Positions 1 through 64,000 of a stretch of DNA of 64,000 nucleotides are shown here, one piece after another (the stretch's first letter is position 1; the number at the start of each line of letters is the position of its first letter). Position numbers and translations under genes: made by a program. The notes under the pieces were generated by a model. The model had not been told where the DNA came from and ran no database searches. It saw only the letters and a program-made list of their open reading frames with translations. Source of the stretch: Sphingomonadaceae bacterium. GTDB taxonomy: Bacteria > Pseudomonadota > Alphaproteobacteria > Sphingomonadales > Sphingomonadaceae. The stretch is taken from positions 186,001-250,000 of the forward strand of contig JAKFUU010000018.1 in NCBI GenBank assembly GCA_021732525.1, read 5' to 3'.

Positions 1-516
1 TTCAGCAGTGGAAGTCGCATCGACATCAGTGTAACTGATCCCGTCCATCTGTGCTCGCTCGATAAGATGCGCAATTCTCTTGTTAATCCGATTGCGCAAT
101 TCATTCCATAGTTCTTCAATGTGCGGAATGGTTTGTGAAGTTTCCCACAAAATCTTAAGAATGTCTCGATTCTCTGACGCGAAGCTAATGACTTGTTGAG
201 TTGATTTAAAAAGCGATTTCGTGGGATATGCAGGTTCATAATGAACGTCTAAAAACGTTACGGCATAAGATTGTTCAAAGTAAAGAGCTATCAAATCATC
301 GAGAATATCTTCTTTGTCTTTAAAATATCTGTAAAAGGCTCCGAGAGAAAAGTTTGCTTCTGTTGTGATATCTTGGACGCGTGCGTTGACAAACCCCATC
401 CGACTGAATACCGACCTTGCTGCGGTCATCAATTCGGCCTTGGTTTTTAGTCCTTTTTTGCCCAACTGACGATTCGCGAACTCATCTTCAGTTTTTTGCG
501 TGCTGCTATACGCCAT
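1..516 (-). CDS. TetR family transcriptional regulator, truncated by window edge
   Basis: Translated by hand from the complement: MAYSSTQKTEDEFANRQLGKKGLKTKAELMTAARSVFSRMGFVNARVQDITTEANFSLGAFYRYFKDKEDIL..., a TetR N-terminal HTH. Open to position 1. Confidence 0.88.
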   Translation of the reverse strand, partial: MAYSSTQKTEDEFANRQLGKKGLKTKAELMTAARSVFSRMGFVNARVQDITTEANFSLGAFYRYFKDKEDILDDLIALYFEQSYAVTFLDVHYEPAYPTKSLFKSTQQVISFASENRDILKILWETSQTIPHIEELWNELRNRINKRIAHLIERAQMDGISYTDVDATSTAE

Positions 517-866
517 CTACTGAGGACCCCTTTTTATGACATGCTGATCGTTCGTCTAGCGAAACTTGCTTGATAGATGCAAGCGCATTCTGGATAGTGG
601 TCGTTTACACGGCAGAACTCCCTTCCTGCGCTTTTTGGAGTTGGGAAAAAATTTATGCACGCCAAATCTATCCCTTCCTTGTCCAACAGATCCCGAGATT
701 TTTGGCGTTGACAGACGATTGATTTGTATGATGAAACGTTTGTCAAGGGTGCCGCTGGCAGCAAAGTTTTTGTCCACAACCGACGACATTGAAGACGATC
801 AGTTGACATAAGACCGATCTCGAAAGCGGTCGTTGCTGAGGTTGCTGGTTATGCTATAATGAAGTG

Positions 867-1286
867 ATGTCTAATGCTGATACACTCTTTCAACCGCATC
901 CGCAGACCGACGAAGATGCGACGGCCCTAGCAGAGGCGGTTCGTTGTATTGAAGCATTCACAAGCCGGTTCAACGCACGCGACCTAGCTGGGATGGATGA
1001 ACTTCTTCACTTTCCGCATATCATTCTGTCGGGAGAGCATCTTGTCGTCTGGGCGGAACCTGCCAATCTCCCCGCCTCATTTTTTGATGATCTTGAGCGT
1101 GACACGGGGTGGGCGGAATCGCGATACCAGCGCAAGGATGCTGTGCTGGTTAGCCCCCGTAAAGTTCATTTGGTAGTCGAGTACACCCGGAATCGCGCCG
1201 ATGGATCAGTAGCGAGCAGTCACAAGAATTTATGGGTCGTGACCTTCGCTGACGGTCGATGGGGCATCAAGCTGCGATCATATTGA
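867..1286 (+). CDS. SnoaL/NTF2-like small protein
   Basis: ORF with FNARDLAGMDELLHFPH...VVWAEPANLP...NLWVVTFADGRWGIKLRSY, typical of the NTF2-like fold. Confidence 0.6.
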   Translation: MSNADTLFQPHPQTDEDATALAEAVRCIEAFTSRFNARDLAGMDELLHFPHIILSGEHLVVWAEPANLPASFFDDLERDTGWAESRYQRKDAVLVSPRKVHLVVEYTRNRADGSVASSHKNLWVVTFADGRWGIKLRSY

Positions 1287-1600
1287 CCAGTAGGGATAAC
1301 GGCCGCTTTCGCACCCGCCGCGTTAAATCCGGACAGTCGGCAATCCCCAACTTTCCGGTCGTTTGAGCTTCGCATCGATTGGCTTCGTCCGTTCCGAGGT
1401 CAGCTGATGCACAATCCGTGCATAGACTTGTATCCGGTCGAGGCCGAAGCCGCGTACCATAATCCGTATTCACATCCCCGGATCGAGCAAAGGCGGATGC
1501 GGACCAAACTACTACTGGGCGTTTTCAGGCGCCATCAATCTTCCCGGTCACGCATCACACCAACCCGCGTCGCCTTATTGAGCCTGTTGCAACATAGGCA

Positions 1601-2752
1601 TCAGGCGGCGCGGAGCTCGGCACCTTGCGGGACCAGACCGGTCTCCACAAAGCGCCAAAGCGCGATTAGCAATTTGCGGGCAAGCGCCACGATCCCAACC
1701 TTGGCAGCGCGTCCGCCGTTGCCCTTGAAGCGTTCACGATACCAGACCGCCAACTCGCTGCCAGGCTGATATCGCAGCCAACACCATGCAAGCTCGACCA
1801 TCAGCACGCGGGTGCCATGGTTGCCAGCCTTGCTGATGCCTTGATCGCGCGACACGTCTCCGCTGGCAAAGGGAGCCGGTGCCAAGCCAAGGAAAGCCGC
1901 GACGTGTCGTCGACTTTCAAACTTGCGGCAAAACACCTCAGCAACCAGCATCGCCGCGCTGTTTGCACCAATGCCCTTCAACTGTTCGAGGCGAACGGCC
2001 TTCTCGCGGCAGGGAAAGGTCGAAGCTTCGTGAAGCACAACCTCGGCGCGGTCTCGTTCGATGTCTTTGATCTGGTCGTTGAGCAACACGAGGCGGCTGA
2101 AACAGCGCTCAATCTGCCGACGAAGGTTCGGCGGCAGCAGCCGACCGTCGCCGGTTCGCATATCGTCGAGTTGCTTTGACCAGTCACCGCCGCTGACCGC
2201 TTTAACCGACTGGATGCCTTGTAAGGCCAGCAGCCCTCTGATCCGCGAAATAATCCGGGTGCGCTCGTGAACGAGATCGCCGCGCTCGCGCATCACGCGC
2301 CGCGCGTCTTCCTCTTCCGGCGTCGGCACGTCCACGACACGGCATACGCTTTTGTCGCCTGCGAGATAGGCTTTGAGGATACCGATCATTGCTTCGGCGT
2401 CGATCCGGTCGGTCTTCACGCGCCTGCCGCGCCGCGACACGAGAAAGCTGGCAGGGTCAAGGACATAGGTATCGACATCGTTCGCCAGCAACAATCGCGC
2501 GAGCCAAAAGCCATCGTAGCCGATCTCGAAGCACAAGCGAATAACTGCATGTTCGCCCAGACGGTCGCTGGTCCTGCGCTCAAGCTTTCGAAGATGAGCC
2601 AGCAAGGCTGCGCTGTCTCCAGCAGGAATCGTTCGCAGCGAGGGCTTGCATGCCCCAGGCGTCAGCGATGCCACAAGCCAATTGCGCTTGCTGAGTTCTA
2701 TGCTGACGACGACAGCGCTGTTAGGGGAATATTTTGATGATTGGTTCTCCAT
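1601..2752 (-). CDS. IS110 family transposase
   Basis: DEDD-type N-terminus (SIELSKRNW, RRGRRVKTDRIDAEAM) and C-terminal transposase IS116/IS110/IS902 region (LKGIGANSAAMLVAEVF...RHVAAFLGLAP). Confidence 0.9.
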   Translation of the reverse strand: MENQSSKYSPNSAVVVSIELSKRNWLVASLTPGACKPSLRTIPAGDSAALLAHLRKLERRTSDRLGEHAVIRLCFEIGYDGFWLARLLLANDVDTYVLDPASFLVSRRGRRVKTDRIDAEAMIGILKAYLAGDKSVCRVVDVPTPEEEDARRVMRERGDLVHERTRIISRIRGLLALQGIQSVKAVSGGDWSKQLDDMRTGDGRLLPPNLRRQIERCFSRLVLLNDQIKDIERDRAEVVLHEASTFPCREKAVRLEQLKGIGANSAAMLVAEVFCRKFESRRHVAAFLGLAPAPFASGDVSRDQGISKAGNHGTRVLMVELAWCWLRYQPGSELAVWYRERFKGNGGRAAKVGIVALARKLLIALWRFVETGLVPQGAELRAA

Positions 2753-3245
2753 GATAAGTTCTCCGTGAAGGTTGACGGAGCAACGGCATAGCCGAATCCG
2801 ACCTGCATAGGATCTATTACCAGGGCGCATGCTGGCGAGAACAGGCCCGCTTCCATGCGAGAGGTTTCGACATTTGAGCATCTATCTACTCCGCCACCAG
2901 CCGACTGGCGATCTGCATGGTCTGACTGTGCTGAATGCCTAGATGACAAAACTCCCGCGAGTGCACAAGTAAAAATTATTAATGACATCATCTTATTTAA
3001 ATTTGCCAATCCTCGCTGCACGTACTGCCAGAGGACGCGAGAGCACTGAACGGCCAATTCGCGGCATTGGAATGGACAATCCGTTATCGAGATGGGCATT
3101 CCTCATCTGGACTGAAGTGTCGAGGAGCAATCGCGGCTCAGATGCTTGAATCGGGCCTTCAAAAAAGCCCTGACAGCCTGAAATTTAGTAAGTTAACTAT
3201 GCTAAGTATTCACAATTGTGCGGCTTACCATCACGCCAAACTAGG

Positions 3246-4246
3246 TGTTTGGTCCCAGCATGTGATGGCTGGGTTTGACGATAAAGACATCGGGCTTTGA
3301 TTTCCAGAGTTCCTCGATGGCCTCGTATGGCGTCCTGAACTTCAGGGCCTTGAGCTGCTTGACGAAGTTGTAGGCAACCAGCCATTCGCTGACGTGTCGT
3401 CATAGTTCCTGGATTGAGGCTTAGTGGAAGGATTTGACGGTCGCCTCCTTGATCGTTCTGACCATTCGTTCGGCTTGGCCGTTGGTCAGGGGTGATAGGG
3501 TTTGGTGAGGCGATGCTTGATGCCGTTGCTCTGGCAGGTGCGCCCGAAGTTGTGGCCGATCCAGGTTTGCGAGACCCCTTGATAGCGATCGACGAACTGG
3601 ACGCCATTGTCGGTCAGGATAGTGTGGATCCTGTAGGGCGCGGTCCTGACCAGAACCTTGAGGAATGCGGCTGCGGCCAGCTTGGTAGCCTTGCGGTAGA
3701 TGCGGGCAAAGACCAGCTTCGAGGTGCGGTCTACCGCGACAAACAGGAAGCCTTTCCCGCCCTCGTAACGCAGTTCGGTAATATCGATGTGGAAGTAGCC
3801 GATCTCGTAGTTCTTGAACTTCTTTGGCTTCTCGCGGTCAGCTTTGGGCAGGCGGCTGATACCATGCCGTTGCAGGCAGCGATGTAAGGACGAGCGCGTT
3901 AGCTGCGGGATCACGCCCTTCAACGCGATGTAGACGTCGTCCAGTGGCAGCCGCGCCTGCACACGAAGCGCCACGATGGCAGCCTCTTCCATCGGTGAAA
4001 GCACGGTACTGCGGCGCTCCTTCGGTCCCATTGGCATGTCCTCCACAGACTGCCTATGCCGCTACTTCAGGACGGTCTTCTCGTTGATGCAAAACCGCTT
4101 CGCGAGGCTCGCGACCGAAGCTTGCGATCGCTGTAGCTCGCCTCGAATAGCGTGCGTCGTCTTGGCGCTGCCGTGTAGAATCTGTCCCATAGGTCCCTCC
4201 GCTGTAACGATGACAAATTTACACAATCACATGCTGGGACCAAACA
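3246..4246 (-). mobile_element. Degenerate IS481-family insertion sequence with 21-bp terminal inverted repeats and 6-bp target duplication
   Basis: TGTTTGGTCCCAGCATGTGAT at 3246 and its exact reverse complement ending at 4246, both flanked by ACTAGG (3240-3245 and 4247-4252). Confidence 0.85.
3250..4190 (-). pseudogene. IS481-type transposase pseudogene
   Basis: DDE core HIDITELRYEGGKGFLFVAVDRTSKLVFARIY...ILTDNGVQF...KHRLTKPYHP. Interrupted by stops where the family has W/Y/R (VLK*RHRQS, SFH*AS, QEL*RHV) and a 1-nt frameshift at about 3484 (PYHP*/TNGQAER). Confidence 0.82.
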
Positions 4247-4253
4247 ACTAGGT

Positions 4254-4395
4254 TTTGACGTGCTCCCCTGAAATGTGACCAGAAGTGAGTAGAGTCCGAC
4301 ACGCAAGGAGTCGGAGGTATTAAGCGCAGCAGGTTCAGCGAAGAGCAGATTATTGGGATATTGAAGGAGCAAGAGGTCGGCATGCCGACGGTGGA
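4254..4395 (+). pseudogene. IS3-family OrfA N-terminal fragment
   Basis: Frame reading KRSRFSEEQIIGILKEQEVGMPTVEVSV* after TGCTCCCCTGA, an IS3-like end; truncated. Confidence 0.6.
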
Positions 4396-4780
4396 GGTAT
4401 CCGTCTGTAGTATTTGAGTTTGTTGAAGAAGCGCTCGACAAGGTTACGTCGCTTGTAGAGCCATGGCGAGAAGCAGATTGGAGCTTTGCGGCTTTTCTTT
4501 CGCGGGATTTTCGCCCATCCACGCTTCTCGAAGACCATATCGCGTAGCCATTCGGCATTATGGCGCGGTCAGCGAGCAGCATCTGGCTCTTGCGAATGTC
4601 ACTCAGCAGTTCGGCGGCAGCCTGAATGTCGTGCGTAAGTCCTGGTGTTAAAACCAAGCCGAGAGCACGGTCCTTGGCATCGCATCGGGTATGGAGTTTG
4701 GCAGTGAAGTCGCCGAGGAAGCCGCCAAGCGCATCGGTTCAACGCATTGTCGATGCGCACTCAGTCGTTAGTAGCCGCCG
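4390..4780 (-). pseudogene. IS5-like transposase remnant
   Basis: Frameshifted frames giving DIQAAAELLSDI...LADRA and WLRDMVFEKRGWAKIPRKKSRKAPICFSPWLYKRRNLVERFFNKLKYYRRI. Confidence 0.65.
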
Positions 4781-4822
4781 TTCCTCTTGGATGATCGCGC
4801 AAAACAAAATTCTGATAATCAG

Positions 4823-5056
4823 TCAGGGGTTGGCCGCCGCCCAATCGACGCTTATTCGATCAAACCCCGCCTGTGTGCCTTCGATTATAACCGACTGAGT
4901 TTGTGGAACCTCCACATCGTCACCGAAGTCGAGCACCCAGATCTTTTTTTCGGCAGTTTCGATTAAAAGTCCGCGACGGCTTTTGCGCAAATTTCCGGCT
5001 AGCCTGATCCTTGCCCGCTTTGTCACTGAATTTTCCCCAATCAATTTAATGCCCAC
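4823..5056 (-). CDS. Small DUF5818-like protein
   Basis: 77-aa ORF overlapping the 3' end of the transglycosylase gene. Confidence 0.4.
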   Translation of the reverse strand: MGIKLIGENSVTKRARIRLAGNLRKSRRGLLIETAEKKIWVLDFGDDVEVPQTQSVIIEGTQAGFDRISVDWAAANP

Positions 5057-5715
5057 CGTTCTAGAACATTACGCACATATTCAGGCGTTTCGCCATTCAG
5101 CGGAATTCGTCCCAATCGTGAAACCGTGCCAGGACCGGCATTATAGGCAGCAACTGCCAGATGCACTACGCCAAATCGGTCAAGCATTTGTCGAAGATAT
5201 TGTGCCGCGCCAGTGATGTTGGCTTGCGGGTCGAAGCGGTTGTGTATGCCCAGATCTCTGGCCGTACCGGGCATGAGCTGACCAAGCCCAGCCGCCCCTG
5301 CGCTACTTACTGCACTGGGATTATATCGGGACTCAGCCCAGATAAGTGCATCAAGCAGGCCGTGTGGAATACCAAAGCGTGCTTCGGCCGCGTAAACATG
5401 ACCCAGAAACGTTGTCCGCCGGATGTTTGATTGAATTTTCCCAGATTTCTTTTGCCGGTGCGTGCGCTGGACGGAAAATACGGCTTCGTTGCCTAACAAC
5501 TGAGTTGGGAGCGGGCTGTGCATCGGCGACCAGTGGCCATGCTCGACGATCTGAAAATTGCCCCGCTCGCTGATTCGATACCCCTGTTCAATATTGGAAA
5601 CGGGTGCTGATGGCTGGTCCGAGGGCACGACATTTTGTTCAGAAGGCGCGGACGCCCTAGTAGATGTTGCTGATAGCAGGCCCATACCCAAAAACGCCAT
5701 AAGTAAGATTTTCAT
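5041..5715 (-). CDS. Lytic transglycosylase (SLT domain), conjugation-associated
   Basis: Signal peptide plus ALIWAESRYNPSAVSSAGAAGLGQLMPGTARDLG...AVAAYNAGPGTV. Confidence 0.88.
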   Translation of the reverse strand: MKILLMAFLGMGLLSATSTRASAPSEQNVVPSDQPSAPVSNIEQGYRISERGNFQIVEHGHWSPMHSPLPTQLLGNEAVFSVQRTHRQKKSGKIQSNIRRTTFLGHVYAAEARFGIPHGLLDALIWAESRYNPSAVSSAGAAGLGQLMPGTARDLGIHNRFDPQANITGAAQYLRQMLDRFGVVHLAVAAYNAGPGTVSRLGRIPLNGETPEYVRNVLERWALN

Positions 5716-5839
5716 TTTGCATTCCTTCGCGAGAACGAAGTAAAGAACATACAAGGAACATTGACCTGACGGAATTGCTGTGGCTTATTTGAGAGCGGAG
5801 GCGGCGCACGGTTGCAGGTAGCAACAGCAGGACTTCACC

Positions 5840-6748
5840 ATGCCCAGCAGCAATTCTATTCTCCAATCTTCTCTTGAGACCCGGGCGCGTCAAATCGTCA
5901 AAGCCCTTGGTGGCCATTGGTCGCGCAAATCAGGCATGTGCCGGTGCCCAGCACATGATGACAGAACGCCGTCGCTCTCGGTCGGTGTCACCGGATCAGC
6001 AATATTGTTTCATTGTTTTGCTGGCTGCACGAGCGAGGAGGTGCTTGCAGGCTTTAAGCGGCACGGAATCCGGCCCCGCGACCTGTTCGATGGTAAGGGT
6101 GCTGTGGTTGTGCCGACTGCGAAGCCATTTGGACCTGACGCCAATGCTTTGAGACTGTGGCAGCAGGCTGTTCCGATCACAGATACGCTCGGTGAGCAAT
6201 ATCTCACTAAGCGTTCCATATTGCTTCCTTCTACCGAACTGCGGTTTCTGGATCGAACGCCTTTGGGGCGCGCACCAGACGTCCGGTTCCTTCCTGCGCT
6301 TATTGCAGCTGTCCGAATGGATATCGGCATAGTTGCTATCCAGCGTACATTTATTGAACGCACCACAGCCTCAAAGGCCGATTTTTTCAAGCCCAAGCGC
6401 GCGCTTGGGCAATTGGGGGTAGGTGCTGTCCGCCTTTCGGAGCCGGTCGAAGGCAGGCTGGGTCTTGCTGAAGGATCGGAAAGCGCACTTTCTGCACAAA
6501 CGCTATTTGGCGTTCCGTGCTGGGCCACGCTCGGCAATGAGCGGTTCGGCATAGTCGCTATACCCGAACGCATCACCGAACTGCATCTGTTTGTAGACGC
6601 TGACAAAGGCGGCGAACTAGCTTTGAAGCGCGGGATTGAGGCTTATGCGCGCCCCGGACGAATGATCATTCCGCACAAGCCTGACCGTCCGGATAATGAT
6701 TGGAATGATGAGCTTCGGGAAAGAGATGACAGCCATGCGGCTGCCTGA
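5840..6748 (+). CDS. CHC2 zinc finger / Toprim domain primase-like protein
   Basis: CRCPAHDDRTPSLSVGVTGSAILFHCFAGC zinc finger; Toprim-like LFVDADKGGELA. Confidence 0.82.
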   Translation: MPSSNSILQSSLETRARQIVKALGGHWSRKSGMCRCPAHDDRTPSLSVGVTGSAILFHCFAGCTSEEVLAGFKRHGIRPRDLFDGKGAVVVPTAKPFGPDANALRLWQQAVPITDTLGEQYLTKRSILLPSTELRFLDRTPLGRAPDVRFLPALIAAVRMDIGIVAIQRTFIERTTASKADFFKPKRALGQLGVGAVRLSEPVEGRLGLAEGSESALSAQTLFGVPCWATLGNERFGIVAIPERITELHLFVDADKGGELALKRGIEAYARPGRMIIPHKPDRPDNDWNDELRERDDSHAAA

Positions 6749-6839
6749 CGGCAGCCCAGAGTTGAGGAGGCGGTTCGTTTTCTGAGGCCCGATCGGCATT
6801 CCCGCGAAGATCGCTGGCCTCTTGTCGGAGGCCAACCCC

Positions 6840-9800
6840 ATGAACCAGCCAGCATTCAATCTAGAATTCTCTCGCAACGAAGTTCCGGCGATCACCGCTG
6901 CGCGCAGCCTTGCCGAGGATCTTGCTGCCAATGTGCCAATCACGCGCAAACATCTCTCAGAGACCTTCACCCGGCTGACGGGCGCTACCGATGCGGACAA
7001 TCGCTGGTCGCTTTCTGATACCCATGCTTCGGTGGAGCTGGCGCAACTCCTCTACTTGCAAGCTACATCCAAGATCACTCCGGGCAGCAACATGGCAGAA
7101 GCCTTCGATTGCTTTGACAGAATCGAAACCCTTACCCCAATCCAGTATAACCGGTCCGAAGAACAAGTCCGCTTCCAGCAATTCTCGACGCCATTACGCC
7201 TCGCCTGGATCACGGCCCGTGCAGCCGCATTCTCGAGTGGCAATCTCACGCTCGAACCGTCGGCCGGAACCGGCATGCTCGCCTTCTGGGCCAGGCAGTG
7301 CGGCTCCAAACTTGCGCTCAATGAAATCCATGTCCTGCGGCGCGATGCGCTGCAGGCATTATTTCCCGATGTACGGGTTTCGATGCACGATGGCGAGCTC
7401 ATCGATGAGGTCCTGGATCCTGCGATCTGCCCTGACACGGTGCTTATCAACCCACCCTATTCGGTCGGGCTCGAGCGCGGCGAAGATGGTCGCACTGGCA
7501 CCCGGCATTTGCGTTCGGCCATTGCACGGTTGGCGCCGGGTGGCAGGGCAGTGGCTATCATGCCTTTATCGTTCGACGTCCATGCTTTGGTCGAGCGCGC
7601 GCGGATACCGCTGGCCGTGCGGCTCAACGTATCGATGGATCGAGCATTTGCGCGAGCGGGAACCTCGATTTCGACGCGCCTTATTGTCATCGATAAGGTT
7701 GACGATGCCCTTGCCCCGGTTTCTGCCCATGTCGGCGATCTCAAAGAGCTACTGTCGCTCGTCGATGCCTTGCCGGTCCGCGTGCCGCATCCATTTCCGT
7801 CCGTGCCCGCCCGACCGTTCAAACGGGCGCACCGGGTGGCACCCCGATCGCTTGGCCGCCCTGTCGCGCCGGTTTCGGCGATATCGCGCAATTTAGGTGA
7901 ACCTTGTGCCCTGGAATTTTCGCCGCTCGATCAAGCGGCACCGATTTCCGAGCAGATTGGTCATTACCTCCCATACCGGCCCAGCCGCATGACCATTCCT
8001 GGTGCGCGCAACCATCCAACGCCGCTTGTGGAGTCGGTTGCAATGGGCTCGATCGCTGCGCCTATTCCGCGCATCCAGCCGTTGGTTATGCCAAGTTGTG
8101 TTGCTGACGGACTGCTTTCAGATGCGCAACTTGAAACGCTGGTCTATGCTACCAACGCTTTTGCGCGCGACCTTCCCGGAAGCTATCTGCCCCATGATAA
8201 TGGCTGCACGTTGCAGCCTCATGCTGACGGTGCGGTCTATCGCTGCGGATATTTTCTTGGAGACGGAACCGGAGCCGGAAAGGGGAGGCAGGTCGCCGCC
8301 ATCTTCCTGGACCGCTGGCTGCGCGGTGAGCGACGTCATATTTGGTTGTCGAAGAATGAAGCGCTTTTGGAAGACGCGCGTCGCGACTGGAGCGCGCTTG
8401 GCGGGCTGCCGCTCGACGTCCAACCCCTGGCGCAATGGAAACTGGGCCAGGCCGTGACGATGGGCGAGGGCATATTGTTCGTAACCTACCCGACGCTTCG
8501 ATCAGGCCGGACAGACGCTACGCGTCTGCAGCAGATCCTCGACTGGGCGAGCGCCGACTTTGACGGTGTGATCGCCTTCGATGAAGCCCATGCGATGGCT
8601 AATGCTGCGGGCGGCGAGGGAAGCCGCGGCAAGGTAAAAGGTAGCGAGCAGGGTGTCGCTGGCGTGCGGCTTCAAAATCTGCTTCCGCGCGGCGGAGTGC
8701 TTTATGTGTCTGCCACCGGCGCGTCCGATGTGAATAATTTGGCCTATGCCGCGCGTCTCGGTCTGTGGGGGCCGGAAACCGCCTTTGCGACCCGCGAACG
8801 ATTTGTCGATGACATCCGCAAAGGCGGCATCGCTGCTATGGAGCTGGTTGCACGCGATCTCAAATCGCTTGGCCTCTACACTGCACGTGCGCTGTCATTT
8901 GCAGGTGTCGAATATGATATACTCGAGCATGAGCTGACCGACGCGCAGATCAAGGTCTATGATGCTTATGCGCAAGCTTGGGCCATCATTCACAGCAATC
9001 TGGGCGAAGTCCTTGAAGCCACCCGTATCGTCGATGCGGACAGCGGCAATACGCTAAATAAGGGTGCAAAGGCTGCCGCGCTCTCTATCTTTGAAGGGAC
9101 CAAGCAGCGCTTCTTTGCCCAGCTTCTGCTTTCGATGAAGCTGCCGAGCCTGTTACCGGCAATCGATCAGGTGTTGGAGGACGGTCATTCTGCCGTGATC
9201 CAGCTTGTCTCGACCGCTGAAGCCATGCTCAACCGGCGACTTGCCGATCTGAGCCCGGAAGAGCGTGAACATCTTGAAATCGATCTCTCCCCGCGTGAAT
9301 ATGTCGTCGATTATCTGGTGCAAAGTTTCCCCGTCCGTTTGATGCAAGTCTTCGTCGATGAAAATGGCGATGCGCGTTCCGAGCCAATGAGTGATGCCGA
9401 CGGCAATCCAGTCCTGTGCCGCGCCGCCGTCGCTGCCCGAGACTCGATGATCGAACGATTGTGCGCACTTCCGCCTGTGGCAACCGCGCTTGATGCAATT
9501 ATTGAGCGGTTCGGTGTTGACGCGGTGGCCGAAGTGACAGGACGTTCGCGGCGATTGGTGGTGGGCCAGGATGGCAGTCAGAAGCTGCAATCGCGTTCGC
9601 CTCGGTCAAACGTAATCGAAACCCAGGCATTCATGGACGGCGACAAGCGCATCCTCGTGTTTTCCGATGCCGGAGGAACTGGGCGCAGCTATCATGCAGA
9701 TCTGGATGCCAGGAACCGCGAGCGCCGCATCCATTTCCTGCTGGAACCGGGATGGCGTGCGGATGCTGCTATCCAAGGTCTCGGCCGCACCAATCGAACC

Positions 9801-11084
9801 AATCAGGCATCGGCGCCGCTGTTCCGGCCAGTCACCACCAATGTTCGCGGCGAACGGCGCTTCATTTCGACCATCGCCCGGCGTCTCGACAGTCTCGGCG
9901 CGCTCACACGTGGCCAGCGCCAAACCGGCGGACAGAATTTGTTCGATCCAGCGGATAATCTCGAAAGCATCTATGCAAAAGACGCGCTCGCCCGCTGGTT
10001 CTACTTGCTCTTCCAAGGCAAGCTCGAAGCGGTCAGCCTTGACCGCTTTCAAGTATTGTCGGGTCTAAAAATCGAAGCAGAAGATGGCGGTTTGCTTGAC
10101 GACCTGCCGACCATCCAGCGCTGGCTCAATCGTATCCTCGCATTTCCGATCCACTTGCAGAACGGCATATTCGATGAATATCTGGGCCTTGTTGAAGCCC
10201 GTGTCGACGCGGCGCGCAACGCGGGCACCCTCGATCTTGGCCTCGAAACGATCCTCGTTGAGGATTTCCGAATTCTGTCTGATCAATTGCTTCGAACCGA
10301 CGCTGCGTCTGGAGCCACGACACATCTGTTGGAGATCGAGATCGCGCGCCGTCAGCGTCCGCTCTCCTTTGACGATCTGGCCAAAATCCATGATTTGGCG
10401 GATGCTCGCGTCCGCCCCATGCGTAACCAGCGCGCGGAGCGCGTAGCGCTTGCGGTTCGCGCGCGCGGACTACTCACCGACGAGGGCGAGCGTATTGAGC
10501 GATTTGAACTTGTCCGACCCTTGCGTGCGGAATATCTGACATCCGATCAGCTTTCTGAAAGCAATTGGCAACGGGTTGATGCCTCAGAATTCGAGCAAGC
10601 CTGGCGGATCGAAGCTAACGAGGCATTGGCAACGCCTAAGCTTGAGCGTCTGCATCTGGCAACCGGCCTTCTGCTGCCGATCTGGGACAAGCTTCCCGGC
10701 GATTATGTTCGCGTGAGCCGGATTGCGGCAAAGGATGGTCGCTCGCTTTTGGGCCGTGAAATCGGTGTGGGCGATATCCCCCAGCTGGCAAAAGCGCTTG
10801 GCACCGATATTGATCAATCGCTGGAACCAGACGATTTAGCGTCGGTCGTCATGAAAACGGGCAAATCCTTGCCATTTCGGAGCGTAGAAGCGCTGACAGT
10901 CAAGCGCTCGCTGGTCAATGGCAGCCAGCGGCTTGAGCTGACGGGATGGTCAGCCGATCGGCTCGATTGGTATAAGGCGCAAGGGTGCTTCACCGAGATT
11001 ATCCGTTATCATACGCGCTTGTTTGTGGCACCTGAAACAGCCGACGAGGTTTTGCGCAAACTCGAACCAGCGGCGTCCCGATAA
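6840..11084 (+). CDS. N6-adenine methyltransferase-like / strawberry notch-like helicase fusion (DarB-like architecture)
   Basis: MTase motifs LEPSAGTGMLAFWA and INPPYS; helicase GDGTGAGKGRQ, VIAFDEAHAM, VFSDAGGTGRSYHADL..., GLGRTNRTNQ. Confidence 0.87.
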   Translation: MNQPAFNLEFSRNEVPAITAARSLAEDLAANVPITRKHLSETFTRLTGATDADNRWSLSDTHASVELAQLLYLQATSKITPGSNMAEAFDCFDRIETLTPIQYNRSEEQVRFQQFSTPLRLAWITARAAAFSSGNLTLEPSAGTGMLAFWARQCGSKLALNEIHVLRRDALQALFPDVRVSMHDGELIDEVLDPAICPDTVLINPPYSVGLERGEDGRTGTRHLRSAIARLAPGGRAVAIMPLSFDVHALVERARIPLAVRLNVSMDRAFARAGTSISTRLIVIDKVDDALAPVSAHVGDLKELLSLVDALPVRVPHPFPSVPARPFKRAHRVAPRSLGRPVAPVSAISRNLGEPCALEFSPLDQAAPISEQIGHYLPYRPSRMTIPGARNHPTPLVESVAMGSIAAPIPRIQPLVMPSCVADGLLSDAQLETLVYATNAFARDLPGSYLPHDNGCTLQPHADGAVYRCGYFLGDGTGAGKGRQVAAIFLDRWLRGERRHIWLSKNEALLEDARRDWSALGGLPLDVQPLAQWKLGQAVTMGEGILFVTYPTLRSGRTDATRLQQILDWASADFDGVIAFDEAHAMANAAGGEGSRGKVKGSEQGVAGVRLQNLLPRGGVLYVSATGASDVNNLAYAARLGLWGPETAFATRERFVDDIRKGGIAAMELVARDLKSLGLYTARALSFAGVEYDILEHELTDAQIKVYDAYAQAWAIIHSNLGEVLEATRIVDADSGNTLNKGAKAAALSIFEGTKQRFFAQLLLSMKLPSLLPAIDQVLEDGHSAVIQLVSTAEAMLNRRLADLSPEEREHLEIDLSPREYVVDYLVQSFPVRLMQVFVDENGDARSEPMSDADGNPVLCRAAVAARDSMIERLCALPPVATALDAIIERFGVDAVAEVTGRSRRLVVGQDGSQKLQSRSPRSNVIETQAFMDGDKRILVFSDAGGTGRSYHADLDARNRERRIHFLLEPGWRADAAIQGLGRTNRTNQASAPLFRPVTTNVRGERRFISTIARRLDSLGALTRGQRQTGGQNLFDPADNLESIYAKDALARWFYLLFQGKLEAVSLDRFQVLSGLKIEAEDGGLLDDLPTIQRWLNRILAFPIHLQNGIFDEYLGLVEARVDAARNAGTLDLGLETILVEDFRILSDQLLRTDAASGATTHLLEIEIARRQRPLSFDDLAKIHDLADARVRPMRNQRAERVALAVRARGLLTDEGERIERFELVRPLRAEYLTSDQLSESNWQRVDASEFEQAWRIEANEALATPKLERLHLATGLLLPIWDKLPGDYVRVSRIAAKDGRSLLGREIGVGDIPQLAKALGTDIDQSLEPDDLASVVMKTGKSLPFRSVEALTVKRSLVNGSQRLELTGWSADRLDWYKAQGCFTEIIRYHTRLFVAPETADEVLRKLEPAASR

Positions 11085-11137
11085 GCAATCCTGGCAGCCC
11101 TGTGCTTGGACCGGATCATCTGAAGTGCGCTCGGCGC

Positions 11138-12388
11138 TTACAGCTTATCCACCACTGCGATGATTGCATCATGGACTTGCGCAAGATCGCTTTCGTCAAT
11201 GCAGTATGGCGGCATGACATAGACAGTGTTCCCAAGCGGACGCAGCAATATATCTTTATATGTGAACGTTGCCTTGAGCCGAGGCCCCAGTTCGGAGAGA
11301 TAGCCATCTTCCCTCGCTGTCACATCCACCGCAATTATTGTCCCTAGCTGCCGCGGATTGATAATAATTGGATGCGCGGAGAGTCGCTCGAGACCTGCCG
11401 CTTGCCGCTTACTCAATTCGGATATCCGCTCCAATACTGGTTCTTCGCGCCAGATTACCAGATTGGCATTGGCTGCTGCACAGGCGATAGGGTTGGCAGT
11501 ATAGCTGGAGGAGTGGAAAAACTGCAGGGTGCGGTCGGTTGAATAATGTGCTGCAAATATTGCGGGTGACGCCATGGTTACCGCTAGCGGCAGCGAACCA
11601 CCGGTTAGTCCCTTCGACAGACAAAGGATGTCAGGCACGATATTGGCCTGCGCGCAGGCTAGGAGGCTTCCGGTGCGTCCCCAAGCGGTCATGACCTCGT
11701 CGGCGATGAACAGCACTCCGTGACTTTCACAAATCGTGCGCATTTGGCCTAGGACCTTTGCGGAATAGATCAGCATCCCGCCGGCGCCGAGTATCAGCGG
11801 TTCAACGATGAACGCCGCAGCATCGCCTTTCGCACAGGCGCGATCAAGAGCATCCAGCGTTGCCTGCTCCGCGCCTTCAGAAGGGAAGGGGATGGTCTCC
11901 ACGTCAAACAGCAGCGGCGCATAAGCGCTGTTGAACACACCGCGTGCGCCAACCGACATGCCGCCGATGGTGTCGCCATGATAGCTGTGCTCAAGAACGA
12001 TAATACGGTGGCGGGGCTCGCCGCGATTGTGGAAGTAGCCCAGCGCCATTTTGAGCGCGACCTCGACACTGGTTGATCCCGAATCCGAGAAGAACACATA
12101 TTCGAGCGGTCGCGGCGTAATACGGACCAGTTCGGCGGCGAGGTTTTCGGCCGGCTCATGCGTCCAGCCCGCGAAGATGAGCTGGTCTAGCCGTTCGGTC
12201 TGCTCGCGGATGGCCGACATGATCCGCGGGTGGCAATGGCCGTGCGTGGTCACCCACCAACTTGATATGGCATCGATGATCCGGCGGCCATCAGCGGTAT
12301 AAATTGCAGCGCCCTCGGCGTGGGTTACCAATGGTATTGGTTCACCAAGCCCGTGCTGGTGGAAAGGATGCCAGACAGGAGAAGTCAT
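11138..12388 (-). CDS. bioA: Adenosylmethionine-8-amino-7-oxononanoate transaminase
   Basis: WHPFHQHG...ISSWWVTTHGHCHP...FFSDSGSTSVEVALKMALGYFHNRG...YHGDTIGGMSVG; overlaps bioD by 4 bp. Confidence 0.95.
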   Translation of the reverse strand: MTSPVWHPFHQHGLGEPIPLVTHAEGAAIYTADGRRIIDAISSWWVTTHGHCHPRIMSAIREQTERLDQLIFAGWTHEPAENLAAELVRITPRPLEYVFFSDSGSTSVEVALKMALGYFHNRGEPRHRIIVLEHSYHGDTIGGMSVGARGVFNSAYAPLLFDVETIPFPSEGAEQATLDALDRACAKGDAAAFIVEPLILGAGGMLIYSAKVLGQMRTICESHGVLFIADEVMTAWGRTGSLLACAQANIVPDILCLSKGLTGGSLPLAVTMASPAIFAAHYSTDRTLQFFHSSSYTANPIACAAANANLVIWREEPVLERISELSKRQAAGLERLSAHPIIINPRQLGTIIAVDVTAREDGYLSELGPRLKATFTYKDILLRPLGNTVYVMPPYCIDESDLAQVHDAIIAVVDKL

Positions 12389-13005
12389 AACAGGTCCGTG
12401 CGGATATGATCGCGAAATGAACCCGCCAACGTATCGGCGGTCAGTGGATCGAGCATCGGCAAGCGACCGAGATGGCGAGCTCTACCAAGTGTGATGATTG
12501 CCGTTTCGCTTGCTCGGTTTTCTTCACCGACAAAAGCAATACCATGCACCGGAATTTTGCGCGCGTTGAGCGCTTCTAGGGAAAGCAGGCTGTGGTTGAT
12601 TGTTCCAAGCGATGTTCGTGCAACCATAATCACAGGCAGCTCCCAAACCGCGAATAGATCGGCCGCAAGCAGATTGTCAGTAAAGGGCACAAGTACACCG
12701 CCAGCGCCTTCGACCACCAGTGGCCCGTCGCCTGCCGGCAGAGCCAGCCTTTCAATGTCGATCACCACACCGTCAATTCTTGCGGCTTCGTGCGGTGAGC
12801 AGGGGGTGCGCAATATATATGTTTCGGGGAGGACATCGGCCCGCCCGTTTGAAAGCAGTCGAACCTGCGCGGAATCGGTTCCGCCGTCGGTCCCTGCCTG
12901 TACCGGCTTCCAGTAGCGCGCGCCAAGATGTCCGGCGAGGCCTGCGGCAAACACTGTCTTCCCGACGTCGGTATCCGTTCCGGTTATGATGTAGCGCCCG
13001 GTCAT
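12385..13005 (-). CDS. bioD: Dethiobiotin synthase
   Basis: ITGTDTDVGKTVFAAGLAGHLGARYWKPVQAG; between bioF and bioA. Confidence 0.95.
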   Translation of the reverse strand: MTGRYIITGTDTDVGKTVFAAGLAGHLGARYWKPVQAGTDGGTDSAQVRLLSNGRADVLPETYILRTPCSPHEAARIDGVVIDIERLALPAGDGPLVVEGAGGVLVPFTDNLLAADLFAVWELPVIMVARTSLGTINHSLLSLEALNARKIPVHGIAFVGEENRASETAIITLGRARHLGRLPMLDPLTADTLAGSFRDHIRTDLL

Positions 13006-14138
13006 GCAGCGATGGTCAAGTCCGCGACCAGATCGGCCAGTGCAACGATCTGCTCTTCGCTTGTATTGTTGGTGATTGTTATTCTGAGTCTCGATGTACC
13101 TGCAGGAACTGTCGGCGGCCGAATGCCGCGTACGTCGAATCCAGCTTTCCGGATGTTAGTCGCAAGCGCCATTGTCAGTGCATCGTCGCCTATGATCAGG
13201 GGGAGAATCTGCGTGCCCTTAACCGTCGCTCCAAGAGGCGCTAAGACTTCTTCAGCAAGCCGGATGCGCCGCCACAAACTGTCGCGCAGTTCGGGCGCAT
13301 TTTGGAGCAACCCCAGGCTCGCGCGGACGACCGCTGCCATGAGTGGCGACGGGGCGGTCGAGAAGATGAACCCGCGACCCCGGTTGACTAGAAAGTCTGC
13401 AACAACTGCCGGACCACAAATCAGTGCGCCTTCGCAGCCCAATGCCTTCCCGCAGGTACGCAAGGTGACTACATTGCCGCGGCCGTCCAGATGGGCTGCC
13501 AGCCCCCGTCCGTCGGGTCCGAACACCCCGGTTGCATGCGCTTCATCCACCAGCAAAACTGCGTCATGACGGTCAGCGATATTGATGAGGTCATTGAGTG
13601 GTGCGATGTCACCATCCATCGAATACAGGCTTTCGACCGCTAGCCAGACTTGTCCTCTGCCACCCGATGTTCGCCATTGCCGGATAGCGTCCTCAAACGC
13701 CTGTGCGCAATTATGTTTGACCCCGACACGCTCTGCTCTGCCGATCCGCAATCCTTCATGAGCGCTCGCGTGGATAAGCTCGTCATGGATCACGAAGTCG
13801 CCCCGCTGGGGCAAAGTAGAAAATAATGTCTCGTTCGCGGCAAAGCCACTTGAAAACCACAGCGATCGCTCACAGCCGAAAAATGATGCAGCCTCTGTTT
13901 CCAATGCTTCATGCTCCGGATCATTGCCGCGTAGCAGTCGTGATCCACCAGAACCGACGGCGACCCCGCGCGCCATTGCCTGACATGCAGCCTCGACCAG
14001 CAATGGCGAGCTGGCGAGACCCAAATAATCATTCGAGCTGAAATCGATGCCAGTCTGTTCTGAAAGCGTCCTACGGCGCGATTGAACGGAAAGCCGCGCC
14101 AAGTCTGCTTCTTGTCGTTCAAAAACCATATTGGTCAT
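13002..14138 (-). CDS. bioF: 8-amino-7-oxononanoate synthase
   Basis: FSSNDYLGLA...GSGGSRLLRGNDPEHEALE...LLVDEAHATGVFGPDGRGL. Confidence 0.95.
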   Translation of the reverse strand: MTNMVFERQEADLARLSVQSRRRTLSEQTGIDFSSNDYLGLASSPLLVEAACQAMARGVAVGSGGSRLLRGNDPEHEALETEAASFFGCERSLWFSSGFAANETLFSTLPQRGDFVIHDELIHASAHEGLRIGRAERVGVKHNCAQAFEDAIRQWRTSGGRGQVWLAVESLYSMDGDIAPLNDLINIADRHDAVLLVDEAHATGVFGPDGRGLAAHLDGRGNVVTLRTCGKALGCEGALICGPAVVADFLVNRGRGFIFSTAPSPLMAAVVRASLGLLQNAPELRDSLWRRIRLAEEVLAPLGATVKGTQILPLIIGDDALTMALATNIRKAGFDVRGIRPPTVPAGTSRLRITITNNTSEEQIVALADLVADLTIAA

Positions 14139-14291
14139 GTCGCTCGCTGCGGTTCGAATGTTGCAGGGATAGAAGACGAAGGTCAATCAAAGGTCATTCC
14201 AGTTTTCACGCGGATGCTTCCGCGCATCGCCTCTATAGCGACATGCGCGCAAAAGATACCCCGGATTGGGAGCGCGGCTCGCGGAATTGGT

Positions 14292-15161
14292 TCAGCTGGC
14301 GGCGGAAGAGATAAGCTTGTCGAGCTTTGCCATGAAGAAGCGCTTACCCCAAAGTTCCACCGAACGAAGCTCCGCTGGTCGTAGGAACCGCGCGACATCG
14401 TCACCTGCCTCCTTCCAGTCAATCTTGGCGATTACGTTGGAAAGCGCCGCTTTCAGCCATCCGATATCGACCGAAATCGTCGTGTCTCCCTCCCATGGAC
14501 CTTTCTGGATGAGCGCATTGCGCAACAGCGCAAGATTGGGAGAGACGTCACGCGATACATACCAGGAAAAATCAAACCAGTCGCGCCCCTTCAAAAAGCC
14601 GCGACACAAGAGGGCATGGATCTTGAGTGCAAAATTCGACGGCAGATCTTGATGCCGAACTTCATAATCGACCGGAAAATCGAGAAAGGTCGTGGTTTCT
14701 CCCGATCCCAAGGGTGGATTGACGTCGATCTCAAGCTTGATCCGGATTGTCTTTTGCCTACCCTGGCCTGCAAAGGACAGGTCCAGCTGATTGGCAATGG
14801 AATCGTTCTTCAGCAATGCTGCATGGATCGCCCTGTCCATATTGGCAGGCGGCTGCGCGTCGAGCTTGACGCCAAATTCAGCAGCCACTTGGGTGAGGGC
14901 GCTCAGATAAGGCGACCAGTCGAACTTTGGGTCAGGCTCGCGCAGGAGAAAATCGAGATCTTCGGAAAATCGGGGCAGGCCGTGCAGGATACGAAGGCTG
15001 GTACCGCCCTGGAACAAGGCGACATTGAAAAAGTCACCGCGCCATAGTGCATAAAGTGCGATTTCCTGGAGGATTTCCTTGACCGCATTTTCCTCTTCGA
15101 GCGGATTTACGGCAGGATATCGGCGCAGCCGCTCCTTGATCAGGTCAATCATGTTTTGCAC
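14292..15161 (-). CDS. AbiEii-type nucleotidyltransferase toxin
   Basis: FQGGTSLRILHGLPRFSEDLDFLL, followed by DWFDFSWYVSR; overlaps AbiEi-like gene. Confidence 0.88.
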   Translation of the reverse strand: MQNMIDLIKERLRRYPAVNPLEEENAVKEILQEIALYALWRGDFFNVALFQGGTSLRILHGLPRFSEDLDFLLREPDPKFDWSPYLSALTQVAAEFGVKLDAQPPANMDRAIHAALLKNDSIANQLDLSFAGQGRQKTIRIKLEIDVNPPLGSGETTTFLDFPVDYEVRHQDLPSNFALKIHALLCRGFLKGRDWFDFSWYVSRDVSPNLALLRNALIQKGPWEGDTTISVDIGWLKAALSNVIAKIDWKEAGDDVARFLRPAELRSVELWGKRFFMAKLDKLISSAAS

Positions 15162-15831
15162 TCCGCTGTCGTGACGTCTTGCCGCTCATCAGCGCGACTT
15201 CGAGTTGCTCGAGAAACGTATTGGCGGCCTTATGTTTGTAGACGGGCTTCAATGTAGCAAAATCCGCTCGCTTGAGCGCAAACAGTTTCGCTTCGTCGAT
15301 CCGCATGCCGCTCGTCAGCCAATCCAGACCTTGCCATCGCTGCTTGCGCAATGCCACGAGATCGAGAATGGCCCGCAAAGGTTGGGCAACGAGAGCTGTC
15401 AGTTTACCGAGGGCCACCCGGTCTACACCGGTTAGCAGACGATAATCATGGATGGCGAGTGGGTGAAAAGCAAAAGCGCCAAATGCGTCGGTTTCATATT
15501 CTAGCGTCTTGCGACCCGGCGAAACACTTGCAGTCGTAAACACGCTTTCCGGGATCCATCCATGATAGGCAAGCGCGGTTTCGAAAGAGACGTAACTGCC
15601 CGGAAGTAGGCTTTGCGCGACGGCAAATGGATGAACGGGATCTGCACGATCTTCAGCGCTGAGCACATATAGCCCGCGCCTGATGCGAATAAGCGCGCCC
15701 TCCTTGATCGCACGGTTGACCAGCCCGTAACGGCGGGCGGCGCTCCCGCCAACAAGCTCGGCCAGCTGTCGCTCGTCAAGGATGCGAGAGCTAAGACCTG
15801 CGGCTGAAATTTCTTTTACCAAAACCGTCAT
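15145..15831 (-). CDS. AbiEi-type antitoxin / transcriptional regulator
   Basis: GLVNRAIKEGALIRIRRGLYVLS...SYVSFETALAYHGWIPE. Confidence 0.88.
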   Translation of the reverse strand: MTVLVKEISAAGLSSRILDERQLAELVGGSAARRYGLVNRAIKEGALIRIRRGLYVLSAEDRADPVHPFAVAQSLLPGSYVSFETALAYHGWIPESVFTTASVSPGRKTLEYETDAFGAFAFHPLAIHDYRLLTGVDRVALGKLTALVAQPLRAILDLVALRKQRWQGLDWLTSGMRIDEAKLFALKRADFATLKPVYKHKAANTFLEQLEVALMSGKTSRQRSAKHD

Positions 15832-16013
15832 GAAATTCCCAATACTTCCAATATATGAAAGTTTCAAGAATTTTATAAAAATAAGCTGGCTGCTTTGCGC
15901 AATGCGGACTGATTGCGCTTCGACGACCCCATCGAAGAGGGGAGGGGACTCTGAGTGGATGAGCTCTGGCGGCCGAATGGCGGTACGTCGGCTCAAACTT
16001 ACGGAGAGATCCC

Positions 16014-18065
16014 ATGATCAAGTCAATTCCACTGAACAAGCTTGTCGCTTCGCCCCGAAACGTACGCAAGCGCTCCGACCCGGCGGCCGATGCCGAACTC
16101 AAGGCGAGCGTTGCAGCGCACGGCCTTTTGCAGAACCTTGTAGTCCGTGAAGGCAAGAAGGGACAGTTCGAGGTCGAGGCAGGCGAACGGCGCCGCAAAG
16201 CCTTGCTCGCCCTTGCGGCTGACAAACATCTGTCGCGAACGTTTCCCATCATGTGCTTGGTTTTGGACGGCAGTGAAACGCAGGTTCGCGAAGCCAGCCT
16301 TGCCGAGAATTTCCATACGCTGAAAATGAACCCCGCCGATGAAGCGCAAGCATTTGCGAGCATCGTCGAAACCGGTGCAACGCCAGAGGATGTGGCGCGG
16401 CGCTTTGGCCTGACGGTGCGCTTTGTCGAGGGCCGTCTGCGTCTCGCATCGCTTGCAGCGGTTGTCTTCGAGGCGCTGGCAGCAGGAGAAATCACGCTCG
16501 ACATCGCCAAGGCCTATGGCGCGACCTCCGATCAGGCGATCCAAGCGCGCGTCTATGACGAAGTGGTCCAGTCCTGCTACCGCGCTTCGCCTGACAGCAT
16601 CCGCCGGATGGTTTTGAACAGCACGGTACGTGGCAGCGATCCCCGTGCGAAACTGGTCGGCAAGGATGCCTATGTCGCCGCAGGCGGACGCGTTGACCGC
16701 GAACTGTTCGACGATGAAGAAAATGAATCCTGGCTTGATGTCGCGCTTCTGGAAAATCTCGCGACCGCAAAGATGGAGGAGGCAGCCGCCAGCGTTGCAG
16801 CAGAGCAAGGTCTTGCTTGGGTCAAGCCGACGCTCGAGGTCTATGTCAGCCACGATCTTGTCCAAGGCCTGCACCGTGTTCCCGTTCCGCCGCGTGTTTA
16901 CACCGACGAGGAAATGGCGCGCATCGAAGAGCTCGATGCAGCCTATGACGCTCAGGCGGTCGTTCTTGAAGATGAAGATGCAAGCGAGGCCGACACCCGA
17001 GTCGCGTCGGAAGCGATCGAACGGATCGATGCCGAGGTTGCAGCTATCCGCGACCGTCCGGTCGAGCTTGATCCGGACATCAAGCGTGAAAGCGGGATGA
17101 TCCTTACGCTAGGTCGCGACGGCCTGCCCACTCTCCAGCCGCAATATTTTACGGAAGTGCTTGTCGTGACGTCGGACGACGAGAGCGCAATCGAGGTCGT
17201 CGGCAGCGGACCGGGTGACAAGCCAGCGCGCTCGGTGATGTCGCAGCGGCTTGTCGATGAACTCGCCATGCAGCGACGCGACGTGCTAGCGCTTCATGTT
17301 GCAAGCGATCCTGCACTCGCGCTCGACCTGTTCGTGTTCACTCTGGCCGAAGCGGACACCTATCGTTGGTCCTCATCGCCAGGCCTTACGATCCGCGGCT
17401 CTGCAGCTTCGGGACCTGCGCACGGCTTTGAAGCGAACGATGCAGCGGCAACCGCCGCCATCGCCGAGCTTCGTGGCGGGCTCGATGAAAGCTGGCGTGC
17501 TGGGACAAGCATTTGCGAACGCTTCGAGCTGTTCCGGACGCTGGACGACGAATCCCGTTCGGGATGGCTTGGCTGGGTGGTCGGACGCACGCTTGAGGCG
17601 AGCCTCAATGTGAGCGGCAATCGCGGCAATATCTTCCACGACCATCTTGGGCACATAACCGGGATCGACATGGCGGCTTGGTGGCGTCCGACTGCAGCCA
17701 ATTATTTCGACCGGGTGTCGAAGGCCGTGATCCTCGAGGCGCTGACTGACGTGGGCGGGCCCACGCTTGCATCGCGCTTCTTGGCATCAAAGAAGGGCGA
17801 ACTGGCGGCGAGTGCTGAACGGATATTTGCCGGCAATTTCATCACCGAGGTTGAAGTCAAAGATCGCGCACTTGCATGGCTGCCGGCAGCCATGCGGTTT
17901 GCGGACATGTCCGACGCCATACCGGCGGGCGAGATGAATGCTGACGAAACGGGGGATGCATTGGCAGATACGCAATCGGATGCAACTGGCGATTCACAAC
18001 CGGATGCCGATGCGAACGTCGATGATACAAATTCAAGCAATGCAGGCGTCGATCTCGCTGCCTGA
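16014..18065 (+). CDS. ParB/RepB/Spo0J family protein (orphan ParB-like)
   Basis: IPLNKLVASPRNVRKR...LLQNLVVREG...FEVEAGERRRKALLAL...REASLAENFHTLKMNPADEAQAF; no ParA adjacent. Confidence 0.92.
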   Translation: MIKSIPLNKLVASPRNVRKRSDPAADAELKASVAAHGLLQNLVVREGKKGQFEVEAGERRRKALLALAADKHLSRTFPIMCLVLDGSETQVREASLAENFHTLKMNPADEAQAFASIVETGATPEDVARRFGLTVRFVEGRLRLASLAAVVFEALAAGEITLDIAKAYGATSDQAIQARVYDEVVQSCYRASPDSIRRMVLNSTVRGSDPRAKLVGKDAYVAAGGRVDRELFDDEENESWLDVALLENLATAKMEEAAASVAAEQGLAWVKPTLEVYVSHDLVQGLHRVPVPPRVYTDEEMARIEELDAAYDAQAVVLEDEDASEADTRVASEAIERIDAEVAAIRDRPVELDPDIKRESGMILTLGRDGLPTLQPQYFTEVLVVTSDDESAIEVVGSGPGDKPARSVMSQRLVDELAMQRRDVLALHVASDPALALDLFVFTLAEADTYRWSSSPGLTIRGSAASGPAHGFEANDAAATAAIAELRGGLDESWRAGTSICERFELFRTLDDESRSGWLGWVVGRTLEASLNVSGNRGNIFHDHLGHITGIDMAAWWRPTAANYFDRVSKAVILEALTDVGGPTLASRFLASKKGELAASAERIFAGNFITEVEVKDRALAWLPAAMRFADMSDAIPAGEMNADETGDALADTQSDATGDSQPDADANVDDTNSSNAGVDLAA

Positions 18066-18100
18066 TCTCCTCCTGACAGGACGGGATTGAACCTGCGTTG

Positions 18101-18141
18101 GAAGCGGCCCCCTTGGCAATCAAGGGTGCCGCTTCTTTTTT
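18101..18141 (+). terminator. Rho-independent terminator downstream of ParB-like gene
   Basis: GAAGCGGC...GCCGCTTC, inner CCCTTG/CAAGGG, then T6. Confidence 0.85.
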
Positions 18142-18218
18142 CGGTGAGGATGAGAGGAGAGGGAGCCTGTGGCGGGTGTCGATTGCCGGAAAGGTCCGGC
18201 CGGCATTCAGGAGTATCC

Positions 18219-19151
18219 ATGATGGCTTATCAATCGAAGTGCACCAGCCTGTCGCCCGGGGCGCGCATCACCAAACAGATTATCGAACGGCTTGAAGCTG
18301 GAACCAAACCCTGGGTCAAACCGTGGCGCGGTCTGCCGGTCTCGCGACCGTTGCGCAGCTGCGGCACACCCTATCGCGGCATGAATGTGTTCTGGCTCTG
18401 GATGGTCGCCGATATGAACGGCTATGCCTCACCCTATTGGATGACCTATGTGCAGGCCAACAAGCTGGGAGGGCAGGTGCGCAAAGGCGAAAAATCTACG
18501 ATCGCGATATTCTACAAAAGCTATTCCAAAGAGGTTGAAGCAAACGAGGCAGGCGAGGCCAGCGAAGAAAGCCGCCGTGTGCTTCGCGCCTATGCCGTTT
18601 TCAACGCCGATCAGATTGAAGGTTTGCCCGAGCATTATCATCCTTCGCAAAACCTTGTGCTCGTCGAGCCCGAAGGCCGGAAAGCCGATCACGATGCTTT
18701 CTTCGGCCGGATTCCGGCGGCACTTCGCCATTCGGGCTCTGCAGCCTATTATGAACCCGTTGCTGACCGCATCACCATGCCTCCGACCGAACTGTTTACT
18801 GATTTCGATCATTATTACGCGACGCTCGCCCATGAGCTATCGCACTGGACTGGACATGGTTCGCGGCTTGATCGGAATCTCAAAAATCGGTTTGGAAGTG
18901 CCGCTTATGCCGCTGAGGAATTGATCGCCGAATTGTCGAGCGCAATTTTGGGCGCCGAACTCGGGCTTCCGGTTGCACATCTCGACAATCATGCGAGCTA
19001 TATTGGTAATTGGCTCAAGCTGCTGCGCGACGATGATCGCGCGATCCTCACTGCCGCTGCGCGGGCCGAAGAAGCAAGCGCATTGCTTCTGGTGTTGGGC
19101 GGGCGGCAAATCGAAGTCGAGGAGGCTGAACCCATTTCCGAAGCTGGCTGA
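18219..19151 (+). CDS. ardC: ArdC-like antirestriction protein with zincin-like metallopeptidase domain
   Basis: ITKQIIERLEAGTKPWVKPWRG...YRGMNVFWLW...QANKLGGQVRKGEKSTIAIFYK...TLAHELSHWTGHGSRL...AAEELIAELSSAIL. Confidence 0.9.
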   Translation: MMAYQSKCTSLSPGARITKQIIERLEAGTKPWVKPWRGLPVSRPLRSCGTPYRGMNVFWLWMVADMNGYASPYWMTYVQANKLGGQVRKGEKSTIAIFYKSYSKEVEANEAGEASEESRRVLRAYAVFNADQIEGLPEHYHPSQNLVLVEPEGRKADHDAFFGRIPAALRHSGSAAYYEPVADRITMPPTELFTDFDHYYATLAHELSHWTGHGSRLDRNLKNRFGSAAYAAEELIAELSSAILGAELGLPVAHLDNHASYIGNWLKLLRDDDRAILTAAARAEEASALLLVLGGRQIEVEEAEPISEAG

Positions 19152-19285
19152 GCCTTGAGGGACGTATTTGATTGCTGCATTCGTTGATAGACCATCGCCT
19201 TCTTTGTGCCCTAGGGAAGTTTAGCGGACACCGACAATCGTAAATATGACTATTCATTTGAATGAATATGTGTAATATCGTCTAA

Positions 19286-19678
19286 ATGAAAGGATTGAGC
19301 ATGGCTACGAGCTTCAAAGCAGATGCAAATGAAGATGCGCGTGTCCTCAGCTCAGCGGTATCAAAAATCGCAGAATTTTGGGGGTTGAGCAACGCAAAGC
19401 TGGGGATAGTGCTGGGCCTGTCGCAGGCCACAGTTTCGCGGTTGCGCTCGGGTCAGACTACACTCGACCCAGCGTCCAAATCCTTTGAAGCCGGCCAGTT
19501 CCTACTGCGTCTGTTTCGCAGCCTTGACGCGCTGCTTGGAAGCGATGACGCGGCTTCGCGTCGCTGGCTGGATGTCGCCAATCTCGATCTTGATGCACGT
19601 CCGATAGACCTCATCGATAGCTTCAAAGGCCTGCTTACAGTTTGCGATTATGTTGACGCCCACCGCGCTCGCGTCTGA
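19286..19678 (+). CDS. Xre/MbcA/ParS-type antitoxin (DUF2384)
   Basis: HTH plus WLDVANLDLDARPIDLIDSFKGLLTVCDYVDAHRARV C-terminus; overlaps RES toxin gene. Confidence 0.88.
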   Translation: MKGLSMATSFKADANEDARVLSSAVSKIAEFWGLSNAKLGIVLGLSQATVSRLRSGQTTLDPASKSFEAGQFLLRLFRSLDALLGSDDAASRRWLDVANLDLDARPIDLIDSFKGLLTVCDYVDAHRARV

Positions 19679-20384
19679 AGCACGGCGCTACGAGGGTACG
19701 GTTTGGCGGGTCGTTGAGGCGCAACACCGGATTTCGACCAACAGGCTTGCCGCATCGCTTGAAGATCAAGCTCGGCTTGAAGCATTGGCCGAAGCTGCAA
19801 AACCCGACCTTCCCAAGGAGGCACGGGGACTTCACTTTCTTCTTTCATCGCCATTTCGCTATGGCCATCGCAGCGCTAGCCGGTTTCGCAGGGCCGATGA
19901 ACGGCCTGGTATCTTCTATGCCAGCGAAGCCGAAAGCACTGCAATTGCCGAGACAGCCTATTGGCGGTTACGGTTCTTTCTGCGTTCGCCGGGCTTTATT
20001 CCGCCATCGACAACGACTGAACATTCCAGCTTTACGGCCAAGGTTCGCACACAGCGTGCGATTGATCTGACACTTGCTCCTTTCGTCGCCGATACTGCGC
20101 TTTGGATGCACAAAAGCGATTACACCGCGTGCCGGGAACTTGCATCACTGGCCCGGACAGCGGAGATCGAACTGATCCGCACGACCTCTGCCCGCGATCT
20201 GGCAGGTGGCTGCAACATCGTCATTCTGTCCCCCACAGCTTTTCAGTCCAAGCCACCGGTGCCGCAGCGAACCTGGCATTTGCGCTTCGAGGATGGCCGC
20301 TTGACTGCCTATGCTGCATTTCCAGCGACGGAGCGGTTGGTGTACACCGCTGAGTTATTTGGTCTTGGGACGGTCACTGACTGA
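19650..20384 (+). CDS. RES domain toxin
   Basis: RYGHRSASRFRRADERPGIFYASEAESTAIAETAYWRLRF, RES-family pattern. Confidence 0.87.
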   Translation: MLTPTALASEARRYEGTVWRVVEAQHRISTNRLAASLEDQARLEALAEAAKPDLPKEARGLHFLLSSPFRYGHRSASRFRRADERPGIFYASEAESTAIAETAYWRLRFFLRSPGFIPPSTTTEHSSFTAKVRTQRAIDLTLAPFVADTALWMHKSDYTACRELASLARTAEIELIRTTSARDLAGGCNIVILSPTAFQSKPPVPQRTWHLRFEDGRLTAYAAFPATERLVYTAELFGLGTVTD

Positions 20385-20473
20385 CCAATTGCACGGCGTT
20401 AGCACTGAATATTTTAGCCGAAGACACTGCAGCGCGGGGTCCGCCATTCGAGAGAGGCCCTGGGCCAGCAGTT

Positions 20474-20587
20474 CTGATTGCGCAACCCGCCCGGGCAGGC
20501 CCGTGTTGTCCAGCCGGTGGCTGTCCTGCCCGCGCCAGCCTTGCCCTTGGCAGGTTTCCCGGAAGCAAAGCTCCGGTGCGCAATCAG
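20474..20587 (+). promoter_or_regulatory. Highly structured leader element A upstream of DUF2493 gene
   Basis: 11-bp closing stem CTGATTGCGCA/TGCGCAATCAG enclosing hairpins incl. TTGCCCTTGGCAGG and CCGGAAGCaaaGCTCCGG. Confidence 0.6.
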
Positions 20588-20662
20588 TCCTGAAAGCTGG
20601 CCCTGACGGGCTCTCGCTGGCGGAATTCCCGCTTGGCTTGAGCACATTCAGGAGAAAAAATC

Positions 20663-21616
20663 ATGCAATCCACTTTTGCCGACCAATTGGCAGGTCTTGA
20701 CCTTGCCGGTTTCACCATCGGGCCGCCGCCTGTTACCTCAACCGATTATCCGTCGACCGATGCAATTACGCAGACACTTGTTGGTGTGTGGTCCGATCTC
20801 TTTGCGATGCTGGTCGATACAGCGCTTGAAGCCGACGCCGAAGATATTGGCTGGGGCCTGGTCAATCTGTTCCACCGCGCCGCGCAGCGCAAATCATCCG
20901 CTGTTGACCGGGCAACCGACGAAGTTCGCGCGCTCGTTGCCACCAACGACGGCTCAGAGGTTCTGACCCATGATCTGGAAACCCAGATCGAGCGGGCGCA
21001 ATGTGCCGAAGCCAGCATGGTTGCGCTTGAAGCGATCCGCGAAGTTGCAGCAAGTCTGTTCCTCAACGAGTTTGGATTGTCGTGGAAGCCGGTGTCAAGT
21101 TCGAGGTTCAATCATGGCGCAATGCTCACCTCCGCCGTTGTGCAGGGTCGCGATTTTCTTCGCGCGCGTTCTGCCTCTAAGCGCAAGGCAGCAATGCCGG
21201 AAGGTACACCCGTTGTCTTTGCCGGCGGTCGTAACCGTTTTCCAACTGACGAGGATGCCAAGTCATTTGCAAGCAATGTCTGGGCTACCTTGGACAAGGT
21301 CTATAACCGGGTACCAGACATGGTTTTGATCCATGGCGGCGACACTAAGGGCGTTGACCGCCTGGCTGCATCATGGGCCGAACGTCGCGGTGTGGTGCAA
21401 CTGACCTTTGCACTCGATATGCGGCTTGGTGCACGCGCCGGGTTCAAGCGTAACGAGCAAATGCTCTCACTTGATCCACGCTATATCATAGCGTTTCCCG
21501 GCAATGGTGTTCTGGAGCGTTTGGTCATCGATGCAAAGGCTCGGCGCATTACCGTTGTCGATCGCCGTGGTCCGATCGGAACTTGCCCTAAAGCGGTTAA
21601 TCAAACCCAGTCCTGA
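20663..21616 (+). CDS. DUF2493 domain protein (SLOG-like)
   Basis: PVVFAGGRNRFPTDEDAKSF...VLIHGGDTKGVDRLAASWAERRGV...GFKRNEQML. Confidence 0.85.
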   Translation: MQSTFADQLAGLDLAGFTIGPPPVTSTDYPSTDAITQTLVGVWSDLFAMLVDTALEADAEDIGWGLVNLFHRAAQRKSSAVDRATDEVRALVATNDGSEVLTHDLETQIERAQCAEASMVALEAIREVAASLFLNEFGLSWKPVSSSRFNHGAMLTSAVVQGRDFLRARSASKRKAAMPEGTPVVFAGGRNRFPTDEDAKSFASNVWATLDKVYNRVPDMVLIHGGDTKGVDRLAASWAERRGVVQLTFALDMRLGARAGFKRNEQMLSLDPRYIIAFPGNGVLERLVIDAKARRITVVDRRGPIGTCPKAVNQTQS

Positions 21617-21633
21617 TAGCACCCAGTTCATTG

Positions 21634-21657
21634 CGCCAGCGCATATTTGCGCTGGCG
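21634..21657. repeat. Perfect 10-bp inverted repeat, 4-nt loop
   Basis: CGCCAGCGCA-TATT-TGCGCTGGCG between DUF2493 and DUF6878 genes. Confidence 0.85.
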
Positions 21658-21742
21658 TATCTGGCGAGAGCGAAGGCGTCTTTTGTGCGTTCGAACGGCT
21701 GCGGATGGTTCGCAGCAGGTTCATGCAAAGGAGGAGTTTATC

Positions 21743-22177
21743 ATGACCGATTTCTCGCAGCTTGCGGCAGATTATCTCGCAGGCCAGGCTGAACGTAATG
21801 CATCTGTAGATATGGAAATAGCAGCGATGAAGGCGTTGTTGCTGCTGCATTTCAAAGCGCATGGAATTGCCACGGTCGAGATCCGTTTCGATGGCTACGG
21901 CGACAGTGGCGCGATCGAACAAACGACCTTCTTTGGTGCCGATGGAACGGTGGTCGAATGCCCAGACATTGCCGTTTCGCGCGAGGGCAGGGATGATGTC
22001 AAACTGGCCTCGCTGCTAGAAGACTTCGCCTATGAAGTGCTCGAGCGGCATCATGATGGCTGGGAGATCAATGATGGTGGATTCGGCGAATTGCTGATCG
22101 ACGTTGGCGAAGAGAGTTTCCAGCTCGACTGCAATCTTCGCTTCACGTCCTATGACAGCCATTCAACCGAATTTTGA
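21743..22177 (+). CDS. DUF6878-like protein
   Basis: VEIRFDGYGDSGAIEQTTFFGADG...EDFAYEVLERHHDGWEINDGGFGELLIDV; RBS GGAGGAG. Confidence 0.75.
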   Translation: MTDFSQLAADYLAGQAERNASVDMEIAAMKALLLLHFKAHGIATVEIRFDGYGDSGAIEQTTFFGADGTVVECPDIAVSREGRDDVKLASLLEDFAYEVLERHHDGWEINDGGFGELLIDVGEESFQLDCNLRFTSYDSHSTEF

Positions 22178-22189
22178 AGGGAGCGCGTC

Positions 22190-22582
22190 ATGGCACATTG
22201 TTATTATCATGCGCTGTCATCGGTTCGCAAATGGGGTGGGACGTGCGATGATTATCTTGCACTCCACCAATGGTTCGACGAGTCTAAAGCAATTTTTGCA
22301 GACCCTAGGCACCGCGCGTTGCGCCATCATGCCGAAGGCATATTCATGCTCGAGACATTGTTTGGTGCAACCATTACGAACTCGGACGGCAAGGTTGTTC
22401 CGGTTCGGCTCATCGGCGAACAGCATGTCATTGAGGACTTGGGGTTCATCCCTTCCTTTGCCGATTGGGGCCGCCTGATCCAGCCGCAGACATGGATGCT
22501 CAAAGGACGCAGATTGGACCAGCCGACGAGCGATGAACCGACCGAACAAACGCCAGCGGTGCCAGTCAGCCTTGCAGCATAA
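22190..22582 (+). CDS. DUF6915-like protein
   Basis: HCYYHALSSVRKWGGTCDDYLALHQWFDESKAIFADPRHRALRHHAEGIFMLE. Confidence 0.75.
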   Translation: MAHCYYHALSSVRKWGGTCDDYLALHQWFDESKAIFADPRHRALRHHAEGIFMLETLFGATITNSDGKVVPVRLIGEQHVIEDLGFIPSFADWGRLIQPQTWMLKGRRLDQPTSDEPTEQTPAVPVSLAA

Positions 22583-22760
22583 GCCCCCTTTGAGTTCAGG
22601 CGGACTTGTTACAAATCATGGATGTTCGCCGCGGTTTGACGGGTTGAATAGGCAATCACCCAACTTCCGAGAATATGTGCTTTGGGTATTCGCCGATACC
22701 TCACATCTGGGACAAATCCGGCTGTGTGCGCGAACCTCCGGATGAATCAGCCAGCAGTCT

Positions 22761-22855
22761 CTTGCAACCCCAACGCTGCCGGCCGTGTTGCCCTTGGCAG
22801 GGCTGCCCGCACCACCCGGCGCTAAAGGGGTTTCCCGCAGGTTCTGCGGTGCAAG
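22761..22855 (+). promoter_or_regulatory. Structured leader element B upstream of ssb (shares elements with A)
   Basis: CTTGCA...TGCAAG closing stem, identical TTGCCCTTGGCAGG, TTTCCCGCAGgttCTGCGGTGC hairpin. Confidence 0.55.
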
Positions 22856-22927
22856 TGCCTGCCGCCCGCTCCTCCTGTCTGGTTCGCAGCCGGGATGGTC
22901 CCGGATGCAAAATTCAGGAGAATACCC

Positions 22928-23320
22928 ATGACAAATCTTGTTATCCTCGTTGGCCGTATCGCCCGCGATCCAGAAACCCGCAGTACACAAAGCGGCTCGT
23001 CAATCACCTCGATCAGCGTTGTTACCGACCGCCCGGCGCGCAACAAAGACGGGAAGACGTACAAGGACGAGAATGGCTATACCGCCAAGGACAGCGAATT
23101 CCACCGGGTCACATGCTTCAATGGCCTCGGCCAGAATGTCGCCAAATATTGCACCAAGGGTCAGCTGGTGTCGCTCGAAGGCCGGATCCATTATTCGCAG
23201 TGGGAAGATGCCGAAGGCAACAAGCGCTACGGCTGCGAAATTTACGCCGACAAGGTCGACTTCCTGACCAAATCGCGCGAAAGTAACAATGAAGGTGCGC
23301 CGCCCATCGACGAAGATTGA
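22928..23320 (+). CDS. ssb: Single-stranded DNA-binding protein
   Basis: MTNLVILVGRIARDPETRSTQSGSSITSISVVTDRPARNKDGK...FHRVTCFNGLGQNVAKYCTKGQLVSLEGRIHY. Confidence 0.95.
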   Translation: MTNLVILVGRIARDPETRSTQSGSSITSISVVTDRPARNKDGKTYKDENGYTAKDSEFHRVTCFNGLGQNVAKYCTKGQLVSLEGRIHYSQWEDAEGNKRYGCEIYADKVDFLTKSRESNNEGAPPIDED

Positions 23321-23343
23321 TTGGCAAATCGCTTCCTGAAATC

Positions 23344-23381
23344 AGGCCCCGATGGCACGTGCCGCCGGGGCCTTTTCTTTT
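23344..23381 (+). terminator. Rho-independent terminator downstream of ssb
   Basis: AGGCCCCG...CGGGGCCT followed by TTTTCTTTT. Confidence 0.85.
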
Positions 23382-23441
23382 GCTTGGGTTCCAAGCACGG
23401 CGGCACAGGGCATCGAGCCCCATGCCGCCGTCATTTGTGCT

Positions 23442-23672
23442 TCAAGGCGCAGAAAGTCTACTGAGCGCTGTATCGATTCCCAACGTCATCGATGCACGGA
23501 TAAGCTGCTTGAGTTTTGCCGGTTCGATCGAAGCTGTATCACCATTGATCAGCAATCTGCCGAGTTCAGCCGCTGCTTCTTCACGTAAAGCTGCTTCGCG
23601 GGCGTCAAGTAGGCGGCGTTCTTCGCCGAGCTTCCTTAAAGCCTCGAGCGCATTGGGTTTGGACCGGGCCAT
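23442..23672 (-). CDS. Small DUF6437-like protein next to putative oriT
   Basis: MARSKPNALEALRKLGEERRLLDAREAALREEAAAELGRLLI...; clean start, adjacent to nic-like site. Confidence 0.6.
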   Translation of the reverse strand: MARSKPNALEALRKLGEERRLLDAREAALREEAAAELGRLLINGDTASIEPAKLKQLIRASMTLGIDTALSRLSAP

Positions 23673-23689
23673 TTAAGTTCCTTTCACTG

Positions 23690-24008
23690 GCCATAGTCCC
23701 CTCCACCACACCTTTTGGCAGGCGTTTAGCCTGTAGGAAAATGTTTTCTAGCGCTGGGTTGTGAGGGGCTCGGTCTCCGAGAGTGGGAGGTTTCTATCAC
23801 AGATTTATAAGTGTGATGCGCGCTTGGGGGCCGCCTCAAGGACGACGGGGCCCCACCATTTTTCCGCCAGCCGACTGTGTCGCCTGCCGAAAAAATCGTT
23901 GCCCCCATCGCCGCTGGCGCGGCCGCGCTAGGGCGCGGTCCTTGACCCGTCCCGTCGCACGCATCCGCAATTCGCCTGTTGTTTCACAACAAACTTCAGG
24001 AGGATATT
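23690..24008. other. Putative oriT region (F-like nic)
   Basis: Minus strand CAGGC-taaac-GCCTG hairpin (23719-23733), then CCAAAA and GGTGTGGTGG (about 23703-23712); multiple further dyads up to about 23940. Confidence 0.5.
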
Positions 24009-24245
24009 ATGAAAGGTTCACAAGCACTTTCCAGTACCGACCGGCAGGCCGACGAGCAGGCGATGATTGCAGCGCATAATTGTGCGGTTGCACGGTCGTT
24101 CCACAGCTACTTCAATCAATATATCCTAACCGATCATGAGCGTGGATATATCGTCATCGACGAAGGTGATTATGGCGCTCTGCCGCAGCATCTGATGGAC
24201 CGCGTGGTCGATTCAGTGCCGAGCAAGATGATCGACGAACATTGA
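24009..24245 (+). CDS. Hypothetical protein
   Basis: RBS CAGGAGG; followed by strong terminator. Confidence 0.55.
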   Translation: MKGSQALSSTDRQADEQAMIAAHNCAVARSFHSYFNQYILTDHERGYIVIDEGDYGALPQHLMDRVVDSVPSKMIDEH

Positions 24246-24258
24246 GCTTAATGCCACG

Positions 24259-24292
24259 AGGAGGAAGTCCATCCGGGCTTCCTCCTTTTTTC
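24259..24292 (+). terminator. Rho-independent terminator
   Basis: AGGAGGAAG...CTTCCTCCT then T-run. Confidence 0.85.
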
Positions 24293-24340
24293 TTGTTCAT
24301 CTCCCCAAAATCGAGAAAATATCGGAAGGTCCGGAAGAAG

Positions 24341-25282
24341 CTAACGAGCCAGTGCCTTTTCGATGAGATATGCAAGCCGGACGCCAGCTTGACGTAAACG
24401 CTTTTCAACCACAGGGCCGTTAGATGAAATGTAATCCTGGTTGATTGAGATGCGCGGCTCGGTAGGTTTGGAGCATTGCGTATTTGACAGGTTCATAGTG
24501 CAATATAGCGTATTTTCCTTCAGAGTGATCGCGTAAGATTCTTGAGCCCATTGCCATGGCTGAGATGACGTCCATTGCATTTTTTCAGCAGAAGAAGTGA
24601 GCGGTACAAGGCGGTCCACCGCGCGGTATGTCACCGTAAATCCAGCCCAGTCTCTGCTCAGATTTGTACCCAACACAAACTTTTCGACCAAGCACTTGTC
24701 CCAGACTGAGTGCAGATTAGATTTTTGCCCTGAACCACAAAGTCCCTTTACTAGTAAATAATTCCCGCCCCGATCATCTGCGAAAGAGATGTGTAATGGC
24801 TGATGAATGTCGCCGACCCAATGCCCAAGACCGAGTAGCGCTTTTGCGCGTGCCTTTGCTGGCTTGGAACGATCCGAAAGGATGGCCAAATCCCGTTCGA
24901 TGCCCTGCAAAATACAGCTGTCATTCTGGGGACAATCAGCGTTGACGATTGATCGTTGATTGCGGGCGTAGTTGATGAAATGGTCGTCCGGATTTTTCCG
25001 CGGAAAGTCATCTTCTTCGACGCATCCATAATTGAAAGAGCTGTATTCGCCGTCTGCTTTCAAAAGAGCGTTGATATCCGCGCGAACGTCATCACTCACT
25101 GTGCGATACGCGTAATCGCACACCGTCAAATGACCAGCTTTGCTCCACGCTAGAGCTTCGCTAGGGTAAAGAGAAACCATGCTCCCGGCAATCAGCGCCA
25201 GCATCGGCAACATCGACAGTCGTCTAATATTCATCATGTTCTTCCTCCCAACAGAACTTAATAATATCATGCTCGATTTCAT
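24341..25282 (-). CDS. Secreted S1/P1-like nuclease
   Basis: Signal peptide then AWSKAGHLTVCDYAYRTVSDDVR...ALLGLGHWVGDIHQPLHISFADDRGGNYLLV...NLHSVWDKCLVE. Confidence 0.88.
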   Translation of the reverse strand: MKSSMILLSSVGRKNMMNIRRLSMLPMLALIAGSMVSLYPSEALAWSKAGHLTVCDYAYRTVSDDVRADINALLKADGEYSSFNYGCVEEDDFPRKNPDDHFINYARNQRSIVNADCPQNDSCILQGIERDLAILSDRSKPAKARAKALLGLGHWVGDIHQPLHISFADDRGGNYLLVKGLCGSGQKSNLHSVWDKCLVEKFVLGTNLSRDWAGFTVTYRAVDRLVPLTSSAEKMQWTSSQPWQWAQESYAITLKENTLYCTMNLSNTQCSKPTEPRISINQDYISSNGPVVEKRLRQAGVRLAYLIEKALAR

Positions 25283-25679
25283 TTACACGTGACGGGCATC
25301 ACGTTGTTTTCAGCCCGTCGAATGCCACCTAGAATATAGCGATTCGCACGCTCGAGTTAATGGTTTGCAGGACTCCCCAATTGGTTCAATCCAGTTTTCT
25401 GGATCCATGTTAGAAGCAGGAAACGTAAGCACACCGTACGCGATGAATCGCAGGTTGAAATTGTCATATTCTCAATAGGTTGTAGCGAAAAATGGCGGAT
25501 GGCAGCTTTACAATTGGAAATGATTTGGGGATATTCGTTGCATTGAATTCAAATCACTCACTGCCATAACCCCGTATAATTGCGGCATTTGATGTTCTTG
25601 ACATGTTCCTATTCATGACTTAAATATAAAGCTGCCTTTCGCAAGTGTGACCGGGCTCCTTTTTTGAAAGGAGTCCACA

Positions 25680-26006
25680 ATGGCACGTCCATTGTCGTTA
25701 CAAATCTATGTATCGCGCGAGCTTGCCGGGCGCGTGCGAGCCGCCGCTGCTCGAAATGATCTGAGCGTCAGCGAATGGGTCCGCACGCTCGTCACATCGG
25801 CCTGCGATCAATCTGAAAATGCCGGTCAGCACGATAAGGTCATCGAGCGAATTCACCGCCAATCGGTCTTCATCATGGTGGGCCTGGATGCTCTATTGGC
25901 AGGGCATCCTGATCATGGTCTGCGAGACCGTGCTCACCAGGCTTATGGTCGTAAATGCAAGCAGCTTGGGATCACATCGAGCACATCGGAAGGATCTTCA
26001 ACATGA
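25680..26006 (+). CDS. Ribbon-helix-helix/relaxosome accessory-like protein
   Basis: RPLSLQIYVSRELAGRVRAAAARNDLSVSEWVRTLV, RHH-like; immediately upstream of traD. Confidence 0.6.
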   Translation: MARPLSLQIYVSRELAGRVRAAAARNDLSVSEWVRTLVTSACDQSENAGQHDKVIERIHRQSVFIMVGLDALLAGHPDHGLRDRAHQAYGRKCKQLGITSSTSEGSST

Positions 26007-28372
26007 AGCGGAACCTTCTTAATTTTACCCGCGGCAGCCAGTTGCTGGGCCACTTTGGTTTCATGTTTGCAGCCGGGTTGAAAGGTCCGATCATGGTCGC
26101 CGTCGCAACCATTGCAGGCATGACATATTGGATGCTGTCAGACGGGCTTTCCGATCACGACCGCTATCTCGTCTGGATGCGCATCTATGCCGCCATTTAT
26201 GGTTTTATGGAGCTCGATCCGCAGAAATTGATCGCGCTCGAAACAGGACTTGGCGGAACGATGCAGCTGCCTGTTTCAGAATTGGCATCCTTCCCGACGG
26301 TGGCGCGCGCATGGGACCAGATGGCCGAATTAATGGGTGCGGCTTTAACACGGTCTGCTTTGCTGTTGGTACCGGCACTGATCGCCTTTTATTGGTTTGC
26401 CGCGCGCTTCGGGAGCCGTTCGAAAGAACGCAAACATGAGCGCGGCGCCATGCTCGTCACACTGCATGAGCTGGTCGAGGAAGTGCGCGTTCACAACAAT
26501 AAGGAACGAGCTCGCGAGTTGACAGCAGCAATGGGAAGCAAGTGGCGACTGACCCTTCCGAGCGAGATCGCAAAAGTCTTTCCTTATCGCCCTTCGCATC
26601 TGGCGCAGGTCACCTATCCATGGCGACTTGAGCAAAGCCATGCGATGCTAATCGGTACAACCGGTATGGGGAAGACCGTGGCGCTTTCGGACATGCTGGA
26701 AGAAGCGCGCGTCAATGGCCAGCGCGCGGTTGTCTTTGACCTCACCGGTACTTTCATCGAGCATTTCTACGAGAGCGATCTAGACATTATATTGAACCCG
26801 CTCGATGCACGGTGTCCGCAATGGAGCGTGTTTGACGAGTGCCGTGACGAGGCAGAATTTTCGGCTGCTGCGGAAGCGTTGGTACCCCATGACGGCGGCG
26901 GCTCGGAACAATTCTGGGTACTCGCGGCGCGGCTGCTGTTCGTAGAAATGTGTCTCCGGTTGCGTGCCGATGGCATAGGCACCAACCAGGCATTGGCAAG
27001 CGAGTTGATGACCGCCGATCTCTCGGCGGTGCATAAATTGATGCGCGGTACGATTGCCGATCCACTGACCGCACCGGAAGCCGCGCGGATGGCGGAATCG
27101 ATCCGCGCGGTGTTCAATGCCAACGCCAAAGCGCTCAAACTTTTACCGCGCTCGGGTCCAAAATTCTCGGTCCGTGATTGGGTCGAAGCAGAAGACAGAC
27201 CGAGCTCGATCCTGTTCATATCAGCGCGCTATGTCGACATGAGCGTATGCTCGCAATTGCTCACCGTATGGCTCGATACCGCGATGAACACATTGATGGC
27301 AATGGACCGATCGGCCGACTTGCGCCTGTGGTTTTTCATAGATGAAATGGGCGCGCTTCACCGCCTGCCAGCGCTTGAAAAAGGCCTTCAGACGGCGCGT
27401 AATTTCGGCGGGGCCATCGTCACCGGCATCCATGCTTATGCCAAACTCAAAGAGGTTTACGGAGAGAATATGGCAATGACCTTGTCATCTCTCGCCCGCA
27501 CCAAACTGATCCTGGGAACCGCAGACCGCGAGACCGCAACCTGGTGCTCGGACTTCATTGGCCACCGTCAGGTCCGGGATATGGAAGAAGGCTATACTTA
27601 TGGGTACAATAATGCGCGCGATGCCGTTAGCTTGACGCCGCGCAAGAATATCGAACCCTTACTCTTGCCCGACCAATTGATGAACTTGCCGCGGCTTTCG
27701 GGTTATCTCAAATTCCCCGACGGCTTTCCTGCAGCTCCCGTCAAACTGTCACCCGTTACACGCAAACGCCGCGCAAAATCATTTATCAGGCGGGCGGAGG
27801 ATCGCGACTATAATATTGGCGGTGAACCATATCTGGTAGCACCACATGACCCAAAGCCCGGCAGCGATGACAGCAATACACACCCATCATCCAATGACGA
27901 CGGCGCTGGCAAACCGGTCGCTCCCAAACAAGGCGAACTGATACTCAAACAACCAGAAGATCAGCCCGACCGAAAGACGGGTAAAAAAGGTCGTAAGCCA
28001 GTAGCGAACGACCCTGAGAAAATGCGGCAGCAACTAGCCGACCGGCGAGGAGCGAAAAGCAAAAGCGCTGGTAGCAAAGCACCCATTGGGCATCAAACAA
28101 AGGCACAGGACTCGCCCCTAACGCGTTCCTCGATACCCTTGCCATCTGTTGTGCGTGCGGAGGCGGCAGAGGCCGAACAGTCCGCACTCGTTAGCCAGAC
28201 TACCACCGGAAAACTGGCAGGCTCGCAGGCGCAACACCAACTGGTGGAAAAGCCAGCACAGCAAGCAGCTAATCAAAATCGCACTGCAAATGATGCCCGG
28301 AAACTGATGCTGGAAGACGGCCTGAGCGAACGCGAGGCGGTCGACCTTGGCGACGTCGATATGGATATGTGA
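26003..28372 (+). CDS. traD: Type IV conjugative transfer coupling protein TraD
   Basis: Walker A MLIGTTGMGKTVALSDMLEEAR; LWFFIDEMGALHRLPALEKGLQTARNFGGAIVTGIHAYAKLKEVYGE. Confidence 0.92.
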   Translation: MKRNLLNFTRGSQLLGHFGFMFAAGLKGPIMVAVATIAGMTYWMLSDGLSDHDRYLVWMRIYAAIYGFMELDPQKLIALETGLGGTMQLPVSELASFPTVARAWDQMAELMGAALTRSALLLVPALIAFYWFAARFGSRSKERKHERGAMLVTLHELVEEVRVHNNKERARELTAAMGSKWRLTLPSEIAKVFPYRPSHLAQVTYPWRLEQSHAMLIGTTGMGKTVALSDMLEEARVNGQRAVVFDLTGTFIEHFYESDLDIILNPLDARCPQWSVFDECRDEAEFSAAAEALVPHDGGGSEQFWVLAARLLFVEMCLRLRADGIGTNQALASELMTADLSAVHKLMRGTIADPLTAPEAARMAESIRAVFNANAKALKLLPRSGPKFSVRDWVEAEDRPSSILFISARYVDMSVCSQLLTVWLDTAMNTLMAMDRSADLRLWFFIDEMGALHRLPALEKGLQTARNFGGAIVTGIHAYAKLKEVYGENMAMTLSSLARTKLILGTADRETATWCSDFIGHRQVRDMEEGYTYGYNNARDAVSLTPRKNIEPLLLPDQLMNLPRLSGYLKFPDGFPAAPVKLSPVTRKRRAKSFIRRAEDRDYNIGGEPYLVAPHDPKPGSDDSNTHPSSNDDGAGKPVAPKQGELILKQPEDQPDRKTGKKGRKPVANDPEKMRQQLADRRGAKSKSAGSKAPIGHQTKAQDSPLTRSSIPLPSVVRAEAAEAEQSALVSQTTTGKLAGSQAQHQLVEKPAQQAANQNRTANDARKLMLEDGLSEREAVDLGDVDMDM

Positions 28373-28407
28373 TGCCCGGCAGCGGTTCGAACAAAGGCTA
28401 TTGAGAT

Positions 28408-31338
28408 ATGCTTTCGGTTGCCAATGTCCGAACCGCAGGCGGCGCTGCCAATTATTTTGCAGCTGACAATTATTATACCCGCGCCGATGCCGACCGCTCG
28501 GGCGAGTGGGTTGGCAAAGGTGCTGAGATGCTTGGTCTCGATGGGCGGGTCGACGCCAAGCAGTTCGAGGCAATATTGAAAGGCTTGCTCCCCGACGGCA
28601 ATCGCGTCGGCAGTGAAGGCCGCGATCATAGACCAGGGACCGACCTGACCTTTTCAATGCCCAAAAGCTGGTCACTCATTGCGCTGGTTGGAGGTGATAA
28701 CCGCATCATCGATGCGTACCGCGACGCAGTCAAAGAGACGCTTCATTGGGCCGAAAAGAACTTGGCTGAGACCCGAATGGAGGTCAGAGGCCGCGAGAAA
28801 GTTGTGCCCACGGGTAACTTGCTCGTGGGCCTTTTCCAGCACGACACCAACCGCAACCAAGAACCCAATGCGCATTTCCATGCGGTTGTTGCCAATGTCA
28901 CCCAAGGCCCAGACGGTAAATGGCGTGCGCTGCGAAACGACAAATTATGGACACATAATACTTTGTTGAATGCGATGACGATGGCGCGTTTCAGACTATC
29001 GGTTGAAAAACTCGGATATGAAATTGGTGAGCAATCCAAGCACGGCAATTTTGAAGCAGCAGGCATTACGAAAGAGCAGCGCGATGCATTTAGTTCAAGG
29101 CGTGCCGAGATATTGAATGCGCTTGGCGGCATGGCCACCGGCGGGCTGGCAGCGCGCAACGCCGCCAACCTGATGACCCGGGTTCCCAAAGCAACGATTG
29201 AGGACCGCGCTGGTTTGGGACGTGCATGGGGCCAAAAAGCAGACGAAATGGGACTGAACGCTACTGCTTTGATAGCACGCGCTAACGCACGCGCAGCGTC
29301 GGATATTGGCGGCGTCCCGACCTTGAGCGACAAGGTCCAACAGCTCGCGGCGCACGGAAAAGAATGGGCAACGGCGATTGCTGAACGACTTGGCGTAAAG
29401 CAGGGAGACCAGCTGGTGCCACGCGACTTGAGCCGACGGTCACCAAGCGAAATTGCTGCAGTTCACGCTGTTGCGTCTGCAATCCGGCAATTGGGCGAGC
29501 GCGAGGCAGCCTTTGCCAAAACCGATATTTACAAAGCGGCGCTCGACTTTGGCTTGCCGACCGCCATGCCGCAAATCGAGCAACGCGTCGGTCAGCTGTT
29601 GCGCCAAGGCCAGCTGCTCAAGGGCAAAGGGGCGGACCGGCATTTGGTCACTACTGCCGATGCGCTTGCGGCAGAACAGCGGATATTAGCGTCGGTCGAT
29701 CAAGGCAGGGGAGCTGCGCCAGCAGTAGTTTCGACAGAGGTCGCCGGAGAACGGCTGCAGGCACTGTCGCAGCTTCAATATGGCATTACGCTCAATCCCG
29801 GTCAGGAAGGGGCAGGGCGGCTGATATTAAGTTCGCATAACCGCATCATTGCGGTTCAGGGTATTGCGGGCGCGGGCAAAAGCACATTGCTCAAACCGGT
29901 TGGCGATATATTGCGTGAAGAAGGCCGCAATGTTCTCGGGCTGGCAGTCCAGAATACGCTGGTCCAGATGCTCGAACGCGATACCGGCATTTCTTCGATG
30001 ACGGTAGCGCGGTTTATCAGGCAGCACGGTCCATTGCTCGACACCCGCGATCCGTTCAAACTCGCAGAAGCACGCTCAAACATGCGTGGCACCGTCGTGA
30101 TGCTGGACGAGGCCTCGATGGTCGGCAACGCCGACAAGGACAAGCTGCTTCGTCTTGCCAATCTCTTGGAGCTCGACCGTTTTGTCAGCATCGGTGACAA
30201 GAAACAGCTGGGCGCGGTCGATGCAGGCAAACCATTTGACGTGATGCAGCGGGCAGGCACCGAGACTGCGATCATGAATTTGAATATCCGTGCGCGTGAC
30301 CGCATGCTTCGCAATGCCCAATATGCAGCGCAAGGCGGCCAGATTGAAGTGGCACTGCGGCATCTGGGGCCACATGTGGTCGAGGTTCCTGAAAATGCTG
30401 CATTGGCGGCGGCAGCTGCATGGCTGTCGTTGGCGCCGCAAGAGCGCGGTAGCACTGCGATCTATGCGTCAGGCCGCGCGTTGCGGGGGCAGGTCAATGA
30501 AGCGGTGCAAACCGGACTCAAGGCTAATGGCGAATTGGGAGACAGGGTGTTTGCAACCGATACGCTCTCGCGGATTAACACTACCCGCGAAGAACTTCGC
30601 TACGCTAAGACCTATGTTCCCGGCATGGTGGTCGAGGTCGATCGGCGGCAACGCAGTCAGGCCATCGGGCAGGGGCGCTATGAAGTGGTCGCTGTCGATG
30701 CAGCGCGTGGACGGGTAACGCTTGAAAATGCGCGCGGCCGCCAATTCGAGTTGAAGCCAGGCCAGTTGCGGCCACAAGGCGAGGCCGATCCATTGCGGCT
30801 GTTCGAACTTAAGTCGCTCGAGTTATATGCAGGCGACCGCATCCGCTGGACGGATACCGATCATAAGCGCGGTCTGCTGAATGCCGATCAGGCGCAAATA
30901 TTGGATATTGGCGACAAGGGAATAGCGCTCAAAACGTCGGCTGGCATCGAACATCTGCTGAAACCGGATAATCCCATGTTGAAGCGGCTTGATCTGGCAT
31001 ATGCGCTGAATGCCCATATGGCACAGGGTCTGACCTCGGATCGCGGCATCGCTGTGATGGACAGCCGCGAGAAGAATCTCTCGAACCAGCAGACGTTTCT
31101 GGTGACGATTACCCGTCTACGTGATGGTCTGACCTTATATGTCGATAATGCCAGCAAGCTCGAGAAAGCGGTCGAACAGAACACGGGCTTGAAGCGCTCG
31201 GCATTGGAGACAACCGGTTTGCTGAAAGATGCGGCGGCTGCTGGCGTTGCCAAAGGCAAAACTAAAGAGCCGGCGCAGGGCCGCGAACCGCCCGAGCGCG
31301 ACCGCTCCATCGTCAAGCCGTTTGAAATAGGGATATGA
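28408..31338 (+). CDS. traI: MobF family relaxase/helicase TraI
   Basis: ANYFAADNYYTRAD; GTDLTFSMPKSWSLIALV; NAHFHAVVANVT; helicase VQGIAGAGKST, MLDEASMV. Confidence 0.93.
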   Translation: MLSVANVRTAGGAANYFAADNYYTRADADRSGEWVGKGAEMLGLDGRVDAKQFEAILKGLLPDGNRVGSEGRDHRPGTDLTFSMPKSWSLIALVGGDNRIIDAYRDAVKETLHWAEKNLAETRMEVRGREKVVPTGNLLVGLFQHDTNRNQEPNAHFHAVVANVTQGPDGKWRALRNDKLWTHNTLLNAMTMARFRLSVEKLGYEIGEQSKHGNFEAAGITKEQRDAFSSRRAEILNALGGMATGGLAARNAANLMTRVPKATIEDRAGLGRAWGQKADEMGLNATALIARANARAASDIGGVPTLSDKVQQLAAHGKEWATAIAERLGVKQGDQLVPRDLSRRSPSEIAAVHAVASAIRQLGEREAAFAKTDIYKAALDFGLPTAMPQIEQRVGQLLRQGQLLKGKGADRHLVTTADALAAEQRILASVDQGRGAAPAVVSTEVAGERLQALSQLQYGITLNPGQEGAGRLILSSHNRIIAVQGIAGAGKSTLLKPVGDILREEGRNVLGLAVQNTLVQMLERDTGISSMTVARFIRQHGPLLDTRDPFKLAEARSNMRGTVVMLDEASMVGNADKDKLLRLANLLELDRFVSIGDKKQLGAVDAGKPFDVMQRAGTETAIMNLNIRARDRMLRNAQYAAQGGQIEVALRHLGPHVVEVPENAALAAAAAWLSLAPQERGSTAIYASGRALRGQVNEAVQTGLKANGELGDRVFATDTLSRINTTREELRYAKTYVPGMVVEVDRRQRSQAIGQGRYEVVAVDAARGRVTLENARGRQFELKPGQLRPQGEADPLRLFELKSLELYAGDRIRWTDTDHKRGLLNADQAQILDIGDKGIALKTSAGIEHLLKPDNPMLKRLDLAYALNAHMAQGLTSDRGIAVMDSREKNLSNQQTFLVTITRLRDGLTLYVDNASKLEKAVEQNTGLKRSALETTGLLKDAAAAGVAKGKTKEPAQGREPPERDRSIVKPFEIGI

Positions 31339-31375
31339 GGTCGCGAGATTGAAAATGCGAATATAGGAAGACGAT

Positions 31376-31405
31376 TAAAAAAGACCCGCCGGTGAGGGCG
31401 GGTCT
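31376..31405 (-). terminator. Rho-independent terminator for the S24 repressor gene
   Basis: Minus strand AGACCCGCC-stem-GGCGGGTCT followed by T-run (A-run on plus). Confidence 0.75.
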
Positions 31406-31574
31406 GGAAGGTGAAAGAACTCTGCGTCGCTAAACGTCGAGCCCTTCGGGTCGCAGCTCCTATATGCGCCTGAATGTGTGAATATCCTTGCACGGAATCG
31501 TCTTGGCTCAAAAATTGATTTGGCATTTTCGGCCAAGCGTCTGGATTGTCACCGAATTGAATTGCGGCGAACGG

Positions 31575-32219
31575 CTATTGCAGCTTGCGCCCAAACCACA
31601 GCACCCGGCCAACGATGTTGATCGAGCGGCGTTCCATGCTCTGCCAGGTGGGATAAGAGGGATTGTCGCTAATCACCGATATCTGGCGGCCTTTTGGTTC
31701 GATTGCGATCCGTTTCACATTGAGCATATCATCCATTCGCAGCACATAGATCCCGTCGCGCAAGCGGGACTGGCCATCACCCAGATCGACCATGACCTCG
31801 TCACCATCGAACAATGTCGGTTCCATGGAATCGCCCAGCACGCGAATGATCGACAGACTTGCCGCTTTGCTCTGGGTCAGCTTTTTGAGCCAATCCTCAT
31901 CAAACCCGAACTGTGCGGTTTTGGACTCCATTTCGGCAAGCGCGCCGTGACCAGCCGAAGCAGCGACATCCAGCACCGGAACATGGACCAGATCGACGAC
32001 AGGGCCGCTTCGCCGTGTCGGGCCGCCGAGAATAACTTCATCCACGCCAAAATAGCGGGCGAGCACTGCCCGGTCGCGTTCATCCAACGACCGGGGTGAG
32101 CCGCGTTTAATATATTGCTGGATATAAGCAGCATTGCGCCCAAGCAGCCGCGAGATGCCCGAATAATCATCGTGGTTCTTGCGGATCAGTTCATCGAGCG
32201 CTGTTCTGGGGTCGTCCAT
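31575..32219 (-). CDS. S24 family LexA/CI-like repressor
   Basis: N-terminal HTH (ISRLLGRNAAYIQQYIKRGSPRSLDERDRAVLARYFGV) and S24 domain IRVLGDSMEPTLFDGDEVMVDLG. Confidence 0.88.
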   Translation of the reverse strand: MDDPRTALDELIRKNHDDYSGISRLLGRNAAYIQQYIKRGSPRSLDERDRAVLARYFGVDEVILGGPTRRSGPVVDLVHVPVLDVAASAGHGALAEMESKTAQFGFDEDWLKKLTQSKAASLSIIRVLGDSMEPTLFDGDEVMVDLGDGQSRLRDGIYVLRMDDMLNVKRIAIEPKGRQISVISDNPSYPTWQSMERRSINIVGRVLWFGRKLQ

Positions 32220-32242
32220 TTTGCCGGTCCTTCTGTCACCAT

Positions 32243-32257
32243 TAGGATTTAATCCTA
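32243..32257. promoter_or_regulatory. Candidate operator TAGGATTTAATCCTA
   Basis: 15-bp dyad (7-bp arms, 1-nt centre) between S24 gene and divergent ORF. Confidence 0.55.
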
Positions 32258-32316
32258 GACTCTAGGAAATCGCCCTATTACGAACAAAACAAGAACACAA
32301 GCTGGAATTGAGTCGG

Positions 32317-32490
32317 ATGCAAACGCAACTTTTGGAACAAATCGAGCAATATCTTGTGCGGACAAAACTGTCGCCGACGCGCTTTGGGCGGATGGCGGTT
32401 CATGATCCGAGATTCGTAACGGACTTGCGGGCAGGCCGCAAACCTCGGCAGCGGACAATGGAAACGGTGTCGGCATATCTAGCGAAGTAG
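32317..32490 (+). CDS. Small hypothetical protein divergent from S24 repressor
   Basis: MQTQLLEQIEQYLVRTKLSPTRFGRMAVHDPRFVTDLRAGRKPRQRTMETVSAYLAK, small HTH-like. Confidence 0.5.
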   Translation: MQTQLLEQIEQYLVRTKLSPTRFGRMAVHDPRFVTDLRAGRKPRQRTMETVSAYLAK

Positions 32491-32794
32491 AGATGCAACG
32501 GGTTTCTAGACAACTTTTTTGCCTCCAACATTGGCAATCTTGGACTGACTCGAGAGTGAAATCAGCCCCAAGGTAAACGCGAAGATGCCCGAATTGGCAT
32601 GCTCTCATCTCCGTCCTCTGAGATTAAGCGCGTTATGAAATTGAGCAATTCGTGGCATTCACTTAGCGTAGGCCCTGACGAAAAATGATATAGACTGACT
32701 TGAATACAAAGCTGCGTAAGTTGACGGATTTCAATTATGTAACTTCTCTTTCGTGATTGAACTACTAAAGTGACGCTAACAAGGAGGGGGCTTT

Positions 32795-34102
32795 ATGAAG
32801 TTGAAATCCTGTTTCGCGGTATTACTGCTCAGCACAACTGTACTTCCGACTGCTCCCGTCATCGCCAATGACATTGCCCCAAGTGCGCGCGTGTCGAGCG
32901 CGGTTCTGGTTCGCGAAGGACCATCTACGAATACTGCCATTATCGCACGCCTGAGGCCCGGCGAAACCGCAACCTTGGTTGACCAAATTAGCGGCTGGTA
33001 CATAATTCAGCTTGCCGATGGCACTCGTGGTTATGTCAGTAAGGCGTGGACCATCATTAAAGTCGATGCAGGTGACGAACCGCTGATTGCCGGGAGCCAC
33101 AAGATCCACGTGATTGATGTCGGAACGGGACTTGCCGTCTTCGTCGAAGGACCGGAATTCGCCCTGCTTTATGACGCTGGTAGCCAGGATGATCTCCACG
33201 GCGGCGAGGAAAACAGGGTCGTCTCTTACATACGTGCAGTCCGGCCAGACCTTTCGCGTATCGACCATCTCATTCTCAGTCATCCCCACAAGGACCACCT
33301 CCAGCTCATGCCTGCGGTCTTTGACACTTATCAGGTTCGCAACATCTGGGAGTCGGGTAGAGTGAATAAGACCGACGGTTATTGTCATTTTTTAAAGGCG
33401 GCCATGACCGAGCAAGGCGCGCGGTACCATGATGCCATCGCTTCCAATGCAACCCGCAGTGTTACGTTTACCGGAAGTGGTTGCAATGGGACCGTGAATG
33501 TTAGGCAAGCCGATATGATGAGCACTGTACCTGTTGAGCTTGGCGTTACAGCGAAGATGCAGTTCCTTTATCGCGATGCGCATCCCTACGCCGATCCAAA
33601 CGGTAACAGCGTCGTTGTTCGTCTGGATCTTGGAGGAAAAAGAATTTTGCTTGCAGGCGATGCAGAGGGAGGAGAGCGGGAATTGCCGTCTACGTCTCCT
33701 AGTCCACGCAGCATCGAAGCAAAGCTACTCGATTGCTGCGCCAGCGAATTGAAAGCCGATGTGCTTGTCGTCGGACACCATGGCAGCTTGACATCGTCGC
33801 GGGCGGAATTTCTCGATGCGGTGAATGCATCAATCTACGCAATATCGTCGGGTACATACGCCTACCGTAAAGTGCGCCTTCCCGATGCCGAAATTGTGGC
33901 GGAACTCGAAAGTCGTGGTCAAGTGCTTCGAACAGACCGAGGCGATGCCTTTCGTATCGCAGACGAATCCCGTGCGTGTGAGATGCGAGAACGGAAGATA
34001 GGTCCCGATGCAGACGAAACGCCCGGCGGATGCGACAATATAGTTATCACGATTGAGGAAAACAGCCCGATCACCGCAAAGTACTCGGGGCTAGTCGATT
34101 GA
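32795..34102 (+). CDS. Secreted SH3-domain metallo-beta-lactamase fold hydrolase (ComEC/Rec2-like MBL)
   Basis: Signal peptide; SH3b SSAVLVREGPSTNTAIIARLRPGETATLVDQISGWYIIQLADGTRGYV; MBL LILSHPHKDHLQ, VVGHHGSLTSS; RBS AGGAGG. Confidence 0.85.
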   Translation: MKLKSCFAVLLLSTTVLPTAPVIANDIAPSARVSSAVLVREGPSTNTAIIARLRPGETATLVDQISGWYIIQLADGTRGYVSKAWTIIKVDAGDEPLIAGSHKIHVIDVGTGLAVFVEGPEFALLYDAGSQDDLHGGEENRVVSYIRAVRPDLSRIDHLILSHPHKDHLQLMPAVFDTYQVRNIWESGRVNKTDGYCHFLKAAMTEQGARYHDAIASNATRSVTFTGSGCNGTVNVRQADMMSTVPVELGVTAKMQFLYRDAHPYADPNGNSVVVRLDLGGKRILLAGDAEGGERELPSTSPSPRSIEAKLLDCCASELKADVLVVGHHGSLTSSRAEFLDAVNASIYAISSGTYAYRKVRLPDAEIVAELESRGQVLRTDRGDAFRIADESRACEMRERKIGPDADETPGGCDNIVITIEENSPITAKYSGLVD

Positions 34103-34130
34103 ACTACAGCGCCTACCAGTTGAAGGGACA

Positions 34131-35414
34131 ATGATGGTTCGGACGGCAGCGTCGACGAAAACAGAACGTGCAACTACGCGCAATAATTCGCTAAAGGGAC
34201 GCAACATTGTCATCCTCTGCGATGGCACTGGCAACGAACTCGGCGGAGCACTGTCACAGCACGTTCGCGACATCCGAATTTCCAATGTGCTGAAGCTGTT
34301 TCGTATAGCCCAAAAGGGTCAGAGGCAGCTCGTATATTATTCACAGGGTATAGGGACGATTGGACGACCTAATTGGCTTATGCGGTTCCGCCAGAAAACA
34401 GCTGGCGTCATCGGTTTAGTGACTGGATACGGTCTCGATGACAATGTTCTTGGCGCATACCGCTTCCTTGTAGAAAATTGGGAAGAGGGAGATCGCATTT
34501 ACCTCTTCGGGTTCAGTCGCGGCGCGTGGACCGTGCGGGTTCTCGCGGGACTGCTGCACCTTGTTGGACTTTTACGCCCTTCGCAGCTCAATCTCTGCGA
34601 CAATGCGCTGGCGACCTATAAGCGAGCAGCTACGGACAATGCGCTACCGATAGCGTGGCATTTTGCGCGCGTGATGGGTACACGCTTCCCATCGATACAC
34701 TTCATGGGCTGCTGGGACACCGTTGCCTCGGTCATCGTCCCCCGATCTGACCGCGTGTGGGTTCCTAGCCTCGAAACCTTACCCTTCACAAAGGCTAATC
34801 CGTCGGTAAAAGTCTTCCGGCACGCGCTTGCATTAGATGAGCGACGGCGGATGTTTCGCGTAGCAGAGTGGGAGCAACCGCAAGATCATGTACCGAACCG
34901 CTTCGAACCAGACGACGTTGTTGGACAGGATATCGAGCAGCGATGGTTTCCTGGTGTCCATTCTGATATTGGCGGTGGTTATGCCGAAAATGAGAGTGCA
35001 CTCTCGAAGATTCCGCTGATCTGGATGATAGAGGCGGCGGTGAAGTCGGGATTGATCATAACGCAATCCAACCTTCATCAACTAGCATATGGAAAGCCGA
35101 AGCCGAACGCGCCGCAAACAGGTCCAAACGCGCAGCACGAATATGTCGAACCCAGCGCGCTTGGGCCAATCCACAAGTCGCTTGGGTTTGGCTGGATGCC
35201 TCTCGAGGTCATGCCGAAACGCACAAAATATATCGAAACGAGAAGTGCGAAGTTCTTTGGCTTTTATATTCCGTTGGCCGAGGCGCGCCGTCTTCGTCGC
35301 GAACATGTGATCGACGCCGCCGTTTATTGTCGCCAATCCCGCTTAAAAACATATAGGCCGAAGGCAGAAATCCCTCCAGCGTCTCCGGGCACGTCAATCT
35401 GCGCGTACGATTAA
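34131..35414 (+). CDS. DUF2235 domain protein (Tle1-like alpha/beta hydrolase)
   Basis: NIVILCDGTGNELGG...SNVLKLFRI...YYSQGIGTIG...DRIYLFGFSRGAWTVRVLAGLLHLVGLL...WFPGVHSDIGGGY. Confidence 0.9.
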   Translation: MMVRTAASTKTERATTRNNSLKGRNIVILCDGTGNELGGALSQHVRDIRISNVLKLFRIAQKGQRQLVYYSQGIGTIGRPNWLMRFRQKTAGVIGLVTGYGLDDNVLGAYRFLVENWEEGDRIYLFGFSRGAWTVRVLAGLLHLVGLLRPSQLNLCDNALATYKRAATDNALPIAWHFARVMGTRFPSIHFMGCWDTVASVIVPRSDRVWVPSLETLPFTKANPSVKVFRHALALDERRRMFRVAEWEQPQDHVPNRFEPDDVVGQDIEQRWFPGVHSDIGGGYAENESALSKIPLIWMIEAAVKSGLIITQSNLHQLAYGKPKPNAPQTGPNAQHEYVEPSALGPIHKSLGFGWMPLEVMPKRTKYIETRSAKFFGFYIPLAEARRLRREHVIDAAVYCRQSRLKTYRPKAEIPPASPGTSICAYD

Positions 35415-35522
35415 ATTCCCGTATGCTTTACGGACGCTCGTGCATTTTGGCCTGGCAACGACGTTTGAAGACAACCTCAGGAGAGATCAATGAAGCTGCT
35501 AAAATCAAGAAAGGCTTGAATC

Positions 35523-37322
35523 ATGACATTTGATCTTGCCCAATTGCGGCCTTTTATAGCGCCTGTATTTCTCGAGGCAGTGGGCCCACTACGAGATGCT
35601 GCCTTGCTGACGCGACTGATGAACGACGTGAAAGTCATCGCAAAGCGAAATTCTTCAAGCACGACGCGAAGAATACTATTCACCAGCCCAGTCGATGAAA
35701 CCGAAAGCCATTTTTATCAGGCTATTATCTACCGGGAGAAAACCACACCTGCCTGGTCAACGAGGTCGCCGGTTGAAGATGAGGGGCATGAATTGATCAT
35801 TATTTCCGTGCGCGGAAAAATTGCCACGATCTGTGCGTCCGATGGTTCGATGCGAGACCGACTGGTTAAGGACATCAAATCTTGTCGCAGGATATCACGC
35901 GAGCGCTTAAATGCGTTTGTTGGCGGGGCAGCCAAGGCATTGTGGCTGAATGGTGTCCATACACCAACCGCATCCAAAGCCGACACGAAGGCGATTACTG
36001 GGACAGCTCTGGAATATGCGCTCGATCCGCTTGGCGATCAAACCTACTACTATAATGCAGTCCGTAGCGTGCCCGAAATTGTTGGCTTACTGAAGGCAGG
36101 CAAGAAAGCCGTGATTGGAGCAGCGCCAGGCGGAGCGAGGATTTGGGTGCGTCGTGCTGAAAGCTGGGATGACTTCAAAAGGGTGATGGCAATATTGATT
36201 GATCATGCTGTTAATGGAGTAATCGCCGACAACCCCTTTTCATCGCTATCCCAACCGATCGATAACGGAGTCGATATCAAGGATGCTTACGGTCTTTCGG
36301 TAGCACCCGGAGAACTTCTGTCCGAAGACACGGTCGCTGAAGCTGCATACGAAATCGCTCGGCGCTGGGCTTTCGATGCCGATTTTGAAGTAACCGCCCT
36401 TGTCGGTCCTTCCTTGAGCGCGGTTGTCAGCCTCGACAGTGACGCAATAGGTACAGCGGAAATTTCAGTGACGATAGACGACGGCATCGCCAGTACGGCT
36501 GTAGCTTGGACCAATGTGGTGGCTGGAAAAGTCGCGCAGCGCGCGGAATGCGAAAGCTTTCTCGCCAATGCGGAACGCATCAAGATCTACTATGACAGCG
36601 GCCATACCATAGCCCAGGGCCGATGTTATGTGGGTGGCTATTCTGACCAGCCCTTCGACTGGGATTTCCGCTCCTTTGCCGGCTATGAAGTAAATAGGGA
36701 AAAGCCCGAAGTGCCTGCGGGTTCGACGCTTGCGGCAGCAATAGGAGAAAATAACGAGAAATCACTATTTGCTTATGTTTTAGAAAAAATGTTCGTCGAC
36801 GATCAGGGATCAGCAAAGGGTTGGCTTGCAAGCGATGACGGTTCAATGGAACTGGCCGATTTTATCCATATCGACCCAAATGATCGCGTTGTCACGCTGG
36901 TGCATGTGAAGGCATCCAGTTGGGACACGCCTGATCGGGGAGCGAAGCCCGGCGACTATGAACTTGTCGTTGCGCAAGCCATCAAGAATTTGCGCCATCT
37001 TGATCGGCGCAATCTTCACGACGAGATGAAAAAGGGCAAAGGCAAGAAGATCGGTAGCGCGGTCTGGCTAGACGGCGTGCGGCAGGCAAACCGAGATGGT
37101 TTTCTGGCCGCGGCTAAAAAACTTCCACGCAGCCATCGGACGGTCTTGGTCGTCCTTCAGCCTTCTGTTACCAAGATGGAAAGGGACAAATGTCTCGCCG
37201 ACAAAGCGCCACCCACTTATGCTATGCGCATGCGGCAAATCGATACACTTCTATTATCCGCCCGAGCATCGGCGCTCGCTTGCGGGGCCTCGTTTATAGG
37301 AATTGGCGATCTCGGTACGTGA
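35523..37322 (+). CDS. Uncharacterised 599-aa protein with putative C-terminal PD-(D/E)XK-like nuclease region
   Basis: Long clean ORF; ASDDGSMELADFIHIDPNDRVVTLVHVKASS...GDYELVVAQAIKNLRHLD. Nuclease assignment is inference. Confidence 0.6.
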   Translation: MTFDLAQLRPFIAPVFLEAVGPLRDAALLTRLMNDVKVIAKRNSSSTTRRILFTSPVDETESHFYQAIIYREKTTPAWSTRSPVEDEGHELIIISVRGKIATICASDGSMRDRLVKDIKSCRRISRERLNAFVGGAAKALWLNGVHTPTASKADTKAITGTALEYALDPLGDQTYYYNAVRSVPEIVGLLKAGKKAVIGAAPGGARIWVRRAESWDDFKRVMAILIDHAVNGVIADNPFSSLSQPIDNGVDIKDAYGLSVAPGELLSEDTVAEAAYEIARRWAFDADFEVTALVGPSLSAVVSLDSDAIGTAEISVTIDDGIASTAVAWTNVVAGKVAQRAECESFLANAERIKIYYDSGHTIAQGRCYVGGYSDQPFDWDFRSFAGYEVNREKPEVPAGSTLAAAIGENNEKSLFAYVLEKMFVDDQGSAKGWLASDDGSMELADFIHIDPNDRVVTLVHVKASSWDTPDRGAKPGDYELVVAQAIKNLRHLDRRNLHDEMKKGKGKKIGSAVWLDGVRQANRDGFLAAAKKLPRSHRTVLVVLQPSVTKMERDKCLADKAPPTYAMRMRQIDTLLLSARASALACGASFIGIGDLGT

Positions 37323-37581
37323 TGTAAATGACGCCGACTTTTTCCATAGGCAAACGTCTAGTTCAGGTATTTTTCTGTCGAGAATTCGTAGCAGGCACTG
37401 AGGTAGTCACTACTTTATTTTGATGGTGCCTTTGGCTGACAAGGCGGACGCACACGGTTCAAAATCCGTTTTTCGAAATCGGCCATCGGTTTATCATCGA
37501 ATGAGCCCAGAGGATGACACATTTGGGGCAGCTTACTGACTGGCAGCTTTAGGTCGTAAGCTCGACAAATAAGACCTTTGT

Positions 37582-37890
37582 TTAAGGGAAGGTTGGTTTG
37601 ATCTGCACGCACGCTTTGTGCGAAAACTTCTCCGTTGATCCATCGATCCGGTTCACCCAAAAGCATTTGGTTCCGAAATCCGCGCTGCGCACGCTAAACC
37701 CGGCAACGCCACAACCGAACTTTTCCTTGCCTTCGGGATGGTGCGCGAGGGCCGCCAGCAAGATCTCTCCATCAACGGCGCTGACCTTGTCGCCAACATC
37801 ATATTTCTGCAAAATGGCGTTCAGGTGGGCCACTGCATCGCCCTTTTTGGCGAAGTGCAAGTTGCCATAACTGATCGGTTGTGCGGGCAT
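37582..37890 (-). CDS. DUF3223 domain small protein
   Basis: LHFAKKGDAVAHLNAILQKYDVGDKVSAVDGEILLAALAHHPEGKEKFGCGVAGFSVRSADFGTKCFWVNRIDGSTEKFSHKACV; RBS AGGAGG; 22 bp after hamB. Confidence 0.78.
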   Translation of the reverse strand: MPAQPISYGNLHFAKKGDAVAHLNAILQKYDVGDKVSAVDGEILLAALAHHPEGKEKFGCGVAGFSVRSADFGTKCFWVNRIDGSTEKFSHKACVQIKPTFP

Positions 37891-37912
37891 ACATCCTCCT
37901 TTTTCCGACGTT

Positions 37913-40525
37913 TTAAGGCGTAGTGATTGCAATTTCGTCATCGCTGTCCGGCAGCAACTTCTCGCGAATTTCGCGAAGGATGATTGCCGGAATGGCCATC
38001 ATTTCGAACTGGCTCTCGCGATCGACAGCCCAGGCAAGACAACCTTCCTTGGTAAGATCGTCCCTTGCGATCTTCTCATAGAGCGTAACAGCGCTCATTC
38101 TCGATAGACCCAGCTCCATGAGCGATAAAAGTGTCACCGACGAGATGCCAAATTCGAGCTGCGTTCCGATATCGAGACCGGACGCGATCTGGTCTTCCCG
38201 ACCCGTTTCGCGAAGGTAAAGGTTTAGGATGTCCATATAGGCGGCGAAGTATTTGGGCGCGCGGAACCGCGCCGTTTGTTCCACGAGTTCCATGGTGTGC
38301 CGAATGAGCACCGGCAACTTGAACGGCTTGTTGTGATCCCGGTGATATTGGATATTACGTCGGATCATTGCTGCGAGCGAAAAGCCCTTCAGCCATTGCA
38401 CGACAATCAAAGCGTGGAGCGGGATTAGCCCTTGCGGAAGAAATGCCGGATAGAGGTGTTCGTTGATCCGCCGCATGATGGTGACGAAGCGGTCGTAGCT
38501 ATCCTGACTCTCGACCGCAGCAGGCAACAGGTTATCGATCTCACCCTTATAGCCGCGAAACGCTTCGAGCAGCCGCTGGAGACCGAGTGCGCTGACGCCG
38601 GGATGGCGGTCGGCGATTTCAGGCCGGATTTCGATTTGTGCGGCAATGGTTGCGAGGCTTTCTTCCAGTTTTTCGATCATCGCCGGACTGTGCCTTTTGG
38701 CGAGACCGGCTTGCGCGATCGAACCAAGGCGCAGGTAAGTCGCGAGCAGATAGGCACCGACCTGCTCGTATTTTCCGACATCTTCGAGTTCCGCTACCGG
38801 TGTCGTTGCACGCCTATCGAGATAGGCTGCCATGCCGTCTCCTAAATCCAGGACGGCATCGCTTTCCCGACGGATGGGATAGCGTGAGCGCGCGGGCACC
38901 CCAGTTGGCCAGGCGGCGCTATCCTGTGGGTCGATGCAAACAATGTTGCCTTGGAATTCATTGCCCCAGCGACCGGCCCGGCCCGCTAGATTCCAGAAAT
39001 CATGCGGCTCCATCGGATGCCCAATGCCTTTGCGCGGCCCTCGTACAACAATGGTGCGGCAGGAAAGATTGACGCCTTCAATCAGCGTCGAGGTGCATAC
39101 CAGGAACCTTATCTTGCTGTGTCGAAACAAGCGCTCGACCTCCAGCCTGATCAGCGAGGGCATGTTGCCATAATGAAAGGCTACCCCCCGCTCGACGAGC
39201 GATGCCAGCGTAAAATTGGGATGAACACCTTTTCGTGCCAAGTCGGCGAGCTCGCTTAACTCGGTGTCAGGCTCGGAAAGAGCCGGAATAAGCTGGCTAA
39301 TGAGATCGGCGACTTCTTCGGCTTCTCCGGCGCCGTTCGCATAAACTAGCGTGCCGCCACGCTCGCCAACCGCTGCCGATATGAAGGCGAGCTTTTTGCG
39401 GAGTGTACCTGGCGAGCTGCCAAGCTGCAGAAGGCCGACGGGCAATGATGCTCCGGTCTGGCGGACTGACAAATTCCATTGCTTTGGCTTTCCCGGGACT
39501 TGCTCAGCCAGGATGAGATTTTGTAGTACGGTGGGAAAATCGCTGTCGACCGCTACGGTGCTCGCCGACTTAGGAGCGTCGGCGAGCAACTCCTCGGGAT
39601 TCTGGGTCGCGGGACTGATGAATACCACTTTAAGCTGGGAATTGCCCCGTTCCAATCGCTCGACAGCATCCTGCAGAATGACCCCGCGTTGACTGTCTCC
39701 GATCTTGTGCGCCTCGTCGACGATAAGGAGGTCTACTCCAGCGGCGTCACCCAAAGCGTTTGCTAGCAGGTGCAGGCGCTCTTGGGTGAAAACGAGAATT
39801 AGTTTCAGCCCACCTGCACGGGCAGCATCGTATTTCTCGCGCAGGGGCAGCGACGAGACCGCTATTCCGCTGTTCTTTCCGAGCAGCGATGCGAGTTCAG
39901 CTTCAATCTCCGAAACCAGCGCCCGCGTCGGTGCCAAGTATACCGCGACGCGTGCATCGGTCGATCTTAGATGATCGACTAGCCATTGCAGGACCAAGAA
40001 GGTCTTGCCCGAAGCCGTAGGAGCGGAAGCGGAAAGCCAGTTATGACTGTTGGCATCGTTCCAGAACTGCTGCTGAAAGTTGTTGACCGAAAGCCACCGA
40101 CCGTTCGATTCTACTAAGACAGAATGATCCACCTGGCGACGTTGCATTTCCATGCGTAGCGCCATGCCGAGCCGCGTTTCGAGGCCCGACTTCAGCAGTT
40201 CGCGATCATGGGCGAGGCCGACGGCCCGAAAGTTCGACAGTTTGTCGAGGAGCACCGCACCGGCGTCCTTTACTGGCTGAGTGTTGTCCATCGTTACTGC
40301 GGCAGTGGCAATCCTTAGTGCCGTTTCCTGCTCGGGGCGCAGCGCCGAACGCGCTAATATGCTTCCTGCGAGCAGAAGCCTCGTCCAGTCGATTTCAGGG
40401 AACCCACCGCCGGGATCGGGCGCGAGATTATCGAGTTCGGTCCGCACAGTAAGGCGCGTCACAGCGTCAACATCCGACCGGACGCCGTCGCTCATCAACC
40501 AAGCATTGAGGGCCGTCAACGTCAT
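37913..40525 (-). CDS. hamB: Hachiman helicase HamB
   Basis: SAPTASGKTFLVLQWLVDHL, LLIVDEAHKIGDSQRG, helicase C FLVCTSTLIEGVNLSCRTIVVRGPRKG...NLAGRAGRWG; overlaps hamA by 4 bp. Confidence 0.88.
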   Translation of the reverse strand: MTLTALNAWLMSDGVRSDVDAVTRLTVRTELDNLAPDPGGGFPEIDWTRLLLAGSILARSALRPEQETALRIATAAVTMDNTQPVKDAGAVLLDKLSNFRAVGLAHDRELLKSGLETRLGMALRMEMQRRQVDHSVLVESNGRWLSVNNFQQQFWNDANSHNWLSASAPTASGKTFLVLQWLVDHLRSTDARVAVYLAPTRALVSEIEAELASLLGKNSGIAVSSLPLREKYDAARAGGLKLILVFTQERLHLLANALGDAAGVDLLIVDEAHKIGDSQRGVILQDAVERLERGNSQLKVVFISPATQNPEELLADAPKSASTVAVDSDFPTVLQNLILAEQVPGKPKQWNLSVRQTGASLPVGLLQLGSSPGTLRKKLAFISAAVGERGGTLVYANGAGEAEEVADLISQLIPALSEPDTELSELADLARKGVHPNFTLASLVERGVAFHYGNMPSLIRLEVERLFRHSKIRFLVCTSTLIEGVNLSCRTIVVRGPRKGIGHPMEPHDFWNLAGRAGRWGNEFQGNIVCIDPQDSAAWPTGVPARSRYPIRRESDAVLDLGDGMAAYLDRRATTPVAELEDVGKYEQVGAYLLATYLRLGSIAQAGLAKRHSPAMIEKLEESLATIAAQIEIRPEIADRHPGVSALGLQRLLEAFRGYKGEIDNLLPAAVESQDSYDRFVTIMRRINEHLYPAFLPQGLIPLHALIVVQWLKGFSLAAMIRRNIQYHRDHNKPFKLPVLIRHTMELVEQTARFRAPKYFAAYMDILNLYLRETGREDQIASGLDIGTQLEFGISSVTLLSLMELGLSRMSAVTLYEKIARDDLTKEGCLAWAVDRESQFEMMAIPAIILREIREKLLPDSDDEIAITTP

Positions 40526-41514
40526 GGTTTCATGCCCATTGCCCTTAGAAAGGCGTCTCGGAATGCTTCGGCTGAAGGCAGGGGGATGCAAAAGAATTCA
40601 ATCTCAATCTGGTCGAGCTTTTCGGCTGCAATCCGGTCCCCGAGGCTCTTTTTCCAGCTTTCCAACCCGGTGCGGGTCGCGGCAATGATGTCGTCCGCCA
40701 CGGCCTTGACATCGTCGCCGGGATAAAAGTCGGCGTCGAAGCCGACCAGCGCCACCCCACAATACTGGACTCGTTTAGACTGTATCGCGCTCTTATCGAA
40801 GTAGCGCCGCAGCGCGTCGGTTAAATGGGGATTGTTCAAATCCGCCTTGTCGCTCAGCAATACAAGGTCGCGCTCGCGGTCGGCTCCTTCATGCTCGGGT
40901 TCGATCAAGAATGGAGCAAGGGATGCAAGGCAATCGCGAATGGCATCAGACGCGGATTTATAGACTTTTGATTCGCCCCAATACAGCTTGAGAAGCCCGT
41001 CGTCGCTGATGCCTGCATATACGCCATCCGCACCGTGATAGTGCATCCGCGTGTCGGTCTTCAGGTCCATCTTGCAGAGAATCTGCGGAAGCTGAAGAAA
41101 GCGCTCTGCGAGGAGGAATAGCAGCATTTCGCCGCCTTCGCCGGTCTTGGCTAGGTCCGTGAAGGAACGGCGCGCCTCTTCAAGCAAACCGCCGACAGCT
41201 TCTGTGCTGTTGTATTTCGTGTCACGCGCCTTGGCCTGCGCCAGCTTCGACCGCGGTATTGCGTAATCGGCCACGGCGTTGCGCATGAATTCCGCAAGGC
41301 GTTGTGGCTGAACTCGGCCGTTACCGTCTACAGTCAAACAGTGGCAGTGAATCTTGATCTGGTGACCGTCGATGACCACATCGCGCTCTACCAGTTCGAG
41401 ATGAACCTCAAGCGCTTCGGGGTTACCGGTCAGCGCTGACGTCAAATCGGATGCGGTTATACTTGACAGATTGCCCCCCCTTTCACCTCTCACTCCCAAC
41501 CTAGCAGGCCTCAT
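40522..41514 (-). CDS. hamA: Hachiman HamA (DUF1837)
   Basis: GEMLLFLLAERFLQLPQILCKMDLKTDTRMHYHGADGVYAGISDDGLLKLYWGESKVYKSASDAI, DUF1837 signature. Start uncertain (ATG 41514; track uses TTG 41595). Confidence 0.88.
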   Translation of the reverse strand: MRPARLGVRGERGGNLSSITASDLTSALTGNPEALEVHLELVERDVVIDGHQIKIHCHCLTVDGNGRVQPQRLAEFMRNAVADYAIPRSKLAQAKARDTKYNSTEAVGGLLEEARRSFTDLAKTGEGGEMLLFLLAERFLQLPQILCKMDLKTDTRMHYHGADGVYAGISDDGLLKLYWGESKVYKSASDAIRDCLASLAPFLIEPEHEGADRERDLVLLSDKADLNNPHLTDALRRYFDKSAIQSKRVQYCGVALVGFDADFYPGDDVKAVADDIIAATRTGLESWKKSLGDRIAAEKLDQIEIEFFCIPLPSAEAFRDAFLRAMGMKP

Positions 41515-41860
41515 CTTAGCTAAATCGAAAATTCTTGTCGTTCGATATTTGCAGTTATTAGCCGAGTCTAATACTCGTCCAAATACTTTGTCCAAGCGGA
41601 CCGACTGGCTGCCTCACTGTACCTTTTCAGGCAGTTCGCAACGTGCAGCTCAGCGGCTATGCGCACTAGCGTGTTCTTCATACGATCGATGTCTGCCTTT
41701 GGCTCGCCGGTCAGCGCAATGAACGACCGAGTTTAGGGCGCGTAGCTGTCATCGCATAATGGTGTACCTTGCGGCAGCTCTTCGCAAATGGCGCTTCAAA
41801 GCCTGCCGTTCCGGATCATCCAACGTTACGGTCATTCGGATCAACGATGTTGTCATCGAA

Positions 41861-42202
41861 TTATTCGCAACCGACACCATCTCCATCCCTGTCAAGATGT
41901 CGGCCATATCCCGGCTGGCCTAACCGTACAGGAGCAGCGCCAGCCGCACGTGCAGACGCGCAATTGGGAAAATACAGCGATCCGCTAAAAGCTCTTTGGG
42001 GTGGAGATGGTGGGCCGCCATTGCCACGATGACAATGCCGTCCGCCATTTTTCTTATCATTATGACAGCCATCTGCCGCCAGTCCGCCGCCGTGTGCCCA
42101 AAGGCCGGTTGGCATTGCTGCAAAAGCCAAGGCCGCAATCACAGTCATGTACTGCACGTTCGCTCGCACCTTCGGCGCGATGATGCTGCACAAAGATCCC
42201 AT
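41861..42202 (-). CDS. Excalibur calcium-binding domain protein
   Basis: Secreted, ends YFPNCASARAAGAAPVRLGQPGYGRHLDRDGDGVGCE. Confidence 0.8.
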   Translation of the reverse strand: MGSLCSIIAPKVRANVQYMTVIAALAFAAMPTGLWAHGGGLAADGCHNDKKNGGRHCHRGNGGPPSPPQRAFSGSLYFPNCASARAAGAAPVRLGQPGYGRHLDRDGDGVGCE

Positions 42203-42301
42203 TATCGAGTCAACAACCTCAAAATAAAGTCAAACACTTAGTTGGCGCTGGTAACATTAAAAATCGAATAAGGCACTGCCACGCTGGCTGCAAACTAATG
42301 C

Positions 42302-42499
42302 CTATTGGACTGAACCAATCGGTTCCATCCTTTGAATCTCTACAACGCGCGCCAGAATGGCCTTGAACATATTGTGGCCATCGAGATCGCCGGCTTCAAG
42401 CAGCGCATCAGCACGCAATGAAGTTTGAAACCATGCGTCTTCACCGTGTTGCGTGATGAGCGTATTTGCGCAGGCCCAGATGTGGCGTTCCGGTGTCAT
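42302..42499 (-). CDS. Small DUF6961-like protein
   Basis: MTPERHIWACANTLITQHGEDAWFQTSLRADALLEAGDLDGHNMFKAILARVVEIQ; ATGA overlap with upstream gene. Confidence 0.6.
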   Translation of the reverse strand: MTPERHIWACANTLITQHGEDAWFQTSLRADALLEAGDLDGHNMFKAILARVVEIQRMEPIGSVQ

Positions 42500-42927
42500 T
42501 GACAACGATGACCGCGCCAATATTTTTGCCACTTTGCAGCCCATCCACCGTTTATCATGTTGCACGACACATCGCCTGATTGCGGTGACTGGCAAAATGC
42601 CGCTGTTCTGCGTCCGCCTGCGCCGCCATCCGATACACAAGTCATACGCGGTCCTTTGACCAGGATATGCCCCTCACGCGATACGCCGATAGAGCGACCG
42701 ATTAGACTTACCAACGCATCACGTGCTTCTACTGGATCTGCGGTCGGGCAGGGATGGCCCACACTGCAGGTTCCGTTGATTTCGCGCGCTGCAACGCCCG
42801 ATAACCTGACATGCGGCCCTTCGGCGCACCAAATCGGGCCGTCGCCATCCCAAACGCGTATGGGCGTACATTGAAACGATTGGCCGGAAGGAATGACGGC
42901 AGCGGCAAGAAGTAGTGCGAAGCTCAT
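42496..42927 (-). CDS. Thermonuclease/SNase-like secreted protein
   Basis: CTPIRVWDGDGPIWCAEGPHVRLSGVAAREINGTCSVGHPCP. Confidence 0.68.
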   Translation of the reverse strand: MSFALLLAAAVIPSGQSFQCTPIRVWDGDGPIWCAEGPHVRLSGVAAREINGTCSVGHPCPTADPVEARDALVSLIGRSIGVSREGHILVKGPRMTCVSDGGAGGRRTAAFCQSPQSGDVSCNMINGGWAAKWQKYWRGHRCQ

Positions 42928-43241
42928 GTAATGAGGATTACATCATATTTTTGTGCGTGCAGCCACAATTGATATGGATGTGACCCTTTTACCTATGGTC
43001 ATCGTTGTAAATTTATAAGGTTAGGAGAAACTGCACCCAACCGGATTTTGCCATTGTTGCACAAAGTTTGCAATTACGTGTTGTGAGAGAACTGCTGGCT
43101 GCTATTGACGCCGCGCCGAAAGGCTCGGTCTCCCGGTCCCCACAGTTTACGACGATAACCAATTATATAATGGCCAACCTATGATCGAGGCCCAGAACGC
43201 AATCATCAGTGCTGCAAACTCGATTTTTAATTTCCGTTCTT

Positions 43242-43850
43242 TCACCGCTTCACCCATAAATCGCTGGTTCGGTTCTCGTTTAACTTGCCTGAATATGGGA
43301 TGCAAAGCGACTTTGCGTCGTCGACCGTTCCTGACAGCCAAGAACTGTAAGCGTTTGGCTCAAGGATTACCGGCATTCGGTCATGGATGCGCTCCACTAC
43401 GCCTGAGGCTTCCGTCATTACCATTGAATAGACATTTCCCCATTCGGCGCTGTCCCGCCATATCCCGGCGCAGTGGAATTGCTCGCCGTCAGGCATTGAA
43501 AACCATGTTCGCGTCATAGCTCCTTTTGTACCTTCAGCTTCGACAAACCGATCAAGCGGAATGAGGCATCGTCGCTCGCAAACGCTTGCGCTCCAAAACG
43601 GGCTACCCAACTTGTCGGTACGGGCATTGTTGACCGGCTTCGGCTTCAGCGGTTGCCCCTCTTTGCCCTTCAGTACCAACGGGAAACCCCAAGTCATTTT
43701 GCGCGCGGTCTTGTCCGAGGTGATCACAATGCCGGGACTGGCAGGATAAACGTCAGCAGGCGGTAAGTTCGCGCCCGCCATCACTTCGGCAAGGCTTTTA
43801 CCAAATACGTTGTTCCAGCTTTCAATGCGGAGCGTGTATAGGTTGCACAT
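43242..43850 (-). CDS. SOS response-associated peptidase (SRAP/YedK/HMCES family)
   Basis: MCNLYTLR...MTWGFPL...NARTDKLGSPFWSASVCERRCLIPLDRFVEAEG...HDRMPVIL. Confidence 0.9.
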   Translation of the reverse strand: MCNLYTLRIESWNNVFGKSLAEVMAGANLPPADVYPASPGIVITSDKTARKMTWGFPLVLKGKEGQPLKPKPVNNARTDKLGSPFWSASVCERRCLIPLDRFVEAEGTKGAMTRTWFSMPDGEQFHCAGIWRDSAEWGNVYSMVMTEASGVVERIHDRMPVILEPNAYSSWLSGTVDDAKSLCIPYSGKLNENRTSDLWVKR

Positions 43851-43860
43851 ATCTGGCCCC

Positions 43861-44214
43861 TTAAGACCGTTGCCGGTTGACGATCCGCTTCCATGTATAA
43901 TGATCCGGCCCCGGCAGCAAAGGGCCTTTAGGTTCTTCGCTGGTTTGCTCAACTTTTGGCTGGCGCACTTTGATACCCGACCTTTTGAAACACTGGCTGC
44001 AATGCAATCGTCGCACAAATGCGGCGATACTATCGCTGAGGCCTTTCTGCTCACACCGCCACCAATGGCCAGGCGCATCCATGGTGACGCTATGTTTACA
44101 CTGCCAGCACGTGACCCGGAGATAGCGCTTGTATAGCGCACATTCAAATAGTGTGCGGATCGGGCGGTAGTTTTCTTTCCCGGGCACCCAGCCATATGGC
44201 GGCTCCCGGCTCAC
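43861..44214 (-). CDS. Hypothetical Cys-rich protein
   Basis: CWQCKHSV...WWRCEQKG...LHCSQCFKRSG; downstream SRAP. Confidence 0.5.
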   Translation of the reverse strand: MSREPPYGWVPGKENYRPIRTLFECALYKRYLRVTCWQCKHSVTMDAPGHWWRCEQKGLSDSIAAFVRRLHCSQCFKRSGIKVRQPKVEQTSEEPKGPLLPGPDHYTWKRIVNRQRS

Positions 44215-44453
44215 CTCACTGCACGAGGCACTTCCTGAAATAATGATGCCTGCTGTCTTGCATCAAAGCCAAGGTCTGAACCGGATATCTCAAAACGTCC
44301 AAGACGATCAGCGAGGTGCTGCGCCAGAGTGAATGTCGCACGTCGGCGGCGCTGACTGTCACTGTCTTGCAGTGCGGCTAAGGTATCGAGCGGCGCACAT
44401 GTGAGAGCTACCTCAATGTGCGTGGCGAGAGCATCTGGGTCGATTCGGGTCAT
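44211..44453 (-). CDS. Hypothetical protein
   Basis: Start ATG 44453; 4-bp overlap with next gene. Confidence 0.5.
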   Translation of the reverse strand: MTRIDPDALATHIEVALTCAPLDTLAALQDSDSQRRRRATFTLAQHLADRLGRFEISGSDLGFDARQQASLFQEVPRAVR

Positions 44454-44896
44454 GCAGGCTTTATGGAACAAATATAGAACAATTAGCAAGGGGGGGTCAA
44501 AATTTGAAAAGTTCATGATAAGCGGGATTGTTGCTCGACGCGCTCTGATTTCGCACGCTCAATCAGGGCGCGGCGTCTTAGAGCTGACCCGCTGGCACTC
44601 TTGCCTCTCTCCTTGCCGGACGCCCGCTGTCGCCCAGACCCGCGCGCAGGGCATCCGGCAGCGTCGCGCCGTTGCAAGGGTGCCGTTTTTGAGTTGGCTC
44701 GCTGTGCGAGCAGATGCAACTCAGGCAATATGTCGCTTTTCTGTTTTAATCATATCGCCTGAATACGGCGACATTTTCTGGTTGTTGCGATGCAAATGTG
44801 GCACGCTCAATCCGTTGCACATTGCCTTAAGCGGCTAGCTTCAGCGAGTAGAGTTGAGGCTGCCGCGAAGGGGCGAGCAGAGCACGGAGACTGAAG

Positions 44897-45121
44897 ATGA
44901 CCATTCAGAACGATATAGACAGCAGTGAACCTCACGATCAAAATGGCACCGGCCAATGGAAGGGTTTAGCTGAAATTGATCAAGCAATTCATGAGAATCG
45001 TCTAACCGAATATCGGATGAAGAAGGCTTGGGCGGACCCTTGGGGAAAGCGACTGTTTTTGATGATTGGCGCGATCTTTATTGGATTCGCTATTTTTGTA
45101 GTAGTTCAAGACGTACTCTGA
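44897..45121 (+). CDS. Small membrane protein
   Basis: C-terminal TM segment RLFLMIGAIFIGFAIFVVVQDVL. Confidence 0.5.
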   Translation: MTIQNDIDSSEPHDQNGTGQWKGLAEIDQAIHENRLTEYRMKKAWADPWGKRLFLMIGAIFIGFAIFVVVQDVL

Positions 45122-45132
45122 TCGCGCACTAG

Positions 45133-47844
45133 CTATTTCCATTCCTTAACGCGATCTGCCGACTCCTCACTTGCGCCCCTGGCATCTTGAGTCACATCGC
45201 CCAAATACCTCCGCACTGTTTCAATCCGCGCTTTGCCCGATTGATGCGCCTGGCCAACTTCATCGCGAATGTTCTCGTTATCGATTTCCGGGCTGATCGA
45301 CTCTCGATTTCCACCCACACCTACAGCTGATTTTCCCCGGACATCGGAAGCGCTGGCAACATTTGGCCGCACAACCGGCTGACCAGGAGCAAGGACGAGT
45401 TGATCTTGAATGTCGCTGCGCAACTCATCGGCATAGCCGTCGATAAACCGTGCTTGGAGTGCTTGTCCTTGCGCGCCCAACTGGAAGTCGATGTCGTCAA
45501 AGCGGACATTTCCATAATAATCACGGTTGCGCTCGATTTCGCCCAGACCCCATTCGCGGTAAGCCTGCGATAGATTGAGGCTGCCATTGGCGCTGTTGCC
45601 TTCGAAGAACGACGCTTGTTGCTCCAGCCGGTTTGCGATTTCTTCAGACCTTCGGGCTTCGCGGGTATAGCTTTGCGCCTCGGTCAGCGAGGCGTTCATG
45701 CCGCTGGCACTGGTCGACACCGAGGAACTGCTTGACGAACTGACCGTCCGAACAAATCCATCGCGCGTGCTCGACCAGTTGCGGCTGTCCGATATCTGCT
45801 GGAGGCTACCCATGATGCGCGAACGGTCTTCTGACGCAATGCCAATATCGCTGTCGGTCCACGACTGATTTCGGCCGCCTTTCACACCAATGCTCGCTTT
45901 GCCGGACCCTATCGACCCAGCCATCCCAGCGCCCGCTTCCCCATTGAGAAACCATGAGGTCGTGATATCGTCGGCGGCTCTGCGGGACAGGCCGTAGGTG
46001 CGTTGCAGATTGCTGGATGCCTGATCGACTTCGTTGAACGCGGTTTGCACGCTGTCGGAATTGTTCTGTCCTGTCGCGGTCTCAAAGCTACTGCCTTTGC
46101 TGATCTGGTTTCTGAGCTCGCGAAACTGGGTGACCGCGCTCGAAGTCGATTGCTGCGCAAGGTTCGAGAAGGTTTCGCTGTTCCCGCGGCTGTGGCTCGC
46201 CATATTGGACAGCCGCGATGTGAACTCCTGACCGAGCGTTGGCGTGAATGGATAGTTCGATGTCGGCAGCTGATCATAGCTGCCCTCGGCAAAGCTTGTC
46301 GAAAGCGTTCCGCTGCCCGAATAGCCCTTCGTCTGAGCCGCACCATAAGTGAATGAGGGTGCCGTGGTTCCTTGGGCAAATTGCCGTGTCATCACGCTCG
46401 AATTTTCAAAGCTGGTATTGCCGAGCGAGACATTGCCGGTGCTGGCTTCGCGCGCGGCTTCTTCGGCCGCATTCTGGCTCGGGTTCAAATAAGAAGTAGC
46501 ATGGTGCGAGATTGCCATCGCTCCCTTAGCGACGCCGCCCGCCAAAAAGGGGACAGATGCAATCAGATAGCCAGCAAGTATTCCGATATCGCTGTTGACG
46601 TCGGCCATACCGGTAAAGCTTGCGAGCGTCATGCCGCCGGTTCCGGTAGCCGCCGTCATATCGGCGGCTCCCTTGAACATCAGCATCATATGCAGGATGA
46701 CGAACAGCGGTCCCCATGCAGCCAGATAGAAAAAACCGGTCACATAGCCTTTGAGCGCGAGAGGTCCGGTCTTGGGCATCAGGAATAATGGAAACAGCAC
46801 CGGAAAAAGTGCGTAAAACAACACAGTAAGAACGACATTTAAGAGCGGTACCCATTTCATGGCGTTGTTCGCAATCGAGCTATAAGTGCGCTCGGTCTGG
46901 ATATCTGCGCGCGTTTGCGCATAGACATCGACATTGCTCGCCCCGCTCGATCCGCCAAAGCCATGCATCGCCTGGCTCATCGCGTTGATAGTCAGTGTCT
47001 GTTTGAAGATGTCGGTGGCGTTGGTCGAGACGCCGGTCAAATATTGATAGGCAACGGGTAGATCTGCAAACAACTTGGCTTTGGCAAGGGCTGCCGTCTG
47101 GTTCGGATAGAGCTGGCGCCCGAACACCTGTCCCATGCCGTCGATCAAGCCGGTCCAATGGGTATTGAGGTTGGCGTAGGCTTCACGGCAGGTGACGATA
47201 CTGGCACTGACCGTGCGGCTGCTCGCGTCGCGTGTCAGGAACTTTTGCGCGCGCGCCTGGCTACCGGGCGCGATATTCGTCCAGATGTCGTTGCTATCGG
47301 CGAGTTGCTTCATCGAATAGCGGCCGAGCAGAACGTCATAAAAAACGCATTGCCGGAAATGCTCGTCGAGATTGGCGGCAAATTCAGGGTCAGAAATGCG
47401 CAAGCTCCGCGTCGCGTCGTAGAGCCGTGAGCCATAGATCATGCCGTTTTTGGTGTAATTGAGATCGCCGGGCAGGCCAAACACGACCTCGGATGCGTCG
47501 GTCAAATAATCGCCAATCTGGCTGGTGAAGCTGGCCATGAGGGCAAGGCCCAAAGGCACGTTACTGATTTGCGCAGGCGCAAGGCTTGGGTTCAACCGGT
47601 CGGTGACATGCACATCCAGTCTTGGGACCATGAGGCAGGTGTACATGAGGGTCGCACCCAGAAACCAGTTGATCCACGCGCGCCAGTCCTGGTTGAAAGC
47701 AAGGGTCACTGCAGACAGAGCCAGGCCCATAACCATCACGACTTGAAGCAGGCTCTTATAGCCGCCGTCGCCGGTCCAGGCAGCAACGGCCTGAAAGACA
47801 TTGACCAGATAATCGCCGCCACCAACCGTATAGATTTCGACCAT
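45133..47844 (-). CDS. traG: Conjugal transfer mating-pair stabilisation protein TraG
   Basis: N-terminal MVEIYTVGGGDYLVNVFQAVAAWTGDGGYKSLLQVVMVMGLAL; F-type operon position. Confidence 0.9.
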   Translation of the reverse strand: MVEIYTVGGGDYLVNVFQAVAAWTGDGGYKSLLQVVMVMGLALSAVTLAFNQDWRAWINWFLGATLMYTCLMVPRLDVHVTDRLNPSLAPAQISNVPLGLALMASFTSQIGDYLTDASEVVFGLPGDLNYTKNGMIYGSRLYDATRSLRISDPEFAANLDEHFRQCVFYDVLLGRYSMKQLADSNDIWTNIAPGSQARAQKFLTRDASSRTVSASIVTCREAYANLNTHWTGLIDGMGQVFGRQLYPNQTAALAKAKLFADLPVAYQYLTGVSTNATDIFKQTLTINAMSQAMHGFGGSSGASNVDVYAQTRADIQTERTYSSIANNAMKWVPLLNVVLTVLFYALFPVLFPLFLMPKTGPLALKGYVTGFFYLAAWGPLFVILHMMLMFKGAADMTAATGTGGMTLASFTGMADVNSDIGILAGYLIASVPFLAGGVAKGAMAISHHATSYLNPSQNAAEEAAREASTGNVSLGNTSFENSSVMTRQFAQGTTAPSFTYGAAQTKGYSGSGTLSTSFAEGSYDQLPTSNYPFTPTLGQEFTSRLSNMASHSRGNSETFSNLAQQSTSSAVTQFRELRNQISKGSSFETATGQNNSDSVQTAFNEVDQASSNLQRTYGLSRRAADDITTSWFLNGEAGAGMAGSIGSGKASIGVKGGRNQSWTDSDIGIASEDRSRIMGSLQQISDSRNWSSTRDGFVRTVSSSSSSSVSTSASGMNASLTEAQSYTREARRSEEIANRLEQQASFFEGNSANGSLNLSQAYREWGLGEIERNRDYYGNVRFDDIDFQLGAQGQALQARFIDGYADELRSDIQDQLVLAPGQPVVRPNVASASDVRGKSAVGVGGNRESISPEIDNENIRDEVGQAHQSGKARIETVRRYLGDVTQDARGASEESADRVKEWK

Positions 47845-47866
47845 GAAGCTGCTCCTTAGGTTTTGC

Positions 47867-49303
47867 TTAGTTGACGAGTGCGCGGTTCTGGACCGCGCGC
47901 GACCAGTCGAGCGAGGCTGCCATGCCGGGCGACATCTGAGCCGCGAGCACATTCTCAATGAAAGCGGTCTTCTCGATGATCTGCATGATCGCATTGACGC
48001 GCAGATGCGTGTTGGTCTGGCGGTCAGCGAGACTTTGGCGTACCGCATTCATCTGGCCCTGCCACATTGCGATCTTGGCTTCGTCAGCGCCGATAAAGCT
48101 CGACATCGAGCGGCCTGCCTCACCCACAATCCGGTCGAGAACAGCAAAGAGCAGATCGACGCTGGCAATCTCGGCCAAGGTCTCGCGGTCATCGGTCGGC
48201 ATGCCGCGGCCATAAGCCGCTTGTACCGTCAGAATTTTGTATAATGGCACTGATGCGACCTGAAGCAGTTCCTTTTGCGCCTCGGTGATCGGCGTATCAT
48301 CGCGGATGGCTTGAACCATGCCTTCGATGAGTGCGGCAACCCGTGGACGAAGCGCTTTCGATGTTGGCAGGCTCAATGATTTGAATGTCGGGTTGAGACA
48401 CTTGTCGGGTTCATCGCAGTCGAAAATCTTGATTGCACTGCCTTGTGTGCCGTCGAGCAGGGCGGTCACCAATGTCGACGAGGCGTCGCCGGCAAATGGT
48501 ACGAATTTACCCGGCTCGTCATCCTTTGGCGGCACATAGATAATCGTGCCGATCAGCGTCATTGCATATTCGGCAAGTTCGCGGTCGAATGTCCCGTTTG
48601 GCGAAAAGAACGCCGACTTTTTGAGAATGGTCCAGGTGTAATTTCGCGGCACCCCTGTGTTTACATCGTCATATTTGCCAGCGCCTTGTTCGGTTGTGCT
48701 TGTTCGCTGCCCGCGTGTGCCGCAGCCATGTTTGGCAGCGGCATAGTCGGTGAAGATGCCTTCGCTGTTGCCAATGGCTTCGCAGATCGCCTTGTCGGCC
48801 AGATCGCCTTTGGGCCAGATACCGCCGACCAGGCCTTGGGCCATTTCGCAGCTGTTGATGTTGAGATTGTTCATCAACTGCGCTTTCTGGCTGAACTCCT
48901 GCATGATCTTCGAGCATTCAGGACAGACGGTATCGATGGCGAGGCTAAAGGCGAAGCCAACCGCGTTGTTGGCGACGGCTTTCAGCATCGCGACAATCTC
49001 GCTCGCGTTGATAAAGCTGAAGCTGCCAGCAAAGATATCGATGCCGCCACAGCCAGCCCGCGCGCGCGGCAGTTGCAGATTGGCAATGTTGGTCGTCTTT
49101 TGCGGATAGCGCGTCCAGACATTGCCGAGGCTATAATAGCCTGCAGCCTGTCCCTGAAACGCAGTTGGGCCAGTGACGTTGGCGGCCGCGCCAACATCAG
49201 TCAGGAAGTTATCCATCGAGCTTCCGACATCGGCCGACACTGCTTGAAAGGGCAGGGCGGCGATGAGCAATGCCGCAGTTGCGCGCTTGAACCTAAAAAT
49301 CAC
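47867..49303 (-). CDS. traH: Conjugal transfer protein TraH (GTG start)
   Basis: FQGQAAGYYSLGNVWTRYPQKTTNIANLQLPRARAGCGGIDIFAGSFSFINASEIVAMLKAVANNAVGFAFSLAI. Confidence 0.92.
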   Translation of the reverse strand: MIFRFKRATAALLIAALPFQAVSADVGSSMDNFLTDVGAAANVTGPTAFQGQAAGYYSLGNVWTRYPQKTTNIANLQLPRARAGCGGIDIFAGSFSFINASEIVAMLKAVANNAVGFAFSLAIDTVCPECSKIMQEFSQKAQLMNNLNINSCEMAQGLVGGIWPKGDLADKAICEAIGNSEGIFTDYAAAKHGCGTRGQRTSTTEQGAGKYDDVNTGVPRNYTWTILKKSAFFSPNGTFDRELAEYAMTLIGTIIYVPPKDDEPGKFVPFAGDASSTLVTALLDGTQGSAIKIFDCDEPDKCLNPTFKSLSLPTSKALRPRVAALIEGMVQAIRDDTPITEAQKELLQVASVPLYKILTVQAAYGRGMPTDDRETLAEIASVDLLFAVLDRIVGEAGRSMSSFIGADEAKIAMWQGQMNAVRQSLADRQTNTHLRVNAIMQIIEKTAFIENVLAAQMSPGMAASLDWSRAVQNRALVN

Positions 49304-50147
49304 GTCCGGCTTCCTTTGTGGTGAGGAGGTAAATGCGGTCGAGCAGTTCATCTGCCGACATGACGCCGTATCCAATGGGAATGGCGCGGCGCAGCTCTGC
49401 GTCCCACAGCACGACTGCGGGTGTTACTTTCGGCTCAAGCCCCATCTTGCTGCGCTGCGTGGTCTCGACGGTGTAGTTGGGGAAATGGCGTGACGGGCCG
49501 CCGTCGGTTGAAATCGCGCGGACGGTGATCGACCAGGAACCGGCAACCGATTGGACGATCGGCGACATGACCTCGCAGGCACCGCAACTTTGGGCGAAGA
49601 AATAAAAGAGCCCGTAACGACGCCCGAGATTTTGCATAACGTTGTTACGTTCGCTGGTGCGCGCGTCCTGCCATTGCCGCTTGCCCAAGGTCGAGACCGG
49701 ACGCTGCAATGTGTAATCCAAATCGGGATCCTGCCAGATCGCCCTCTGCCAGACATCACTGAACAGAGAAGCTCTATCGAGCTGCGCCCGCTGGAAGCGC
49801 ACATAAGCAGTTACGTTCTCGTTGGTAGGTTCGAGAATGGCACGTGCCTTGAGTTCGCGCAGCTCGGCGGTAATCGCATCGAGCCGGCTTACTGCATTTG
49901 GTGGCGGCGCTTGCGGTTCTGCCTTTGGCGCGGCTTTCGGCTTTTCGCAGTAGAACCAATAGCCAAGCTTGCGGTTCTGGCAGTAGAAGACATCACTGCT
50001 TGCTGTGCTTTCGGCAACAGGTTTGTCTGCTGTCTGGCCAAGCGCTAGCTGTGGACTGGCGCACTTTATGCAAATTGCGATTGCGAATATGGTTCGGCTC
50101 AAGCGCGGGTAGCTTTGTGACCGGCGTTCAATTGCCATGGGTTGCAT
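49293..50147 (-). CDS. traF: Conjugal transfer protein TraF
   Basis: FQRAQLDRASLFSDVWQRAIWQDPDLDYTLQRPVS; thioredoxin-like FFFAQSCGACEVMSPIVQ. Confidence 0.9.
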   Translation of the reverse strand: MQPMAIERRSQSYPRLSRTIFAIAICIKCASPQLALGQTADKPVAESTASSDVFYCQNRKLGYWFYCEKPKAAPKAEPQAPPPNAVSRLDAITAELRELKARAILEPTNENVTAYVRFQRAQLDRASLFSDVWQRAIWQDPDLDYTLQRPVSTLGKRQWQDARTSERNNVMQNLGRRYGLFYFFAQSCGACEVMSPIVQSVAGSWSITVRAISTDGGPSRHFPNYTVETTQRSKMGLEPKVTPAVVLWDAELRRAIPIGYGVMSADELLDRIYLLTTKEAGRDF

Positions 50148-51849
50148 AATAATCCTCGATCTTTTGCTGGATATCCTGGGTCGCCTGCATCTCGTCGGGC
50201 AGGCGTGCGGCATCGGTGAACTCGGCATAGACTTCGGAGAAATCCATCTGGCTGAGATCGATCCGTGCAAACTCGTCGATGGTAAAGCCTGCGCAGCTCT
50301 CGGTTTTTGGCTTGCCCCAAGGCTTGTTCAGTTGCTGTCGGCCCTGTTCCTGCAGGATGCGCGACAGTTTCGATTCAAAGCAGCAATAGGCCTTCTTCTT
50401 GGTGAGGCAGACGCCGAGCACGCTGTCCGAGCAATAGCTGCCGACATAGGCGCACAGCCCTTGTGCATCGCGCTCGTGCAACAGCAGTTCTTGCGAGTTG
50501 CAGCCCAAGGCTACGAGCAAACTTATGCCGGGAATGAGCGGAAAGCCTTTGCCCTTGCAGCAATTGAGGACACCGAACACCTTGGACGCGCAAGTGCCGC
50601 GCTCGCCTTTGAACAGCGTAAGCGTGTTCGGATCGAACTCGCGGCGGGCCTGGTCCATCCCGTTCAGAGCAACGACCGCATCTTTGAACTCATCATTGGC
50701 TTCGCGCTCGATGGTTTCGCAAGAGCCATCAATGCAATAGACATCCCCGTCGCAGATATATTGATTGGTAGCAGAAGGCACCTGTGGCAGCGGGCAATCG
50801 AACACGCGTTCCCATGTCCGGCAAGGCTCTCCTGTGAGGCAATCCTCGCGCGCCAATGTACATCCGGGTGTTGTCTCAAGCTGCGTGCAGTCCTGCGCCG
50901 TTGTGACTGACCGGCAGGAATAGTCGCGTGTCCAGGCCCAGCAGGGCTGGGTCACAGATATGCCGCCTACAATACGGGTGACCGGATCGCTGTCGGTACA
51001 TATTTCAGCCGATTGTACGCAGCTCGCATCGGCTGCGATCGCAGTGCATCCACTTTCGTCGCGAGCTATGTTGACTGTATTGGATTGCGTGGTGCTGCGG
51101 AGCGAGCCGGTTGGTATCGGTTCAGTGCAGGTGATAACCGAAATCGGGTCGCCCGGCTCTACACAATAAGGGCGTCCGCCATTTTCAGACCATTGCAGAC
51201 ACTTACCGGGGCGTGATCCGGTCTGTCTGCACTGAGGCCCGGCGTATAAGGCACAATCATCGGTGCCATTTTCCTGATTGAACGGGCTTTCATTGCACCA
51301 GTAGATATAATTGGTCTGCAATGTGACCGTGACGTTTAGTGCGGCCGCGCATCTTCTCGTCTCCTCGGTCGCGGTAAATCCAGTGTTACAGGTAGCGAAA
51401 TAGCGGCCAGCCGACACATTGCCCGAAGGCAGAGGAACACAGCGACCTTGCGCGCCAGTCACCGTCATGCCGCTGGTATAGTTTAGCGGATCGGCGCTCA
51501 CTTCCTGCGCGCGGGCAATTGTTGCGTCCAGATCAACGGGCGCAAAGCGAACACGCTGGTTTGCTGACGTGCGCATAGCTTGATAGCCATCGTGCGCACT
51601 GGATTGCGCACCCGATTCCGGCGCCAGGCGATCCGGCTCATCAAAATAGGCTGATTGGCCGGGAATGCCGCCAAAGTTTGGAACGGTCGAAGCGTCCGGC
51701 TCCCGCGTCGATGCATCCTGAGCGCGCGTCCCCTGCGTCCGGCCAAACGTCTTGCCTTCCGCCTTGGCGCTTTCGGTAGGTGTCTGGGCGTGCAGCGGGG
51801 CGAGGCCAATCAGTGCAAAGACCGGCAGCAGTGATTTTATCAAGCGCAT
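50128..51849 (-). CDS. traN: Conjugal transfer mating-pair stabilisation protein TraN
   Basis: Cys-rich secreted protein; C-terminus FGVLNCCKGKGFPLIP...YCCFESKLSRILQEQGRQQLNKPWG. Confidence 0.9.
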   Translation of the reverse strand: MRLIKSLLPVFALIGLAPLHAQTPTESAKAEGKTFGRTQGTRAQDASTREPDASTVPNFGGIPGQSAYFDEPDRLAPESGAQSSAHDGYQAMRTSANQRVRFAPVDLDATIARAQEVSADPLNYTSGMTVTGAQGRCVPLPSGNVSAGRYFATCNTGFTATEETRRCAAALNVTVTLQTNYIYWCNESPFNQENGTDDCALYAGPQCRQTGSRPGKCLQWSENGGRPYCVEPGDPISVITCTEPIPTGSLRSTTQSNTVNIARDESGCTAIAADASCVQSAEICTDSDPVTRIVGGISVTQPCWAWTRDYSCRSVTTAQDCTQLETTPGCTLAREDCLTGEPCRTWERVFDCPLPQVPSATNQYICDGDVYCIDGSCETIEREANDEFKDAVVALNGMDQARREFDPNTLTLFKGERGTCASKVFGVLNCCKGKGFPLIPGISLLVALGCNSQELLLHERDAQGLCAYVGSYCSDSVLGVCLTKKKAYCCFESKLSRILQEQGRQQLNKPWGKPKTESCAGFTIDEFARIDLSQMDFSEVYAEFTDAARLPDEMQATQDIQQKIEDYYATHGN

Positions 51850-52613
51850 CACGGCGCATCCTTTCTGAGACGGGCGAGATGAAGCTCGGCAATTCGTGCG
51901 CCTGGGCCGCCGCCAGCGCCGAACGTGGACAGCGCATGCTCGGCGGTTACATTGCCGCTCATCCTGTCGTGCGGCGGGACCTGGCTTGTGCAATCAAAAC
52001 CGTCGCACAGCTCGAAGTCGCTGGCAGCAACGACATAGGCGGGCACCGCCTCGATACCAAAAGCGCGGAACAGTCTGGGGTCGATCCCGACACCGTCATA
52101 GCTTTCGTCTTGATGCATGACTTTGGCGAGTGCGGCGGTCAGGGTCTTCGCGCTGCCGCCAGGCAGCCCGCGCAACACCACCAAGCCGCCAGCGCGCCCT
52201 ACATCGGATATCATCGCGCGCAGCGATTGCGGCGGCATCGACGTGCTGGCAAAAGCGATGAAGCGCGGCGCTCCTTCAAAGCCGCCCTCGGCGATCCGCC
52301 CGGCATCAGCAACAATACTATCGAAATCGAACGCCACGTCGGGCGATGCAGGGACGGCCGCCTTTGCATTTGCCGCATATTGTCGGCCATTGTTGCTCGC
52401 CTGTGCCTCCAATTGGCTGGCATCGCTGTGAAGTTGCTCGCTTCTCTTGCGCGCGCTTTCAGCCAGTGCCTCGGCGTCACTCGTCTGTTCGCGGGCGCGC
52501 CCCCGGATAGCTTCGAGATCAAGCCCGGGATCAAGCGACTGGGCTGCTGCGCCGCATATCGCGGCGCTGACAGAAAACAGAGCTATTACAGAAAGATGAT
52601 GGAGCTTATTCAT
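51849..52613 (-). CDS. trbC: F-type pilus assembly protein TrbC
   Basis: FIAFASTSMPPQSLRAMISDVGRAGGLVVLRGLPGG...IDPRLFRAFGIEAVPAYVV. Confidence 0.9.
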   Translation of the reverse strand: MNKLHHLSVIALFSVSAAICGAAAQSLDPGLDLEAIRGRAREQTSDAEALAESARKRSEQLHSDASQLEAQASNNGRQYAANAKAAVPASPDVAFDFDSIVADAGRIAEGGFEGAPRFIAFASTSMPPQSLRAMISDVGRAGGLVVLRGLPGGSAKTLTAALAKVMHQDESYDGVGIDPRLFRAFGIEAVPAYVVAASDFELCDGFDCTSQVPPHDRMSGNVTAEHALSTFGAGGGPGARIAELHLARLRKDAP

Positions 52614-53638
52614 AATGCACAGCAATTTCGTTTGCGCCAGACAAGGTAGCCCATGTCCTCACCAATGGCGGGATAGACCTGTCCTGCTGACATGAAGGTG
52701 GTGGAGGCACCGATTGGCGCGCAGGCATAGCGGCCCTTGGTTTGCGGGTTGGGATTGGTTGCCTGAAAACGATATTGCTGCTTGCGCATCACCGGCATCA
52801 GATATTTGCCGCAAAGACCTTTGCTGCCCATCGTGCCCCAGGAAACGAGCTCGCGGTGGAGCTTGTAGGCAAAGCGCGACAGCACAAGCCGTGAGGCTTG
52901 CACATGCCCGATTGTGGCCGATACATTGCCGTTGAGCGGATACATCGAACCCTGACAGCCAGCGCACCAGAACAAAGCGTCCGATGGCAGTTTGGTTGTT
53001 GCAAGCACGCAATCAGCGGCGCAGGCTGCCAGCGCGAGGGGATTGGCAAATAACACCGCTTCCGGATTGATGATCGCGGTCAGCTCGCTGTCCTGCCAGA
53101 GCGGATCGATCTCGGTTATATAGAGAATATCGATGGAGCCTGTTTCAAGGCACAGGAAATCGGCGACCAATTCCATCCAGTAAATGAGCGGATAGGCGTA
53201 CCAATGGACATGCCACTGCGAGTTATATTGCGTAGCGCCACCCACTGCTGATGGTCCCGCCATCGTTTTGAAACCGATATCGAAGCCCGGATCGAGCTTC
53301 AATCCGCCCAGATTGACAAAACACCAGGGCTTCATCGAGACATCGGCCAATCGTACCGGTTCCCAAAAGCCCATGGCGATGCCGGGTCTTATCCCGCACA
53401 GACAGACGGGCAGATCGGGATTGTCAGGGTCGGGTCTGCTTGACGGCCAGATTTTGAGGCCGCCGACCGAAATCGGGAAGAGGCATGACCAGCAAATGTC
53501 GGTGATCGGGTTTACAAATTTCCCCGTGCAGCGGCCTGGCCCCGCATCCGCGCGGGCAGGGTTCATGGTCGCCATCAACATAAGGATCGACAGAAGAAGT
53601 GTAATATATCTCGTTGAAGTTGGCTGTATTGACGTCAT
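52610..53638 (-). CDS. traU: Conjugal transfer protein TraU
   Basis: CTGKFVNPITDICWSCLFPISVGG...PVCLCGIRPGIAMGFWEPVRLADVSMKPWCFVNLGG. Confidence 0.93.
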   Translation of the reverse strand: MTSIQPTSTRYITLLLSILMLMATMNPARADAGPGRCTGKFVNPITDICWSCLFPISVGGLKIWPSSRPDPDNPDLPVCLCGIRPGIAMGFWEPVRLADVSMKPWCFVNLGGLKLDPGFDIGFKTMAGPSAVGGATQYNSQWHVHWYAYPLIYWMELVADFLCLETGSIDILYITEIDPLWQDSELTAIINPEAVLFANPLALAACAADCVLATTKLPSDALFWCAGCQGSMYPLNGNVSATIGHVQASRLVLSRFAYKLHRELVSWGTMGSKGLCGKYLMPVMRKQQYRFQATNPNPQTKGRYACAPIGASTTFMSAGQVYPAIGEDMGYLVWRKRNCCAL

Positions 53639-54270
53639 GACATCTTCCTTCGGGCAGGCATGACGGGATGTTCGGTAATAAGCAGCAAACGCCCTTGTTG
53701 TTTGACCGTTGCGGGCACCGCCTTGATGTTGAAATGACGCACCAGCTTGCCGCCCTGATCGAAAAAGAAGCGGCGCTGTTTGCCGCGCATCAGTTGGAGC
53801 GGTGCGCCGCCCACGAGGATCAATTTGGCCGAAGAAGCCTGAAAGGACTTCGTCGCCCAGTCGAGCTGGGCCGGATCATCGCCGTCCAAGAACACGAGCG
53901 TCTGGCGCAAGGGAACGGTATCGAGCGGATTGACCCTAGTTCCCGCCGCCATGATGAGGCGGCCTTTGCGGTCGCTGATATCTTCTGCCACCGAAATCGT
54001 CGGATCGAACGCCCAGCTTCGTATCGTGGTGGCAACACTGATGCCGCTCACCGGCATTGGCCGGTTGACCTTGGCAATCGTGCGCCTTTTCAAATCCTCG
54101 TTGAGCCGAGCGGTGGCGCCGCTCGCCTGCAGAGCCATCAGCTTTCGCTGGATCTGTTCGAGCAGATCGGGCTCGGTTATCGGGAAAAGCGTGCCTTGCT
54201 GGCCGTAATCCCGCGCATGTGCAGGTGCAGCGACGAGGCAGGCGGCGATGAAGTAGCCCAGCGCTCTCAT
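53635..54270 (-). CDS. traW: Conjugal transfer protein TraW
   Basis: RDYGQQGTLFPITEPDLLEQIQRKL...GRLIMAAGTRVNPLDTVPLRQTLVFLDGDD. Confidence 0.9.
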   Translation of the reverse strand: MRALGYFIAACLVAAPAHARDYGQQGTLFPITEPDLLEQIQRKLMALQASGATARLNEDLKRRTIAKVNRPMPVSGISVATTIRSWAFDPTISVAEDISDRKGRLIMAAGTRVNPLDTVPLRQTLVFLDGDDPAQLDWATKSFQASSAKLILVGGAPLQLMRGKQRRFFFDQGGKLVRHFNIKAVPATVKQQGRLLLITEHPVMPARRKMS

Positions 54271-54791
54271 AATATCGGTCTTCCAACGCCAAATATGCGC
54301 GGGCGGCATATCCAGCCAATTGCCGCATAGCGGCTATCGAACCCGTCTTTATGCGACGTGGCTACAAATACGCAGCCGGGCGGTATGACGCCGGTCGGTC
54401 CAAGTTCAAGTGGTTCGCCGCGCTTACTGTGGGTTTTGGCCGTGGCGACTGGCTTACCGTTTACATAGAATATCCGTTTGTTTTCAGTGACCCGGTCGCC
54501 AGCAACGCCCATGACATGTTTGCCAAAAGGCTTTGGCTCTTTGCCAAAATGCTTTTCGAGAAGCTCAGACGGCGGCGGATCGAACAAGATGATGTCGCCG
54601 CGTTTGGGTGTCGCCGTGCGGTCGAGCCATATCGCCCAATAAGGAAGGCTTGGCGATATGTTGATCATCAACGCGTGATCGCGGGCAAAAGCCGACAGGC
54701 TATTGAGGGCAAGCACGATTGCGCCTAACCCCGCCCAGATTGCGAGCCGACGCGGTAGAACAGCCTTGAGGTCGCGGCTAACGCTTGCCAT
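54267..54791 (-). CDS. S26 family conjugative transfer signal peptidase (TrhF/TraF-like)
   Basis: NISPSLPYWAIW...KRGDIILFDPP...KHVMGVAGDRV...GVIPPGCVFVATSHKDGFDSRYAAIGWI. Confidence 0.87.
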   Translation of the reverse strand: MASVSRDLKAVLPRRLAIWAGLGAIVLALNSLSAFARDHALMINISPSLPYWAIWLDRTATPKRGDIILFDPPPSELLEKHFGKEPKPFGKHVMGVAGDRVTENKRIFYVNGKPVATAKTHSKRGEPLELGPTGVIPPGCVFVATSHKDGFDSRYAAIGWICRPRIFGVGRPIL

Positions 54792-55194
54792 CTGCTCGGC
54801 TTTCCATCCGCTTACCCACATCCGCCCGGACGGCGTCGGTCAGATCGGGCGTACTGCCCGCGACCACCGCTTCGGCGACAAGCACCGTGCGACCCTCACG
54901 TCCCAGCGCTTCAACCGAAGCCTGGATCGCGGTGAGATATTGTTCGACGCGGCGCTTCATATCTTCAGGGCTGCGACCGCTGCGCGCTTCGGCTTCGACA
55001 AAGTCGTCCATGATAGTCGACAGTTCAACGGTTACGACCTCGCGTTTTTGAAGGTCGAGCAGCTTGTCGGTCGCCCAACCTGTCCACAGGCCTGTGGCGA
55101 GGACTGTGGCAAAGGCCGCCAAAGTCGTAGCGGAATAGCCACCGAAGCGCCTTGTAGGCACTTCGGTGGGAGATGCTGCTGATATGTTCTCCAT
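54778..55194 (-). CDS. trbI: TrbI-like conjugal transfer protein
   Basis: Single TM, then VVTVELSTIMDDFVEAEARSGRSPEDMKRRVEQYLTAIQASVEALGREGRTVLVAEAVVAG; position between traC and traW. Confidence 0.7.
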   Translation of the reverse strand: MENISAASPTEVPTRRFGGYSATTLAAFATVLATGLWTGWATDKLLDLQKREVVTVELSTIMDDFVEAEARSGRSPEDMKRRVEQYLTAIQASVEALGREGRTVLVAEAVVAGSTPDLTDAVRADVGKRMESRADGKR

Positions 55195-55592
55195 TATACT
55201 TGCTCCGGAGTGTCGAGTACGCGGCTCATGTCGCGGACAAATCGCGGGATCCGCCACAAAGCGATGAGCGAAGCAATCCCGAAAAAGCCGATCTTGAGTT
55301 CATCGGAAAAGGCCAGTTGCCGGGCGCCATCTGCTGCAATGTAGCGTGACGCGAGATTGTCGATCTGGAGGAACAACAGGTCCATATTCCACCCAGACAG
55401 AAGCAAAAAGAAGAACAAAGGTAAGCCTAAGGTCATCAGGAAGGTCGAAACCGCAAATCCTGCGGCTTTGATGGTGATGAAGCAGCTATCCGAAATACAG
55501 GCGGGCAGTTTGAATCCCCGCTTTGCTTGTGGTGGGTTCTCCCGCGCTTCGTCCAGCGCGCGGTCAATCGAAGTGACTAGATTTAAGGACAT
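55194..55592 (-). CDS. Hypothetical membrane protein in tra operon
   Basis: 132 aa with two TM segments; ATG overlaps trbI start. Confidence 0.6.
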   Translation of the reverse strand: MSLNLVTSIDRALDEARENPPQAKRGFKLPACISDSCFITIKAAGFAVSTFLMTLGLPLFFFLLLSGWNMDLLFLQIDNLASRYIAADGARQLAFSDELKIGFFGIASLIALWRIPRFVRDMSRVLDTPEQV

Positions 55593-55621
55593 GAGTTTTG
55601 GTCTTTCATTGGCGGTGGGGG

Positions 55622-58168
55622 TTAGAATTTCGGAAAGGCGATGCGCTCGATGGCGTCTGCCAATTGATGCCCGCGGGCGAGTTCGGCATCGATCGCAGCG
55701 AAGGTCTGCGGCGAGCTCGAAAACAGCGTCGCGGAATAGTCATCGAGGACCAGCCTGCCGATGGTTTCGGTCTCGGGGCCTTTGATGAAGACTTCGCTAT
55801 AATCCGACCCGCTGCGCTTGAGGCTCCGGATCAAAGTTTCAGTGCGGTCGTCCATGTCGAGCCTTCCTGCCTTTTTGAAATCGGCAATGGTTTCGGGTTT
55901 TTGCTGGAGAATGAGCATCCAGTCGCTGTTCTCGAGCGCGGCTGTTGCGCCGTCCGATTTATAATAATCGTTGAGCGACTGGGTAGCGGTTGCCAGCGCG
56001 CCGCCATATTTGCGGCAGGTGCGGGCATAGGTTTCGACAAACTCACCCATCGACCCGCCTTTGAGCATGCTCCAGGCTTCGTCGATCAACAGCAATTTGC
56101 GAACCGAACGCGGCGTCCGCGTCATCGCCTGGCTGGTCATGAACATGATCGCAGACAAAACGACGCTTCGCAGTTCCTCGCGAGCGGCCAAATCGGACAT
56201 TTCAAAGACGGTGAAATCATGGCTTAAGTCAAGCGTTGCTTCACCTTCAAAGAACGCTCCATAAGTGCCGCCCTTCATGAACGGTGCGAGCGAAGTTGCC
56301 AGATCAGCAGGGGCATCGTTTCCGAGCGCCTGCAATGCCTCACCAATATGCGTAACCTGTGCATTGGAACGGCGGGCTTCCCAGACCTGATTGACTGCGC
56401 GGTCGATGAGACCGCGCTCGGTATCCGAAAGCGGCGCAGAATGCCGTGCCATTTGCGCGATGATCGCTTTGACCATGCCAAAGCAGTCGAGCCGGTAATC
56501 TTCATCTTCTTCGGCGCGCGCCGCATCGATCATCGAAAAGGGATTGAGGCAGAAGCCCGCCTTCAGTGTGAACTCGACAAAATGGCCGCCTTGCAGCTTG
56601 ACCGAACGTTCAAAGCTGCGGCCGTCGTCGATGACCACGACCTTGGCCCCGGCACCGCGCAAAGCTGCACACATTTCTTGCAAGAGCACTGACTTGCCCG
56701 AGCCCGACTTGCCGCAGATCGCGACATTATGGTTGCCGGCATCATTCTCGAAGGGTGACCAGAAGAAGGGCTGTCCGCGTCTGCCAACGAAAATCAGATG
56801 CGGCACATGGCCGCCGAGATATTCACCCTGCATCGGCGCGATATTGGCAGCCGTCGTCGACAGCAGCGTCTTCATGCGTTTCAGACGCACCATGTCTTTC
56901 GCAAGGCCATCGGCGAGCGTGAGCGGCATCGCGGCGAGCAGGCCCTGGATTTGCAGGAAGCGCTCGTCGATCAGATCCCAGCCGGCTGCCTTATAGATCG
57001 ACTTGATCGCACGTTCGTTGCGGTCGCCATCGCCGAGCGGCGACCAGGCCGTGAGGCCATAGAAAACCTGCACGATCTTGCGTCCATCCTGCAATTCGGC
57101 CTGAACATGCTGCCATTCGGCTGATTGCTCGGCGATCTTGGGCAGGAAGCGCGCGCTTTTGGTTGCAGCGAGACTCGTAGTGCGCATGAACTTGAACCCT
57201 GCACGTGCGCCTGCGGCTTCCTGGTCGGGATAGACCAGGCAAAGCATGGTCGCTGCGGGACAAGGAAAGCGCAATTTGTCGGTGAACAGATCGCCGATGA
57301 GGCGTGCGCATTCCCACGGGGCCCAGCGCTGCGGCATGTTGCGGACGCCGTAATGGCGCACGTCGAAGCAGTCGGGATAGACTGTACCGATTTCAGGAAC
57401 GCCCTGTTCGCTGTTGCCGGTGGCCCGGAACCGTTCGGTGCGCAGCAGCATCCGGTCTTCATGGACGACGAGTTCGATATCGCGGCGGATTGCTTGCGCA
57501 GCAATCGGATCAAGCGGATTATAGGGAACGGCATCGTCCTGCGGTGCCGTCGTTGGCGATGTCAGGTCGTCAACGAGCGCGATCAGATCCTGGGGGTGCA
57601 GTTCGCTGACCCCCAAATTGAGCGAACGGAGCATCGACATCATTCCGTCGCGGCACTGGACAAGCTCCTCATTGCTGACCTTGCTTGCGCTCGGCACACC
57701 CAAAGAGATGATCACCTGATGATGGCGGGTATGGAAGGGCGCGTCGGCCGATCCTGAATTCCAGACCAGATCGTAAAGCCGTGCCGCCCGGTGGCGCGCA
57801 ATGGCTTCATAGATCCCGCCTTGTGCATAGCGCGGCGAAAACCACGGGGCGACAATCCGGCTAATACGGGGCGATGCGTGATGGAGCACCTGCAGGCAGG
57901 CACCAGATGGCAGCCCTTCTGAAAAGAAGGATCCCAATATCTCGCCCGTGCGCTCATCGGCTCCAATAAGCGGGGTGACCGAAAGAATGAAGCCCTTCGA
58001 GCCGCTGTTAAAATAGAGCCGGTTGGTCGTATCAAAGACGCGGTAGGGCAGCCAGTCCGACAACATATCGAGCATGAAGGCGGGACGGCCATTTTCTGCC
58101 TGCTCGGCGTCGCCGAGCAAGCCCGACAAAAGGCTGTCCTTGAGGGTGCGAAAGCTGATGCCCATCAC
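55622..58168 (-). CDS. traC: Type IV secretion ATPase TraC
   Basis: NVAICGKSGSGKSVLLQEMCAALRG Walker A; LLLIDEAWSMLKGGSMGEFVETYARTCRKYGG. Confidence 0.95.
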   Translation of the reverse strand: MMGISFRTLKDSLLSGLLGDAEQAENGRPAFMLDMLSDWLPYRVFDTTNRLYFNSGSKGFILSVTPLIGADERTGEILGSFFSEGLPSGACLQVLHHASPRISRIVAPWFSPRYAQGGIYEAIARHRAARLYDLVWNSGSADAPFHTRHHQVIISLGVPSASKVSNEELVQCRDGMMSMLRSLNLGVSELHPQDLIALVDDLTSPTTAPQDDAVPYNPLDPIAAQAIRRDIELVVHEDRMLLRTERFRATGNSEQGVPEIGTVYPDCFDVRHYGVRNMPQRWAPWECARLIGDLFTDKLRFPCPAATMLCLVYPDQEAAGARAGFKFMRTTSLAATKSARFLPKIAEQSAEWQHVQAELQDGRKIVQVFYGLTAWSPLGDGDRNERAIKSIYKAAGWDLIDERFLQIQGLLAAMPLTLADGLAKDMVRLKRMKTLLSTTAANIAPMQGEYLGGHVPHLIFVGRRGQPFFWSPFENDAGNHNVAICGKSGSGKSVLLQEMCAALRGAGAKVVVIDDGRSFERSVKLQGGHFVEFTLKAGFCLNPFSMIDAARAEEDEDYRLDCFGMVKAIIAQMARHSAPLSDTERGLIDRAVNQVWEARRSNAQVTHIGEALQALGNDAPADLATSLAPFMKGGTYGAFFEGEATLDLSHDFTVFEMSDLAAREELRSVVLSAIMFMTSQAMTRTPRSVRKLLLIDEAWSMLKGGSMGEFVETYARTCRKYGGALATATQSLNDYYKSDGATAALENSDWMLILQQKPETIADFKKAGRLDMDDRTETLIRSLKRSGSDYSEVFIKGPETETIGRLVLDDYSATLFSSSPQTFAAIDAELARGHQLADAIERIAFPKF

Positions 58169-58914
58169 TGCGGATCCTTGCGCGAAGGTACGGTGTCCGC
58201 ATTCGACCTCGATTTGGCAGCCTCGATGGCTTCAATCGTCGGATAGTTATGCAGTGCTTCGTCATTTGAGGATCGAGGGGTCCGAACATGCAGGGGAGAA
58301 GACATGTCGAACCCCTCGACCGCCGGTGCTATCGCACCGGCAATGGCCTCGCGCGCCGTGGAGGGGAGGACCAGCGGCGGGGCCAAGGGGAAAAGAAGAG
58401 CGTCGGAAATGGGGGAATCGGGAACTGTCTCGAGGTCAGTTTCGAATCCGATTTCGCCCAAGGACATCGGTGTCGTATCAGGTGCATCGGTAGTTACGTG
58501 CTTTTGCTTCAGGCTTTGCCGCAGTCGGCTATTCACCGACTGTTTTGAATCGACCGGGCCACGGCGAAGCGCTGCGGCCCAATCGGCCTGTTCAACTACT
58601 GCCCAAGCCACCGCTTCGTCGCGCAGCGTTCCCTGATTATCGATATGGGCGGGAAAAACGATCTTGAGCGTACGCTCGCCGGTGCGGGAAATATCGCCAG
58701 GTACGATGCCAGCGCGAGCGCGAAGCGGGGTAAGTTCTAAATCGCTGGCGGGTGCTGCAGCGGTGGCTGCCGCGTCAATCGCTCCCGTTGGTGCGCATCC
58801 ACCTTTTGGTGCACGGCAGCTAAAGTCGCCGGCAACATTGGTTCCAAGCGTGGCGCATGCCGAAAGACTGGCCAGCATGATGGGAAATGCGAGATTTATA
58901 GGTTTGATGCTCAT
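58165..58914 (-). CDS. traV: Conjugal transfer lipoprotein TraV
   Basis: LSACATLGTNVAGDFSCRAPKGGCAPTGAI. Confidence 0.82.
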   Translation of the reverse strand: MSIKPINLAFPIMLASLSACATLGTNVAGDFSCRAPKGGCAPTGAIDAAATAAAPASDLELTPLRARAGIVPGDISRTGERTLKIVFPAHIDNQGTLRDEAVAWAVVEQADWAAALRRGPVDSKQSVNSRLRQSLKQKHVTTDAPDTTPMSLGEIGFETDLETVPDSPISDALLFPLAPPLVLPSTAREAIAGAIAPAVEGFDMSSPLHVRTPRSSNDEALHNYPTIEAIEAAKSRSNADTVPSRKDPQ

Positions 58915-58917
58915 GGC

Positions 58918-59793
58918 TCAGCCTCCAGTGCGCTTGGGGTTCACGTTCAGAAATTTTCTCAGGTCGGATGCACTGCGGTAACCTTCGATGACCGCGCCGT
59001 CTGACGGCCGCACGATCACCGGCGTCCCGCCAAATCCATGCTTTTTGGCAAAGGCTTCATTGGCATCAAGACCGCTGGTATCGCACGGCCTGGCGCTGAC
59101 GAGCGCGAGCCCGCCATATGCCGAATGCAAAGCGGCTGCAGGGTTGGCCGAGCAATAGACCTGTTCGGATAGCTTACGGCTTGCCGCGCCGAATATCGAA
59201 ATCGGCCGCTCTTCAACGCGGACGCCGAGCGATTTGAGTTCCTCGGATAATTTGCGGCAGTAGCTGCACTGGAAATCGGAAAAGACGATCAGCTTTGGAC
59301 CATTTGCGGGCCCCCAGTGGATGGCGCCTTTGGTAGGAAGCTCGGCTAATGAAATTTTTGTGGGGCTCGCGGGCCGACGCGGTTGCTCTGAGCGGTCACG
59401 AGCATCGCTGCGTGCGGCACCTGCGGTCAACAGATCGGGATTAAGCGCCAGCAACCGCGCTGCAGTCAGATCCTGACGCGCCTCCATGTCATAGATGCGG
59501 CCGATGACCAGATATTTGGCTTTGGTGTCGACGTAGAAAAGCGTGGTTTTGGAAACCACCTCGCACAGGCCGCCATGGCCCACACAGTCAAGCGCATCGA
59601 TCGGTGTTTTGGGCAGGCGCAATTTGAGCGCTGTGCGCAACTGGTCGACATTCTGGCTTTTGATCTGGGTAGAGGCAAAGGTCGCTGCACCCCATCCGGT
59701 GGCGGCGGACAGGCTAACGAGCGCGCCGAGGCCGGCGACGAGTCTCAACCAGCGGCGTGGGCGCTTGGCGTTGGTTTCTTGTTGCTCGATCAT
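58918..59793 (-). CDS. DsbC-like thiol:disulfide interchange protein of tra operon
   Basis: KLIVFSDFQCSYCRKLSEELKSLGV...YCSANPAAALH...KKHGFGGTPVIVRPSDGAVIEGY. Confidence 0.85.
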   Translation of the reverse strand: MIEQQETNAKRPRRWLRLVAGLGALVSLSAATGWGAATFASTQIKSQNVDQLRTALKLRLPKTPIDALDCVGHGGLCEVVSKTTLFYVDTKAKYLVIGRIYDMEARQDLTAARLLALNPDLLTAGAARSDARDRSEQPRRPASPTKISLAELPTKGAIHWGPANGPKLIVFSDFQCSYCRKLSEELKSLGVRVEERPISIFGAASRKLSEQVYCSANPAAALHSAYGGLALVSARPCDTSGLDANEAFAKKHGFGGTPVIVRPSDGAVIEGYRSASDLRKFLNVNPKRTGG

Positions 59794-61116
59794 TTAAGAG
59801 TTCCTCACAAAGACGCCGTCGAGAAAGACGATTTCAACGTCGATGCCCGTGGGCATCTCGACAACAGGTTGATATTGTTCGGCGCGTTCGATGAGATATT
59901 TGCTCACCGTATCGGCGGCATCGCCTGCACCCTGCCCAAGCCCGCCGCCCAATATATCGCCGCCTGAGAGCTTCGAGCGCTCGCCTGACGCATTTGTTGT
60001 GACGCCGGAAAACACGCTGTTGGCATTGGCTGAAAAGCCCCGGCCAAAGCCGCCGATGATGCCCGCAAGCAGTGCTTGCGAAATTAAGCTGCCTTCGCGG
60101 CTAACGACGCGGCCGCGCACACCCGATTTGCCAGCAAAGCTGATAAAGCCTTTGACCTCGGAGACCGCAACGCGCCCGCCGGGCTGGTCGCAGGTCATCT
60201 TGGCGAGCTTCACATAGACTTTCTCCGAAGAGAGATCGCCGCGTGCAGCGCCGTTGACCACGCATCCGGTGATCCGGGTGGTGAGGATCTTGCCGTTCTT
60301 CATCACAGAACGGGCAGGACCCGTAATCCGCAAAACGACGGGCAGGGGATCGGTCTGGCTCGAAACGCCCGCCGATGCATCGACCCCCACAATCACGCGC
60401 GCAGGCGCATAGGAATTGGGCGGCAAATAATCGGGCGAATCTTCGACAACCAGCGGCGAAACTTCAGGCCGCTGCGCGCGATTGCCGGTTCCACCCTTGT
60501 CGGCTGCGCCAAAGCTCAGGAGTTTGACTTCGCCCGGCGACAGGCTGTCGGTTGGCGCCCCGCCCGTATTGGGTATCGGCGAACCCGGGGGGCGCCCGCG
60601 TGCATCATAGCCGCCTGCCTGCGGCCCGTAAGCAGGTAGCGCTGCAGGAGGCGGGGCGGATGCCTGTACCGCAATCTGGCTTTTGAGTGCGGCATTTTCA
60701 GCAGAAACGGCATCGATGGCTGCTTGCCCGTCGATCCGCATCGCCTGGTTCTCGGCTTTGAGTGCTGCCAATTGAGCTTCGACACCTTCGAGCGGGGCTT
60801 GCGCTTCCTTCAGTGCTTTCTGCTCGCGGGTGACCGCATCGAGCCGGTTGCCATAGACCGCGACAAATTCACGCTGCGACAGGTCGCGGTTGACCAGACC
60901 CGCCGTCTCGATGGTTTGCGCAGCCTTGGGGTCTGCGCCGTCGGCGCTATCGTCCGATCCGAAGATAAACCAGCTGGCACCGCCCAAAAGCACCGCGCCG
61001 ACGCCTGCGAGCAGCAACTGCTGGCGTTTGGCGGTTCGGGCATTGAGCGAGGCGAGGCCCGACTGCTGTGTTTCGCGCAGGTCAGTGGCGGCGGCTTTGT
61101 TATCTGGCTCAGTCAT
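59794..61116 (-). CDS. traB: Conjugal transfer protein TraB (VirB10-like)
   Basis: YLPPNSYAPARVIVGVDASAG...ITGCVVNGAARGDLSSEKVYVKLAKMTCDQPGGRVAVSEVKGFISFAGKSGVRGRVVSREG. Confidence 0.93.
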   Translation of the reverse strand: MTEPDNKAAATDLRETQQSGLASLNARTAKRQQLLLAGVGAVLLGGASWFIFGSDDSADGADPKAAQTIETAGLVNRDLSQREFVAVYGNRLDAVTREQKALKEAQAPLEGVEAQLAALKAENQAMRIDGQAAIDAVSAENAALKSQIAVQASAPPPAALPAYGPQAGGYDARGRPPGSPIPNTGGAPTDSLSPGEVKLLSFGAADKGGTGNRAQRPEVSPLVVEDSPDYLPPNSYAPARVIVGVDASAGVSSQTDPLPVVLRITGPARSVMKNGKILTTRITGCVVNGAARGDLSSEKVYVKLAKMTCDQPGGRVAVSEVKGFISFAGKSGVRGRVVSREGSLISQALLAGIIGGFGRGFSANANSVFSGVTTNASGERSKLSGGDILGGGLGQGAGDAADTVSKYLIERAEQYQPVVEMPTGIDVEIVFLDGVFVRNS

Positions 61117-61846
61117 TTGAGGTCTCGCTATTGGCACCGACCAGATAGGCAGTGGTGGTTGCGCCGGATTTGAGTGTGGTGGTGGAAAGGCTCACTGCGA
61201 CGCTGTCGCGCGGTGCAATGTCGCGTTCGGTGATATTCAGCGCTTCGGCGCTTCTGTTGGTGAGCCGAATGACTTTGCCGAGCAGGCCGCTGCCGCGATA
61301 TTCCGCAATTAGCTGGACTTCGAGATCGCCAACGCGGGACGGCGGGGCAGATGCTTGCCGGATAGCATATCCCGGTACGTTCTGGTTGTTCGCCATCGCC
61401 TGGATGAGACGAACCGCTGCTTCGCCGCGCGGCATTTCCGCTTCCCAATCCGCCGCATCGGACTTTGCCAGCGCAGGATTATTAATGAATATTTGCTGGG
61501 CGTCGACCGGCTCAGCGCGACAGCTGAATTTGTAGACAAACCCCTTCTTCGTAGTGGCAAAGAAGCTGATGGTTGCAGCCGCATAGGTGTCGGGTACCGA
61601 CAGATAAATATCGCCGCGCACCGGCTCGTTGGTCACCGCAAAATCATTATACGGATAGCCGGTCGAGATTTTCGAGACGCTCGCAAACTGGTCGCCAATG
61701 AGGCTGATGCGTGTCAGCTCACGTTTCGATACAATGCACTCGATCGCGCCGCCGTCGGCGGTTTGTTTATATTGCTCCGCGTGTAACGGGCTGGCGACGG
61801 CGAGCAAGGACAGCGTCGCGGCAATGGGTTTTATCTTAAGCATCAT
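61109..61846 (-). CDS. traK: Conjugal transfer protein TraK
   Basis: VSKRELTRISLIGDQFASVSKI...GDIYLSVPD...SFFATTKKGFVYKFSCRAEPVDAQQIFI. Confidence 0.9.
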   Translation of the reverse strand: MMLKIKPIAATLSLLAVASPLHAEQYKQTADGGAIECIVSKRELTRISLIGDQFASVSKISTGYPYNDFAVTNEPVRGDIYLSVPDTYAAATISFFATTKKGFVYKFSCRAEPVDAQQIFINNPALAKSDAADWEAEMPRGEAAVRLIQAMANNQNVPGYAIRQASAPPSRVGDLEVQLIAEYRGSGLLGKVIRLTNRSAEALNITERDIAPRDSVAVSLSTTTLKSGATTTAYLVGANSETSND

Positions 61847-62415
61847 TGGGTTTCCTTCGATGGGTCTTCGCTTGCGATTTGTGCGAAGCCGGAAAGGCCG
61901 AGGCGCAAACCCTGATAGGTCCAGCTAAAGCGGAAGCTGCGGTCGTCGCTGGCAATGACTTGCGCGCCGACAAAGGTTTTGAGGGTGCCGCGAACCTCGG
62001 ACGCGAGGCCTTGGGGATCGACCGTCATGCTCTTGATGACGAAGGCCTGTGTGACGTCCGAACCGCGTTGCTCGTCGACAATCCGGACGAGCTCAGACTT
62101 CAGCGAACCATGCGATTTGGGATCAGCCAGTTCGAGGATCTGCGCCATCCAGTAATCGAGATTTTCTGGACTCCGGTTAAGCAGCATCAAAGCCGCATCA
62201 CGTGTTACAAGTTCGAGATAATCAGCAGTGATTTCGCCGCTCGAAATCCTGAGCGATTTGGAAGCTGTCGGTACCAATACAACTTCACGGTCGCGGGTGG
62301 CGGCAAGCCCGGTCGCGACTATAAGCGCGATACCGAGAGCGGCACTTGTGAGCGCCAGCATATTGCGCTGACGTAGCAGGCTCTGCGAGCGTTCGTGAGA
62401 AATATCGAAATGCAT
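61843..62415 (-). CDS. traE: Conjugal transfer protein TraE
   Basis: SLLRQRNMLALTSAALGIALIVATGLAATRDREVVLVPT...YLELVTRDAALMLLNRSPENLDYW. Confidence 0.9.
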   Translation of the reverse strand: MHFDISHERSQSLLRQRNMLALTSAALGIALIVATGLAATRDREVVLVPTASKSLRISSGEITADYLELVTRDAALMLLNRSPENLDYWMAQILELADPKSHGSLKSELVRIVDEQRGSDVTQAFVIKSMTVDPQGLASEVRGTLKTFVGAQVIASDDRSFRFSWTYQGLRLGLSGFAQIASEDPSKETQ

Positions 62416-62426
62416 GGATGTCTCCC

Positions 62427-62714
62427 TCAACCCGCCAACAGGCGGCAATAAGAGGGCGGCGTGCATTTCAGACCGGTCAGTCCGTACGGCAAATACCAAT
62501 AGGCGGCGTGCCGGACCCATGAACTTGCCCGCCCTGCCTTTGCCTTTCGCAAGGTGAACCAGGCTCCAAAAGCCAATGCGATGCCTATGAAAATGTGCTG
62601 CGTCAGAATGCCCCAGGCAAAGGGGACAATCAGCCCGGCAAACTCGTCGAGTGTCCAGAACCCAATGAGTTCAGGATCGTCCAGTCTGCGGGGAACAATA
62701 TACCGGTCTGTCAT
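62427..62714 (-). CDS. traL: Conjugal transfer protein TraL
   Basis: YIVPRRLDDPELIGFWTLDEFAGLIVPFAWGILTQHIFIGIALAFGAW. Confidence 0.92.
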   Translation of the reverse strand: MTDRYIVPRRLDDPELIGFWTLDEFAGLIVPFAWGILTQHIFIGIALAFGAWFTLRKAKAGRASSWVRHAAYWYLPYGLTGLKCTPPSYCRLLAG

Positions 62715-62739
62715 GATGCCGCCCTCCGTCAGTTCGCCG

Positions 62740-63054
62740 TCAGATGATGGCCGTGACGACGGACGTGACGATCGGCACACCGGTGCCAACACCGATGCCA
62801 ACGCCCACGGGCACGGCGATCTGGGACAGCGTGAAGCGCCCCGATGCGAGACCAATGAGGCCGCCGGCCAGGCTCAATACGGTGATGATCTTGCCGCCCG
62901 AGCCTTCGAGAAAGTCAGTGAATTTCGTCAGGGCAGGGGCGAATGTCGTGTCTGCACCTGCAAAAGCTGCAGATGCAGCCAGCACGGCGATGGCAACCGG
63001 CAATACGATTGCACCAACGCCAATGCGGCGGGGTTTAAGCGATAAAGTAGTCAT
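62740..63054 (-). CDS. traA: TraA-like pilin
   Basis: Small hydrophobic protein with cleavable leader (SAAFAGADTTF) first in the tra operon. Confidence 0.78.
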   Translation of the reverse strand: MTTLSLKPRRIGVGAIVLPVAIAVLAASAAFAGADTTFAPALTKFTDFLEGSGGKIITVLSLAGGLIGLASGRFTLSQIAVPVGVGIGVGTGVPIVTSVVTAII

Positions 63055-63230
63055 GGGTTCAATCTCCAACAGTCGAGGGGCAGCGATTACGTTCGCTGTT
63101 CGTTCTTACTGGGACTAGGAGATTGAAATAGGAAAGCGGGAAACATCACTATGGAATTTTGGAGACAGAAATTGCACTGATGCGGCGTGTGCTGACCGGT
63201 AATGACGCGAAAAGTGCCTGATTATCGTTC

Positions 63231-63250
63231 CCGATTGGCCGGCGAATCGG
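63231..63250. promoter_or_regulatory. Candidate operator dyad CCGATT-N8-AATCGG
   Basis: Inverted repeat between divergent traA operon and HTH gene. Confidence 0.45.
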
Positions 63251-63399
63251 CCACAAGCGGACGAGAATTGCGGCTTCATGTCGAATCGCCTCAAAATAGG
63301 AAATCTTATATGTTCTAACTTTGTTCTTTTTGCTTTCCTACAGTTGTGGAGTCGGAATATTACCTCGATTCGAACGCTGTACGCCAAGGAACAACGGGT

Positions 63400-63861
63400 A
63401 TGAACAACCAAATTGCCAAACCACCTGCTGTAGAAGATGTTCTCGCACGTACGCTTGCAAGGGCCATCGAGAATTCAGGCAGACCAAAACGCGACATTGC
63501 CAGCGAGACGGGGTTTCATAAAGATGCCTTATTACGCGTTATACGCGGGACACGCTCAGTTACCGTCGATGAAGCGCTGCGACTGTTTGAAGCTGCAGGT
63601 GTCCCAGCGCGCGGAACATTGTTCCTGGCACTTGCTGGAAAAGAGGAATTAGCAGCAAACTGGATGCATCATGAGATGGGAAAATTCTGGGATGAGCTTG
63701 TGTCGTCGATGCCGGGGACTTTGAATGATGCGCTCCAGGATAAGTTCAATGAGGTGCGTCCGCGTTGGGCGGTTGGCACGTCCAAATTGGTTGCGCGACT
63801 TGTATCGGAGCATATCGATGACATAGCGAGCCGCGATCTGTCGCTGGCTTTAGGGCGTTGA
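63400..63861 (+). CDS. HTH (Xre-like) regulator divergent from tra operon
   Basis: LARAIENSGRPKRDIASETGFHKDALLRVIRGTRSVTVDEALRLFEAAGV. Confidence 0.72.
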   Translation: MNNQIAKPPAVEDVLARTLARAIENSGRPKRDIASETGFHKDALLRVIRGTRSVTVDEALRLFEAAGVPARGTLFLALAGKEELAANWMHHEMGKFWDELVSSMPGTLNDALQDKFNEVRPRWAVGTSKLVARLVSEHIDDIASRDLSLALGR

Positions 63862-64000
63862 GTTGGCGATGTGACTAATCACCCGTCCAGCAAGCAACCA
63901 AGTATCCGTGAGTGTGCGCCAAATCGTCCATTGCGCTTAATTAGGTTGCCCGATGTGATAGCACGCGTCGGAATAAAACGTTCGATGATCTACCGTCTTA

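Follow-up and report, generated by a model that had tools for sequence, protein, structure and literature searches.

The reading frame at positions 35523-37322 of the window (the whole stretch of 64 000 nucleotides from a Sphingomonadaceae bacterium that was analysed) encodes a protein, here called Q, that is probably a mobile defence nuclease which targets DNA and acts autonomously. In the fuller form of this reading, which we hold with slightly better than even confidence, Q is a stand-alone defence protein composed of an RdgC/RexA-like module and a divergent PD-(D/E)XK nuclease, and it is kin to PDC-S71 and to a family of ResIII helicases.

The Q gene and its setting

The frame runs from an ATG start to a TGA stop through 599 codons with no internal stops; ∼7e-5 open stretches of this length would be expected by chance over six frames at the stop frequency of the window. 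A reading made earlier from the sequence alone had reported a long clean frame, lying between a DUF2235/MBL pair and Hachiman; both points are borne out, and the C-terminal motif that it quoted was found letter for letter. The features of the locus are as follows (the boundary between the two parts of Q, residues 384/385, is approximate).

32795..34102 (+): protein with SH3 and metallo-beta-lactamase (MBL) domains, upstream of Q
34131..35414 (+): DUF2235 (PF09994, T6SS_Tle1-like_cat) lipase-like protein, possible optional partner of Q
35523..37322 (+): Q, 599 aa, RdgC/RexA-like N-terminal part and HxK nuclease-like C-terminal domain
35523..36674 (+): N-terminal part of Q, residues 1-384, probable DNA-binding/clamp region, RdgC-like by structure
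36675..37319 (+): C-terminal domain of Q, residues 385-599, PD-(D/E)XK-like core predicted in the model
36834..36914 (+): putative active site, codons 438-464, DDG-x2-E443-x-A-D446 ... H461-x-K463
36966..36992 (+): invariant V-x2-Q485-x2-KN helix, codons 482-490
37582..37941 (−): Hachiman HamC, a neighbour separate from Q
37913..40591 (−): Hachiman HamB, a neighbour separate from Q
40522..41595 (−): Hachiman HamA, a neighbour separate from Q

The Hachiman system downstream is complete (HamC, HamB, HamA) and is encoded on the strand opposite to Q; no homology of Q to HamA or HamB was found. Genes for a TrwB/TraD-type coupling protein and a TrwC relaxase were seen at 25955-31338 (+), and TraG, TraH and TraF at 45133-50270 (−); the MBL, DUF2235, Q and Hachiman genes are cargo that an F-type conjugative element carries within its transfer region. 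An S1/P1 nuclease gene lies just beyond this region (24341-25282, −). The MBL gene is not conserved near Q at other loci.

Comparison of Q with its closest homologue (74% identical) gave codon differences at positions 1/2/3 in proportions 0.23/0.12/0.65, a profile that reads as that of a selected protein. This closest relative, from the same genus (L019:9983-11788), is interrupted by an in-frame stop in the N-terminal part and is therefore probably a pseudogene.

That Q belongs to no named family, as the sequence-only reading had it, is a fair statement: neither Q nor its homologues fall under any Pfam, PHROGs or NCBIfam model, and there is a weak PADLOC match to PDC-S71. A Pycsar cyclase match and single NCBIfam matches, each to one Q member, were isolated and were disregarded.

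Homologues and sister branches

Homologues of Q were found as 19 matches in plasmid records and at 44 loci in GTDB contigs; judging by the record titles, the hosts are Alpha-, Beta- and Gammaproteobacteria, Actinomycetota, Planctomycetota, Verrucomicrobiota and Chloroflexota. A search of 50,697 phage records and two scans of IMG/VR viral contigs detected no homologue. The distribution is sparse and Q is rare, unlike the pattern of a repair gene; a full-length match was present in one of 395 alphaproteobacterial species genomes, the window's own, and a clear match in 2 of 101 relatives. In an alignment of 37 intact homologues residues D439, E443, D446, H461, K463, Q485, K488 and N489 are invariant, the motif DDG-x2-E-x-AD ... 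HxK ... Q-x2-KN is essentially so, and HxK is fixed, ExK never taking its place.

The PADLOC model of PDC-S71 (PDLC05077) recognises 34 of 38 Q proteins, with E=3.8e-13 at best; on the window's Q the match is weak (E=1.8e-7) and covers just ∼100 C-terminal residues, 390-503. Profile-profile comparison by HHalign extended the relationship over 536 columns (99% probability, E 2.6e-18), and the N-terminal part of Q alone scored 80-84%. Excluded from the PDC-S71 profile was one sequence, L097, which proved to be of the Q type; the match is 100% with it and 99% without. Common to the two groups are length (589-600 aa), organization as a single gene, collinearity along the whole length and the site, CDD..EwAD...HxK...Q..KN in PDC-S71. 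On the other hand, identity in the profile alignment is very low (about 10%), and the Q family is set apart by DDG-x2-E and by conserved GW, EKP and SLF motifs. We read Q, from these comparisons, as a sister family of PDC-S71 rather than as a member of it.

In PADLOC-DB the status of PDC-S71 is that of a computational phage defence candidate; a literature search found no paper naming it. Since PADLOC lists this sister as a candidate, the kind of protein was already predicted, and what is added here is the Q branch, together with its link to ResIII helicases and its RdgC/RexA-like part.

A further branch was seen in ResIII-type SF2 helicases, 1127-1140 aa long, in which a module of the Q or PDC-S71 type, with HxK, makes up the C-terminal half behind the helicase domains (L039:11768-15190, L112:3411-6815, L111:3646-7026 and L011:3-2603); these helicases are apparently a separate defence candidate. 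A domain scan of three of them found ResIII and DEAD in all three and Helicase_C in two. The profile match of Q to the helicases covers their residues 583-1109 (97.9%, E 4.8e-13); taken separately, the C-terminal part of Q matches the helicase module at 96.5% and its N-terminal part at 37-56% (E 1e-4 to 4e-4). None of the control profiles (reversed, column-shuffled or unrelated) scored above 0.7%. The module in L111 is of the PDC-S71 type; in L039, L112 and L011 the site reads DDG..E.AD...HCK...Q..K, with HxK as in Q. The L039 and L011 helicases are located a few genes away from a Q gene.

Q, PDC-S71 and the helicases' C-terminal ∼560 residues are three branches of one superfamily. As Q aligns along the C-terminal half of the helicases and has no counterpart of their ∼550-residue helicase part, it is best described, judging by the alignments, as the helicase-free, stand-alone form of a module also found fused to a helicase. 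Its homology over the whole length to PDC-S71 and to this C-terminal half makes it look like a restriction-type helicase-nuclease existing without the motor. The sequence-only reading, correct about the position of Q in the window, had missed its kinship with PDC-S71 and the SF2 helicases as well as the RdgC/RexA-like character of its N-terminal two thirds.

Predicted structure and activity

The C-terminal 215 residues modelled alone by AlphaFold2 (pLDDT 93.8, pTM 0.91) gave the order alpha, beta, beta, beta, alpha, ..., beta (H31-39, E50-53, E63-67, E72-78, H92-110, ... E155-166 in model numbering), i.e. the alpha-beta-beta-beta-alpha-beta core of the PD-(D/E)XK superfamily is present in the predicted model. 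In it D446 is situated just before strand 2, H461-V-K463 ends strand 3 and Q485 is in the next helix. The invariant D446 and K463 are correctly placed in the model for a PD-(D/E)XK site, with the invariant H461 at the D/E position; H for E in (D/E)XK is unusual.

Searches of the PDB gave no match below E=0.001, for either full-length Q or the C-terminal domain; the best one for the C-terminal model (E 0.098) was a dehydrogenase. Among the 50 PDB matches listed for this domain the highest TM-scores by query were those of Avs3 (0.35), the CDI toxin CdiA-CT (0.29) and Hachiman (0.28), all weak and read post hoc; we take these three to be PD-(D/E)XK-type proteins. For full-length Q the best nuclease among the matches listed was the Shedu nuclease domain, at a non-significant Foldseek E=0.17. 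A local alignment to Shedu SduA, with 0.3% HHalign probability, pairs D446, HVK and Q485 with D, EIK and Q of Shedu, respectively, H standing where the Shedu site has E; the SduA_C domain (PF14082) was not found in Q by Pfam. Compared by HHalign with Shedu, Mrr and HamA, the C-terminal domain scored at background, in a test that is powerless as Shedu versus Mrr fails too.

It is the topology and the invariant residues, not a fold match, on which we assign the C-terminal domain as a divergent, predicted PD-(D/E)XK-like nuclease. A PD-(D/E)XK variant with HxK had been proposed from the letters alone, with AlphaFold and Foldseek named as the check. The proposal gains from the fixation of HxK in intact homologues, from its recurrence in PDC-S71 and the helicases, and from the predicted strand order, which brings D446, HVK463 and Q485 to the D, (D/E)XK and Q places; it found no backing in the search against solved nucleases or in the Shedu/Mrr/HamA profile comparison.

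AlphaFold2 modelling of the full Q (from an alignment of 38 sequences; pLDDT 90.5, pTM 0.80) shows a two-part protein. When Foldseek was run with this model against a viral library, RdgC accounted for five of the first six matches (E down to 7e-6), with low TM-scores by target (0.34-0.40). These alignments span 318-349 columns and the C-terminal domain has just 215 residues; because of this, we assign the matched region mainly to the N-terminal part. RdgC was not among the 50 PDB matches listed for the full model; the third of them was a yeast centromere CCAN chain, 8ovw_N (probability 0.77, E 0.065), which we take to be Chl4 by the usual naming. RexA, RdgC, IML3 and CHL4 have one common fold (PMC11077077); hence, the two libraries point to the same fold family. 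At the level of sequence Q showed no relation to RdgC (PF04381; HHalign ≤0.3%, no Pfam match), and for lambda RexA sequence-based fold prediction failed as well (PMC11077077). The N-terminal part, which is collinear with the post-helicase region of the ResIII helicases, thus appears to resemble the RdgC/RexA DNA-binding fold in its predicted structure. RdgC forms ring dimers, and both RexA and RdgC bind DNA non-specifically (PMC11077077); they have no domain corresponding to the nuclease-like one of Q.

One could propose the following mode of action. The N-terminal ∼385 residues would probably dimerise and grip DNA without sequence specificity, perhaps as a dimeric ring, and the C-terminal ∼215 residues would cut it at a metal site with E443, D446 and K463, where H461 takes the place of the usual acid. 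Most likely, Q would either bind and cut DNA in some unusual state that incoming phage or plasmid DNA gives rise to, or cut DNA in general and so cause abortive infection.

The nearest serious rival to an autonomous nuclease is a DNA-binding protein that does not cut. The C-terminal domain would then be a degenerate or repurposed PD-(D/E)XK fold, or another enzyme turned to binding, and Q would clamp phage DNA and block its processing as a DNA-binding protein like RdgC and RexA, both of which act without a nuclease domain (PMC11077077). The replacement of the catalytic E by H in every Q member and the failure of the C-terminal model to match a nuclease significantly would fit this idea; still, D, E, H, K and Q stay unchanged from phylum to phylum, as the residues of a catalytic site do, and ResIII helicases carry this site in fused form. 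We consider a non-cutting clamp rather improbable, though it is the best of the alternatives.

More tentatively, and with clearly less than even confidence, the nuclease reading may be carried further: Q could be a single-gene immune nuclease, an RdgC/RexA-type clamp joined to a PD-(D/E)XK core with Glu permanently changed to His (HxK), that arose by loss of a restriction-type helicase motor or as a precursor of such helicases. If true, this would tie together the PADLOC orphan PDC-S71, a ResIII helicase family and the RdgC/RexA fold, which were previously unlinked in the sources we read, and it would establish HxK as a nuclease site that can do without the acidic residue of (D/E)XK.

Genomic neighbourhood and alternative roles

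We surveyed 55 Q loci, forming 38 sequence clusters at 80% identity, and counted neighbours within 7 genes of Q. A CD-NTase was present at 13 loci (6 of the 38 clusters), SAVED at 12 (4 clusters) and a HamB-like helicase at 7 (4-5 clusters, the fifth, L021, counted without an HMM check); 10 clusters had at least one of the three, and 28 had no CBASS or Hachiman gene. PADLOC and Pfam, run on 115 neighbours of Q, confirmed the oligonucleotide cyclases, the SAVED-HNH effectors and HamB. HamA was found in 8 of 249 species genomes; from this, a Hachiman gene would be expected within ∼15 kb of a random gene in ∼1 case in 10,000, as against 4-5 of 38 for Q, so that by this rough estimate Hachiman stands beside Q about a thousand times more often than by chance. 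The defence-gene setting suggested earlier for the single locus holds for the homologues, which are enriched beside defence genes.

Some gene orders bring to mind an accessory effector of the neighbouring CBASS systems, or a protein acting solely with the DUF2235 lipase. Agrobacterium plasmids carry CD-NTase, a small ORF, HNH-SAVED, DUF2235 and Q in this order, and in Roseibium Q is followed by CD-NTase, ThiF, Mov34 and SAVED; DUF2235 directly adjoins Q at 17 of the 55 loci. The linkage is far from obligate, however, as it should be for a CBASS effector: CD-NTase is found in merely 6 of the 38 clusters and DUF2235 in 8, and Pfam found no sensor domain (SAVED, CARF) in Q. In a Vibrio (L052) an array of five attC sites was identified by repeats and nhmmer, and Q is the sole gene between two of them; this single-gene integron cassette argues that Q works as one gene, compact and transferable. 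We therefore regard an accessory role as unlikely, somewhat more so than the non-cutting clamp. A literature search on DUF2235 with CBASS found nothing usable.

DUF2235 of the same subfamily was also seen in the same CBASS locus without Q, whose place is taken there by an AAA-type ATPase and a hypothetical protein (L118:4016-7559), and, followed by an ATPase and a hypothetical protein, outside that CBASS locus (L120:3995-7347). Both cases speak against the accessory role; from them it follows that DUF2235 is an optional partner of Q, and it may be a component that different systems share, each with a partner of its own.

Still less probable is a general role for Q in mobile elements or in DNA repair, its presence in islands being incidental. 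The resemblance of its N-terminal fold to the recombination protein RdgC and its place between F-type transfer genes in the window could be cited for this view; the roughly estimated thousandfold excess of Hachiman neighbours and the single full-length match among 395 alphaproteobacterial species genomes, unlike a repair gene, go against it.

As DUF2235 belongs to the Tle1-like T6SS phospholipase family (PF09994) and may adjoin Q, one could speculate that it is a secreted lipase effector with Q as its immunity protein; with Q lacking DUF2235 in 30 of 38 clusters, an invariant nuclease-like site in Q, and no VgrG or PAAR gene noticed beside it, we consider this very improbable.

Among the other defence neighbours, DarT/macro-domain pairs were seen after Q in several Agrobacterium and Rhizobium plasmids (L009, L012, L013, L018).
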